From the NCBI GenBank assembly GCA_033032865.1, contig JAWHQI010000731.1:62001-126000 (forward strand): a stretch of 64,000 nucleotides of DNA, in the 5' to 3' direction. The position numbers were made by a program, and so were the translations under genes. Positions within the stretch are counted from its first letter, which is position 1. Each line of letters begins with the position of its first letter. Below are positions 1-64,000 of this stretch, in pieces. The stretch comes from Dactylorhiza incarnata. Its lineage: Eukaryota; Streptophyta; Magnoliopsida; Asparagales; Orchidaceae. Below the pieces are notes generated by a model, which was not told the origin of the DNA, did not search any database, and worked only from the letters and a program-made list of their open reading frames with translations.

Positions 1-898
1 AACTTTGTGAAATAATCGATAGCCATGGTGATAAACTTTCTCTGTCTGGAGGCCATATGGAGAGGACCGAAGAGATCGATCCCCCACTGAGCAAACAACC
101 AGATGCCTTGGAGTGATGTAAGCGCAATTCGGGGTTGATGAGTGATGTTTGCATGGAGCTGGCAGCATTTGCACTGTTGAACGAATTCAACGACGTCCTT
201 CTTCATTGTTGGCCAATTGAAACCCTAGCGAAGGATATTTTGGACCAGAGCTCTTGTGCCCAGATGCTCTCCACATATCCCGCCATGGACTTCCATTAAG
301 TTGTACTCTGCCTCTGCTGTCGGAAGGCACTTTAGGTAGGGCCCAGAAAAAGCCCGCTTGTAAAGCTCCCCTTCGATGATAACATATGAGGCGGCTCGCA
401 TTCGCAACCGTCGTGCTTCCAAACGGTCATCGGGCAGGTCTCCGTGCTCAATGTAGGCCTGGATGAGTGTCATCCAGGATGACCCTTCTTCGCTAATTTT
501 TGCGATCTCCCATGCTCCGTGAATGCTAGGAGTCATGATGTCTTCGATTCGACACCTCCGGGATTGATAATTAGATGGAGAGGTTGCGAGCTTGGAGAGT
601 GCATCTGCTATGGAGTTTTGCTCACTGGGGATGTGTAAAATCTGGTGCGATGGTATTTTTTGTAGGAGGGACTTCACAAATATGAGATATTGTGCCATTT
701 GGTCATTCTTTGCCTCGTATTTCCCCTCAACTTGCGAGGCCACCAGCTGTGAATCAGTGTAGATTGCCAGGTTTTCTGCTTTGCAGTCAACGACGAGTCG
801 TAGGACGACGATCATGGGCTCATATTCAGCAATGTTGTTGGTTGTCGGGAACCTCAACCTGAGGCTGTACTACAAAGTGATGCCATATGGGCTGATTA
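1..898 (-). pseudogene. Ty3/gypsy pol fragment: RNase H C-terminal half and integrase start
   Basis: Minus-strand pol remnant of the gypsy element that continues at 2302. The upper part (857 down to about 590) encodes the distal half of a second RNase H-like domain, with the motif IYTDSQLVASQV and a following LATSPS-type linker. The lower part encodes the integrase zinc-binding region (VHGGICGEHLG), then an in-frame TAG at 225-227. The same frame continues after the stop through a CKCC cysteine pair to WGIDLFGPL, which holds the first catalytic Asp of the integrase core, and to IDYFTK at the window edge. A second stop (TAG) sits near 872, just before the inserted LTR. The element is cut by the window edge. 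It is non-functional as it stands. Confidence 0.9.
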
Positions 899-1219
899 AT
901 AGCTGTTGGGTATTGTAGCCACAATAACCTTGATTTGAAGAAGTGTCATTTGAACTAAGATGAATTGATATTGTATTTGATATTGCTTCCTAGTTGTATG
1001 CTTGTAGGATTCTCATTGCTAAGTACAAACAAGGGTCAGGTTTCAGCGAGTCATAAACACAGGCCTATGCAATGTAATCCTTCATTGTGTAAACCAAAGT
1101 GTTGACTCATATGAAATCTCTCTCTTGGAATGTACTTCACATTCAAGAGCTAAGGAAAAGCTAAATGTCAAAGATTGCTGAAATTAGGATTGGAAGAAAT
1201 TCATCTAAGTGTTTTCGTA

Positions 1220-1450
1220 AAAACACATATTTAACATCATCTGACGAATTCGTCGAGGAAGATCATTCGTTCGACGAATTCGTCGAAGAAGGAACATTCC
1301 TTTCGACGAAATGAATAAGTTCTACAACTTCCCGTTCTATCCTATTCAAGTTTTTGATCTAAGTAGTTTCGTCGAAGAAATTGGTCCTATCGACGAATTC
1401 GTCAGATCAAATATTTTTGCTTGATTCGTCGAATCAATGGGCTCTTTCGA
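1220..1450. repeat. Palindromic GACGAATTCGTC cluster in LTR
   Basis: Several copies of CGACGAATTCGTCGA and shorter variants (GACGAATTCGTC, TTCGTCGAAGAA) occur over about 230 bp upstream of the LTR TATA box. Each unit is an inverted repeat around an EcoRI-like core. Such U3 repeats often act as enhancers, but no function is shown here. Confidence 0.7.
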
Positions 1451-1551
1451 CGAATGATGACAGAGCGGGATTTTCGTCTGTCTGTCTGTTTAGGGCTTTC
1501 TTCTTGTGTTCATTTCTCCTTAAGTGAAGCTTATAGCCGCTGAAGGAAAGT

Positions 1552-1560
1552 CTATAAATA
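1552..1560 (+). promoter_or_regulatory. TATA box of the copia-type LTR
   Basis: CTATAAATA, in the middle of the 1,398-bp LTR, followed within about 30 bp by the probable start of the R region (ATTTCTCTCTAACCC). Position and strand fit an LTR promoter. Confidence 0.6.
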
Positions 1561-2301
1561 CCTAAGAGATATTTCTCTCTAACCCTAATCGTGCAAATCA
1601 GAACGTAATCAAAAATTCGTGTCGACCCGCACTCTCGTTCTCGAAAAAAGACGATCTATTGCCGCCGACCTCCTGGGTGTTCGATTCTACTGGAAGTCTA
1701 CATTCAACAAGATCTCTGTGCGTGGATTCATTCAATACTCCTTCAGATCTTGTTGGGTGATTAAGTATTCAGATTAAAAGCTTTCAGAATCAATGTTCTT
1801 CTCTTCCTGTCTCAAGTTCTTAAGTTCATTTCACAAGGAAGAAGAAGACCTATCAGTTCAGATCTGAAGAAATAGAATCTATAGGAGATTCTAGAAGATT
1901 GGATTATATAATCCAATGTATTTGTAATATCCCTTACTTAATCTTGTAGGAAGTTTATCTTCCAAGTTCTTGTAGATCCTAGGTTAAAGGATCGAGATTG
2001 TAGGAGATCGTGCTCTCCGAGTTTGTAGGAGACGCTGTCTCCGAGCTTGTAGGAGTTGTATGCTTTGGTGTAAGATTATTTATAATCTGAGATTAGTGAA
2101 GTAGCCTAGTCTAAGCGGAAGTGCTAGATAGGTGAGGTGGTAAAGAGGACGTGCCCATTCCGGGGAACCACTATAAATCCTTGTGTCTGTGGCTGATCTG
2201 TTTTGTGTGCTTTTGTTTAAGTTTTTAATTCCGCATAGAAGGCATATAACTCACCTATTCACCCCCCTCTATGTGATTTAGGTAGCAACTAGATAATTTC
2301 A

Positions 2302-3960
2302 ATAGCAATCCTGATCCGACTCCTTCGGCCGCGGAAGCCCCGTCAACATAGAGAGTCCAACGAGCGGCGGAGATATCTTTAACAGGAGCGGCCTCCAGAG
2401 GTTTGAGTATTTTCTACGATGAAATCGACGAGTGCTTAGGATTTGATGTCTAGCCGTGGCAAGAATTGGATGTCGAACTTGCCCAGCTCGACTGCCCACT
2501 TTACTAATCTCCCAGATACTTTCGGCTTCTGGAGAATGGCTCGCAATGGTAACTGAGTTAACACTTTTATCGTATAAGCCTGGAAGTAGGGCCGAAGGTT
2601 TCTTGCCGAAGAGACTAGGGCAAAGACCGTCTTATCAGCCGTTGGGTATCTGGCTTTGACGTCGGTGGGGACTTTACTGAGGTAGTAAACGGGTCGTTGG
2701 ACTCCTCCTTCGTCTTTTACTAGCACCGAGCTGACGGTCGTGGGGGATATTGCTAGGTAAAAGAACAAGACTTCTCCGGGTATATGCTTGGATAAAAGTG
2801 GGGGGCGAAGCCAGGTACTGTTTGAGGTGCTCGAAAGTCATCTGACATTCGTCCGTCCACTGGAACCCAGAGTGACGTGCCCCACAGAGGATTTTTGAAG
2901 AAGGGGAGATATTTATCACCCTTCCGTGCCAGAAATCGCGATAGAGCGGCAATCCTTCCGTTCAAGCGCTGCACCTCCTTGATGGAACGGGGTGGCGACA
3001 TGCATGCCACTGCCTTGATCTTTTCCGGGTTTGCCTCTATCCCTCGATGGGTTACCATGAAACCCAGGAACTTTCCTGCCACTACACAAAATGCACACTT
3101 GCTGGGTTTGAGCCGCATTTGGGAACGACGAAGGAGCTGAAAGCACCCTTCCAGATCTTCTAAGTGGTCACGACTGCGGATGCTCTTTATCATCATGTCG
3201 TCTACGGAAACCTCCATTGTGCCTCCGATGAGTCTTTGAATACTTTGTTCATTATCCTCTGGTAGGTTGCCCCGACGTTCTTAAGGCCGAAAGGCGTGAC
3301 TTTGTAACAGTAAACTCCTTTGTTTGTTCGGAATGCGGTGTGCTCCTCATCTTCCGGGTTCATCTTGGTTTGGTTGTAGCCTGTGTATGCGTCCATGAAG
3401 CTGAGGAGCTCATGTCCGGCTGTTGCGTCGACCAGTTGATCTATTCATGGAAGGGGGAAACTATCCTCTGGGCACGCCTGATTCAGATTACTGTAGTCGA
3501 CACACATCCGCCACTTCCCTTAGGCCTTCTTTACCATGACCACATTGGCTAACCATGCAGGGTATTTTGCTTCGCGGATGAACCATGCTTCCAGGAGCTT
3601 CTTTACCTCCTCTTCGATCACCTTGAGCCGCTTCGGGGCTAAGTTCCGTTTATTTTGGATTACTGGCCTACAAGCCGGGTTAATATTCAGGGAGTGAAAG
3701 ATGACCTGAGGATCTACCCCCAAACATATCTTCCGGGCTCCATGCAAAGATATCTTCATTAGCGTGGAGGAAGAGGGCAGATTCCTCTCGCTCTTCTTTG
3801 GACATAAGGGACCCGACCTGAACTGTCCGGGTCGGATCCTGCTGGGAGAGTGACACTTCTATGAGCCCTTCGACGGGCGATCCGCGCTGTAGAGTGGCTT
3901 CGTCCCATAAGTCGAAGTTGTCGATATTGAGGGCTGTTGCTTCCATTGGTCATGCCTGCT
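2302..3960 (-). pseudogene. Ty3/gypsy RT and RNase H region, copy 1
   Basis: Reading downward: an RT N-terminal part (FAWSPEDMFG near 3760, then KKLLEAWFIREAKYP), the core YCYKVTPFGLKN (about 3265-3310), the catalytic box, the thumb/connection region, the RT-linked RNase H (PVYYLSKVP, LRPYFQA) and the beginning of a second RNase H (YVDGASAAEG, near 2345). The catalytic box reads SVDD instead of YVDD (codon TCC for Tyr, near 3207). Defects seen: a frameshift in a G run near 3720 (DMFG then GVDPQ in another frame), a stop after VVMVKKA (near 3518), and a further break near 2760. Copy 2 shares the SVDD change, the G-run shift and the stop, so they predate the duplication. Confidence 0.92.
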
Positions 3961-4560
3961 TTAGGAAACACGTCCATGCCCTTCTTGGTTTCCTCTTACG
4001 ACCCATATCCCTAAGGAGGTCAGGAACTTCATAGCTAAGTGCGGAATAGATGGGATTGCTCCAAAAATGTATTGGAGCGGTCTTCCAAAGATGGCATTGT
4101 AGGCGGAGGTGGACTCCACCACCACGAACTGGATGTTGTGCGTCGTTTGCTTCGGGAATTCTCCCAACTTGACGGGAAGGGTGATAATGCCCAGAACTAG
4201 AACAGGTCGGTTGTCGATGCCATTGACGCGTTCGGCCGTGAGGCTGAGCTGATCCTTTGTGAGTTTCATGCTTTGTAGTGTGGACAGGAACATGACATCG
4301 ACCGAGCCCCCGTTGTCGACCAATATCCTTCTAACGTTGAAGCATGGATCCCCAATTCCCGCGCTGATCACGAGTGGGTCCTGATGTGGAAGTCGTAGCC
4401 CTTGCAGATCCCCTTCTCTGAAGGTGATTGTAATGTCCTGCTTGAGCTTCTTATCTTCGTGATCCCTCAGGGGTTTGGCAATCGAGAGGATTTGCGCTGC
4501 TAGGGTGGGAGGTACGGCGATTGTCTCGACTTCTCCCACCATCGGCCTTCCCCCTGCCGC
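3961..4560 (-). pseudogene. Ty3/gypsy retropepsin-like protease region, copy 1
   Basis: The protein around 4542 to 3961 contains ILVDNGGSVDVMF, the aspartic-protease active-site loop in the DNG/DNGS form common in plant gypsy elements, and the flap/C-terminal motif AYNAIFGRPLQ. It ends in frame-shifted residues because one base is missing near 3978 compared with copy 2 (CATGCCCTTC against CATGCCGCTTC). Copy 2 reads on from here into the protease-RT linker, so this shift is private to copy 1. Confidence 0.88.
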
Positions 4561-6095
4561 ACCTCAGGGAGCGGGAGGCTGTTCTCTCATTTCCCTATGT
4601 GGCTGAGGCTGGTTGGAGACCTGGCCCTGTAGAAATCGTCCCAGGAGTCCCTGGCGGACGAGACACTCGATTTCGTCTTTTAGTCTAGTACATTATTCGG
4701 TGGTATGCCCCGTTCCTCAATGGAACTTACAATATCTTGACTCATTCCTCAAATTTGGGGCGGGCACCCTTGGCATGCGGAGCTCTGGGTCGTTCTGAAT
4801 GGAGTAGAGCACATTTGTCCTGGTGATGTTTAATGAGGTGTAGACCCTAGGAGGTCGCAAATCTAAATCTCTTCGGGGGTCGCGATGACATTCGTTGGCT
4901 CGGTGCTCCTCGCCGCGTCGCTCTTCTTGTCCTCTGGGGGCCTCCTCAGACACTCTTTTTCTCTTTTGGCCGCCTTCGAACTGCTGGCGGTGTGCTTCGA
5001 TGGCCTCGTCGGTCATTATCTGAGCTTCTACTCGGTGAACGAGATCGGGATAACTTGGCACCATTTCCCTCATTAGAGCTGAGTAAAAGCCACTTGGACG
5101 GAGGCCTCAAAGTAAAACTCCCCGTAAGAGATCGGGATCGACTCCCAGAATTTGTCGGGCGTCGGTGGAGAAGCATCGGAAAAAGTCCTTAAGGTTCGCT
5201 CCATCGTTTTGGCGGATTCCTGAGAGATGGGAGGGCTCTCGGACGATCCTGCGATTGACAATGAACTAGTCCACAAACTACTGCGCCATTTCTGTGAAGC
5301 TGCTGATGGTCCCGTCTCGCAGAGAGTGGAACCACGTGCGCGCTTGTCCTTTCAAAGTTGCCGGGAACACCTGGCAGAGGAGCTGGTCGGTGGCATTGTA
5401 AATTCTCATGATGGTAGTGAAGTGATTGACGTGTTCCAAGGGATCGTCCATCCCATCAAATGTTTCGATGTTGGGAAGCTTGAAACCATTCGGAACTGGA
5501 TGGACCAAGACCAGAGGCGATAGTGGGGAGCGGTGGTGTACGGGACGGCGGGTGAGAGCTGCACGTCGCCCTGCCTGACCGTACTTTTCTGCTATCATAT
5601 CGCGTATTTCTTCTCGAGTGGTTCTTCCTATGACTGGCCCAGGGCCGGCTCTTCCCTGGCGTTGGTGATGATGATCAGCTTACGTTCCTCTGGTCGGTCG
5701 AGCAGGATGGCTGGAGCTTGCGGCATCAGAGAGCTCTTCCGAGACGTCTTCCTCCTGAGCTTCCTCCACATTCGGAGCATGATTTGGAGTCGGGGGAGGC
5801 GGATTGTTCAACGTTGGAGGTTGAATGAGAGCTCGAGGAACTCCCAGATTTCTCACGAGAGTAAGCATCTCGGGTTATCGTTCCTCCATTTGTAGCATGC
5901 GCCCTACAAGTGCTACTGCAGGCGCAAGCACTGCCTCTTCTACGAGAGGTACATTGATAAGTGAATGAGAGGGAGCTGGATCGACGCGTCCCTCCTGGAT
6001 TGATCCTTCGGTAGTACGAGCACTTCTTCTTTCCATCACAATTGATGACAAATACTACCTCCAGTGAGTCTTTGCAGAGCTTCGGGAATCCTCGT
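4561..6095 (-). pseudogene. Ty3/gypsy gag region, copy 1
   Basis: Minus-strand gag. A proline-rich N-terminal part (5868-5680, PPTLNNPPPPTP) is followed by the conserved retrotransposon gag core (5598-5278: FKLPNIETFDGMDDP, then CQVFPATLKGQARTWF). A charged C-terminal part follows (5073-4717: RKRVSEEAPRGQEERRG), ending in the zinc-binding-like RYCKFH. The core and C-terminal part are in separate frames, so the gene is broken. Gag would form the virus-like particle. This copy retains the core, which copy 2 has lost. Confidence 0.88.
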
Positions 6096-6115
6096 TCCCA
6101 CAGACGGCACCAAAC
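6096..6115 (-). other. Primer-binding site region of minus-strand gypsy element, copy 1
   Basis: On the minus strand the sequence after the LTR end (...CCGCAACA) is GTTTGGTGCCGTCTGTGGG. TGGYGCCGTCTGTGGGAA is the conserved motif immediately inside the 5' LTR of many plant gypsy (Tat-like) elements. It fixes the LTR boundary at 6116 and the element orientation as minus. Confidence 0.75.
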
Positions 6116-6429
6116 TGTTGCGGATCGCTCTGGTGCTCTGGTAGACCGGTCGAATTGAACCACAATAGCTCGGAAGAAAACCGAGCGCGTGAACAGTCAA
6201 TGAGTGAGTTAGTAAGTGACACGAAGGTTTTTAACATGGAAAACCCGGAAAAGGGTGAAAAACCACGCGACTGGAGCTGTTCCGGCAAACTTCCACTATC
6301 TTCTAGGGGTTATAATTAGAGGCGTAGAATCCAAGTGCGACAGACCTCCACTCATTACAGTAGTGGAGAGAAAGAGAGAACTCCAAGGGTGACAGACCAC
6401 CTCTCGGGAAGCTAAGTATTTCTTCTTCT

Positions 6430-6537
6430 GAGAACAACCGTGAGAACAAAAGTGAGAATGCTGGCGAGAACAAAAGTTAGAATGCTAGTGAGAACAAAAG
6501 TGAGAATACCGATGAGAACAAAAGTGAGAATGCTGAG
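6430..6537. repeat. 24-bp tandem repeat in gypsy LTR, copy 1
   Basis: Four units starting at 6442, 6466, 6490 and 6514 (GAGAACAAAAGTGAGAATGC plus four variable bases), preceded by a partial unit at 6430. The counterpart is at 47065-47160. Confidence 0.85.
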
Positions 6538-6671
6538 TCGCCTTTCGGGGAATGGAAATCTCCAAGTCCATGAAGGTGATATTCAATCACCGAAGGAAAG
6601 CTCAGAGGAAATCTCCGCTGAGCTCTCTCGGGTGCCGAAAGCAAGGTGTCCTGAAATGAAGGCTCTGGGCT

Positions 6672-6681
6672 CCTTTTATAG
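6672..6681 (-). promoter_or_regulatory. TATA box of the gypsy LTR, copy 1
   Basis: CTATAAAAGG on the minus strand, directing transcription toward gag. The same element is at 47295-47304 in copy 2, and a similar box is in the related LTR at 35271-35280. Confidence 0.6.
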
Positions 6682-6902
6682 CCTTGGGCAAGGGTAGCCT
6701 GGTAATTTTGTCGTTGTAACCACCGTAACCACCTGACAGGCGAATCATGTTTGTCGATTCGGAGCACACGGATCACCATTTTTGATAAATGACCGTCTCG
6801 CCCTTCGGGCAGTTTGGGCAGTTCGGGCAGCTCCGTTGAAGGTGAAAAGGCGACGAACGGTTCCTGCAATCTGAGAAATTAGGAAATGTTAACTGCGCGC
6901 GC

Positions 6903-7310
6903 GTTCAGAATGTGGAAACGTTCTGAGTGCATTCAGAATGTGGAAACGTTCTGAGCGTGCGGGGAAGCGTTCTGAGCGCGCAACGAACAGGGAAGCGTTC
7001 TGAGCGCGCAACGAATAAGAGAGCGCTCTGGGCGCGCGATGAACTTGGAAAAATGAGAAGTCGCGGACCCTAGGGGAAGTCGGGCTCTGGCCGCACCCCG
7101 GTACTGGGGTGGGGGGGGGGGGGGGGGCTCAGCTTGGCCGAACCCCCATGGGGTGCGGTTTGGCCGCACCCCCATGGGGGTGTGGTTTGGCTGCACCCCA
7201 GAGCGGGTGCGATTAGGTTGCATCCCCACTGTGGGTGGTGCGGCTAGCCACACTCCGCTAGTGGGGTGCGAGCTAACCGCACCCCAGTAGTGGGGCACGG
7301 TCATGATGGC
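6903..7310. repeat. G/C-rich tandem repeats in gypsy LTR, copy 1
   Basis: Two blocks. At 6903-7045 there are about five degenerate units built on GGAAGCGTTCTGAGCGCGCA. At 7130-7310 there are alternating GGTGCGG / CCGCACCCC units around CCCCATGGGG, largely self-complementary. Between them is a 17-nt G run (7111-7127), which is only 7 nt in copy 2 (47729-47735). Confidence 0.75.
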
Positions 7311-7466
7311 GTACGGCGCCGGTGGAGCGTAAATTGCGCGGCGGATTCCTCCACTCCCATGATCATGGGTTGGACTCTTGACTCCACTTATTCCACTTCT
7401 CTTTAGCGGAGCTTCTTTAAACGCACCCCATGAGCTCTTATAACTTCGTAGATGTGTATTATATTT

Positions 7467-8820
7467 ATGGGTCACATCAATAGTAACAATAACATGTTTC
7501 ATGTTGCTTATGCTTATGCTTTGAAGGAAAACATCAGGACTTGGGCATGATTAATTAGTTTCCTTATGGAAGACTTGTGTATGGAGAACAATCATATGTG
7601 GACAATCATTTCAGATAAACAAAAAGGGTTGATAAACGTTGTTGAAGAGTTATTGCCTAATGCCAAGCACAGATTTTGTGTAAGGCATATGTATAACAAC
7701 TTCAAGCAAAATTTTAAAGGCTTACGATTAAAGGAGTTGTTATGGAGAGCTGCGTCTGCGACAAGGGTTGTTGATTTTAATGCTGAAATGGAGAAGCTGA
7801 AGGCATGTGATAAGAGGGATTATGTTTGGGTAAAGGAAAGACACGGAAGACATTGGGCAAAGTCTCATTTTAATGTTTGGCCTAAGTGTGATATGTTAAC
7901 TAATTTTTGTGAAAGTTTTAACAATGTAATCTTAAAGGCTAGAGATAAGCCTATTATCATAATGTTGGAGACAATAAGGGTAATTCTAATGAAAAAGCTC
8001 CATACTAAACGAGATAAAGTGCTCAAAATTAGTGGAGAGGTGTGCCCTTCCATACAAAATTTTTTGGAAAACAACAAGTGAGATGCACACGACTATATTT
8101 CAGTATGGAATGATCAAGACAAATTCGAAGTTCAAGGGTGGAATGGAGATAAATGGACGGTGAATTTGATCGACTTTGAAAAGTTGTAGTTGTATGCGGT
8201 GGGATCTCACAAATATTCCTTGTGTGCATGCAACATTGTGTCTCTTTTATCGTTGGAAAAATGTTGAGGATTACGTCGAACATTGGTAGAAAAGAGATGT
8301 TCATGAGGGCTTACACGTACTTATTAAATCCTATAAATTCAAGAAAAGAGCGGCTCTTAGACAATTTGAATCCCATCGTTCCTTGGACTAACATACGTAA
8401 GAAGCCTGAATGGCCGTCACAACATGGTAGAGGAAAAGTAGTTGAAAAATTAGAGGCAGAAAAACATAGAATTAAGAGACACGGTATAAAGTACACATGA
8501 TCCAACTTTGGAACATGAGGGCATAATAAATCAGGTTGTCCGGAAACATCCTAAGCAACAATGCCTTCAACGTCTACAAGAAAATCAAAAATTCCAGTAA
8601 GCATTGTTTTCTTTTATATTTGTTTTGCAATTTCTCTTTCAATTCCAGTGCTAATATATAAATTGCATTGAAATGTAGGTGCATAGGAACACAAGAAGTG
8701 TGAATCTTCCATCAAAGCTTATCTACCAATTTGGAGTTCGTGGGAAGATGATCGTGAATTTTATTTTGACTATCTTAGTTGTGTTGTTACATTGTGTTGT
8801 TGGGAACTTTTTTGGGTAAT
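7467..8820 (+). pseudogene. MULE (mudrA-like) transposase relic, copy 1
   Basis: Plus-strand remnant of a Mutator-like transposase. From about 7467 the frame gives NSNNNMFHVAYA, a stop, then WTIISDKQKGLI, HRFCVRHMYNNFK and LLWRAASAT, all typical of the MULE transposase domain. An open stretch runs 7566-8081 and ends at TGA in place of the CGA found in copy 2. After a frameshift near 8180 a SWIM zinc finger follows (CSCMRWDLTNIPCVHA, 8185-8232), then the PIVPWTNIRKKP region and a broken CCHC knuckle (GHNKSGCP, near 8530). A probable intron (GTAAGC near 8597 to TGTAG near 8678) precedes a final short exon. No terminal inverted repeats were identified. Confidence 0.88.
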
Positions 8821-8832
8821 CAATTTGTATGA

Positions 8833-8948
8833 GAATTTTGTAAGAGACATATGCTTGAACCAAGTTTGTAATGTCTGAATTTTGTAAGAGGCATATGCTT
8901 GAGCCAAGTTTGTAATGTCTGAATTTTGTAAGAGACATATGCTTAAGC
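8833..8948. repeat. 44-bp tandem repeat, three units, copy 1
   Basis: GAATTTTGTAAGAGACATAT... begins at 8833, 8877 and 8921, a period of exactly 44. It lies directly after the MULE relic and has the same form in copy 2. Confidence 0.9.
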
Positions 8949-9104
8949 CAATTTTATATTAATTTTATTGCAATTCTATTTTATAATGGAGACACTTCTA
9001 TTTGAAGCCGAGATATCTTCTGCCTTGGAGATACTTTATTAATTGAGACACTTCTATTTTAACACTTCTATTTTATCATCCATTGATGTTAATTGGGGGA
9101 TGCT

Positions 9105-9436
9105 TTATTAATAAGGGCTGGAATTGGAGTTTTATAAGGGCTGAAATAGGAGTTTTATATATAAGGGCTGTAATATGAATTTTATCTCGTTGAGTGGGAT
9201 GAGAGTTTTATCTCGTTGTAATGGGAGTTTTATAAGGGCTGTAATGTAGTGGAATGGGAGTTTTATCTCGTTGAGGTATGTTGGGTGGTAATGTGGAGAG
9301 GTATGTTGGGCGTGAACTAGGTTGCAGATAGAAGGAATGGGTGTGAACTGGGCTGCATATAGAAGGAATGGACGTGAACTGGGCTGCGGATAAAACGAAT
9401 GGGCGTGAACTAGGCTGCGGATAAAAGGAATGAGAG
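9105..9436. repeat. Short tandem repeats (AAGGGCTG... and GGGCGTGAACTGGGCTGC...), copy 1
   Basis: First, several degenerate units of ATAAGGGCTG..GGGAGTTTTATCTCGTTGA (9110-9290). Then four units of about 30 bp beginning GTGAACT at 9312, 9342, 9373 and 9403. No coding potential is seen. Confidence 0.8.
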
Positions 9437-11286
9437 ATTTATTAAAGACTAGACCGAAATACCATGTTTTATAAGCCTAGGGTGCAAAGTGCAAGGCTAA
9501 TGCTAATTGGAGGGGGCATTGTGCCAATCTTAATAATTTGGGGGTGCATTGTGCCAAAACCCCACATTTGTCGGGTGCATTGTGCCAAAAGCTCGTTTGG
9601 AGTTGGCCAATCTGAGCTCGGCCTCAGGACACTCTTCGCATATAGTTGGGCTATTAACTCCCCTCAAGTTTTACATCATTGTTAATAATCTCCTTAGAGT
9701 ATCTCCAACCAATCGGCATTTGAGGCTTCAAATATGGAGGTGGTCTCTCTCCTCCTCTAAATTTAGAGGAGTGAGAGAGAAAATGGAGAGCTCCATTTTA
9801 TTTTAAATATTTTTATATTTTAAATGCTTAAAATATTTTTTTTTAACAAACTCCTCTATTAATTTTTAACTTACGTAATCGTTAATATACTTTTCCAATT
9901 ATAATATATAATATATCAATAAAATCGTCTTATCGAGACATACAAAACAAGACTAATATTAAATACCTTTTAATTATTATTTATCATAAATTTCCTTTAA
10001 AAAAAATTTCATAATAAAAATTATTTATTTCGTTAAACATAAAAAATAAGAGTTTTAAATGTACATTTTAATACTATAAAGATTTCACATATTTTATTAA
10101 ATACGAAAGTTCAAATATATTTGAAGTTTTTCTTCATAACATATAGTCTTCACAACATAATTTTACTTTATATCTTCACTACATATAAAAGAAGTCATGT
10201 GTCAACATTTGTCTTAATTTTTGGCTGAATTCATTGTTGTGAGCGAAGTGGAAGATAATTTTTTTTTTCTTTGGCCCCAGTGTGACAGTACATTTATTGT
10301 TCGTTATTCTCGTAATTTTATTTGTCTCTCCGAATACAAAACTTTTAATTAAACACCATTTTAAATTTTTTTCCTTTTGAGTCATATTTCATATAATGTA
10401 TTAAAATTGTGTTTTAATTAGAAAGAAATAAATTTTAATAAAAGAAATAATTTTTATTATTTAAAAAACTAAATTTTAGAAGGTTTTACTCAAAAATATT
10501 TTTATCCTTAATTATAGTTGATACTAGCTGTATTTAAAAATTTAATCTAGACATTATATTAAAAATTTCTATTCCAAGTATTTTAATTAGAAATTTCATT
10601 TTACTCCTTAATTAACTTAAAACTTAATTTTTATGATGATTTAGAATAATTATGGTGGAAAAATAAAGTTAAGGGGGATTATCCACTTATTTCTAAAGTC
10701 TGAGGGGTTATTGACTTAAGTGTAAAACTTAAGAGGGGTTATCAACAATTTAGTCTAAAAAGTATTTTCAATTAATTTGAAGCAATGAAACTGTGATCCG
10801 TTAGGCTTATTGCATGTCATTGATGTTTATCATTCAATTAATAGCTCATTGGGGCATATGCAATCGGAAATGAAATGACTATTTTGCCCCTAATAATGCC
10901 ATGTCTCATCACTGCATTTGGAGAGGTCAATTTTGGTCATTTATGATGAAACAAATTTTACCTGTGTGGATCACATACGGTCGAAGTTGGATAATAGATT
11001 AAGCGCAATCAATGTGTGTGGGTGACCTATGCATTAAGAAATGTCATGAACAAAATTATTTAATTATTTTGTATTCGTGTAATCAAACAAATTAATCGAT
11101 CATTAAGATTTATGTGAAAACAATTAATAGGATATGAAAGGAAAATGAATACGTGAACTGAAATGCGGAAAATTTAAAATGTTTGTTATTCTTTAATTTG
11201 TTTTCATGTCGTGCAATCACAGACATCCTTAATAACGTGCATATGTTTTCTGGATGAATTCGGAGGCCCTTGTTGATGGAGATAAA
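9437..11286. other. AT-rich intergenic stretch, copy 1
   Basis: Contains three GTGCATTGTGCCAA-type direct repeats (9510-9590), then strongly AT-rich sequence (about 9780-10620) and low-complexity DNA to 11286. Short open frames here have no recognisable domain. I see no gene. Confidence 0.6.
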
Positions 11287-11422
11287 TTAGGCTTCGTTTG
11301 GGAGGACTTATTTTCACCGGTCAAGCGGTTACGACCGCATGAACCAGAGCTTAATTAAGGTCCCATTCATGCGGTCATAATCGCTTGACCGGTGAAAAAA
11401 AGTTCCCCCAAACAGAGCCTAA
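11287..11422. mobile_element. Foldback MITE-like element, copy 1
   Basis: Two arms of about 55 bp (11289-11345 and 11367-11420) are near-perfect reverse complements, starting TAGGCTTCGTTTGGG and ending CCCAAACAGAGCCTA, around a 21-bp loop. The arms carry TTCACCGGTCAAGCG. Size and hairpin form fit a MITE. The superfamily is not clear: TTA at the left end mirrors TAA at the right, and no longer TSD was found. Confidence 0.75.
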
Positions 11423-13165
11423 ATCTAATCGAAACAAAAACTCTCTTTTAGGTGAATGAATGTGCTCTCGACTTAGTGACATTCCTAAGCCATGCAAGAA
11501 TGAAACCTCACAAGTCAAGTTAAATATGAAACTTCGGTAGGTACATTTCAATCAACATGTGAGAGTCTATCACATCAAGATATACTTTATAATTCTTTTA
11601 AGTTTAAGTGTCATTATCCTCAGTCAACACCAGTCCGCTCCAACACTAAGACTCTCGGTAGACACTCAGCGGGATGGACGATTACTAGTTTAGCAGTGGT
11701 GCTTTTCCCCTTCTCGGAAAGGATATAAGTGGTTACCTGGCAAATGTCCGCGCGCTCTTCTGCCAGCCCAAATCCTGCGACCGCGGCCGGTGCCCTCCAT
11801 GCCGATCCTAGAAGTCCCGGGCGGACACTCAACAGAGACCGTGTGCTCTCACCAGAGGGATGTGCACTCTCCTCAGCGAAGATATGTGCATTTATTCATC
11901 AAGCGTGCACGCACTCCTCCAGGCAGTTCAGCAGTTTCTCAGAAAGGTCACGACAGATACTTTTTAGAGTTCGCCTGACCCCTTCCTCTCGGCAAGCAGT
12001 AGTGAGTGCGGCTACGACCTGTCATATCCGCGCACCTTCCTTTTTCTCCCACTACCCAACCTCTCGTGTATCTCGGGTAGTTGAGCATTTAATGAGACAT
12101 TAAATGCTCCCAACCGTCTGAGCAGCCTACCCTCATGTATAAACAAAGGGTCAGGGGTGCTTGAAAGGGACACGGAACTTGGGTAAGAATCTACCCAGTA
12201 GTAGGGGCAGTTAAAAGATCCAAGTGTACGTCTGTTGCCTACTATTCGCTCTTATTCGCCCCTTGTAGTAGCTTGTAATAACGAATTTTGTGGAAAAATA
12301 CTGTCTGCACCAAGTGGTATTAGCTGCTGCGGGTAAACTGGTGTCCGCCGCTGCTAGCGCCGACCTCTTTTCTATGCGCTGTTCACTCGACTCTCAAGGG
12401 CTAGTAATTGATCGCTTGCGGTTCTCCATGTAAGACCCACCCTCAAAATTAGCGGTCCGACTGGGGGATCTTATCGCACACCACCTTTACTGCACGACGC
12501 TGAAGCGACTACGAAGGGTGAAGGCACATCCTTCTCCTACCCTCTCCTTGAATACTCCATTGTCACACATCGAGTGTGATGTCAAGCGAATATCACTACA
12601 CACCAACAGAGTAGGGAAGCAGTTTTTTAGCGAAAGGCACCGTTAACGAGTGCACCTCATAATAATCAGCGGTAGACATAGATATATTAGCGGAAGACTA
12701 TCATAGAATCATAATGCTCAAGATATGTATGTGTAGAATCAACTTCTATGTTGCATTATACCATATCAGTCAAGGTTCTATAATTACCATGAGATATGTA
12801 AGAAGGAGAATGCGGTCATGTTAAGTTATACCTGATGTAGCCTGCACAATGACTTTCTCAGTTCTTTGTACGATATCACTCACCCGCACCTGTCTCCTAC
12901 GCTTGAAACAAATATTATTACCATGAATAGAATCACATCCAGATTGGTAACAAGTACAGTAAAATATCTGCAAGGGAATTGATATCCTGACTCATTTGGG
13001 TTGTGGCAGTCTTTTCGCAACCACCGCCTACGTACTTCATATCATCATGCATACATTCTCATACTCATGTAGTTCTATTAGTTTCGTATGGGTTATATTC
13101 CCAGACCATCCTTCATGTGGGTTACCTCAGATTATAACTCGTCAGCCATCCGATTTTCTCCCAAA
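11423..13165. other. Intergenic stretch with LTR-like remnant, copy 1
   Basis: The part from 11620 to 12430 is richer in G/C than its surroundings and has a TATA-like TGTATAAAC (about 12136) and an inverted TTTAATGAGACATTAAA (about 12090). This could be a decayed LTR, but no TG...CA ends, primer-binding site or TSD could be fixed. The rest shows no gene. Confidence 0.35.
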
Positions 13166-13167
13166 GA

Positions 13168-13460
13168 AACAATTTCTCGAAGGCACATTAAATTCCCGTA
13201 GGAATTATTCTCGATGCACATTATATTTTTATAATAATATTTCTCGGTGGCATAATATATATTCAGTAGGAATAATTCTCGAAGGCACAATATATTCCCG
13301 TATGAATAATTCTCGAAGACACAATGTATTTCTTTAAGAATAATTCTCGAAATATATTCCTGTAGGAATAATTCTCGAAGGCACAATATATTCCCTTAGG
13401 AATAATTTTCGAAGACACAATATATTCCCTTAGGAATAATTCTCGAAGTCACATTTATTT
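13168..13460. repeat. 34-bp minisatellite, copy 1
   Basis: About nine units of AATAATTCTCGAAGGCACAATATATTCCCGTAGG type. TCTCGAAG-like cores fall at 13279, 13313, 13346, 13374, 13409 and 13443, so the period is 33-35 with one short unit of 28. Open frames across it are artefacts of the repeat. Confidence 0.88.
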
Positions 13461-13850
13461 TCATAAGAGGAGAGAAGAGAAACTCTTTTAAGCTTAACAA
13501 TAACTCCATCCGAGAGTTTATAGAGGGAGAGGAGAGAAACTCTTAAGTTTAGCAATAATTTCATTCGAGTGTTTATAGAGGGAGAGGAGAGAGACTCTTT
13601 ATATGCTCATAATATCTCCATCCGAGCAGGTATAATTATTTTAATCAGGTTTTCGTCGATCTTTTGGATTGCTTGGCATTCAAACCCAAGCCATCCACAT
13701 GAGGCTCATGTATTTCTCATTGAGCCATATTATAGTTACAGAAAATAGAGAAGGAGAGTTTCCAACACCAAGAATATTTTAATCAGGCCTCCGTCGATCT
13801 TTTGGATTGTTTGGCATTCAAACTCAAGCCATCCACATAAGGCATTTGTT
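13461..13850. repeat. 57-bp purine-rich repeat and a 145-bp-spaced direct repeat, copy 1
   Basis: Three units of GAGGAGAGAAACTCTT / TTTATAGAGGGAGAGG with a spacing of about 57 bp (13470-13630). Then a segment of about 75 bp (TTTTAATCAGG..CGTCGATCTTTTGGATT..CCATCCACAT) is present twice (about 13638 and 13778). Confidence 0.75.
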
Positions 13851-16067
13851 CTTGAAGGTGTTAGATACTTTTCAAAGCACATTTATCAAAATACTGCTAA
13901 ATTTTGTTAATTTATGTTTCGAGAAATGAGCATCAGTAAGGACATATAAACAAGGAATCTATTACTATAAGAATATTTATTTCATAAGGCACTATTCAGT
14001 GAGAAATGATGTTTGCTTGTTGGTCTTGTTGTCGGCTAGTATCATGTATGTCTTTTACACCATAGAAGGATATCATTTAATAAAGCATCTTTGATAGTAG
14101 AATATAAGTGTCTATATCATCATATTAGGAACTCACCCATAGATCAGTTAGCTTAGCATGGAGGAAAGGAAAAAAACTAACACCATTGAAATACAACTTA
14201 AAGGATGTTCAACCTATTTCTCTTAGTAACATTCCTCTATGAATTTAAAACTGCAGTAGATGAGGAATAAGTAGAAGAGAGGAGTCAAATAATGTTGGTC
14301 AACCTATAATAGATTCTATATGTATATTCCTAAGTATTAGTACAACTCCATCTCATAAACATATAATATAAAGCCCTTGATTTCTATCCAACTTTTCTCC
14401 TTTTAAGATTAGCCTATAGAAATCACCCAATCTCAAATAAATTACCCACGACACATTTGGCCCAAGAGCCATGGATCAATAATAGTAGTCATCATAAGAT
14501 TTCCCTATTCTTTAAGCAGCCTGCCACAACACCCATACCCATCTTTATAAAGAAGAAAGAGAGGAAAAATGTCATACTTATAAATTTCAGCATTCACATC
14601 TTTTCATTTACTAAACCTGAAATTTCCCTCAACCATTCCAACTAACAACTCACTGCCTAGACCAGATTAGAAAAGATATAGAGTTAATATGAAATGGTTG
14701 AGACGACCATAATTGCTCGAGAAACATTGGAGCGAGCCTAGATGATTTCCACATCCATCCTAAATAATATGTAGGCTAGAGCTTTGCCATCTTTGGCCCC
14801 AGAACAAAGGAGGGGCACCACGCAGGGCCCCTCTGAGAGAAATAGAGAGAGGGAGGAAGAGAGCCATGTATTTTCAAGGCACATTACCTAAGTGTCACAA
14901 TTTCGTTCGTCAAGATGAGAGCAGACGTATTTTTTTTTGTTAAAGTGAATCCTCCTAACATGGCACATGTTTTCCAAAGAAGCCCAACATTTTTGATAAA
15001 GCCATTCTTAGCAAGTTTCAATTTCTTAGGACAACTCCAAAGCCCCCCATAGAATCTAAATATGTCAAAGGTTTTCAGCAGTTAAACATAATTTTATAAC
15101 ATATTATCAAATAAAAGCATTTTCAATGAGTACTCCCACCTTTTTATAGCATACTATATGAAGCAGAGGAAAGTGATCAGGGGAAAGAAGATGAGAATGA
15201 AAAGGCAGAGAAGGAATTCTCATCCTCCAACAAAAGTAAGCAACCTGCTTCATATACCCAACCATCTCTATATCCTCTTAAATCTAAGAAGTGATGCTTA
15301 GACCAAATAAAGCATAATAGTTCCAGTGAGCCCAAATAAATCAAACCTTATCCTGTAGAAGAATAACAAGAAGATGAAGAAGTTAACGAGGTACAAATGC
15401 ATGAATTATCTAGGTCATAATCAAGGTATTGTCATTTTAAGGCCACTGGATAAGGACGAACCCTCTTCATTAATTCATAGCATCCAAGCCCCAAGTTTTC
15501 ATTCATTTGTGGTCATCATTCTCAATGGCTTTATAAAATACATGCATGGTGAAGAATGTAATAAAGAGAGAGAGTGAACTTCCAATTGATCTTTTCCCTT
15601 CCAAATCTCTCCCCCATCTCCTATGAAGAAGAAAAGAAGATGGAGAGAGGGAGATGACGGAGAGAAAGAATATTTCCAAATCCATTAATGAAAATCTCCT
15701 TCCTTGGCATAATAATAAACACACCCAAGTAACATCTAACCTACTCATAATTAATTATATTATTATATGTCAAGCTCATAAATAATTATGTTTGCCACCC
15801 TCTCCTCCAGTTTAGAACATGATAGAAAGGGGGGGAGGAGAGGGAGAGTGGTAGAAAATCATCTATAACAAATTGATTTCATAGAAGGAGCTCCCCAGGG
15901 GAAATTCAACTAGAAACCAACGAAATAACCCCGTCCATAACATAAAACATATGAGGTTGAAATACCAAGGAACCCAGAGTAGTGGTATTCATAGTAGAGT
16001 ATCTGCATTCATGTAAATCATCCTAAACATCATATAATAAGAATCTTTTACATGAAGACAGTTGGAT
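13851..16067. other. Intergenic, no gene seen, copy 1
   Basis: Moderately AT-rich, with small purine-rich runs (AGAGAGAG near 15560-15670). No domain, splice pattern or repeat array recognised. The part from about 15256 to 16067 is absent from copy 2. Confidence 0.5.
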
Positions 16068-16255
16068 ATAAGTGTAACGCCCCGGGTTTTTCTTATAATT
16101 ATTTTAATAAAACGTATGGAATTAAAGATGATTATTTGAAAGCGAGATATTAATTTAGGGCTTCGATGCGAAAGGGCGTTACCGTTGCGGGAGCGTCGAC
16201 GTCATCCGACGTTTTGTCTCTAGGAAGAGGCTAGTGTGCAGGTATAAATATATAC

Positions 16256-16413
16256 GTGCATATATATATATATATATACACCTGCACGTGTTTATGGGTT
16301 CTTGTATAGGTTTATTTAGGTGTTTCATACAAAATTTCTTGATATATGCGTGTATAACAGCTATGTTATATATATATATATAAAATAAAGTTATATTATA
16401 TATATATATATAC
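16256..16413. repeat. TA microsatellites in LTR
   Basis: Three TA runs (about 16258-16278, 16366-16383 and 16394-16412) separated by CACCTGCACGTG and other short sequence. An 11-nt C run follows at 16452-16462. Confidence 0.85.
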
Positions 16414-17029
16414 AAAACCAAATTTATCCCTCAAGCATTATCCTCTTTTCTCCCCCCCCCCCGATAGCCCCTGCCTGCCGAGCGATCTTTTGGGGGCGAT
16501 CTAGGGTTTGGCGTCGGGTCGTCGGAGGAGGCGATTTGGTGGTCGCCGGAGCTTGGCTACTTCGTCGGAGTAGTGAATCAGTGAGCCCTCGTCGGCTTCG
16601 GCAGTGGTCTCGCAGTTTTCCGGTCGTAGCCCTCACTTCGGCGTGGTGTCGGCTTCCGTTGTAAGGCAAGGAAACTTTTCTTCCTCCTCCTCCCTCCTTC
16701 CTTTACTCTGTGCTCTTCTGGTTTGGGCCTATGCTGCTAGATATGTGCTTGTTTCATGATAATTGGAGAAGGGCTGCTGATAAGCCCTTTGATTTGGAAA
16801 TGCCTTATGAAATCATTTTTTTTTGTGTTCTTTCTTTCCTCCTTGTTGAGGGGGCTGTTGCTGCGAGTGTATCGTTGGGGAGCTTAAGCTGGCAGCCTTT
16901 TCATTTAGTTCACTTAATCTGTTTTCCTTTGGGGGGTTGTTCTTATGGATTGTAATAGGGGGGCTGGTCTTGCAATACCCGATAATTTGGGGATTGTTTT
17001 CATACTTTATCGTTGGGGCTGCTGGTTTG

Positions 17030-17260
17030 CATTTCCTTATAGGGCTGTTGTTTTGCATTTCCTTATAGGGCTGTTGTTTTGCATTTCCTTATGGGGCTGC
17101 TGCTGATATGCCTTCTTTATGGGGCTGCTGCTATTATGCCTTCGTTATGGGGCTGCTGTGTATCTTTTCTTTATAGGCTGCTGTTTTCCTTCTTTATGGG
17201 GGCTGCTATTTTGATTTTTTTTATTGGGGGGGCTGCTTTTGACTGTCTAATTGAGGGGCT
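17030..17260. repeat. GGGGCTGCTG-type tandem repeat in LTR
   Basis: About ten loose units of GCATTTCCTTATAGGGCTGTTGTTTT and CTTTATGGGGCTGCTGC. Open frames over this stretch translate the repeat and are not taken as genes. Confidence 0.75.
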
Positions 17261-17557
17261 GCTCTATATAGTACCAGTTGGGTGCTGCCTTTAGTTGTTC
17301 CTGTTGGATTCTTTGGTTCTGCTTTGCATTGTTCCTGTTGGTTTTATGATGGGGCTGGTTGTATAATTTCAGCTAGGGGTTGCTATACAAATACATATAC
17401 ATTTTTCCCTTCCTGCTTGGGTTTACTTTGGGGCTGCCTTATAAATTTTGGTCGGGGGCGGCTGCACTTGGATCCTTGGGAGATTTTCTGTTCTTTTGGG
17501 CTGCCTTGCACCACTCTTGTTGGGTTTTATTACTCGCAAAATTCTGCGCGCGTCGCA

Positions 17558-17566
17558 TATAAATAG
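17558..17566 (+). promoter_or_regulatory. TATA box of the 2,993-bp LTR
   Basis: TATAAATAG, about midway in the LTR, preceded by G/C-rich CGCGCGTCGC. It fits an LTR core promoter reading to the right. Confidence 0.55.
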
Positions 17567-17983
17567 CTAGAAGTGAATAACATTATGGTGGTTCCTTTGG
17601 CTAGCTCCATGGCATCCCTGCTTGAGTGAATTTGGATAGTTGCGGCCAGATTTCTCGAAATCTTCCTTGTTTATATTTTTTTATGTCGGTATGAGGAACC
17701 AGCTCCCAAATTTCCGGGGAACTTTGTTTCCTAATGCCTGGCGGGTTGGGGGATTAGGGACTAAATTCTCCGGGAATTTCTGTGTCTAGTTCTCGATGAT
17801 TCAACGAAGCTTTATGTCGCTAGACTCGAAAGAGGTGTAGATAAACTTGGGCTTCGAGCTCTATGTCCGTGCTAGTTGTGGGTGGCCTCACATTTGTAGT
17901 AAGATCTCAAGGTTATTGCATAGTTCATTGCTTATGTGCCTGTAGCAGTTTTACTCTCCATGTTGCCGACAAGTCTCGTAGGA

Positions 17984-18215
17984 TTTGGTTTGAACTGGAG
18001 TGTGGGTGGACATAGGGGCCCCCAACACGGTGATTTTGGACTGGAGTGTGGGAGGACGTAGGGGCCCCCAACTCAGTGGTTTTGGACTGGAGTGTGGGAG
18101 GACGCAGGGGCCCCCAACTCAGTGGTTTTGGACTGGTGCGTGGGAGGACGTAGGGGCCCCCAGCACAGTATTGTTGCTTGGAGTGTGGGTGGACATAGGG
18201 GCCCCCACCCCAGTT
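17984..18215. repeat. 46-bp minisatellite in LTR, five units
   Basis: Units start at ACTGGAGTG or a variant at 17994, 18040, 18086, 18132 and about 18178, a constant period of 46. Each unit holds the palindromic core GTAGGGGCCCCCAAC. The array lies downstream of the LTR TATA box. Confidence 0.9.
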
Positions 18216-19070
18216 CCTTGACTTGTTGTGCAGCAGCTTGGTTTGGCTCGTTCTTCCTTCTAGTTACTTTACAGTTTCTCCTTTCTTCTGCTGTTTTCTT
18301 GCACCCTTTGGGCTGAGGCATTCTTTTCTTATGGATGCCTCAGGTTCAGGTTTATAGCTGCCACCGGTGTTCGAGAGGGGCCGTGCTGTTCGCTGTTGAG
18401 GCTTTCCCTCTCTAGTGGGTAAGGATGCTGCTGGTTCAGTTTCTGCCTTGTAGCTTTTCTTTTGGACTGTTGACCTTTCCCTGCGGGTTCGTGTCAGATG
18501 TTGACGCCCGTACGGTTTTGCTTAGCTTACTTGCTTACGCTGCTGCTAGTTCTTTTTGCTGCTTAGTATTTTTGTACTCATTAACTCTGGGAAAAAGCTG
18601 ATTTTTGCTGTATATTAGCGCAGTTCTTTCGCTTTATAAAAGAAGCTTATTTCTATAATTGTTTGACACCTTTACTATTAAGTATCACCTATTTGCAAAA
18701 TGTAAACCGAGGCGAAAATGATATTTATTATGTACTAAATTTAGACCGGCGATCGCCCTGGAGACGTTTCTAGTCTCCAGCGCCGTTAGGTATAAAGTGG
18801 ACTTATTTTCTTCCGCTGCGTATGCTTGTCTTTTATAAGGAGCGGCTAGATAAACCGCAGGGCCGAGGGACACGGCTTCCTAATCTAATGAAAATAATCT
18901 TAAAAGATAATTCTTTTATAAATTCACATTTTCTTTGTGAAGAAGTTCGTTTGATTGCTCGCCTGAACGTCCGTAGTTGTCCCCTACTGGACGTGGCATC
19001 ACGACGCGTGTTTTTCCCTTTACTCTGATATTATAATATATTTCGGGAAAATACGGGTTGTGACAATAAG

Positions 19071-19609
19071 AGAAGGAGATTTTCTCATCAAGTTTATATA
19101 TAGTTATATGTATGAGAAAAGAACTCTAAAACCACTATGGCGAGCCCTTTATAATAATTAGAAAGTAGGTGCTGATTTTAAACAACCTTAACCTCCTCTT
19201 ATCACCACCCCACAATCTTTTCTCTACCTCAGAGCAGAAGGAGGAGAAGGAGGGAGAAGAAGGTGATTGTGTTTGCCTCATAATCTTTCCCAAATCAAAA
19301 TTAATCAACTGATTATGTAACGAAACACTAAATTGATGTTACCTGGAAAGAAATTGTAAGGAGCAGAATTTAAATCTATCTCGCATATAACATCAAATTG
19401 GTGAGGTAAGTTTGCTCCATAGAAAATTTACACAAACAATAGCATAAAAATGAAATTTAAATCCTGAAAGCGCTCACACGATGACTTATGTAAATATGAA
19501 TGAAATAACATGTAAATATACAAAATGGTGAGCCAAAAGATATGGAAATCATGTTAGATGAGCGCCTAAACACTATATGAAATACGCTCATCAGACCGCC
19601 ACTCCCATG
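19071..19609. other. Intergenic, no gene seen, copy 1
   Basis: Short stretch between two solo LTRs. From about 19144 it matches copy 2 again. Contains AGGAGGAGAAGGAGG purine runs only. Confidence 0.5.
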
Positions 19610-22600
19610 ATATATGTAAGACCCCATTTTTTTTTCTTTCCAAAAACCCGGGTCTTAGGCCCAGAACCGCCGTTTTGCGGTGACACCCTCGCTCGGGAAG
19701 GTCGCCACTACAAAACGCCGATCCTGCCGGCCAAATCGATAACAAATTAGAAAAGTATACTTGAACAAATAAAGAAGCTCAAGTCCACATCACATGAAAT
19801 ATAAACCATAAGGATAAATGTCCACAGATAATAACTGAATAAAAATAACCAGGGTTACAATAATAAAGGGCTCATGCCCTGTACATCATGTCCTCACTAC
19901 AAGATCACTCGCGGAAGCTAATTACTAATCTCTCACTAATCCTGAATCCTGTGCTCATGTACTAGATTGGCCCGCCTCCGTCTGCACCGGTCTCTGGTGT
20001 TGCTGCGTCTCCTCGATCCCCTAAAATGATATGGTCCATCGACCATTAGTCAAAAAGACTAAGCCTTGTTTCCCACCACCCATCCCTCAGTGGCTCCTAG
20101 GCACCGTGCGGGAGGGATGAAGCGGAGGACAGCAAGGGGTATAAAACAAAGCAGATGACGGCGGATCTAGTCTACATGAAATGTCTACCACTACTCCAGT
20201 GTATATATATACATTTAAATCAATAAATAAAGCATGATAAAGAACAAGTAAAGAACAGTAAGTAAAGACAAGTATATAATATAAAAGTAACCATTGATTT
20301 ATTGGAATGCCCATACAAACCTATAGACCAAGGGGTCGTTTAGCAAGGCCTGTCGTATAAAAAGTCCCATAACCAATTTATACGCTAGAGGTAGGGGTTG
20401 AAATGCAGTGCTTATGCCATGACATGCAGAGTTATGCAGTTTATGCTATGTTCATACAAGTGCAATGCACACACTTCGACTCTATGCACACAGACCTTTA
20501 GTTCCCCCTTTTTGGAGCTAGCAAGACTCCCAGGATACTTCCGTAGTGGCAAACGGAAGCGGTGGGTTGGGCCTCGCCCACCTCTAGGTTGGTATTCACA
20601 CTACCTAGCCTAGACCTATCGTACGCCTCAACGCAAAACCGCGGAGCATCTACGTACTCTTACTGGCTGGACCACCAGACTTTTATGGCTAAGTGCAAAT
20701 TCCACACTTGCCGAGTCAACGTATTGACATCGGTGTGAACGACTGTATAATACCGAAGACCCACCACCTTTATGCACATGCAAACATGTTTACCATATTT
20801 CTAAGATCTCCAATTCATAAGCTACCTAAACTAACTTGTCCGGCCAAGGATCTTTTTGAGTCACAAGATCACCGGATCATTAATCCGTTCTTACAACCAC
20901 CGAGCCTACAACTCGGAGCACCAAACCAACTAAAACTCCCGTAACCACGGGGTGTGAGTGACTGTGTTATTAAATTATTCTTGTATAACATCTTACTCCT
21001 ACGACTTACGGTTAATCTTGGATTTCCCGAGGATTACCCTGTAAGGGGCTCGCTACAGTACTAGGAACTATAATGGGATGACACCCCAAGGCTCTCTTTC
21101 TCAAGACACTTAATGTTATTGGTAACTACCCATAAGAATACCCATCTTACCATTACAGTTGAGTTAAACCTCGGTGTTTTATGACACGCCGGGGAAAAGA
21201 CGATCTTTCGTCAATCCCTAGCACAACCTTACTCTTAACTCACTAAGCACTCTTAATCACAAAACCTCTTTTTGGTGACCTCAAACTCTTCATCCTGACC
21301 ATGTACACCAACTACATACAATTTTCACTTAGCAGGCCACAAAATACCTAAGCTTCACAGTTTTACTATACGCAGACCAAACTAGCTATTTGAAGCTTAT
21401 GAGCAGAAGTACTCCAAATACTCATCCCCATGACCTAAGATTATTACCAGAAGACTATCATGACTTTATAAGACTAAATCCAGAGAATCATATTTTTCCT
21501 TAATTGTTTAGCATTTATTTCAATTTCTCCAACATTTGCCAAGTATAAAAATGAACATGAAGTGTAAGGAATTCCTATGATATGGCTCCCCAAAAATTAT
21601 GGTAAATCTATGATGGCAAAATAACACCAATTACAACATATCATATTTTTACAGTAAGGAATTGTTCTCTATTTTTAATATTTAGCATCTAACCAAACTT
21701 GTAGACTTATGAAGGAACCACCAAAAATATTTAATCCAAAATTATGAGAAAAATACCAGACCCTTGTATTCATTAGAAAAGTCTACTGACTATATTGTAG
21801 AATTTATGGGAGTCATTTTATCACTTAAATGAATTCTTTAAGAAAATCCCAAATCAACATATTGTGAAGTGACCCATTGATATTAAGTTCTAAAAATTCC
21901 ACAAAAACTCATAGGGACTCCTAATGCCCTAAAATGTCCTATCACCAAATTGCACAATTTAATAAAGAGCATTGGACCTTCATTTATGTTTCTTAAACCT
22001 ATGACAAAATAAATGCCTTGTGAATGGAGTACTGATTAAATCATTTAATAAATTACACAAAAATTATCAGAGGTCTATAATATGATTATAAAGGCACTAC
22101 CAAGGTTTCATCATCATCCAAGACCATTTGAGCATGTAAATACCACTTATAAGAAATTTCTCTAAAGGGGTTATGACCTAATTTAGGGGAAATAAATACT
22201 CCTAAAATTCTCTCAAAATTCCCTAGGGCATTATTGCACCCCATGAACATATCCACTAAGTCTCATGACCATTCAAGGACTTTTGACCACATTTCCTTCA
22301 CAAGGTTCTATATGCACCCTTAGGGATAAAGCTAGGGTCCTAGGGCATATCCAACTCCACACCACCCCAAATCACTCATGGAGGTGTTTTAGGTGATCCT
22401 AAACCAGTGCACAAGGTGTCACCTCATGTTGATGAGATTTGACCACAATACCCCAAAATGAACATTATGCCCTATTTTGACCTAGATTAACCAAACTTGG
22501 GTTGACAAATTACCCAACCAAATCAGTCCCTATTGGGCTGAGATTTTTACCAGGGTCATATAATAACCCTAAGAAGCATCCACCAAAATTTGGAAGGCAT

Positions 22601-22713
22601 TGGAGGTCATTTGACCCAATAATTAATTAATATATGATTTATGAAATTATTTTAAAAAACTTAGAAAAAATTTCTCCAACAATTCCCATATTTGGGTATG
22701 ATGTGTGTGTAGG

Positions 22714-22722
22714 TATAAATAG
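22714..22722 (+). promoter_or_regulatory. TATA box of the outer LTR, copy 1
   Basis: TATAAATAG in the context GTAGGTATAAATAGCC, conserved at 59405-59413 in copy 2. The nested LTR inserted about 130 bp downstream, within the presumed R/U5 region. Confidence 0.6.
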
Positions 22723-24901
22723 CCTAGGTTTTAAATATCAAGCCCATAGCATTTCTCTATCAAAAGTTATTCAAGAAAAAGTGACTGCCCCACCCTTGGG
22801 ACCAGTCCTACCAAAATGGCCCTACATGGAGCTACACTGCCCCTATTGTAACAACCCCAAAACAACTAGACCCCTAAGATGCATTTTGTCATGACAAGGT
22901 CATGACATTGCTCTAAGAGACTAAAATGAGCCAAGGAGGCCCCATGAATTCCATAGGTTAAGGAGGAATACACATTGGTGTGCATTTAGCAAATCTTGAT
23001 GTCCTAGCTCAGAGGTGACCAAAAGACTCCAACAAATCAACATAACCTCATCATGACCCCTATGACCATCCAAGTATGTGAGTGGACCACTAGGGACCCT
23101 TGGGGCCAACCAAATTGGTCAATTTGACCAAAAGTCAACCTTGAGCTATCCTTGGTCAAACCTCCATGAATAAGGGCAACTGAACCCCAAATGATCAAAT
23201 TAGACACACCATCATATACAACCTCCCTAGGGGACCTAATGGACCCAAAAGCCCCATTTGGGGGCCACCAATTTGGGGAAATTAGGCCAATTACTAGGAA
23301 GCCTCAAATCGATCTATTTGTGCCAAAACCCTGAATTGACCTTTAATTTGCCAAGTTGACTTCACCCCTAGTCTTATAACATCACAGGGGACCCAATGAC
23401 TCCAAAAGCCCCATCTATAGGTCACCAAATTGGCCCAATTAGGGCATCATCATGACCCCATAAACATTGGACGGTGTCAAGGGACTCAAGACCAACACTT
23501 TGGACCAGTCAACCCATTAGTTGACCAAGTCAACCACAAAAGTCAACATAGGTCAAAATTGGGCTAAATGAGCATTTTGAACCAATTGAACCAAACCCCA
23601 ATGGGCCATGGCCTCAATAGGAAGCCCATCTTGCAGCCCACATACACAATGACCACTTATGCCCTCTGAAATTGAGAGGAGATGCCATGCAAGGGGGCAT
23701 TTAGGGAAACCCCCCAAATCCTCACATGAGTCCAAGGAGGGATTCATGGATTGAGTGCCAATTGGCACTCAATCCTTCCTCCTTTACTGTGCCCTGAACT
23801 CAGGGAGTAATTCCCAGCAGCTTTTTGGTGAGGCGGCAGCCAAGTGGAGGAGGGAGGAGGAAGCTCCACCAAGTGGCCGGCCACATTAATGGCTAACCTC
23901 CAAAGATCTTCAAATCAGCGTGAAATCTCCTCTCCCCTGGCTCAAATTCGAGCTTAGGATTTGAATTTCAATGAGCTGGAGGCATGTGAATGGGCGGCTG
24001 AGGGTTGCTACCTTGGTGAAATCGCCACCCCAATTGGCTGCTAACAATATACTCACCTACAACCCAAATGGACGACACCATCACCTTCAGAAGCTCATGA
24101 GGAGTCGAGCTGGAGTTTTACGGAGGAGGATTTGATGCAGAAATGAGATCGGGAGGTGGAGCTCGCGGGAGGTGGTCGGCCGTGGCAAGTTCGGGTTTCC
24201 CTCAACCTCAAGCCGATCAAAGGCAAGATTCCTTCCCCTCTCCTCCCGTGCTAGTCTCCCCCTTTCTTCCTTTTCAAAATCTAATGAGGAATGGCGGAAT
24301 CGCCACTCTCGTTTTCCTTGTTCCGGTTCCAAAAAACGAGAATACCGTGGGCCTACTCTGGCCACCTCCGGCCGAGTTCTCACCGCTGTAGGATAGCCCT
24401 AGGTCGCGTGGAGGTGGTGGCTTTGCCGATTCGACGGAGATGCCCGGAGTTCGCCGGAAATCGGCCCGCAAAAACCACCCAGGGACGTGAGATCTGGACG
24501 GTTGGCTCAAAGAAGAAGACAAGTCCTCAGCCATTCGATCGGGGATAAGTGATACCCGCAGCCCAGAAATCATTTAATTCATATGGTTTTAATTAGCTGT
24601 CACACTTCTATATGATAATTCTGCCCAGGAATTTTAAGTAGTTTGCATGCAATTTTTGAAGGCCTTAGATGCCATATCTGCAAAAAGGGGCACAGACAAC
24701 TTTTGTAGCCCTATGGGTCTAATTTCATTTTCCACCTTAATCATCTGATTTGGTGCAATGTGGACATCAGGGCACCCATTTTTCTAGGACTGCTCTTTAT
24801 GTCTATTAGCAAACCATATTAATTCTGCCTAGAATTTTAATGTAGTTAGCATGCAATTTTTGAAGGCCTTAGAGGCCATATTTGCAAAAATGGGCAGAGA
24901 C

Positions 24902-26525
24902 AACATTGTAGCCCTTTAGGTTACCTTTAAAATGCCACTGACTTTATGTCATTTGGATTAGTACAACTCCTTCTATGTCATTTTTAATGTGACATGTCTA
25001 CAATAGTGTTTTGCTGAATTTTACACTTTATACAGCACTTGTAAGTTGAATTCACCTAGGATAAACTCATATCTGGAGTTTGTAATCAACATGAACATTG
25101 TATCCCTTTAGGTTACCTTTAAAATGCCACTGACTTTATGTCATTTGGATTAGTACAACTCCTTCTATATCATTTTTAATGTGACATGTCTACAATAGTG
25201 TTTTGCTGAATTTTACACTTTGTACAGCACTTGTAAGTTGAATTCACCTAGGTTAAACTCATATCTGGAGTTTGTAATCAACATGAACATTGTAGCCCTT
25301 TAGGTTACCTTTAAAATGCCACTCACTTTATGTCATTTGGATTAGTACAACTCCTTCTATGTCATTTTTAATGTGACATGTCTACAATAGTGTTTTGCTG
25401 AATTTTACACTTTGTACAGCACTTGTAAGTTGAATTCACCTAGGATAAACTCATATCTGTAGTTTGTAATCAAAATGAACATTGTATCCCTTTAGGTTAC
25501 CTTTAAAATGCCACTGACTTTATGTCATTTGGATTAGTACAACTCCTTCTATGCCATTTTTAATGTGACATGTCTACAATAGTGTTTTGCTGAATTTTAC
25601 ACTTTGTACAGCACTTGTAAGTTGAATTCACCTAGGTTAAACTCATATCTGGAGTTTGTAATCAACATGAACATTGTATCCCTTTAGGTTACCTTTAAAA
25701 TTCCACTGAATTTATGTCATTTGGATTAGTACAACTCCTTCTATGTCATTTTTAATGTGACATGTCTACAATAGTGTTTTGCTGAATTTTACACTTTGTA
25801 CAACACTTGTAAGTTGAATTCACCTAGGTTAAACTCATATCTGGAGTTTGTATTCAACATGAACATTGTATCCCTTTAGGTTACCTTTAAAATGACACTG
25901 ACTTTATGTCATTTGGATTAGTACAACTCCTTCTATGTCATTTTTAATGTGACATGTCTACAATAGTGTTTTGCTGAATTTTACACTTTGTACAGCACTT
26001 GTAAGTTGAATTCACCTAGGATAAACTCATATCTGGAGTTTGTAATCAACATGAACATTGTAGCCCATTAGGTTACCTTTAAAATGCCACTGACGTTATG
26101 TCATTTGGATTAGTACAACTCCTTCTATGTCATTTTCAATGTGACATGTCTACAATAGTATTTTGCTGAATTTTACACTTTGTGCAGCACTTGAAAGTTG
26201 AATTCACCTAGGTTAAACTCATATATGGAGTTTGTAATCAACATGAACATTGTAGCCCTTTAGGTTACCTTTAAAATGCCACTTACTTTATGTCATTTGG
26301 ATTAGTACAACTCCTTCTATGTCATTTTTAATGTGACATGTCTACAATAGTGTTTTGCTGAATTTTACACTTTGTACAGCACTTGTAAGTTGAATTCACC
26401 TAGGTTAAACTTATATTTGGAGATTGTAATCAACATGAACACTGTAGCCCTTTAGGTTACCTTTAAAATGCCACTGAATTCATGTCATTTGGCTAAGCAT
26501 AGCTCCTTCTATGCTATTTTTAGTG
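24902..26525. repeat. 192-bp tandem array, about 8.4 units
   Basis: The string GGTTACCTTTAAAAT recurs at 24919, 25111, 25303, 25495, 25687, 25879, 26071, 26263 and 26455, exactly 192 bp apart each time with no indels, and units differ by only a few substitutions. A more diverged pair of units with about 202-bp spacing (GCAATTTTTGAAGGCC near 24650 and 24852) precedes it. The array lies only in the inner LTR. The unit is non-coding. Confidence 0.95.
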
Positions 26526-27849
26526 AGACATGTACAGATCCGTAATTTGTTAGGTTAAACATTGGGTGCATTTAGCAAGAATGTAATGAAAGGTAGTTAA
26601 AGTCAAATACATCTTGGACTAGTATGAGACATAGGGTTGATAGCATTAGACCGATATTGAACTACAGTAGTTCCCAAGAATTTAACGAAGCCTTAACCCA
26701 ACACTTGTAGTGTAAACTCTCATCTGCACATCAAAAGCTATAACTAATAAATAAGGTCAAGTAATTCTTGGAGAATGGGAGACCTGGGGTTTGAGGTTCC
26801 TAGACCAATACTATGTTAAGGTAAAATTACTAGAACTCATAGGGATATCTACTTGATGCTCAACATACAAACCATGTTCGCACACCGTTCATTTTAAATA
26901 GAGTTTATGAGTAAACACCTTAGATTATTATGAAGTTTGATATTTGAGATTTTGTTAGTCACCCATCAAGTGCCTATGGCCAAAAACTTGGAACTCATTT
27001 AGACATGATAAGCTTAAGATTGCACCATATGAGTCAAATCTAGCGCTACCTCAATTTGGTCTACGGGTAGCAAACCTGATCTACATGACATAGACCACCA
27101 CCAGCCTTCATACATAGAACTATTAGCTCTTGAACATTGCGGGGTTACAGATTATTAGGGAGAGCATCTCTAAGGCCACCTTGGGAAATGAGGTCTAAGA
27201 GTGCGTTTAGCAAACTTTAAGTGTATGAGTTCACAGTGATATAAAAAGGAGGTTAGACCCCATTAAGGGCCCCACACACGACTCCTCGGTACTAAGTGAT
27301 TATATGAAAGTAGAACTGCCCTTAGCCGGGTGAGCCATCTTAAGGTGAATACTCATGGGCGAAGTCGAGAAGTATCTAAGGCGAACCCTGGATTAAGTAT
27401 GACGAAGAATAGTAGTGTGGGTCCAAGTAAGGATGAGATTTTTAAGTGTATGTGTGCAGTTCCTAGGTGAAGAAGGGAACTCGAGCTTAGAATGTGACGG
27501 CGGGAGAGTCAGCACCCAGTCATAATTGGTGGTGTTGGAGTTCAAAAGAACTCCCCCCCACTCCTAAGTGCCAAGTTTAACTCATCTTAGAGATTTAATG
27601 TAATTGGAGAGGAAGATGTGGATCAAGTAAAAAGGGGTAGATACCAACAAGATTAAGTGCCTTGGATGGAGGAAGTTCGGGGTGTCAGCCCGTCACACTT
27701 CCTAGTACCGCTGCGAACCCCTCACAGGGTAACCCTCCGGATGTTCAAGGCTAACCCTAAAGCTTCTAAGGTCAACTAAATTATAGACAAGACTAGTTAA
27801 GTAGAAGAACTTGACAAATTAACTTCCATCCCAAACCGGGACGGTATAT

Positions 27850-28380
27850 ATAAGGATGGACTGGGATAGTCCGGCGAGTGGTAGGCTCGGGTTATAAGGA
27901 TGGACTGGATAGTACGGCGAGCGGTAGGTTCTGGTTATAAGGATGGACTGGGATAGTCCGGCGAGCGGTAGGCTCGGGTTATAAGGATGGGCTGGGATAG
28001 TCCTGCGAGCGGTAGGCTCGGGTTATGAGGATGGACTGGGATAGTCCTGCGAGCGGTAAGCTCGGGATATATAAGGATGGACTGGTGTAGTCTAGCGAGC
28101 AGTATGCTCGTAGTTTATATATAAGACTAATGTAGTCTAGCGAGCGGTATGCTCGTAGTTGAATATAAGACTAGTGTAGTCTAGCGAGCAGTAAGCTCGT
28201 AGTTCATAAGATAAGACTAGTATAGTCTAGCGAGCAGTAAGCTCGTAGTTCATAACATAAGACTAGTGTAGTATAGCGAGCGGTCAGCTCGTTGTTTATA
28301 TATAGGACTGGTAATAGTCTGGCGAGGTGTAGGCTCTACTTTATAAATGTTGATGTAGATTTGCGAGCTGGAGGCTCGGT
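27850..28380. repeat. 44-bp tandem array, about 12 units
   Basis: Units of ATAAGGATGGACTGGGATAG followed by TCCGGCGAGCGGTAGGCTCG, with GCGAG cores about 44-46 bp apart from 27873 to 28362. Units change gradually from the GGATGGACTGGG form to the AGACTAGTGTAG form along the array, a sign of stepwise local amplification. Confidence 0.9.
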
Positions 28381-28840
28381 TGTAAAAGGCTAACATATGT
28401 TGCTTGTGTATAAGATGTGGTGGGTCTCCGGTTCTGTCTTAGTCGTCACACCGACAGCAGTTCGTTGACTCGACAGTGCTAGTGGTTTTAAGGGGGCCAG
28501 GTTGTCTTACTGCGTGTCCGACGGGACGGATTCCCTAAACCCTGCCCGACCAATTCAGTTTAGTACGCAGGAGCTCGTGAGTACCGGGTACCGGTATCAC
28601 AGCGTACGTTAGGGCCTAGGTCTGGTAGTGTGACATACCCACCTAGGTGAGGAGACGTCCGCTCCTCTGCCACCGTTTGACCACGACGGGAGGTGCCCGA
28701 GAGGTTAGCTACCTCCGAAAAGTGGGAACTAAAGGTCTGTACGTACAGAGTCTTGTGGGTGAGTTGCATGTGTATGAAATAATAATACAAACATTGCATC
28801 ATTGCATTGCACCTCATAGCATAACATTTCTGCACAAACC

Positions 28841-29197
28841 GAGACCTCATCGTATAAATTAGTGTGGGCTCTTTTATACGATGAGTTTACTTCTTGCCAG
28901 ATCCCTTGACTTATGTGTCTTGTGTGTACGCATATAAGTTAAGGTTAATTTTCCTAGCTGCTCTTAGTCTATTATACTTGCTTCTTATATTGCATTGTCT
29001 TTACCTATTGCATAAACAGAGACCTCATCGTATAAATCAGTGTGGGCTCTTTTATACGATGAGTTTATTGCTTGCCAGATCCCTTGGCTTATATGCCTTT
29101 GTGTGTGCATATAAGTTAAGGTTACTTTCGTAGCTGCTCTTAATCTATTATACTTGCTTCTTATAATGCAATGTCCTTTACCTTATATACATTGCTA
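28841..29197. repeat. 178-bp tandem duplication in inner LTR
   Basis: GAGACCTCATCGTATAAAT starts at 28841 and again at 29019. Both units contain the inverted pair CATCGTATAAA / TTTATACGATG. Confidence 0.85.
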
Positions 29198-30448
29198 GTT
29201 TACCTCTTGTCACCTGCTTTTTGAATTACCCCTTGATGTCCTCCGCTTCCTCCTCCCGCACGGTGCCTAGGAGTCGCGGGTGGAGGCGGTGAGGAATATG
29301 CTGAGTCTTTTAGACTAACGGTCAGTGGACCATATCATTTTAGGGATGATGTACTGGAGCAGCAGGACCCCGTTTAGGAGACAGGATAGGAAGACGGGGT
29401 GAACCAGAATATCCACTAGGCGTCGTCGCAGCAGCAGCTACAGATGTATGAGGACAGAGTTGATTGCTTCCGCATAAATGTAGAATGAGAGTATCGATGT
29501 ATATATATTTGATCATGTAATGGGCATATGCCCTCTTTACTTTAAATCTCATCTTGGACATTGCATCATGTAATTTATATATAAATGTGATTTGTGGACT
29601 GGTTGCTTCTTTTATTTCCTCTATTACTGCGAATTGTGGTTGGCCTGAATGATGTTGATTAGCCGGCAGGATCGGCGTGTTGTGGTGACGACCATTTGGC
29701 GTAATGGTCTCACCGCAAGACAGCGGTTCTGGGCGGTAAGACCCGGTTGAAAAGCAAAAAAAAGAGGGTCTTACACCAATTGGGATGAAACAAATTTTGA
29801 AATAAAGTACACACCAAGAGCTACAACTTTGATGTTGACCACTTTTCTGTAGAGGGACCTATGTATTTTATATAATTATTTCTAACTACTGCCAATAAAG
29901 GGACAGAAATATAGGAATAATAATGCATTATTATAAAAAAAAACTGTTGCACGAATCTTAAAGCAGAAATGGAGGGCATCTGGTTGTCTTCCTCCTCCAG
30001 CAATGGCCGAAATTCACTCCTCATGTAGCCTCTTCCAGCCCATTTTCCCGGCCATCCGACCACCTCCTTGGCCGGACACCACCACCACCACCACCTCCGT
30101 TGAGGTGGTGGCTAACGCCGGGCGGCGGCACGGCCGCCGGAGGGGCCGATTCCGGCGAACCCACGGGAAGAAAATCCATGGAAATTTCAGATTTTCGCTC
30201 ACCAGATCGGGCTCAATTGAGCCCGATTTCTCTCCTATTTTGATCTAAGCTTTATCCACTGAGATAGAGGAGGAGGGGAGGACCTTTATTGGAGCCCGAC
30301 GACGATGGCGGCGGTGGTCGACCTTGGCTTTTCCCCTCTCCGACGAGCTTGCCCGATCCCTCGATTCTCCACAAAAACATTCGATCCAATACATTATTTT
30401 GACTGCCATCCATCTTTTGAAGCTAATGGTGGAGTTGGATATGAGAAT

Positions 30449-30471
30449 GGGGGGGGGGGGGGGGGGGGGGG
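30449..30471 (+). repeat. 23-nt poly-G tract, copy 1
   Basis: Uninterrupted G run inside the right segment of the outer LTR. The matching tract in copy 2 is 60203-60225. Confidence 0.9.
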
Positions 30472-30827
30472 CTGCATAGGGGGGATTTGAGGGGAACAAA
30501 ATTCGGCCATGCCATTAATGGCTATTAAAGGTGAATTTCGGCCATGGTAAAAACACCAAAATCAGCCCCCATGTGGGTTGGAAAACCTCTTAAACTTCTT
30601 ATAACTGAAAGAGGGAGTGAAACTCATCAATTGGGGAGGCCTTAGGCCTCCCCTTGGCCATGAATGTCATTACTTCTCTCTTTCTCTCTCCTATATTTTT
30701 GGGGAAAATGGGATTTTCTCTCTCCTGGCCGAATTCTCCAAAATTGAATGACAATTTCAGTAATTCCCAACCCCATTAGGTAGTGGACCACTTCAATTGG
30801 GTCTAGCCCAAGTGGATTGGACTTGAT

Positions 30828-31250
30828 TGGGTCAAAATAGGTCATTTTGACCTAAATTTAGGGTGGAGTTAACTTTGGTCAATTTGAACATTTGGGTTGA
30901 CCCCAATGGGTGGGTAGTGGCCCATTGGTCTCTCTTAAGGGTTAGGAAGGTCTGGGTAGGGTCAATTTGGCAAGGTGGAGGCCAATTGACCCACAATAGG
31001 GCAATTTGACCAAAATAGGGCTAGAGTTGACTTAGGTCAAATTGGTGGCCCCATGATGGGGGTTTTTAGTCCATTGGGTCCCTAATATCCTTATAAGGGT
31101 AGGGGCAAGGTCAATTTGGCATGGTGGGGGCCAATTGACCCTAATTAGGCTACTTTGACCAATTTAAGGTTAGGGTTGACTTTGGTCAACTTGGCCACTT
31201 TGGTTGAGCCTAATGGGTCCTTGGTGCTCTATGGGAAACCCTAAAGGGTT
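30828..31250. repeat. About 150-bp degenerate repeats rich in TTGAC, copy 1
   Basis: Three units with the order GGTCAATTTG, GGCCAATTGACCC, TTTGACC and GTTGACTTTGGTCAA. TTTGGCAWGGTGG occurs at 30966 and 31115. The region has many TTGAC/GTCAA cores, the core of WRKY-factor W boxes. It lies downstream of the LTR TATA box. Whether any site is bound is unknown. Confidence 0.65.
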
Positions 31251-31462
31251 AGGTATTCTATGGTGAGGTCAAATGGTGAAGGTGAGGCCCTAAAGTCCAA
31301 CCCTAAGCTTGGTAACTGGAAATTGCTATTTACAGACAAAGGTGGTTTTCTTCTTCTTTCCTAAGCTTTTATGCACCCTTTGTGCTTCCTATGGGTTTGT
31401 CATGCCCATGTCATGACAACACCATCCTAGGGGTCTAGCTGTTTGGGGGATGTTACAATATA

Positions 31463-31802
31463 TGTCTTATAGGATAGAGTCGAATACCTTTGAATTGCGG
31501 GTTGCTAAACCTACTAGATGTGAGTGCTAATCCTGAGATGTCCCCCCGCCCAATATTGGGGACCCGGGTAAAAGAGTCAAATTCTTGGCTAACGTAATAG
31601 CATACATCATCACATCATAATATTCTTTTATTTTCATCATATCGTGCACGTCGCATCATCACATCTTGAATTATCATTGTTTACCAATCAGATAGCCATA
31701 TATTAGGCCAGTTTCAACAGACCATTTATCAGGCTAGTCATTTAGACCCCTCAAAAGACAAATTATCAGTCTGACTACGATAATTTCATATGCGCATAAT
31801 CT

Positions 31803-31841
<39 letters not shown>

Positions 31842-32425
31842 CACGTTAAATGCCAATTATATTCATGTCATCAATTATGCATGCAATGCAATAAAAAACG
31901 CAGGGTTTCATTATCAAGTGAATACACACAATTCGACCCTTTGTTATATCTATCGAATTATTGCATAAACATCAACATTATTTAGGCATAACAATTACCT
32001 AGTATAAGACATACGTACTCCATTACATTTCACCTACCTCAATTTCGGCGCTCAAATTATGTCGGGTAGTATTTCAGTGCTTTTTAAGAATTCAGGCTTC
32101 AATTTCAAAACATAGTACTTGGGCAGCACTTCGACACAACCTAAGATTGAAATGTCTCTCTAGAAACTTTCCCGAACTTCCCAAAATTTTTCTCAACGTT
32201 CTGACACTTTCTCTCTAATTTCTCTCCTTGTCTCTTGATTTCAAATAACTGAAAAGGATTTGAAGTAATTTAAACATTCCATTGGATCCGTATTTGTAAT
32301 ATTTTTTCAACGCCACCAAAATCACCTAAATCCGAGCTCTTGAACTCCCGGAAAGTCCAAAAAATCAAATCGCCCTTTGCTGGGCTCTCCGGAGATGACA
32401 CATGTCGCCCATATAGATATTTGGC
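31463..32425. other. Intergenic with TA microsatellite, copy 1
   Basis: AT-rich sequence with a TA run at 31805-31838, longer than in copy 2 (61559-61577). No gene seen. Confidence 0.6.
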
Positions 32426-32695
32426 ACCACATGTCGCCACGTGGATTCCATGCACGTTGCCACATGGCAGCATGCACGTCGCAACATGGCGACCATACAC
32501 AACACCATGTGTCGCCACGTGGTGGCCATGCACGTCGGCAAGTGGAGGGAATGCACGACACCACATGGCGGTCATGTATGGATCCACATAGCATCCAAGC
32601 ACGTTGCCACATGTCGACTATGAATTTCGCCATGTGTTGGTCATGCACGACGCCACGTATCGCCATATGTTGCCACGTGGCGTGCACCTGCCAGA
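32426..32695. repeat. 23-bp minisatellite rich in CCACGTGG, copy 1
   Basis: About eleven units of ATGCACGWCGCCACATGGCGRCC type, 22-24 bp each, with one longer unit. Each unit has a near-palindromic CCACRTGG core; four are exact CCACGT, the G-box core. Overlapping frames are open on both strands because the unit lacks stops. I do not treat them as genes. Confidence 0.88.
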
Positions 32696-32881
32696 AAAAA
32701 TGAATATACCTACATGGTATTTTTTTTACGTCCTGATTCCAAATCCGGCCTTGATTTTTTCTATATTCTTACCGGTTCTTGCCGAATTTACACTTTTTTT
32801 TATACGAGTGCTGATTTTGGCAAATAAAATTTTTGAACACCGGAATTGTACTTTTTTCGTACAAACTCTATTTTTTATACA

Positions 32882-33709
32882 AGAAGGAACAATTGATTGA
32901 AATTTGCCAGCGAGTGTGGTTTCGCAATCGTTGTTGGAGCTGTTTTGGCCTGGAAACCCTCCCTTCGTCGATTCCTTGTCCGCATGTTATGCTTTCTCGG
33001 AGAGACTCCACCCGCAGAGATTGTAAGTTTAGCTTGGATTATAAACTTCAATTCAGCTTTTCGATTACATTTTTTTTTCAAGCAAGGAGAAGTTCTCCTG
33101 CCCGTACAAGCACGAGAGAATACGCCGGGCAACCCTCTGGTTGCGATAAACTTTAACATTAACGTCCACTCTGGGGGAGTAGAATCGAAGATCAATCAAA
33201 GCAAGGGGGAATCAAGACTTGCGGTAGAGGATGGCGGAGCATGAGGAGTTGCACTGATCGATGTATATTATACTTTGTAATTTAATAAATATAAACCCCC
33301 AGTCACGCTATATTATAACAATACTTCAGCGTTGATTTCATCGATCAATGCAGTAGCATGGGGGCTACTGCAAGTCCTGATTCTCCCTTACTCGGATTGT
33401 TCTCCGATTCTACTCCCCCAGAGTGGACGTTAATGTTGAAGTTTACCGCAACCAGAGGGTTGCCCAGCGTATTCTCCCGTGCTTGTACGGGCAGGAGAAC
33501 TTCTCCTTACTTGAAAAAAAATGTAGTCGAAAAGCTGAATTGAAGTTTATAATCCAAGCTAAACTTACAATTTCTGCTGGTGGAGTCTCTACGAGAAAGC
33601 ATAACATGCGGAGAGGGAATCGACGAAGGGAGGGTTCCCAGGCTAAAACAGCTCCAACAACGATTGCGAAACCACACTCGGTGGCAAATTTCAATCAATT
33701 GTTCTTTCT
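32882..33709. repeat. Long inverted repeat (arms about 380 and 371 bp, 75-bp loop), copy 1
   Basis: The left arm 32882-33263 (AGAAGGAACAATTGATTG to TGATCGATG) is complementary to the right arm 33339-33709 (CATCGATCA to CAATTGTTCTTTCT) with few mismatches and small indels. The loop is 33264-33338. A transcript through both arms would fold into a long hairpin. Each arm has an 83-115-residue open frame (MKFASECGF... on plus, MKFATECGF... on minus), which I do not recognise as any family. The structure is conserved in copy 2. Confidence 0.92.
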
Positions 33710-34817
33710 CCGCGACATCACAAACTTTCCTCCCACCTCTTCATCCTATGCAGCAAGCCATTTTATTTTTTCTAATCATTTTTAGATTTAATACCATCAT
33801 GGGCCGGAGGAGCTGTTTCTTCTCGAGCTTCTGTTCCTTTTTCCACTAATTTGACTCCTGCATTTAACAGTCATCATGTAGTGTTCATTCCGGTGCTTGT
33901 AGTTTGAAGTCATGTTTTGGAAAGCTGTGTTTTTTATTTTCTTCCAATTTGTATGCAAAATTAAAACAAAGCTTTTGACTGAGTTTTGAAGAGATTTAGG
34001 TTCCGTTTGGCACGGCGGTGGCGGCCATGAACGCGGTGGTCATGAAATGTCGTTCGTGAACGCCTGACCTCACCTATTAAATAATTATAATTATTTCTGT
34101 AATAGAATTTTCGAAATAAAAAAAACTTAATTAAAATGACATGAATTAAAATAACAAAAAATATTAGAGTAAGAAATCAAACCTGGGTAAGAAATGTGAT
34201 TACTGTCCTAAAGAAGTTGCATCATCCTCCGACAGGACTTTCAACCGATGCTCACTTCTCCAAAATACAACATCCGGCTAGATACCAAAACTTCGATGTG
34301 TGCGGACACTGAAGAAGCACAGAACACCCAAACTTTTACTAGATGAAGCAACCGTAGAATAACAAGAAACTATATTGAAAGAAATGAGAGCTTAAGGGGA
34401 AAAAGAGGAGAGAAATTGTATGTATATTATACTCTCATACTTTAGAGAGTTATTTATAGGCTAAAAAAATATTTCACAATTTATTAAAATATTTAAACAT
34501 TTAATTATAATAATTAATACAAAATATTAATTATTTGATAACATTAATTAACTATATAATAAATATCTTATTTACTATATAACGTTAACCCTATATCATA
34601 AATATATATATATATATAATATTTATTATATATTTAACATTAATAACATTAAAGTTTATAATATTAAATGAATTGAACTTATGTTAAAGTTAATATCATA
34701 AATATTTTGCACATTATTATCTTTATTAATAATAGGAATATTATAATATCATTTTATTCATTACAATAATAAATGTATAATATATATTATATCTATAATT
34801 ATTAAAATATTATCATT
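33710..34817. other. Right edge of copy 1 and AT-rich flank
   Basis: The duplicated sequence ends at 34081, shortly after TTAGGTTCCGTTTGGCAC (about 33997), which resembles the start of a small DNA element of the GTTTGG type. From 34082 to 34817 the sequence is very AT-rich with TATATA runs and no gene. Confidence 0.55.
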
Positions 34818-36000
34818 ATTTTGCGGGTCGCCCGATTTTTTCCGGTCCAGAGAATCAGACTGACTTAGCTCCGGGTCGGACCGGGCGCGCAAACAGTCAA
34901 ATGAAAACCAAGCAGTAATGATATGCAATAAACTTTTTTAACGTGTAAAACCCTGAAAGGGTGAAAAACTACGTGGTTGGATCTATGTCAAGCAAAAATT
35001 CACTATTTCTCCTTTATTTGCAAGTTTTGAGTACAAAGAAAGTACGAAAAAATCAAGTCCACAATAAGGCTGATATCGAGTCCAGGAGAGTGTTCCTCCA
35101 TGCTTTCTCTTGGGCTCACCGAAGCGTCCAAGTGAGAGTTGCGCGGATTTGAGAGGAAGTGGAGCGAATCCCGAGCGAAGGTACGATTAAAGTCTCATGA
35201 TCTCGTCAGAAAATCTCAGAACTCCTTCTAGTCTCTAGAGTTGCTTGTCTTCAAATGAAGACCTCAGTGCCTTTTATAGCTTTCTTGAAAGGTTACGTTA
35301 GTAATTGCGCCCGACTGAATCTTAAGTTGATGAATGATGTTGCCCCGTTCTGGTTACCTAGATCACCAATTTTCCCAAAATGACGAACATGCCCCCCGGG
35401 CAGTCCGGGCGGCCTGGGCAGGTTGCCAGACGATGGCGGCTGGAAGTGGCGGTAGCCTTCGAAGCGCGCACGCAAGCCTGTGCAAGGAGCATGCGCGAGC
35501 GGGAGCGCGAGGGCGCCCGTGCAGGGGCCCGCCCGCCCGTGCTGGGGCGTGCTCGCCAGTGCGCCGCGTAGCGTGTGCACAGGGCACACACGCAAGTCGA
35601 CCGCGAGCGTGTGCACGGGGCACGCACGCAAGTCGGCCGCGCGCGCGCTGGCCAATCGAGCTTGCGCTTGCTGTGTGCGTGAGCGCTCGTGTGCCTGCGC
35701 GGGACGTGGTTAGTGCCTTTGTGTGCTCGGTTTCATCCCCCTTTCGGGGTGACTTTGGCCCTTTCTAGTGGGTGCGGCTCATGCGTTGGTTCGCTCGGTC
35801 GGGTCGTATTGCTTTAATTTTTTGGTCAAAGTCCCATTGGTTTGATTTAAAAATCTCTGGGGAACCCCCATCAAATACCTCAAATTTTTACGAGCCATGA
35901 TCCGCGAAGCATCGAGCGCGGAAATTTTTCCTTGCGCTTGCGATGGCCTCGAGTTGTAGATTTTGAGCACAATTACAGACACATGCCATGAATTATTATC
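34818..36000 (-). mobile_element. Gypsy LTR relic related to the 6116-7440 LTR
   Basis: From about 34818 the sequence aligns by eye with the other LTR: TTGCGGGTCGCCC against TTGCGGATCGCTC, GGGCGCGCAAACAGTCAA against GAGCGCGTGAACAGTCAA, and AACCCTGAAAGGGTGAAAAACTA against AACCCGGAAAAGGGTGAAAAACCA. A minus-strand TATA box lies at the equivalent place (35271-35280). A G/C-rich block (35395-35720) follows, as in the other LTR. No primer-binding site adjoins the left end, so this may be a 3' or solo LTR. Right end and TSD not resolved. Confidence 0.65.
35271..35280 (-). promoter_or_regulatory. TATA box of the related gypsy LTR
   Basis: GCTATAAAAG on the minus strand, at the position equivalent to 6672-6681 in the related LTR. 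Confidence 0.5.
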
Positions 36001-36749
36001 CACAGGTGATTTGAAATTAAGAGAATTTTTTTGATTGAGTCAAATATTTGTCATGATCAGTGGATATTTCCTCCCCTTTCTGCGAAGATATTTGATCGGA
36101 GTATGATTGGCGATGTTTCCCCTTTAAGGAGAACAGAAAATGGTAGGATATATTCTAATCTTAATGGAACCTTCCATTATAGGTCCCCTACAGGTCTCAT
36201 AAATTGGTGAGCACTGCAGCTTCTTTATTTACGTTGCTGCGAAGTTTTTGAGGATCTTGTCCGGAGTATACGGAGGTTCCCCATCGTCGTGTCTCTCTCC
36301 AAGAAAGTCGGCAATTTTTTGTGAAAATATTCCTTGTCCGAAAAAGGAGAACTTGGGGAGAGAAGAAAATGTGCGCGCCAGCCATTAGGAATGCCGGTGT
36401 AGTGCTCTGCGCGACAACCTCCCGAGCGTGCGGGCCGCAGGGGGAGCGGCGCCCGTACGGTGCTTGTACGGACGCGGCGCTTTCGCGGCCGTGCGCGTCC
36501 CCTACACGTGTGCGCATAGCACCTGCGCTGCTGCGCGGAGCTAGCACTAGCGCGTGGTGCTCGTCTGGTGCGCACGACACCCTCATGATTGTGCAAGCAT
36601 ACGGTGCTCGCGTGGTGCCTGCGTGGCGCATGCGGTATACGCAGGCGTGCGGCGCACGCAGTATCCGCAGGGGTGCGACACACGCGGTATCTGCAGGTGT
36701 GCGGCGCTCGTGGGGGCGTGCGGCCTCTGCGTGAGCGCGACGCGTCAGG
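36001..36749. other. Unassigned stretch with G/C-rich repeats
   Basis: 36380-36745 is strongly G/C-rich with loose repeats of GTGCGGCGCACGCAGTATCCGCAG and CGTGGTGC types. Long open frames on both strands arise from base composition. Possibly another gypsy LTR portion, by likeness to 35480-35710. No gene supported. Confidence 0.4.
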
Positions 36750-36960
36750 GAGCACATATACTTTACAACGACGTTTTTATTGTGACATTTTTTAAAGCGT
36801 CGTTGTGAGTTTTCTATTTAGTGACATTTTTTTCAAAAACGTCGCTAATAAAAAGATTAAGCATTAACCACGTTTTCAATGAAAAACGTCAACATACATG
36901 TTTATCTTTTGTGACGATTATTTTTAAAACGTCACCAAAACACACTACTAGAAAAGTGAA
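36750..36960. mobile_element. CACTA-like terminal sequence and GTGACG/CGTCAC repeats
   Basis: CACTACTAGAAAA at 36943-36955 is the classic CACTA (EnSpm) end. To its left are inverted motifs typical of CACTA subterminal regions: CAACGACG...CGTCGTTG, GTGACATTTTTTTCAAAAACGTCGC and GTGACG...AACGTCAC. The repeats lie on the outer side of the CACTACTAG motif, which does not fit a simple single end, so the arrangement may be two abutting remnants. Confidence 0.45.
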
Positions 36961-37241
36961 TTTAGCCCATGTATAACCCGTAATCCGTCAAAACCAGGGG
37001 GGATGGTGAAAGTGGCGGTGACAGGTGAAAGTGATCGCTCATAAATGACTCCGGACGAGAGTAAAGGAGAGCGGCGGGGCCGGTATGGGGAACACCCACT
37101 CGGTCCTTCGCGGGCAAATGGGGGATGTATGTTACCTGTAACTCGTCAAGACCAAATCATAAGTAAAGACGACAGAGACCAACGGAAGCGGAGAAGAGAC
37201 GCCCGAGCCAAATGGATGAGTCCACCCGCCCGACACCCAAA

Positions 37242-37276
<35 letters not shown>

Positions 37277-37389
37277 AAATGGGGCTCCACTCGCCCAAGA
37301 AGGGGCGAGTGGAGTCCACTCGCCCAAAAGGGGCGACTGGAGTCCACTCGCCCAAAAGGGGCGAGTGGAGTCCACTCGCCCAAGGCCGG
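36961..37389. repeat. Leader with 33-nt poly-G and palindromic 28-bp repeat
   Basis: Contains a G run at 37242-37274 and, at 37283-37381, about 3.5 units of ACTCGCCCAAAAGGGGCGAG followed by TGGAGTCC. Each unit can fold on itself. The open frame through here joins the RT pseudogene but the repeat is not a known pol domain, so I take the pol homology to start near 37390. Confidence 0.75.
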
Positions 37390-40250
37390 AGAAGATACTG
37401 ATCAGCGGAAGGCTGAGCGAGCAGGAACAGGAGAAGGTCCGAAGGTGTATCCAACATAATGTGGATATCTTCGCATGGAGCGACGCGGAGATGTCGGGTG
37501 TCGATGCAAATGTGGCGTGTCATCGCCTCAACCTCGACTCGCGCATCCGCCCCATCCGCGAGAAGAAGAGATCTGTATCGACCACCCTCGCCGGGCCGAT
37601 CAGAGAGAAGGTAGAGGAGTTGCTGGAAGCAGGGTTTATAGAGGAGATCCAGTATCCGGGCTGGGTCTCCAACGTTGTGATGGTAAAGAAGAGTGGGAGG
37701 AAGTGGAGGATGTGCATCGACTTCTCTCTACTAAACAAAGCATGTCCAAAAGATTGTTATCCCTTACCCCGAATCGATGCACTGGTGGACTCAGCTGTCG
37801 GCTTCCCGGTGATGAGCTTCTTGGATACATTCTCTGGCTGCCATCAAATCTAAATGCATCCGCCCGACGTTAAGGATGTCTCCTTCATCACAGACGACGG
37901 GTGTTATTATTATGAGATGATGCCCTTCTGGCTGAAGAACGCAGGAGCAACCTACCAAAGGATGATGGACCGAGTTTTCAAGGATCAAAAGGGCAGAAAC
38001 CTAGAAGTCTATGTGGACGACTTGATGGTTAAGAGCAGGGATGTGGAGTCTCACTTGCAGGATTTGGTGGAGACCTTCGCCACCCTTCGAAGGTTCAAGA
38101 TGAGACTTAACCCTTCGAAGTGCGTCTTCGGAGCAAGCCGAGGAAAGTTCCTTGGTCACCTACTCACCTCGGAGGGGGTGGAGCCCAACCCGGACAAGGT
38201 CAGAGCCATCTTGGAGTTGGAGTCGCCGAGGAGTGCGAAGGAGATCCAAAGGTTGACCGGGAAGCTGGCAGTGTTGAGCAGGTTTCTCTCTCGGGCTGGA
38301 GAGAAGTGCTCACCCTTCTTCAAAGCTCTAAGGGGAAATCAAAAGTTTGAATGGTCGCAAGAGTGCGAGGCGGCATTCCAAGCCCTGAAAAGGCAGCTGA
38401 CGCAAGCTCCACTGCTGCAAGGACCAAGAGAAGGGGAAGACCTGTTCCTCTATCTCGGGGTGGGCGCCGAGGCAGTAAGCTCGGTCCTAGTCCGAGAATA
38501 AGGAAAGAGACAACTTCTCATATACTATGTCAGCCGGGTCTTGAAAAAGGCGGAGCTCAGATACCCCATTCTGGAGAAGCTGGCATTTGCTTTGATCATT
38601 TCGGCCAGGAAGCTTCGACCCTACTTCCAGGCGCATTCGGTTAAGGTAGTGACCGATCACCCCCTTCGCGGCATTACGGAAGGAGTGGAGCACTCGGGCA
38701 GGTTGGCGAAGTGGTCTGTCGAGCTTAGCGAGTTCGATATCGCCTTCGTCCCTCGTCTATCAATGAAAGCGCAGGTGGTAGCGGACTTTCTAGCGGAGTA
38801 TGTAACCGAGGTGGATGAGTCGGAACCTCCCGAGTTGGTAGCATGGGAGCTGTTGGCGGATGGGGCATCAGGGAAGCATTCCCTCGGCGGAGGGGTGGTC
38901 CTAGTCAGCCCACAAGGGACAAGGATCGAACAAGCGATTGACATCCGATTCCCCATAACCAACAACCAGGCTGAGTACGAAGCAGTGGTGGCTGGGCTTT
39001 GTTTGGCAAGTTAACTAGGAATTTGGGATGTTAGAGTATTCACCGATTCGATGGTAGTGGCATTCCAGGTACGAGGGGAGTTCGAGACTAGAGAGCCGAC
39101 CCTCCAAAGGTACCTGATGAAAGTCAAGGGCCTCGTCAGTCGGTTCTGCACCTCAATCCAGCACGTGCCGAGAGAGGAGAACACTCGGGCGAACTCCCTG
39201 ACAAAGTACGGGCCTCGGTCCGTGGGAATAGTGAAGGAGTTGTTCCACCCATCTATTGAGGAGGAAAAGCTGATGGAGATCAATCAGAGGGCCTCATGGG
39301 TGGATCCGATCATTGTCTTTCTGACTTCGGGCAAGTTCCAGATGGTGTTCCGTATAAAAGTTGATTCAGGTACAAGTCTGCCTATTATCTGATGCGTGAA
39401 GGAAGCTTGTACAGAAAGACCCTGACAGGACTCCTAGCAAGGTGTGTGACGGAAGATGAGGTTCCAAGGGTCTTGGAAGAAATCCTTTCCGGGGAGTGCG
39501 AAAGCCATTCCGGGAGTCAGACCTTGGAGAAGAGGGTGCTGAGGCAGGGATACTTCTGGCCGACTCTTCGAGAGGACACCATGAAGTTTGCAAAGAAATG
39601 TCAGAAGTGCCAGCTCTTCGCACCACTCCAACTCCAGCCCGCGCAGAGGCTTCGAACAATCATGGCGCCTTGGCCTTTTGCCATTTGGGGAATGGACTTG
39701 GTCGGCCCGTTTTCTCAGGCGAGCGGCCAAAGAAGATTTTTATTAGTCATGATAGACTACATCTCCAAGTGGGTGGAGGTCAAGGCCTTGGCGAAGACAA
39801 CCTCACAGGTAGTAAAGAACTTTATTTGGGGAGAAATAATTTGCAGGTACGGGCTCCCCCTCGCCATAGTGACGGACAACGGACCGCAGTTCGCTAGCGA
39901 GGAACTCATTAGCTTCTGTGGTCAGGTAGGCATTGACCTTTGTTTCGCCTTCTTTCTTCATCCTGGGAGCAACTAGCAGGTAGAGGCGGCAAACAAGGTC
40001 ATAGTCAATTTACTGAAGAAAAAAGCGGGGAACTTGAAGGGAAACTGGGTGGAGCAGCTTCCCTCGGTCTTATGGGCCTTGAGAAAAACACCCAACATGC
40101 CAATGGGAGAAACGTCGTTCAAGCTCTCCCATGGATCTGAAGCTGTGCTCCCAGTGGAATTCGAGTTCAGGTCCCCCCGGGTCGTGGCCGCCGAGGAAGG
40201 AGGCGGAGACTGGAGGGTGGACAATGAGGAGGAACAACGGCCACTGGAAA
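37390..40250 (+). pseudogene. Ty3/gypsy pol pseudogene: RT, RNase H, integrase (plus strand)
   Basis: Domains in order: RT (FAWSDAEMSG, VVMVKKSGRKWRMCIDFS, an intact YVDD box near 38010, KCVFGASRGKFLGHL), RT-linked RNase H (LLIYYVSRVL, LRPYFQAHSVKVVTDHPL), a second RNase H (ADGASG near 38860, FTDSMVVAF near 39045), and integrase (zinc-binding KCQKCQ near 39600, first catalytic Asp in WGMDLVGPF, second in VTDNGPQF, Glu in QVEAANK). In-frame stops sit at 37851, 38499, 39012 and 39974, and a frameshift near 39355-39365 shifts the frame before MREGSLY. The first integrase zinc His is missing (SGECESHS). Homology ends near FRSPRVVAAEE (about 40195), where a G/C-rich minisatellite takes over. It is a different family member from the minus-strand element. 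Confidence 0.93.
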
Positions 40251-40255
40251 AAAGT

Positions 40256-40420
40256 GGCCCACTCGCCCAAAGTGCGAGTCGAGTCCACTCGCCCGAGGGG
40301 CGAGTGGCCTGCTCGCCCGAGGGGGCGAGTGGCCCGCTCGCCCGAGGGGCGAGTGGCCCCCTTGCCCGAGGGGCGAGTGGCCCGCTCGCCCGAGAAGGGC
40401 GAGTGCGGTCCACTCGCCCG
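40256..40420. repeat. 24-bp palindromic minisatellite (GCCCGAGGGGCGAGTGGCCCGCTC)
   Basis: About six units with GCCCGA at 40291, 40314, 40340, 40364 and 40388. Each unit has the self-complementary core CTCGCCCGAGGGGCGAG, the same core family as the repeat at 37283-37381 on the other side of the pol pseudogene. Confidence 0.85.
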
Positions 40421-41100
40421 GTCGGAGCACGCGTCCGACGCCTTGGGGCGAGTCGATCCTAGTTCGTCCGTCAGGTGCACGGTCAAGTTCCAGTTGTGGG
40501 GGATGGTATTTTCAAACCCATGAGCACCTTGGGGAGGGTTGGCATCTCCTTACCCCCACCCCCGTTAGTGTTTTTGGTTAGCTAGTGACCCTGTCTTCCG
40601 TTCGCCAAGTCCTTCAGGCCAATGGTCAGGTGCTGTGAGTGCTCTCCGAGGTGCCCAGACTCAGCATTGGCTTGGGAAGGGAGGATCTTCGGATCTTTCG
40701 GGTTAGTGGCGGGACCTTCTCGCTGCAGCTCGTGGGGTCTGTTTTTGACTAAGTCCACAAGTGCTCGAGTTCCGTAACCCTGAGTGACTAGTCGTTCGAC
40801 TTCACCTGAGGGAAGTAAGGGCAAGCTGCCTACCCCTATTTCGAACTGCTAGAACCCTCATTGGCCTGGGAAGAAGGCGCCACACCTGGACTGATAAGAA
40901 GTCATGCGAGTAGGAGACTCACTCAAACGGGGCGAAGACCTGGATTGCAACGGCTCAAAGAGGAAAGAGATCTGAGGTGGAATGAGAAGGAGGAAAATCG
41001 TGACCTAGAAAAGAGACCGAAGAGGATGTCTGGTTTGGGAACAGGAAAATCATGACTCACCTATACTTTTCTATGAATATTCGTTAATTAGGTTTTAAAA
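40421..41100. other. Unassigned stretch after integrase
   Basis: A purine-rich GTTGTGGGGGATGG (about 40493) could be a polypurine tract preceding a 3' LTR that starts TGGTATTTTC, but no paired LTR was found. No gene recognised. Confidence 0.35.
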
Positions 41101-42687
41101 TTAAGATTGCAATGAATTATTTGATTTTTATGCGTTATATCTATCTATTTATCTGTCTATATTATAAAAAGAAATACTTATTTGACCATATCGTACTCCA
41201 AAAGCCCATTAAAGTCATGAAAACCGCCCGATCGAAGCACTATAATGCGCATTCGTCCGATCTAAACAACACTCCCCTCCCTATTTTAGTCGATCAGCTA
41301 CCCTAATCCTCTTCCTCGTACCCTACTCCAGACGCATCTACACCTCGACGCCCCCGCATCTCTTCTTCCCTCTAGTCAGCGCCGTCGGCGTCCATCCTCC
41401 ATTCCCATTTCGGTTGTTCAAGGGAGGCTTCAACTTCTTCCTAGACAACCCTTCTCTCGCATCACGCCCCCAGTCTTCTACTCCCGCTCCCGCACTCTGG
41501 ATGCCCTCAGCCACGGCATACACACCTCTCGCCTCCAGGTGAAATCCTCTGACCAAAGTCCCTCACCGCACCGCTCGACTTCCAAATCCCAACCGTTCAT
41601 CATCGCTCCGTTTGGGTGATGCTGCTCAGCGACGGAGCTCCCGTTCTCCACTTCGATCTGCGATCTCCTCTCCAGATCCCCATTTCCCTCACTGTCGCCA
41701 ATCTATAGTCAGTAGAGTTCGATCTGCAATATCTCCTCTCTCCCGATCTCCATTTCCAGCAACCACTTCTCCTTCCCTCACCGTTGCCGCCGGAGGTATC
41801 TGCGCCCATCGAAGCGTAGCATCCACTTTTCCTCTACCGATCTCCATGGAGAGGGAAGGATCCTCCTCAGACAATTGAAGGTATACCGATCTCCATGGAG
41901 AGATAACAAACTACTTTGTATTTTTTATTACTTAATTTTTATGTATTTTTCTCCTTTCCTAGACAATTGAAGGTATACCGAATGCAAAAGTTGTTCAACT
42001 TGATGTAATGGTTGATGAAAGCTTCTCTATGTGTATATCCCAAGTAGTCTCTTTCAAGTAGCATTTGGGAAATACTGCAAGGAACAATGGAACATAATGG
42101 ATCATCTAATAGTGGAATTGATAGACGCTGGACTGGGATTCACCGGCCAACCTTGCTCCTCTGCAAGATCTGGTGAATACTATATTTGCTTTTTCATTTC
42201 TTCATCCATATAAAGAAATTAGTTATTATTTCTTTTGATGAATGATTCATGTTTGTTGCTCAGTGTTTGGTGTTTGGTCCACTATTTTAAGGGTCTGAAG
42301 TTTATCATGATGTACATGATGGGCTAGCATATGAAGATTCAAGTATGCCCTTACATATTGTTGTTCATTGATGGATGTCTTTGTTTTTTGGTCATTTCAT
42401 ACTTTGTTCTCTTATAATATGTTTGTATAGATGTGTTGCCCTTAATCTTTTTCTTTTAATATGTTTGGGATTTGGCTTTTTTAGCTTCCCACCCTTCCAT
42501 GGTTGCAGGGATAACTCATTCAGCGGAGTAAATCACTTATTCCATTGTTGCATAGATTGTGGAGGGTAGTTATAAGGCTGGGTGGTTATGACCAGGTATC
42601 TATCTCATCTTATTGTAAATTTAATTTTGGCCTATTTTTCAATGTTTTTGAACTTCACTCTTTTATATTGCAATTTTCATATAATTT
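41101..42687 (+). pseudogene. Possible host-gene fragment, LKR/saccharopine dehydrogenase-like exon
   Basis: At 41962-42050 a frame preceded by an acceptor-like TTTCCTAG reads IEGIPNAKVVQLDVMVDESF then CISQVVSF and a TAG. This resembles the start of the saccharopine dehydrogenase domain in plant lysine-ketoglutarate reductase/saccharopine dehydrogenase (EGI-NA--VQLDV-D---L---ISQV). The assignment rests on about 30 residues from memory and is uncertain. Upstream (41600-41880) is C/T-rich DNA with an open frame of 88 codons and duplicated motifs (CCGATCTCCATGGAGAG twice, GACAATTGAAGGTATACCGA twice). Another open stretch (42060-42180, QWNIMDHLIVELIDAG) is not recognised. The rest is AT-rich and intron-like. 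The locus is cut at 42688 by gypsy sequence. Confidence 0.35.
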
Positions 42688-43803
42688 GTAACGTTGCCAT
42701 ACTGTGACTTCCACGATGAGGAAGGGAACGCGACGGCCACCTGCCCCGAATTCCTGGAGAAGAAGAGGGGCCGAATGCCCACACCAAGACAGCAGCCACC
42801 GGTGAGGATCGAGGAGGTCGAGCCTCGAGAGGATGAGGAGAGTTGCGAGGACCGGGCCGATGTGGGGACCCGAGGTGGGACCGGAGTGATCCATGGGGGG
42901 GGGGGGGGGGGGGGGGGGGGGGGTAGGGGGGGAGGCAACCCGCAAGGCTAGCCTTCATACCATCTATCGCCGGAGCGTGGCCTCAACATCCACCGCTCCA
43001 CCCCCAGCGGAGAAAATTAACTTCTCCCAGAGGGATATGCCAAGTCACGAAGACCCGTTCTGCGATGCGCTGGTTATCCAAACCGCCATCGTGAACTTCA
43101 CCGTCTCGAGGATCCTGGTCGATAATGGGAGTTCAGTCAACGTCGTCTTCAAAAAGGCGTTCGACAAGATGAAGGTGGAGTCCAGGAGGGTGTTGGCCTC
43201 AGATGGTCCCTTGTTTGGTTTCTCGGGAGAAAGGAAGGAGGTTGAGGGTGGAGTGGGACTCCATGTGACCCTTGGTGGGCAATCCCGGAACTGCCGTTTC
43301 GTGATAGTGGACGCCCCGAGTAGCTACAGCGCTATCTTCGGACGGCCTCTCATCGGCGCGTTCCGATGTGTCCCTTCCACCTTCCATCAATGCCTCAAGT
43401 TCAATGCAGATGGTATCCAGGTCAGGGTTCGGGGAGACCCTAAGGTGGCGAGACAGTGCTACGTAACGGCTGTCAACACCGTCTCCTGGGTGAATGAGGC
43501 GGAGGAATGGGATCAGGTGATGGGGGAAGCGGCCGAGGCTGGAGATGAGAAGGAGGCGGAGGAGAAGACGGGGGAGAGGGCAGTTCATGCCCAGGAAGGG
43601 GTCGCTGAGGGACCCCGGGCGGAGAAGGGATAGGAAGAAGAAAAGGAAGAGAGGACCTCAGAGCGAGGGGTGAAGGAGCTAGAGGAGAAGGAAAAAGTAG
43701 AGGAAAGGGGAGAAAGGGAAGTTCATGCCCAGGAAATGGTTGCGGCAGGACCCAGGGCGAGGGAAGGAGTAGAAGAGGAAAGAAAGGAGAAGGTCTCGGA
43801 AGG
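42688..43803 (+). pseudogene. Ty3/gypsy gag C-terminus and protease fragment (plus strand)
   Basis: Begins with YCDFHDEEGNATATC, the zinc-binding end of gag, then EFLEKKRG. A 29-nt G run (42895-42923) follows. After it comes the protease: SRILVDNGSSVNVVF (about 43090-43140) with the DNGS active-site form, VDAPSSYSAIFGRPL, and a glutamate-rich tail (43500-43790, EEKTGERAVHAQEG repeated once). A TAG at 43631 closes the frame but similar coding-like sequence runs to 43803, where the segmental duplication begins. In an intact element this block lies upstream of RT; here it is 2.5 kb downstream of the pol fragment. Confidence 0.88.
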
Positions 43804-45178
43804 AGGGCCGAAGGTTTCTTGCCGAAGAGACTAGGGCAAAGACCGTCTTATCAGCCATTGTGTATCTGGCTTTGACATCGGTGGGTACTTTACTGAGGTA
43901 GTAAACGGGTCGTTGGACTCCTCCTTCGTCTTTTACTAGCACCGAGCTGACGGTCGTGGGGGATATTGCTAGGTAAAAGAACAAGACTTCTCCGGGTATA
44001 TGCTTGGATAAAAGTGGGGGGCGAAGCTAGGTACTGTTTGAGGTGCTCGAAAGACATCTGACATTCGTCCGTCCACTGGAACCTAGAGTGACGTGCCCCA
44101 TGGAGGATTTTTGAAGAAGGGGATATATTTATCACCCGTCCGTGCCAGAAATCGCAATAGAGCGGCAATCCTTCCGTTCAAGCGTTGCACCTCCTCGATG
44201 GAACGGGGTGGCGACATGCATGCCACTGCCTTGATCTTTTCCGGGTTTGCCTCTATCCCTCGATGGGTTACCATGAAACCCAGGAACTTTCCTGCCATTA
44301 CACAAAATGCACACTTGCTGGGTTTGAGCCGCATTTGGGAATGACGAAGGAGCTGAAAGCACCCTTCCAGATCTTCTAAGTGGTCACGGCTGCGGATGCT
44401 CTTTACCAACATGTCATCTACGGAAACCTCCATTGTGCCTCCGATGAGTCTTTGAATACTTTGTTCATTATCCTCTGGTAGGTTGCCCCGACGTTCTTAA
44501 GGCCGAAAGGCGTGACTTTGTAACAGTAAACTCCTTTGTTTGTTCAGAATGCGGTGTGCTCCTCATCTTCCGGGTTCATCTTGGTTTGGTTGTAGCCTGT
44601 GTATGCGTCCATGAAGCTGAGGAGCTCATGTCCGGCTGTTGCGTCGACCAGTTGATCTATTCATGGAAGGGGGAAACTATCCTCTGGGCACGCCTGATTC
44701 AGATTATTGTAGTCGACACACATCCGCCACTTCCCTTAGGCCTTCTTTACCATGACCACATTGGCTAACCATGTAGGGTATTTTGCTTCGCGGATGAACC
44801 ATGCTTCCAGGAGCTTCTTTACCTCCTCTTCGATCACCTTGAGCCGCTTCGGGGCTAAGTTCCGTTTATTTTGGATTACTAGCCTACAAGCCGGGTTAAT
44901 ATTCAGGGAGTGAAAGATGACCTGAGGATCTACCCCCAAACATATCTTCCGGGCTCCATGCGAAGATATCTTCATTAGCGCGGAGGAAGAGGGCAGATTC
45001 CTCTCGCTCTTCTTTGGACATAAGGGACCCGACCTGAACTGTCCGGGTCAGATCCTGCTGGGAGAGTGACACTTCTATGAGCCCTTCGACGGGCGATCCG
45101 CGCTGTAGAGTGGCTTCGTCCCATAAGTCGAAGTTGTCGATATTGAGGGCTGTTGCTTCCATTGGTCGTGCCTGCTTT
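43804..45178 (-). pseudogene. Ty3/gypsy RT region, copy 2
   Basis: Counterpart of 2588-3960. It starts abruptly inside the RNase H (PVYYLSKVP, SSARNLRP then unrelated spacer sequence), so the more distal RNase H and integrase are absent. The catalytic box is again SVDD (near 44425), and the stop after VVMVKKA and the G-run frameshift near 44935 are shared with copy 1. The linker upstream (MEATALNIDNFDLWDEATL) is in frame with the protease here, unlike copy 1. Confidence 0.9.
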
Positions 45179-45810
45179 AGGAAACACGTCCATGCCGCTT
45201 CTTGGTTTCCTCTTACGACCCATATCCCTAAGGAGGTTAGGAACTTCATAGCTAGGTGCGGAATAGATGGGATTGCTCCAAAAATGTATTGGAGCGGTCT
45301 TCCAAAGATGGCATTGTAGGCGGAGGTGGACTCCACCACCACGAACTGGATGTTGTGCGTCGTTTGCTTCGGGAATTCTCCCAACTTGACGGGAAGGGTG
45401 ATAATGCCCTGAACTAGAACAGGTCAGTTGTCGATGCCATTGACGGGTTCGGCCGTGAGGCTGAGCTGATCCTTTGTGAGTTTCATGCTTTGTAGTGTGG
45501 ACAGGAACATGACATCGACCGAGCTCCCGTTGTCGACCAATATCCTTCTAACGTTGAAGCATGGATCCCCAATTCCCGCGCTGATCACGAGTGGGTCCTG
45601 ATGCGGAAGTCGTAGCCCTTGTAGATCCTCTTCTCTGAAGGTGATTGTAATGTCCTGCTTGAGCTTCTTATCTTCGTGATCCCTTAGGGGTTTGGCAATC
45701 GAGAGGATTTGCGCTGCTAGGGTGGGAGGTATGGCGATTGTCTCGACTTCTCCCACAATCGGCCTTCCCCCTGCCGCGCCTCGGGGAGCGGGAGGCTGTT
45801 CTCTCATTTC
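45179..45810 (-). pseudogene. Ty3/gypsy protease region, copy 2
   Basis: Contains ILVDNGSSVDVMF and AYNAIFGRPLQ. A stop private to this copy (CGA to TGA on the coding strand, 45424-45426, after GIDN) splits the domain. The one-base loss seen in copy 1 near 3978 is absent, so the frame runs on from the second half into the linker before RT. Confidence 0.87.
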
Positions 45811-46719
45811 CCTATGTGGCTGAGGCTGGTTGGAGACCTGGCCCTATAAAAATCTTCCCAGGAGTCCCTGGCGGACGAGACGCTCGTTTTTGTCTTTTTG
45901 TCTAGTACATTCTTCGGTGGTATGCCCCGTTCCTCAATGGAACTCACAATATCTTGACTGGTCATTCCTCAAATTTGGGGCGGGCACCCTTGGCATGCGG
46001 AGCTCTGGGTCGTTCTGAATGGAGTAAAGCACATTTGTCCTGGTGGTGTTTAATGAGGTGTAGACCCTAGGAGGTCGCAAATCTAAATCTCTTCGGGGGT
46101 CGCGATGACATTCATTGGCTCGGTGCTCCTCGCCGCGTCGCTCTTCTTGTCCTCTGGGGGCCTGCTCGGACCCTCTTTTTCTCTTTTGGCCGCCTTCGAA
46201 CTGCTGGCGGTGTGCTTCGATGGCCTCGTCGGTCATTATCTGAGCTTCTACTCGGTGAACGAGATCGGGATAACTTGGCACCATTTCCCTCATTAGAGCT
46301 GAGTAAAAGCCACTTGGTCGGTCGAGCAGGATGGCTGGAGCTTGCGGCATCAGAGAGCTCTTCCGAGATGTCTTCCTCCTGAGCTTCCTCCACATTCGGA
46401 GCATGATTTGGAGTCGGGGGAGGCGGATTGTTCAACGTTGGAGGTTGAATGAGAGCTCGAGGAACTCCCAGATTTCTCACGAGAGTAAGCATCTCGGGTT
46501 ATCGTTCCTCCATTTGCAGCATGCGCCCTACAAGTGCTACTGCGGGCGCAAGCACTGCCTCTTCTACGAGAGGTACATTGATAATCGAATGAGAGGGAGC
46601 TGGATCGACGCGTCCCTCCTGGATTGATCCTTCGGTAGTACGAGCACTTCTTCTTGCCATCACAATTGATGACAAATACTACATCCAGTGAGTCTTTGCA
46701 GAGCTTCGGGAATCCTCGT
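45811..46719 (-). pseudogene. Ty3/gypsy gag with 596-bp core deletion, copy 2
   Basis: Counterpart of gag at 4561-6095 but lacking the segment equivalent to 5098-5693. At about 46316 CACTTGG joins directly to TCGGTCGAGC. The two parent ends share TGG, a microhomology junction. The conserved gag core is therefore gone, and the proline-rich N-terminus is joined to the charged C-terminus (open frame 46492-46112 crosses the junction). Confidence 0.9.
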
Positions 46720-46739
46720 TCCCACAGACGGCACGAAAC
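46720..46739 (-). other. Primer-binding site region, copy 2
   Basis: Same region as 6096-6115, but TGGTGCC has changed to TCGTGCC on the minus strand. The adjoining LTR end has also changed (TGTTGCGG to TATTGCGG on the plus strand). Both would impair priming and integration. Confidence 0.7.
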
Positions 46740-47064
46740 TATTGCGGATCGCTCCGGTGCTCTGGTAGACCGGTCGAATTGAACCACATTAGCTCGGAAG
46801 AAAACCGAGCGCGTGAACAGTCAATGCGTGAGTTAGTAAGTGACACGAAGGTTTTTAACATGGAAAACCCGGAAAAGGGTGGAAAATCACGCGGCTTGTG
46901 CTGTTCCGGCCAACTTCCACTATCTTCTGGGGTTATAATTAGAGGCGTAGAATCCAAGCGAGACAGACCTCCACTCATTACAGTAGTGGAGAGAAAGAGA
47001 GAACTCCAAGGGTGACAGACCACCTCTCGGGAAGCTAAGTATTTCTTCTTCTGAGAACAACCGT

Positions 47065-47160
47065 GAGAACAAAAGTGAGAATGCTGACGAGAACAAAAGT
47101 TAGAATGCTGGTGAGAACAAAAGTGAGAATACCGATGAGAACAAAAGTGAGAATGCTGAG
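47065..47160. repeat. 24-bp tandem repeat in gypsy LTR, copy 2
   Basis: Four units of GAGAACAAAAGTGAGAATGC plus four bases, as at 6442-6537, with a few substitutions. Confidence 0.85.
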
Positions 47161-47294
47161 TCGCCTTTCGGGGAATGGAAATCTCCAAGTCCATGAAGGT
47201 GATCTTCAATCACCGAAGGAAAGCTCAGAGGAAATCTCCGCTGAGCTCTCTCAGGTGCCGAAAGCAAGGTGTCCTGAAATGAAGGCTCTGGGCT

Positions 47295-47304
47295 CCTTTT
47301 ATAG
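47295..47304 (-). promoter_or_regulatory. TATA box of the gypsy LTR, copy 2
   Basis: CTATAAAAGG on the minus strand, identical to 6672-6681. Confidence 0.6.
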
Positions 47305-48076
47305 CCTTGGGCAAGTGTAGCCTGGTAATTTTGTCGTTGTAACCACCGTAACCACCTGACAGGCGAATCATGTTTGTCGATTCGGAGCACACGGATCACC
47401 ATTTTTGGTATATGACCGTCTCGCCCTTCGGGCAGTTTGCGCAGTTCGGGCAGCTTCGTTGAAGGTGAAAAGGCGACGAACGGTTCCTGCAATCTGACAA
47501 ATTAGGAAATGTTAACTGCGCGCGCGTTCAGAATGTGGAAACGTTCTGAGCGCATTCAGAATGTGGAAACGTTCTGAGCGTGCGGGGAAGCGTTCAGAGC
47601 GCGCATTGAACATGGAAGTGTTCTGAGCGCGCAACGAACAAGAGAGCGCTCTGGGCGCGCGATGAACTTGGAAAAATTAGAAGTCGCGGCCCCTAGGGGA
47701 AGTCGGGCTCCGACCGCACCCCGGTACTAGGGGGGGGCTCAGCTTGGCCGCACCCCCATGGGGTGCGGTTTGGCCGCACCCCCATGGGGGTGTGGTTTGG
47801 CTGCACCCCAGAGCGGGTGCGATTAGGTCGCATCCCCACTGTGGGTGGTGCGGCTAGCCACACTGCGCTAGTGGGGTGCGAGCTAACCGCACCCCAATAG
47901 TGGGGCACGGTCATGATGGCGTACGGCGCCGGTGGAGCGTAAATTGCGCGGCGGATTCCTCCACTCCCATGATCATGGGTTGGACTCTTGACTCCACTTA
48001 TTCCACTTCTCTTTAGCGGAGCTTCTCTAAACGCACCCCATGAGCTCTTATAACTTCGTAGATGCGTATTATATTT

Positions 48077-49430
48077 ATGGGTCACATCAATAGTAACAAT
48101 AACATGTTTCATGTTGCTTATGCTTATGCTTTGAAGGAAAACATTAGGACTTGGGCATGATTAATTAGTTTCCTTATGGAAGACTTGTGTATGGAGAACA
48201 ATCATATGTGGACAATCATTTCAGATAAATAAAAAGGGTTGATAAACGTTGTTGAAGAGTTATTGCCTAATGCCAAACACAGATTTTGTGTAAGGCATAT
48301 GTATAACAACTTCAAGCAAAATTTTAAAGGCTTACGATTAAAGGAGTTGTTATGGAGAGCTGCGTCTGCGACAAGGGTTGTTGATTTTAATGCTGAAATG
48401 GAGAAGCTGAAGGCATGTGATAAGAGGGATTATGTTTGGGTAAAGGAAAGACACGGAAGACATTGGGCAAAGTCTCATTTTAATGTTTGGCCTAAGTGTG
48501 ATATGTTAAATAATTTTTGTGAAAGTTTTAACAATGTAATCTTAAAGGCTAGAGATAAGCCTATTATCATAATGTTGGAGACAATAAGGGTAATTCTAAT
48601 GAAAAAGCTCCATACTAAACGAGATAAAGTGCTCAAAATTAGTGGAGAGGTGTGCCCTTCCATACAAAATTTTTTGGAAAACAACAAGCGAGATGCACAC
48701 GACTATATTTCAGTATGGAATGATCAAGACAAATTCGAAGTTCAAGGGTGGAATGGAGATAAATGGACGGTGAATTTGATCGACTTTGAAAAGTTGTAGT
48801 TGTATGCGGTGGGATCTCACAGATATTCCTTTTGTGCATGCAACATCGTGTCTCTTTTATCGTTGGAAAAATGTTGAGGATTACGTCGAACATTGGTAGA
48901 AAAGAGATGTTCATCAGGGCTTACGCGTACTTATTAAATCCTATAAATTCAAGAAAAGGGCGGCTCTTAGACAATTTGAATCCCATCGTTCCTTGGACTA
49001 ACATACGTAAGAAGCCTGAAAGGCCGTCACAACATGGTAGAGGAAAAGTAGTTGAAAAATTAGAGGCAGAAATACATAGAATTAAGAGACACGGTATAAA
49101 GTACACATGCTCCAACTTTGGAACATGAGGGCATAATAAATCAGGTTGTACGGAAACATCCCAAGCAACAATGCCTTCAACGTCTACAAGAAAATCAAAA
49201 ATTCCGGTAAGCATTGTTTTCTTTTATATTTGTTTTGCAATTTCTCTTTCAATTCCAGTGCTAATATATAAATTGCATTGAAATGTAGGTGCGTAGGAAC
49301 ACAAGAAGTGTGAATCTTCCATCAAAGCTTATCTACCAATTTGGAGTTCGTGGGAAGATGATCGTGAATTTTATTTTGACTATCTTAGTTGTGTTGTTAC
49401 ATTGTGTTGTTGGGAACTTTATTGGGTAAT
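48077..49430 (+). pseudogene. MULE transposase relic, copy 2
   Basis: Counterpart of 7467-8820. The open stretch 48239-48799 is longer than in copy 1 because CGA is kept where copy 1 has TGA. It begins later because CAA has become TAA just before GLINVVEELLPN. In the SWIM finger the third Cys is Phe (IPFVHA), and the first Cys of the CCHC knuckle is kept (TGC, near 49108). Both copies share the frameshift before the SWIM finger. Confidence 0.88.
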
Positions 49431-49442
49431 CAATTTGTATGA

Positions 49443-49558
49443 GAATTTTGTAAGAGACATATGCTTGAACCAAGTTTGTAATGTCTGAATTTTGTAAGAG
49501 GCATATGCTTGAGCCAAGTTTGTAATGTCTGAATTTTGTAAGAGACATATGCTTAAGC
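49443..49558. repeat. 44-bp tandem repeat, three units, copy 2
   Basis: Same three units and spacing as 8833-8948. Confidence 0.9.
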
Positions 49559-49714
49559 CAATTTTATATTAATTTTATTGCAATTCTATTTTATAATGGA
49601 GACACTTCTATTTGAAGCTGATATATCTTCTGCCTTGGAGATACTTTATTAATTGAGACACTTCTATTTTAACACTTCTATTTTATCATCCATTGATGTT
49701 AACTGGGGGATGCT

Positions 49715-50046
49715 TTATTAATAAGGGCTGGAATTGGAGTTTTATAAGGGCTGAAATAGGAGTTTTATATATAAGGGCTGTAATATGAATTTTATCTCGT
49801 TGAGTGGGATGAGAGTTTTATCTCGTTGTAATGGGAGTTTTGTAAGGGCTGTAATGTAGTGGAATGGGAGTTTTATCTCGTTGAGGTATGTTGGGTTGTA
49901 ATGTGGAGAGGTATGTTGGGCGTGAACTAGGTTGCAGATAGAAGGAATTGGTGTGAACTGGGCTGCATATAGAATGAATGGACGTGAACTGGGCTGCGGA
50001 TAGAACGAATGGGCGTGAACTAGGCTGCGGATAAAAGGAATGAGAG
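49715..50046. repeat. Short tandem repeats (AAGGGCTG and GGGCGTGAACTG types), copy 2
   Basis: Counterpart of 9105-9436 with a few substitutions. Confidence 0.8.
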
Positions 50047-50118
50047 ATTTATTAAAGACTAGACCGAAATACCATGTTTTATAAGCATATGGTGCAAAGT
50101 GCAAGACTAATGCTAATT

Positions 50119-50141
50119 GGGGGGGGGGGGGGGGGGGGGGG
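50119..50141 (+). repeat. 23-nt poly-G tract, copy 2 only
   Basis: Copy 1 has GGAGGGGGC at the equivalent place (9511-9519), so this G run differs by about 16 nt between copies. Confidence 0.9.
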
Positions 50142-51893
50142 CATTGTGCCAATTTTAATAATTTGGGGGTGCATTGTGCCAAAACCCCACATTTGTCGGG
50201 TGCATTGTGCCAAAAGCTCGTTTGGAGTTTGCTAATCTTAGCTCAGCCTCAGGACACTCTTCGCATATAGTTGGGCTATTAACTCCCCTCAAGTTTTACA
50301 TCATTGTTAATAATCTCCTTAGAGTATCTCCAACCAATCGGCATTTGAGGCTTCAAATATGGAGGTGGTCTCTCTCCTCCTCTAAATTTAGAGGAGTGAG
50401 AGAGAAAATGGAGAGCTCCATTTTATTTTAAATATTTTTATATTTTAAATGCTTAAAATATTTTTTTTTTATCAAACTCCTCTATTAATTTTTAACTTAC
50501 GTAATCGTTAATATACTTTTCCAATTATAATATATAATATATCAATAAAATCGTCTTATCGAGACATACAAAACAAGACTAATATTAAATACCTTTTAAT
50601 AATTATTTATCATAAATTTCCTTTAAAAAAATTTCATAATAAAAATTATTTATTTCGTTAAACATAAAAATAAGAGTTTTAAATGTACATTTTAATACTA
50701 TAAAGATTTCACATATTTTATTAAATACGAAAGTTCAAATATATTTGAAGTTTTTCTTCATAACATATAGTCTTCACAACATAATTTTACTTTATATCTT
50801 CACTACATATAAAAGAAGTCATGTGTCAACATTTGTCTTAATTTTTGGCTGAATTCATTGTTGTGAGGGAAGTGGAAGATAATTTTTTTTTTCTTTGGCC
50901 CCAGTGTGACAGTACATTTATTGTTCGTTATTCTCGTAATTTTATTTGTCTCTCCGAATACAAAACTTTTAATTAAACACCATTTTAATTTTTTTTTTCT
51001 TTTGAGTCATATTTCATATAATGTATTAAAATTGTGTTTTAATTAGAAAGAAATAAATTTTAATAAAAGAAATAATTTTTATTATTTAAAAAACTAAATT
51101 TTAGAAGGTTTTACTCAAAAATAATTTTATCCTTAATTATAGTTGATACTAGCTGTATTTAAAAATTTAATCTAGACATTATATTAAAAATTTCTATTCC
51201 AAGTATTTTAATTAGAAATTTCATTTTACTCCTTAATTAACTTAAAACTTAATTTTTATGATGATTTAGAATAATTATGGTGGAAAAATAAAGTTAAGGG
51301 GGATTATCCACTTATTTCTAAAGTCTGAGGGGTTATTGACTTAAGCGTAAAACTTAAGAGGGGTTATCAACAATTTAGTCTAAAAAGTATTATCAATTAA
51401 TTTGAAGCAATGAAACTGTGATCCGTTAGGCTTATTGCATGTCATTGATGTTTATCATTCAATTAATAGCTCATTGGGGCATATGCAATCGGAAATGAAA
51501 TGACTCTTTTGCCCCTAATAATGCCATGTCTCATCACTGCATTTGGACAGGTCAATTTTGGTCATTTATGATGAAACAAATTTTACCTGTGTGGATCACA
51601 TACGGTCGAAGTTGGATAATAGATTAAGCGCAATCAATGTGTGTGGGTGACCTATGCATTAAGAAATGTCATGAACAAAATTATTTAATTATTTTGTATT
51701 CGTGTAATCAAACAAATTAATCGATCATTAAGATTTATGTGAAAACAATTAATAGGATATGAAAGGAAAATGAATACGTGAACTGAAATGCGGAAAATTT
51801 AAAATGTTTGTTATTCTTTAATTTGTTTTCATGTCGTGCAATCACAGACATCCTTAATAACGTGCATATGTTTTCTGGATGAATTCGGAGGCC
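50142..51893. other. AT-rich intergenic stretch, copy 2
   Basis: Counterpart of 9520-11308. GTGCATTGTGCC repeats, then AT-rich DNA. No gene seen. Confidence 0.6.
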
Positions 51894-52008
51894 CTTATTT
51901 TCACCGGTCAAGCGGTTACGACCGCATGAACCAGAGCTTAATTAAGGTCCCATTCATGCGGTCATAACCGCTTGACCGGTGAAAAAAGTTCCCCCAAACA
52001 GAGCCTAA
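51894..52008. mobile_element. Foldback MITE-like element, left end deleted, copy 2
   Basis: Both inner arms (TTTCACCGGTCAAGCGGTTA and its complement) are present, but the outer left end and 17 bp of flank (38 bp in all, equivalent to 11271-11308) are missing, with CCC joined to TTATTTTC. Confidence 0.75.
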
Positions 52009-53734
52009 ACCTAATCGAAACAAAAACTCTCTTTTAGGTGAATGAATGTGCTCTCGACTTAGTGACATTCCTAAGCCATGCAAGAATGAAACCTCACAAG
52101 TCAAGTTAAATATGAAACTTCGGTAGGTACATTTCAATCAACATGTGAGAGTCTATCACATCAAGATATACTTTATAATTCTTTTAAGTTTAAGTGTCAT
52201 TATCCTCAGTCAACACCAGTCCGCTCCAACACTAAGACTCTCGGTAGACACTCAGCGGGATGGACGATTACTAGTTTAGCAGTGGTGCTTTTCCCCTTCT
52301 CGGAAAGGATATAAGTGGTTACCTGGCAAATGTCCGCGCGCTCTTCTGCCAGCCCAAATCCTGCGACCGTGGCCGGTGCCCTCCATGCCGATCCTAGAAG
52401 TCCCGGGCGGACACTTAGCAGAGACCGTGTGCTCTCACCAGAGGGATGCACAGCTCTCCTCAGCGAAGATATGCGCATTTATTCGTCAAGCGTGCACGCA
52501 CTCCTCCAGGCAGTTCAGCAGTTTCTCAGAAAGGTCGCGGCGGATACTTTTTAGAGTTCGCCTGACCCCTTCCTCTCGGCAAGCAGTAGTGAGTGCGGCT
52601 ACGACCTGTCGTATCCGCGCACCTTCCTTTTTCTCCCACTACCCGACCTCTCGTGTATCTCGGGTAGTTGAGCATTTAATGAGACATTAAATGCTCCCAA
52701 CCGTCTGAGTAGCCTACCCTCATGTATAAACAAAGGGTCAGGGGTGCTTGAAAGGGACACGGAACTTGGGTCAGAATCTACCCAGTAGTAGGGGCAGTTA
52801 AAAGATCCAAGTGTACGTCTGTTGCCTACTATTCGCTCTTATTCGCCCCTTGTAATAGCTTGTAATAACGAATTTTTTTGGAAAAATACTGTCCGCACCA
52901 AGTGGTATTAGCTGCTGCGGGTAAACCTGGTGTCCGCCGCTGCTAGCGCCGACCTCTTTTCTATGCGCTGTTCACTCGACTCTCAAGGGCTAGTAATTGA
53001 TCGCTTGCGGTTCTCCATGTAAGACCCATCCTCAAAATTAGCGGTCCGACTGGGGGATCTTATCGCACACCACTTTACTGCACGACGCCGAAGCGACTAC
53101 GAAGGGTGAAGGCACGTCCTTCTCCTACCCTCTCCTTGAATACTCCATTGTCACACATCGAGTGTGATGTCAAGCGAATATCACTACACACCAACAGAGT
53201 AGGGAAGCAGTTTTTTAGCGAAAGGCACCGATAACGAGTGCACCTCATAATAATCAGCGGTAGACATAGATATATTAGCGGAAGACTATCACAGAAACAT
53301 AATGCTCAAGATATGTATGAGTAGAATCAACTTCTATGTTGCATTATACCATATCAGTCAAGGTTCTATAATTACCATGAGATATGTAAGAAGGAGAATG
53401 CGGTCATGTTAAGTTATACCTGATGTAGCCTGCACAATGACTTTCTCAGTTCTTTGTACGATATCACTCACCCGCACCTGTCTCCTACGCTTGAAACAAA
53501 TATTATTACCACGAATAGAATCACATCCAGATTGGTAACAAGTACAGTAAAATATTTGCAAGGGTCGTGGCAGTCTTTTCGCAACCACCGCCTACGTACT
53601 TCATATCATCATGCATACATTCTCATACTCATATAGTTCTATTAGTTTCGTATGGGTTGTCTTCCCAGACCATCCTTCATGTGGCTTAACTCAGAGTATA
53701 ACTCGTCAGCCATCCGATTTTCTCCCAAAGAAAC
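52009..53734. other. Intergenic stretch with LTR-like remnant, copy 2
   Basis: Counterpart of 11423-13165, with the TGTATAAAC motif and TTTAATGAGACATTAAA inverted repeat kept. No gene recognised. Confidence 0.35.
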
Positions 53735-53736
53735 AA

Positions 53737-54020
53737 TTTCTCGAAGGCACATTAAATTCCCGTAGGAATTATTCTCGAGGCACATTATATTTTTATAATA
53801 ATATTTCTCGGTGGCATAATATATATTCAGTAGGAATAATTCTCGAAGGCACAATATATTCCCGTATGAATAATTCTCGAAGACACAATGTATTTCTTTA
53901 AGAATAATTCTCGAAATATATTCCTGTAGGAATAATTCTCGAAGGCACAATATATTCTCTTAGAAATAATTTTCGAAGACACAATATATTCCCTTAGGAA
54001 TAATTCTCGAAGTCACATTT
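53737..54020. repeat. 34-bp minisatellite, copy 2
   Basis: About nine units matching 13168-13460, including the same short 28-bp unit, so unit number has not changed since duplication. Confidence 0.88.
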
Positions 54021-54420
54021 ATTTTCATAAGAGGAGAGAAGAGAAACTCTTTTAAGCTTAACAAGAACTCCATCCGAGAGTTTATAGAGGGAGAGGAGAG
54101 AAACTCTTATGTTTAACAATAATTTCATTCGAGAGTTTATAGAGGGAGAGGAGAGAGACTCTTTATATGCTCATAATATCTCCATCCGAGCAGGTATAAT
54201 TATTTTAATCAGGTTTTTGTTGATCTTTTGGATTGCTTGGTGTTCAAAACCAAGCCATCCACATGAGGCTCATGTATTTCTCATTGAGCCATATTATAGT
54301 TACAGAAAATAGAGAAGGAGAGTTTCCAACACCAAGAATATTTTAATCAGGCCTCCGTCGATCTTTTGGATGCTTTGGCGTTCAAACTCAAGCCATCCAC
54401 ATAAGGCATTTGTTCTTGAA
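54021..54420. repeat. 57-bp purine-rich repeat and spaced direct repeat, copy 2
   Basis: Counterpart of 13461-13850 with the same unit order. Confidence 0.75.
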
Positions 54421-55817
54421 GGTGTTAGATACTTTTCAAAGCACATTTATCAAAATACTGCTAAATTCTGTTAATTTATGTTTCGAGAAATGAGCATCGG
54501 TAAGGACATATAAACAAGGAATCTATTACTACAAGCATATTTATTTCATAAGGCACTATTCAGTGAGAAATGATGTTTGCTTGTTGGTCTTGTTGTCGAC
54601 TAGTATCATGTATGTCTTTTACACCATAGAAGGATATCATTTAATAAAGCATCTTTGATAGTAGAATATAAGTGTCTATATCATCATATTAGGAACTCAC
54701 CCATAGATCAGTTAGCTTAGCATGGAGGAAAGGAAAAAAACTAACACCATTGAAATACAACTTAAAGGATGTTCAACCTATTGCTCTTAGTAACATTCCT
54801 CTATGAATTTAAAACTGCAGTAGATGAGGAATAAGTAGAAGAGAGGAGTCAAATAATGTTGGTCAACCTATAATAGATTCTATATGTAGATTCCTAAGTA
54901 TTAGTACAACTCCATCTCATAAACATATAATATAAAGCCCTTGATTTCTATCCAACTTTTCTCCTTTTAAGATTAGCCTATAGAAATCACCCAATCTCAA
55001 ATAAATTACCCACGACACATTTGGCCCAAAAGCCATGGATCAATAATAGTAGTCATCATAAGATTTCCCTATTCTTTAAGCAGCCTGCCACAACACCCAT
55101 ACCCATCTTTATAAAGAAGAAAGAGAGGAAAAATGTCATACTTATAAATTTCAGCATTCTCATATTTTCATTTACTAAACCTGAAATTTCCCTCCACCAT
55201 TCCAACTAACAACTCACTGCCTAGACTAGATTAAAAAAGATATAGAGTTAATATGAAATGGTTGAGACGACCATAATTGCTCGAGAAACATTGGAGCGAG
55301 CCTAGATGATTTCCACATCCATCCTAAAATAATATGCAGGCTAGAGCTTTGCCATCTTTGGCCCCAGAACAAAGGAGGGGCACCACGCAGGGCCCCTCTG
55401 AGAGAAATAGAGAGAGGGAGGGAGTGAGCCATGTATTTTCAAGGCACATTACCTAATTGTCACAATTTCGTTCGTCAAGATGAGAGCGGACGTAATTTTT
55501 TTTGTTAAAGTGAATCCTCCTAACATGGCACATGTTTTCCAAAGAAGCCCAACATTTTTGATAAAGCCATTCTTAGCAAGTTTCGATTTCTTAGGACAAC
55601 TCCAAAGCCCCCCATAGACTCTAAATATGTCAAAGGTTTTCAGCAGTTAAACATAATTTTATAACATATTATCAAATAAAAGCATTTCCAATGAGTACTC
55701 CCACCTTTTTATTGCATACTATATGAAGCAGAGGAAAGTGATCAGGGGTAAGAAGATGAGAATGAAAAGGCAGAGAAGGAATTGTCATCCTCCAACAAAA
55801 GTAAGCAACCTGCTTCA
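54421..55817. other. Intergenic, no gene seen, copy 2
   Basis: Counterpart of 13851-15252. No domain or array recognised. Confidence 0.5.
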
Positions 55818-55821
55818 TATA
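55818..55821. other. Deletion junction in copy 2 (TATA microhomology)
   Basis: CTTCATATA|ATAATTAG here joins sequences that are at 15252 (CTTCATATACCC) and 19144 (CCCTTTATAATAATT) in copy 1. The shared TATA marks a microhomology junction that removed about 3.9 kb including the 2,993-bp solo LTR. Confidence 0.85.
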
Positions 55822-56301
55822 ATAATTAGAAAGTAGGTGCTGATTTTAAACAACCTTAACCTCCTCTTATCACCACCCCACCATCTTTTCTCTACCTCAG
55901 AGCAGAAGGAGGAGAAGGAGGGAGAAGAAGGTGATTGTGTTTGCCTCGTAATCTTTCCCAAATCAAAATTAATCAACTGATTATGTAACGAAACACTAAA
56001 TTGATGTTACCTGGAAAGAAATTGTAAGGAGCGGAATTTAAATCTATCTCGCATATAACATCAAATCGGTGAGGTAAGTTTTGCTCCATAGAAAATTTAC
56101 ACAAACAATAGCATAAAAATGAAATTTATATTGAAGAAACCTCCACCTAAAGCTCCTGAAAGCGCTCACACGATGACTTATGTAAATATGAATGAAATAA
56201 CATGTAAATATACAAAATGGTGAGCCAAAAGATATGGAAATCATGTTAGATGAGCGCCTAAACACTATATGAAATACGCTCATCAGACCGTCACTCCCAT
56301 G
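55822..56301. other. Intergenic, no gene seen, copy 2
   Basis: Counterpart of 19148-19609. It has 24 bp near 56130 (TTGAAGAAACCTCCACC) that are missing from copy 1. Confidence 0.5.
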
Positions 56302-59300
56302 ATATATGTAAGACCCTTTTTTTTTTCTTTCCAAACACCCGAGTCTTAGGCCCAGAACCGCCGTTTTGCGGTGACACCCTCGCTCGGGAAGGTCGCCACT
56401 ACAAAACGCCGATCCTGCCGACCAAATCGATAACAAATAAGAAAAGTATACTTGAACAAATAAAGAAGCTCAAGTCCACATCACATGAAATATAAACCAT
56501 AAGGATAAATATCCACAGATAATAACTGAATAAAAATAACCAGGGTTACAATAATAAAGGGCTCATGCCCTGTACATCATGTCCTCACTACAAGATCACT
56601 CGCGGAAGCTAACTAATAATCTCTCACTAATCCTGAATCCTGTGCTCATGTACTAGATTGGCCCGCCTCCATCTGCACCGGTCTCTGGTGTTGTTGCGTC
56701 TCCTCGATCCCCTAAAATGATATGGTCCATCGACCGTTAGTCAAAAAGACTAAGCCTCGTTTCCCACCACCCATCCCCCAGTGGCTCCTAGGCACCGTGT
56801 GGGAGGGATGAAGCGGGGGACAGCAAGGGGTATAAAACAAAGCAGATGACGGCGGATCTAGTCTACATGAAATGTCTACCACTACTCCAGTGTATATATA
56901 TACATTTAAAGCAATAAATAAAGCATGACAAAGAACAATTAAAGAACAGTAAGTAAAGACAAGTATATAATATAAAAGTAACCATTGATTTATTGGAATG
57001 CCCATACAAACCTATAGACCAAGGGGTCGTTTAGCAAGGCCTGTCGTATAAAAAGTCCCATAACCAATTTATACGCTAGGGGTAGGGGTTGAAATGCAGT
57101 GCTTATGCCATGACATGCAGAGTTATGCAGTTTATACTATGTTCATACAAGTGCAATGCACACACTTCGACTCTATGCGCACAGACCTTTAGTTCCCCCT
57201 TTTTGGAGCTAGCAAGACTCCCATGATACTTCCGTAGTGGCAAACGGAAGTGGTGGGTTGGGCCTCGCCCACCTCTAGGTTGGTATTCACACTACCTAGC
57301 CTAGACCTATCGTACGCCTCAACGCAAAACCGCAGAGCATCTGCGTACTCTTACTGGCTGGACCACCAGACTTTTATGGCTAAGTGCAAATTCCACACTT
57401 GCCGAGTCAACGTATTGACGTCGGTGTGAACGACTGTACAATACCGAAGACCCACCACCTTTATGCACATGCAAACATGTTTACCATATATCTAAGATCT
57501 CCAATTCATAAGCTACCCGGACTAACTTGTCCGACCAAGGATCTTTTTGAGTCACAAGATCACTGGATCATTAATCCGTTCTTACAACCATCGAGCCTAC
57601 AACTCGGAGCACCAAACCAACTAAAACTCCCGTAACCACGGGGTGTGAGTGAGTGTGTTATTAAATTATTCTTGTATAACATCTTACTCCTACGACTTAC
57701 GGTTAATCTTGGATTTCCCGAGGATTACCATGTAAGGGGCTCGCTACAGTACTAGGAACTATAATAGGATGACACCCCAAGGCTTCCTTTCTCAAGACAC
57801 TTAATGTTATTGGTAACTACCCATAAGAATACCCATCTTACCATTATAGTTGATTTAAACCTAGGTGTTTTATGACACGCCAGAGAAAAGACGATCTTTC
57901 ATCAATCCCTAGCACAACCTTACTCTTAACTCACTAAGCACTCTTAATCACAAAACCTCTTTTTGGTGACCTCAAACTCTTCATCCTGACCATGTACACC
58001 AACTACATACAATTTTCACTTAGCAGGCCACAAAATAACTAAGCTTCACAGTTTTACTATACGCAGACCAAACTAGCTATATGAAGCTTATGAGCAGAAG
58101 TACTCCAAATACTCATCCCCATGACCTTAGATTATTACCAGAAGACTATCATGACTTTATAAGACTAAATCCAGAGAATCATATTTTTTCTTAATTGTTT
58201 AGCATTTATTTCAATTTCTCCAACATTTGCCAAGTATAAAAATGAACATGAAGTGTAAGGAATTCCTATGATATGGCTCCCCAAAAATTATGGTAAATCT
58301 ATGATGGCAAAATAACAGCAATTTCAGCATATCATATTTTTACAGTAAAGAATTGTTCTCTATTTTTAATATTTAGCATCTAACCAAACTTGTAGACTTA
58401 TGAAGGAACCACCAAAAATATTTAATCCAAAATTATGGGAAAAATACCAGACCCTTGTATTCATTAGAAAAGTCTACTGACTATATTGTAGAATTTATGG
58501 GAGTCATTTTATCACTTAAATGAATTCTTTAAGAAAATCCCAAATCAAACATATTGTGAAGTGACCCATTGATATTAAGTTCTAAAAATTCCACAAAAAC
58601 TCATAAGGACTCCTAATGCCCTAAAATGTCCTATCACCAAATTGCACAATTTAATAAAGAGCATTGGACCTTCATTTATGTTTCTTAAACCTATGACAAA
58701 ATAAATGCCTTGTGAATGGAGTACTGATTAAATCATTTAATAAATTACACAAAAATTATCAGAGGTCTATAATATGATTATAAAGGCACTACCAAGGTTT
58801 CATCATCATCCAAGAACATTTGAGCATGTAAATACCACTTATAAGAAATTTCCCTAAAGGGGTTATGACCTAATTTAGGGGAAATAAATACTCCTACAAT
58901 TCTCTCAAAATTCCCTCGGGCATTATTGCACCCCATGAACATATCCACTAAGTCTCATGACCATTCAAGGACTTTTGACCACATTTTCTTCACAAGGTTC
59001 TATATGCACCCTTAGGGATAAAGCTAGGGTCCTAGGGCATATCCAACTCCACACCACCCCAAATCACTCATGGAGGTGTTTTAGATGATCCTAAACCAGT
59101 GCACAAGGTGTCACCTCATGTTGATGAGATTTGACCACAATACCCCAAAATGAACATTATGCCCTATTTGACCTAGTTTAAACAAACTTGGGTTGACAAA
59201 TTACCCAACCAAATCAGTCCCTATTGGGCTGAGATTTTTAGCAGGGTCATATAATAACCCTAATAAGCATCCACCAAAATTTGGAGGGCATTGGAGGTCA

Positions 59301-59404
59301 TTTGACCCAATAATTAATTAATATATGATTTATGTAATTATTACAAAAACCTTAGAAAAAATTTCTCCAACAATTCCCATATTTGGGTATGATGTGTGTG
59401 TAGG

Positions 59405-59413
59405 TATAAATAG
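59405..59413 (+). promoter_or_regulatory. TATA box of the 4,905-bp LTR, copy 2
   Basis: TATAAATAG, same context as 22714-22722. Confidence 0.6.
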
Positions 59414-59532
59414 CCTAGGGTTTAAATATCAAGCCCATAGCATTTCTCTATCAAAAGTTATTCAAGAAAAAGTGACTGCCCCACCCTTGGGACCAGTCCA
59501 ACCAAAATGGCACTACATGGAGCTACATTGCC

Positions 59533-59537
59533 CCTAT
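59533..59537. other. Empty insertion site of the nested LTR
   Basis: Single CCTAT followed by TGGGCTGAAAC, where copy 1 has CCTAT, 6,929 bp of LTR, then CCAATTGGGATGAAAC. Confidence 0.88.
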
Positions 59538-60202
59538 TGGGCTGAAACAAATTTTGAAATAAAGTACACACCAAGAGCTACAACTTTGATGTTGACCACT
59601 TTTCTATAGAGGGACCTAAGTATTTTCTATAATTATTTCTAACTGCTGCCAATAAAGGGACAGAAATATAGGAATAATAATGCATTATTATAAAAAAAAA
59701 CTGCTGCACGAATCTTAAAGCAGAAATGGAGGGCATCTGGTTGTCTTCCTCCTCCAGCAATGGCCGAAATTCACTCCTCCTGTAGCCTCTTCCAGCCCAT
59801 TTTCCCGGCCATCCGACCACCTCCTTGGCCGGACACCACCACCACCACCTCCGTTGAGGTGGTGGCTAACGCCGGGCGGCGGCACGGCCGCCGGAGGGGC
59901 CGATTCTGGCGAACCAACGGGAAGAAAATCCATGGAAATTTCAGATTTTCGCTCACCAGATCGGGCTCAATTGAGCCCGATTTCTCTCCTATTTTGATCT
60001 AAGATTTATCCACTGAGATAGAGGAGGAGGGGAGGACCTTTATTGGAGCCCGGCGACGATGGCGGCGGTGGTCGGCCATGGCTTTTCCCCTCTCCGACGA
60101 GCTTGCCCGATCCCTCGATTCTCCGCAAGAACATTCGATCCAATACATTATTTTGACTGCCATCCATCTTTTGAAGCTAATGGTTGAGTTGGATTTGAGA
60201 AT

Positions 60203-60225
60203 GGGGGGGGGGGGGGGGGGGGGGG
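60203..60225 (+). repeat. 23-nt poly-G tract, copy 2
   Basis: Same position in the LTR as 30449-30471. Confidence 0.9.
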
Positions 60226-60587
60226 TTGCTTAAGGGGGATTTAAGGGGAACAAAATTCGGCCATGCCATTAATGGCTATTAAAGGTGAATTTCGGCCATG
60301 GTAAAAACACCAAAATCAGCCCCCATGTGGGTTGGAAAACCTCTTAAACTTCTTATAACTGAAAGAGGGAGTGAATCCCATCAATTGGGGAGGCCTTTGG
60401 CCTCCCCTTGGCCATGAATGTCATTACTTCTCTCTTTCTCTCTCCTATATTTTTGGGGAAAATGGGATTTTCTCTCTCCTGGCCGAATTCTCTAAAATTA
60501 AATGACAATTTCAGTAATTCCCAACCCCATTAGGTAGTGGACCACTTCAATTGGGTCTAGCCCAAGTGGATTGGACTTGATTGGGTC

Positions 60588-61010
60588 AAAATAGGTCATT
60601 TTGACCTAAATTTAGGGTGGAGTTAACTTTGGTCAATTTGAACATTAGGGTTGACCCCAATGGGTGGGTAGTGACCCATTGGTCTCTCTTAAGGGTTAGG
60701 AAGGTCTGGGTAGGGTCAATTTGGCAAGGTGGAGGCCAATTGACCCACAATAGGCCAATTTGACCAAAATAGGGCTAGAGTTGACTTAGGTCAAATTGGT
60801 GGCCCCATGATGGGGGTTTTTAGTCCATTGGGTCCCTAATATCCTTATAAGGGTAGGGGAATGGTCAATTTGGCATGGTGGGGGCCAATTGACCCTAATT
60901 ATGCCACTTTGACCAATTTAAGGTTAGGGTTGACTTTGGTCAACTTGGCCACTTTGGTTGACCCTAATGGGTCCTTGGTGCTCTATGGGAAACCCTAAAG
61001 GGTTAGGTAT
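60588..61010. repeat. About 150-bp degenerate repeats rich in TTGAC, copy 2
   Basis: Counterpart of 30828-31250 with the same three units. Confidence 0.65.
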
Positions 61011-61216
61011 TCTATGGTGAGGTCAAATGGTCAATATGAGGCCCTAAAGTCCAACCCTAAGCTTGGTAACTAGAAATTGCTATTTACAGACAAAGGTGGT
61101 TTTCTTCTTCTTTCCTAAGCTTTTATGCACCCTTTGTGCTTCCTATGGGTTTGTCATGCCCTAGTCATGACCACACCATCCTAGGGGTCTAGCTGTTTGG
61201 GGGATGTTACAATATA

Positions 61217-62164
61217 TGTCTTATAGGATAGAGCCGAATACCTTTGAATTGCGGGTGGCTAAACCTACTAGATGTGAGTGCTACTCCTGAGATGTCCCCC
61301 CGCCCAATATTGGGGACCCAGGTAAAAGAGTCAAATTCTTGGCTAACGTAATAGCATACATCATCACATCATAATATTCTTTTATTTTCATCATATCGTG
61401 CACGTCGCATCATCACATCTTGAATTATCATTGTTTACCAATCAGATAGCCATATATTAGGCCAGTTTCAACAGACCTTTATCAGGCTAGTCGTTTAGAC
61501 CCCTCAAAAGACAAATTATCAGTCTGACTACGATAATTCCATATGCGCATAATCTTCAATATATATATATATATATTTGCACGTTAAATGCCAATTATAT
61601 TCATGTCATCAATTATGCATGCAATGCAATAAAAAACGCAGGGTTTCATTATCAAGTGAATACACACAATTCGACCCTTTGTTATATCTATCGAATTATT
61701 GCATAAACATCAACATTATTTAGGCATAACAATTACCTAGTATAAGACATACGTACTCCATTACATTTCACCTACCTCAATTTCGACGCTCGAATTAATG
61801 TCGGGTAGTATTTCAGTGCTTTTTAAGAATTCAGGCTTCAATTTCAAAACATAGTACTTGGGCAGCACTTCGACATAACCTAAGATTGAAATGTCTCTCT
61901 AGAAACTTTCCCGAACTTCCCTAAATTTTTCTCAGCGTTCTTACACTTTCTCTCTAATTTCTCTCCTTGTCTCTTGATTTCAAATAACTGAAAAGAATTT
62001 GAAGTAATTTAAACATTCCATTGGATCCGTATTTATAATATTTTTCCAACGCCACCAAAATCACCTAAATCCGAGCTCTAGAACTCCCGGAAAGTCCAAA
62101 AAATCAAATCGCCCTTTGCTGGGCTCTCTGGAGATGACACGTGTCGCCCATATAGATATTTGGC
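61217..62164. other. Intergenic with TA microsatellite, copy 2
   Basis: Counterpart of 31463-32425. The TA run is 61559-61577. No gene seen. Confidence 0.6.
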
Positions 62165-62434
62165 ACCACATGTCGCCACGTGGATTCCATGCACGTTGCC
62201 ACATGGCAGCATGCACGTCGCCACATGGCGACCATACACAACGCCATGTGTCGCCACGTGGTGGCCATGCACGTCGACAAGTGGAGGGCATGCACGACAC
62301 CACATGGCGGTCATGTATGGCGCCACATAGCATCCAAGCACGTTGCCACATGTCGACTATGAATGTCGCCATTTGTTGGTCATGCACGACGCCACGTATC
62401 GCCATATGTTGCCACGTGGCGTGCACCTGCCAGA
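62165..62434. repeat. 23-bp minisatellite rich in CCACGTGG, copy 2
   Basis: Counterpart of 32426-32695, same unit number, with several C/T and A/G differences inside units. Confidence 0.88.
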
Positions 62435-62620
62435 AAAAATGAATATACCTACATGGTATTTTTTTTACGTCCTGATTCCAAATCCGGCCTTGATTGTTTC
62501 TATATTCTTACCGGTTCTTGCCGAATTTACACTTTTTTTTATACGAGTGCTGATTTTGGCAAATAAAATTTTTGAACACTGGAATTGTACTTTTTTCGTA
62601 CAAACTCTATTTTTTATACA

Positions 62621-63456
62621 AGAAGGAACAATTGATTGAAATTTGCCAGCGAGTGTGGTTTCGCAATCGTTGTTGGAGCTGTTTTGGCCTGGAAACCCTC
62701 CCTTCGTCGATTCCTTGTCCGCATGTTATGCTTTCTCGGAGAGACTCCACCCGCAGAGATTGTAAGTTTAGCTTGGATTATAAACTTCAATTCAGCTTTT
62801 CGATTACATTTTTTTTTCAAGCAAGAAGAAGTTCTCCTGCCCGTACAAGCACGAGAGAATACGCCGTGCAACCCTCTGGTTGCGATAAACTTTAACATTA
62901 ACGTCCACTCTGGGGGAGTAGAATCGGAGATCAATCAAAGCAAGGGGGAATCAAGACTTGCGGTAGAGGATGGCGGAGCATGAGGAGTTGCACTGATCGA
63001 TGTATATTATACTTTGTAATTTAATAAATATAAACCCCCAGTCACGCTATATTATAACAATACTTCAGCGTTGATTTCATCGATCAATGCAGTAGCATGG
63101 GGGCTACTGCAAGTCTTGATTCTCCCTTACTCCGATTATTCTCCCTTACTCCGATTCTACACCCCCAGAGTGGACGTTAATGTTGAAGTTTACCGCAACC
63201 AGAGGGTTGCCCAGCGTATTCTCCCGTGCTTGTACCGGCAGGAGAACTTCTCCTTACTTGAAAAAAAATGTAATCGAAAAGCTGAATTGAAGTTTATAAT
63301 CCAAGCTAAACTTACAATTTCTGCTGGTGGAGTCTCTCCGAGAAAGCATAACATGCGGAGAGGGAATCGACGAAGGGAGGGTTCCCAGGCTAAAATAGCT
63401 CCAACAACGATTGCGAAACCACACTCGGTGACAAATTTCAATCAATTGTTCTTTCT
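62621..63456. repeat. Long inverted repeat, copy 2
   Basis: Left arm 62621-63002, loop 63003-63077, right arm 63078-63456. The right arm carries a small internal tandem duplication (ATTCTCCCTTACTCCG, about 63118-63155) not found in copy 1. Otherwise the arms still pair. Confidence 0.92.
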
Positions 63457-64000
63457 CCGCGACATCGCAAACTTTCCTCCCACCTCTTCATCCTCTGCAG
63501 CAAGCCATTTTATTTTTTCTAATCATTTTTAGATTTAATACCATCATGGGCCGGAGGAGCTGTTTCTTCTCGAGCTTCTGTTCCTTTTTCCACTAATTTG
63601 ACTCCTGCATTTAACAGCCATCATGTAAAAATGCAACATGCGGTCAGTTTCTATTTCATTTAGTGTTCATTCCGGTGCTTGTAGTTTGAAGTCATGTTTT
63701 GGAAAGCTGTGTTTTTTATTTTCTTCCTATTTGTATGCAAAATTAAAACAAAGCTTTTGACTGAGTTTTGAAGAGATTTAGGTTCCGTTTGGCACGACGG
63801 TGGCGGCCATGAACGCGGTGGTCATGAAATGTCGTTCGTGAACGCCCGACCTCACCTATTAAAATTCTTGCATTTTATACTCAAATTAGATTATTTTTTT
63901 CGTAGCGGTCATAACCTTTGTCTTGCCAAACATACATTCTATGATATGGCGTTTTTAATTGACCAAACTCATAGAGCAAATAAGCCGCGGCAAACATAGT
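63457..64000. other. Right edge of copy 2 and flank
   Basis: Duplicated sequence to 63864, with 34 bp near 63630 missing from copy 1, then flank to the window end. A small element may run from GTTCCGTTTGGCAC (about 63783) to CTTGCCAAACATAC (about 63924). The imperfect ends suggest a MITE but no TSD was fixed. Confidence 0.4.

Follow-up and report, generated by a model that had tools for sequence, protein, structure and literature searches.

The long hairpin at positions 32882–33709 of the window (the whole stretch of 64,000 nucleotides analysed here) very probably arose when the greater part of a small two-exon host gene was duplicated in inverted orientation; the two gene copies now lie tail to tail around a short spacer. 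Taken as a whole, this origin together with a hairpin silencing mechanism is probably the best explanation of the locus. The narrower proposal that the hairpin makes siRNAs that matter today, which draws on analogy with published loci, seems rather doubtful. The features on which the following account is built are collected in Table 1.

Table 1. Positions of the two hairpins, of the gene parts in the arms of copy 1, and of the duplicated blocks that hold the hairpins (window coordinates).
Feature	Positions	Strand	Remark
Left arm, copy 1	32882..33263	+	Gene copy in sense on +
Left arm exon 1	32900..33022	+	41 codons; P0001 homology
Left arm intron (inferred)	33023..33082	+	60 nt, GTAAGT...TTTTTTTTTCAAG; matches P0001 alignment gap within one residue
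Left arm exon 2	33083..33244	+	Open to TGA at 33242–33244
Spacer/loop, copy 1	33264..33338	.	75 nt, identical in both copies
Right arm, copy 1	33339..33709	-	Second gene copy, tail to tail with the first; decayed
Right arm exon 2	33345..33509	-	Begins with a TAA stop codon if spliced like the left arm; 10-nt deletion
Right arm intron	33510..33568	-	59 nt, one T fewer
Right arm exon 1	33569..33691	-	From translated frames and arm alignment
Left arm, copy 2	62621..63002	+	From self-comparison and arm alignment
Spacer, copy 2	63003..63077	.	From arm alignment
Right arm, copy 2	63078..63456	-	Extra 8 nt, frame broken
Duplication block with hairpin 1	29776..34081	.	96.5% to 59533–63863
Duplication block with hairpin 2	59533..63863	.	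From self-comparison

Anatomy and gene content of the arms

Pairwise comparison of the arms finds the inverted repeat at exactly 32882–33709, where the sequence-only reading had placed it, and the proposed anatomy of about 380-bp arms with a 75-bp loop agrees well with the measured one (arms of about 382 and 371 nt, spacer of 75 nt). A second hairpin, claimed at 62621–63456, is present as well, and an alignment of the four arms gives it the same anatomy. Two ungapped pieces of the pairing in copy 1 extend over 196 nt (32882–33077 with 33514–33709, 95% complementary) and 157 nt (33071–33227 with 33365–33521, 92% complementary). For the arm pairing of copy 1, 333 of the 366 ungapped columns are Watson-Crick pairs and 11 are G-U, with 11 further columns gapped; the corresponding values for copy 2 are 330 of 366, 11 and 19.

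The RNA fold of 32870–33720 has an energy of −634 kcal/mol, compared with a mean of −229 in 20 shuffles (z = −55), which excludes chance, and the locus at 32882–33709 therefore has the long inverted repeat and stable fold-back of a hairpin-siRNA locus. The description of the arms as near-perfect was generous in its wording: the inverted repeat is real, but few of the left-arm 21-mers have a perfectly matched partner in the right arm (70 of 362 in copy 1 and 67 of 362 in copy 2). Plant dicers tolerate mismatches. The other inverted matches in the window, as given by self-comparison (rows of at least 100 bp at E 1e-10), are either shorter, at 116–141 bp and 79–85% (including a 136-bp palindrome at 11287–11422), or weaker, at 288 bp with 70–71% and 445 bp with 65%.

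The arms had been said to carry an unrecognised coding-like frame, and this frame can now be named. The left-arm frame (32897–33241, + strand) matches P0001, an uncharacterised or hypothetical 105-aa protein of the orchid Platanthera guangdongensis, at E 9.7e-21 (one match among 5 candidates), and a profile search with a three-sequence alignment again returned P0001 as the sole match, among 86 candidates. The BLASTP alignment to P0001 contains a 20-residue gap that falls within one residue of a GT...AG intron-like stretch. This putative intron of 60 nt reads GTAAGT...TTTCAAG, with the start GTAAGTTTAG and the end TTTTTTTTTCAAG. When it is removed, the left arm aligns with residues 7–99 of the 105 residues of P0001 at 61% identity, the junction is gap-free (GETPPAEI-QGEVLLPVQARE against GETASEET-EGDVLLPVQARE), and the alignment has one one-residue gap near the C-terminus. 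From this alignment we infer splicing of the 60-nt stretch at 33023–33082. An acceptor 4 nt downstream was considered and rejected; with it, each of the four arms runs into a stop shortly past the junction, and the first acceptor is thus preferred.

Judged by this homology, most of a small two-exon gene is present in each arm as a genomic copy, with the pair arranged tail to tail. The intron-like stretch is common to both arms, which argues against an origin from processed RNA. The arms are homologous to a host-type gene and lie in opposite orientation, as in an inverted gene duplication, with one homologue from another species. The earlier guess that the hairpin holds a fragment of a host gene is well supported by the homologue, the intron and the open left frame, whereas the notion that the fragment was captured is better replaced by inverted duplication. 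Because P0001 is the only homologue found, the term “host gene” rests on a single annotated orchid protein.

An in-frame TGA (32894–32896) lies just upstream of the homologous part of the left arm, and the sole in-frame ATG of this arm is internal, at 32984 (codon 30 of the frame). The right arm carries the lesions listed in Table 1, of which the deletion in exon 2, judged against the left arm, falls close to the C-terminus, and in copy 2 it has an additional 8-nt insertion. It follows from these defects that the complete gene is present in no arm.

Five frames across the hairpin, compared with Pfam, gave 0 families at E 1 or better, PDB sequences gave no match to the arm frame at E 5 or better, and a search of the whole window (64000 bases) against Rfam at the gathering score gave 0 matches and hence no known MIRNA family. 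Relatives of P0001 were sought by tblastn in viral contigs (39 pattern matches) and genome contigs (252), both of which are poor sources of plant genes, and none was confirmed. A reverse frame at 33381–33782 (134 aa) was tried as a gene of its own; its 4 candidates include none at E 1 or better, and for want of a match we take it to be a shadow of the coding strand.

Order of the duplications and change since

Self-comparison reveals a large duplication within the window, in which 2582–5101, 5691–15256, 19150–22848 and 29776–34081 match, in order, 43798–46321, 46315–55821, 55818–59539 and 59533–63863 at 96.5–97.5%. The second hairpin lies inside this block duplication and is thus no independent insertion. 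This bears directly on the idea that the hairpin is a DNA transposon of the foldback or MITE type, its arms being long terminal inverted repeats and its gene similarity that of a transposon-borne gene. The presence of two copies in the window and the long arms around a short middle are in line with such an element, but copy 2 came with the block duplication of its whole neighbourhood and not by a separate insertion, and the exon-intron-exon content of the arms also speaks for a gene copy rather than a transposon. Copy 1 is flanked at offsets −12 and +10 by a 9-nt near-repeat with 1 mismatch, and copy 2 by one of 8 nt with 1 mismatch; such near-repeats are, however, at the level of chance, since near-repeats of at least 9 nt occur in 11 of 150 random position pairs and those of at least 8 nt in 33 of 150. 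Weak inverted pairs (21–27 nt at 74–81%) also flank the hairpin, although an exact target-site repeat of at least 3 nt accompanies 0 of the 5 pair-places tested (one of them an 18-nt pair without the hairpin between its members), as is also the case for 276 of 400 random pairs. Within the 64-kb window no hairpin copies were found besides the two duplicated ones. We consider the transposon explanation very improbable.

The relative age of the two duplications can be obtained from the arms themselves. Left and right arms of the same copy differ at 33 of 366 and 36 of 366 positions, while between the copies the left arms differ at 3 of 377 and the right arms at 9 of 366. The arms thus differ more than the copies do, which makes the inverted duplication the older event and the block duplication the younger. 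In a comparison of 88 codons, the changes between arms are 9 synonymous and 12 nonsynonymous in copy 1 and 12 and 13 in copy 2, corresponding to pS values of 0.137 and 0.185 against pN values of 0.061 and 0.065, respectively. The synonymous excess (binomial p of 0.07 and 0.01, in two tests that are non-independent) is a weak sign that the gene copies may have diverged partly while still coding. In the same 88 codons, the changes that postdate the block duplication are all nonsynonymous in the left arms (3 of 3), and in the right arms 3 are synonymous and 5 nonsynonymous, which on these small numbers shows no coding constraint.

These counts also bear on whether the left copy is a still working gene with a changed N-terminus, the hairpin then being incidental. 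Its frame stays open over 32897–33244, with or without the intron, and the left arm is the least changed between the copies (3 of 382), although its difference from the rest of the block is non-significant (p = 0.08). All 3 of these changes are nonsynonymous, however, and together with the TGA directly upstream of the homologous part and an in-frame ATG that appears only at codon 30, this makes a working left gene improbable in our view.

The sequence-only reading had further held that complementarity of the arms was kept in spite of divergence around them, and this the data do not bear out. The hairpin differs between the copies at 12 of 828 positions and the rest of the block at 76 of 3434 (Fisher p = 0.22), with 88 of 4262 differences in the whole block, 22 of 999 in the left flank and 6 of 372 in the right flank. 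Within the hairpin, the spacer contributes 0 of 75 and the right arm 9 of 371 plus the 8-nt insertion, in addition to the left-arm changes already given. Nor was pairing preserved site by site: 0 of the 12 substitution sites in the arms since the block duplication are compensatory; at 9 of them just one of the two copies is paired, at 2 the pair is G-U in one copy, and at 1 neither copy is paired. With no compensation and with nonsynonymous changes in the left arm, neither coding nor pairing looks maintained.

Such change is what would be expected of an inert pseudogene pair, one of the same inverted-duplication origin that is silent, decaying and without small RNAs. The stop codon and indels of the right arm, a divergence of the hairpin between copies like that of its surroundings, the absence of compensatory changes from the arms, and a neighbourhood rich in transposable elements (with MULE and retrotransposon reverse transcriptase matches) all agree with it. 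Published inverted gene duplications of the same architecture are, on the other hand, described as transcribed and diced in the accounts cited below, and a stem of such stability would still be a fit substrate. On balance we lean slightly towards the inert pair, which is at least as likely as present function.

One observation is not readily accommodated by neutral decay. The putative intron at 33023–33082 has 0 of 59 fixed arm-to-arm differences compared with 18 of 285 elsewhere (p = 0.05), or with 13 of 250 in the well-aligned exon part (p = 0.14). This low difference is borderline, and it is unexpected for an intron in neutral decay. A conversion tract was considered as the explanation and rejected, since shuffles produce identical runs as long as the longest observed one by chance (p = 0.42).

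Known inverted duplications and a possible silencing role

By analogy, the arrangement is of a known kind, shared with PAI1-PAI4 and with proto-MIRNA inverted duplications. For the tail-to-tail PAI4-PAI1 and the head-to-head VIM4-VIM2 loci of Arabidopsis Cvi, siRNAs are reported to act on homologous genes, and the authors think that alternative transcript isoforms form the stem-loops (PMC13213937). As at PAI1-PAI4, two host-gene copies form a tail-to-tail inverted repeat with a predicted stem-loop RNA and, as at VIM4-VIM2 (ecotype Cvi), the arms span exon and intron, although the VIM genes are head to head; what sets those loci apart from the present one, as described there, is that the siRNAs and their effects on homologous genes were measured and the gene family is known (PMC13213937). 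The present locus differs from PAI and VIM in an arm identity of about 90%, in the very small size of its gene and in being known from its sequence. Comparable cases reportedly exist in rice (tail-to-tail glutelin genes) and in monkeyflower.

A further case is MIR1444, for which an origin from tail-to-tail PPO gene copies has been proposed (PMC5223194). The present hairpin resembles proto-MIRNA loci, as that source describes them, in having tail-to-tail gene copies (complete or partial) with arms that drift apart (PMC5223194); unlike MIR1444, its stem is hundreds of bp long, with no mature miRNA known and no Rfam match. IR71 of Arabidopsis, with a dsRNA of about 3 kb that is reported to be processed by DCL2 and DCL3 and secondarily by DCL4, is likewise a long endogenous inverted repeat able to give dsRNA, whereas the predicted stem here is only about 370 bp (PMC12825306). 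The Tpd1 hairpin of teosinte pollen drive is described as expressed, giving 22-nt siRNAs and targeting Tdr1; ours resembles it in being a hairpin and a possible silencer of a host gene in trans, here as a candidate read from the DNA itself (PMC11390486).

In the explanation that we favour, an uncharacterised small two-exon host gene was for the most part duplicated tail to tail at the DNA level, and a large segmental duplication later copied the inverted pair, already formed, along with its surroundings. Transcription of either gene copy that runs past the 3′ end would produce an RNA whose stem, about 370 bp long, DCL2/3/4 may cut into 21–24-nt siRNAs, and these could act in trans on the mRNA of the parent gene and on DNA methylation, as for PAI1-PAI4 in Arabidopsis. 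Transcription, splicing, dicing and targeting at the hairpin locus are thus predicted steps, and by analogy with these systems it is plausible that siRNAs from the hairpin would silence the parent gene. The spacer holds poly(A)-type signals, with AATAAA at 33284 (+) and an AATAAA/ATTAAA-type match at 33286 (−), and the AATAAA at 33284 could cause transcripts to end before the second arm. The two hairpins share 582 of their distinct 21-mers (of 808 and 816), so that both would act largely alike.

A more specific version, in which a lineage-specific doubled hairpin silences a P0001-family gene in trans as a dosage switch or an early proto-MIRNA, with a role for the intron stretch, we regard as unlikely; the P0001 family is seen in one orchid species among the searches made here. 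Should the locus be transcribed, it would illustrate in nature how a gene duplication passes into a small-RNA gene, and would offer for comparison two hairpin copies of known relative age with a definable target. With the frame now named, the target to seek is the host's own P0001-like gene.

Neighbourhood of the hairpins

Copy 1 of the large duplication has three extra stretches that are missing from copy 2. The one at 22849–29775 (6.9 kb) is LTR-element-like, with ends TGTAACAACC and GGTCTTACA, and contains a tandem array of 8.5 units of 192 bp (24902–26533, 95% matches) as well as 44-bp repeats at 27849–28326. For the other two, at 15257–19149 and 5102–5690, the matching blocks share 4 and 7 nt at their junctions in copy 2, as after transposon insertion. 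The scan for mobile elements covered three of the 17 listed ORFs (7566–8081, 37854–38501 and 3961–4542). The first is a MULE transposase fragment (Pfam PF10551) with a duplicate at 48239–48799; the second matches RVT_1 (reverse transcriptase) and belongs to a group of retrotransposon-like pol ORFs between the duplicated blocks (37212–39976, + strand); and the third, 3961–4542, reached no Pfam cut-off. Together with the orchid homologue, these mobile-element matches lead us to regard the DNA as nuclear plant DNA.

About 200 bp before the left arm, at 32437–32659, there is an array of units of about 23 bp that are rich in CATG/CACGTG, and similar units occur in copy 2 at 62188–62315. To the right of both hairpins (33999; 63781–63933) we find GGTTCCGTTTGGCA, to which TTGCCAAACAT at 63923 in copy 2 may be an inverted partner; the arrangement resembles the two termini of a small DNA transposon, interrupted in copy 1.
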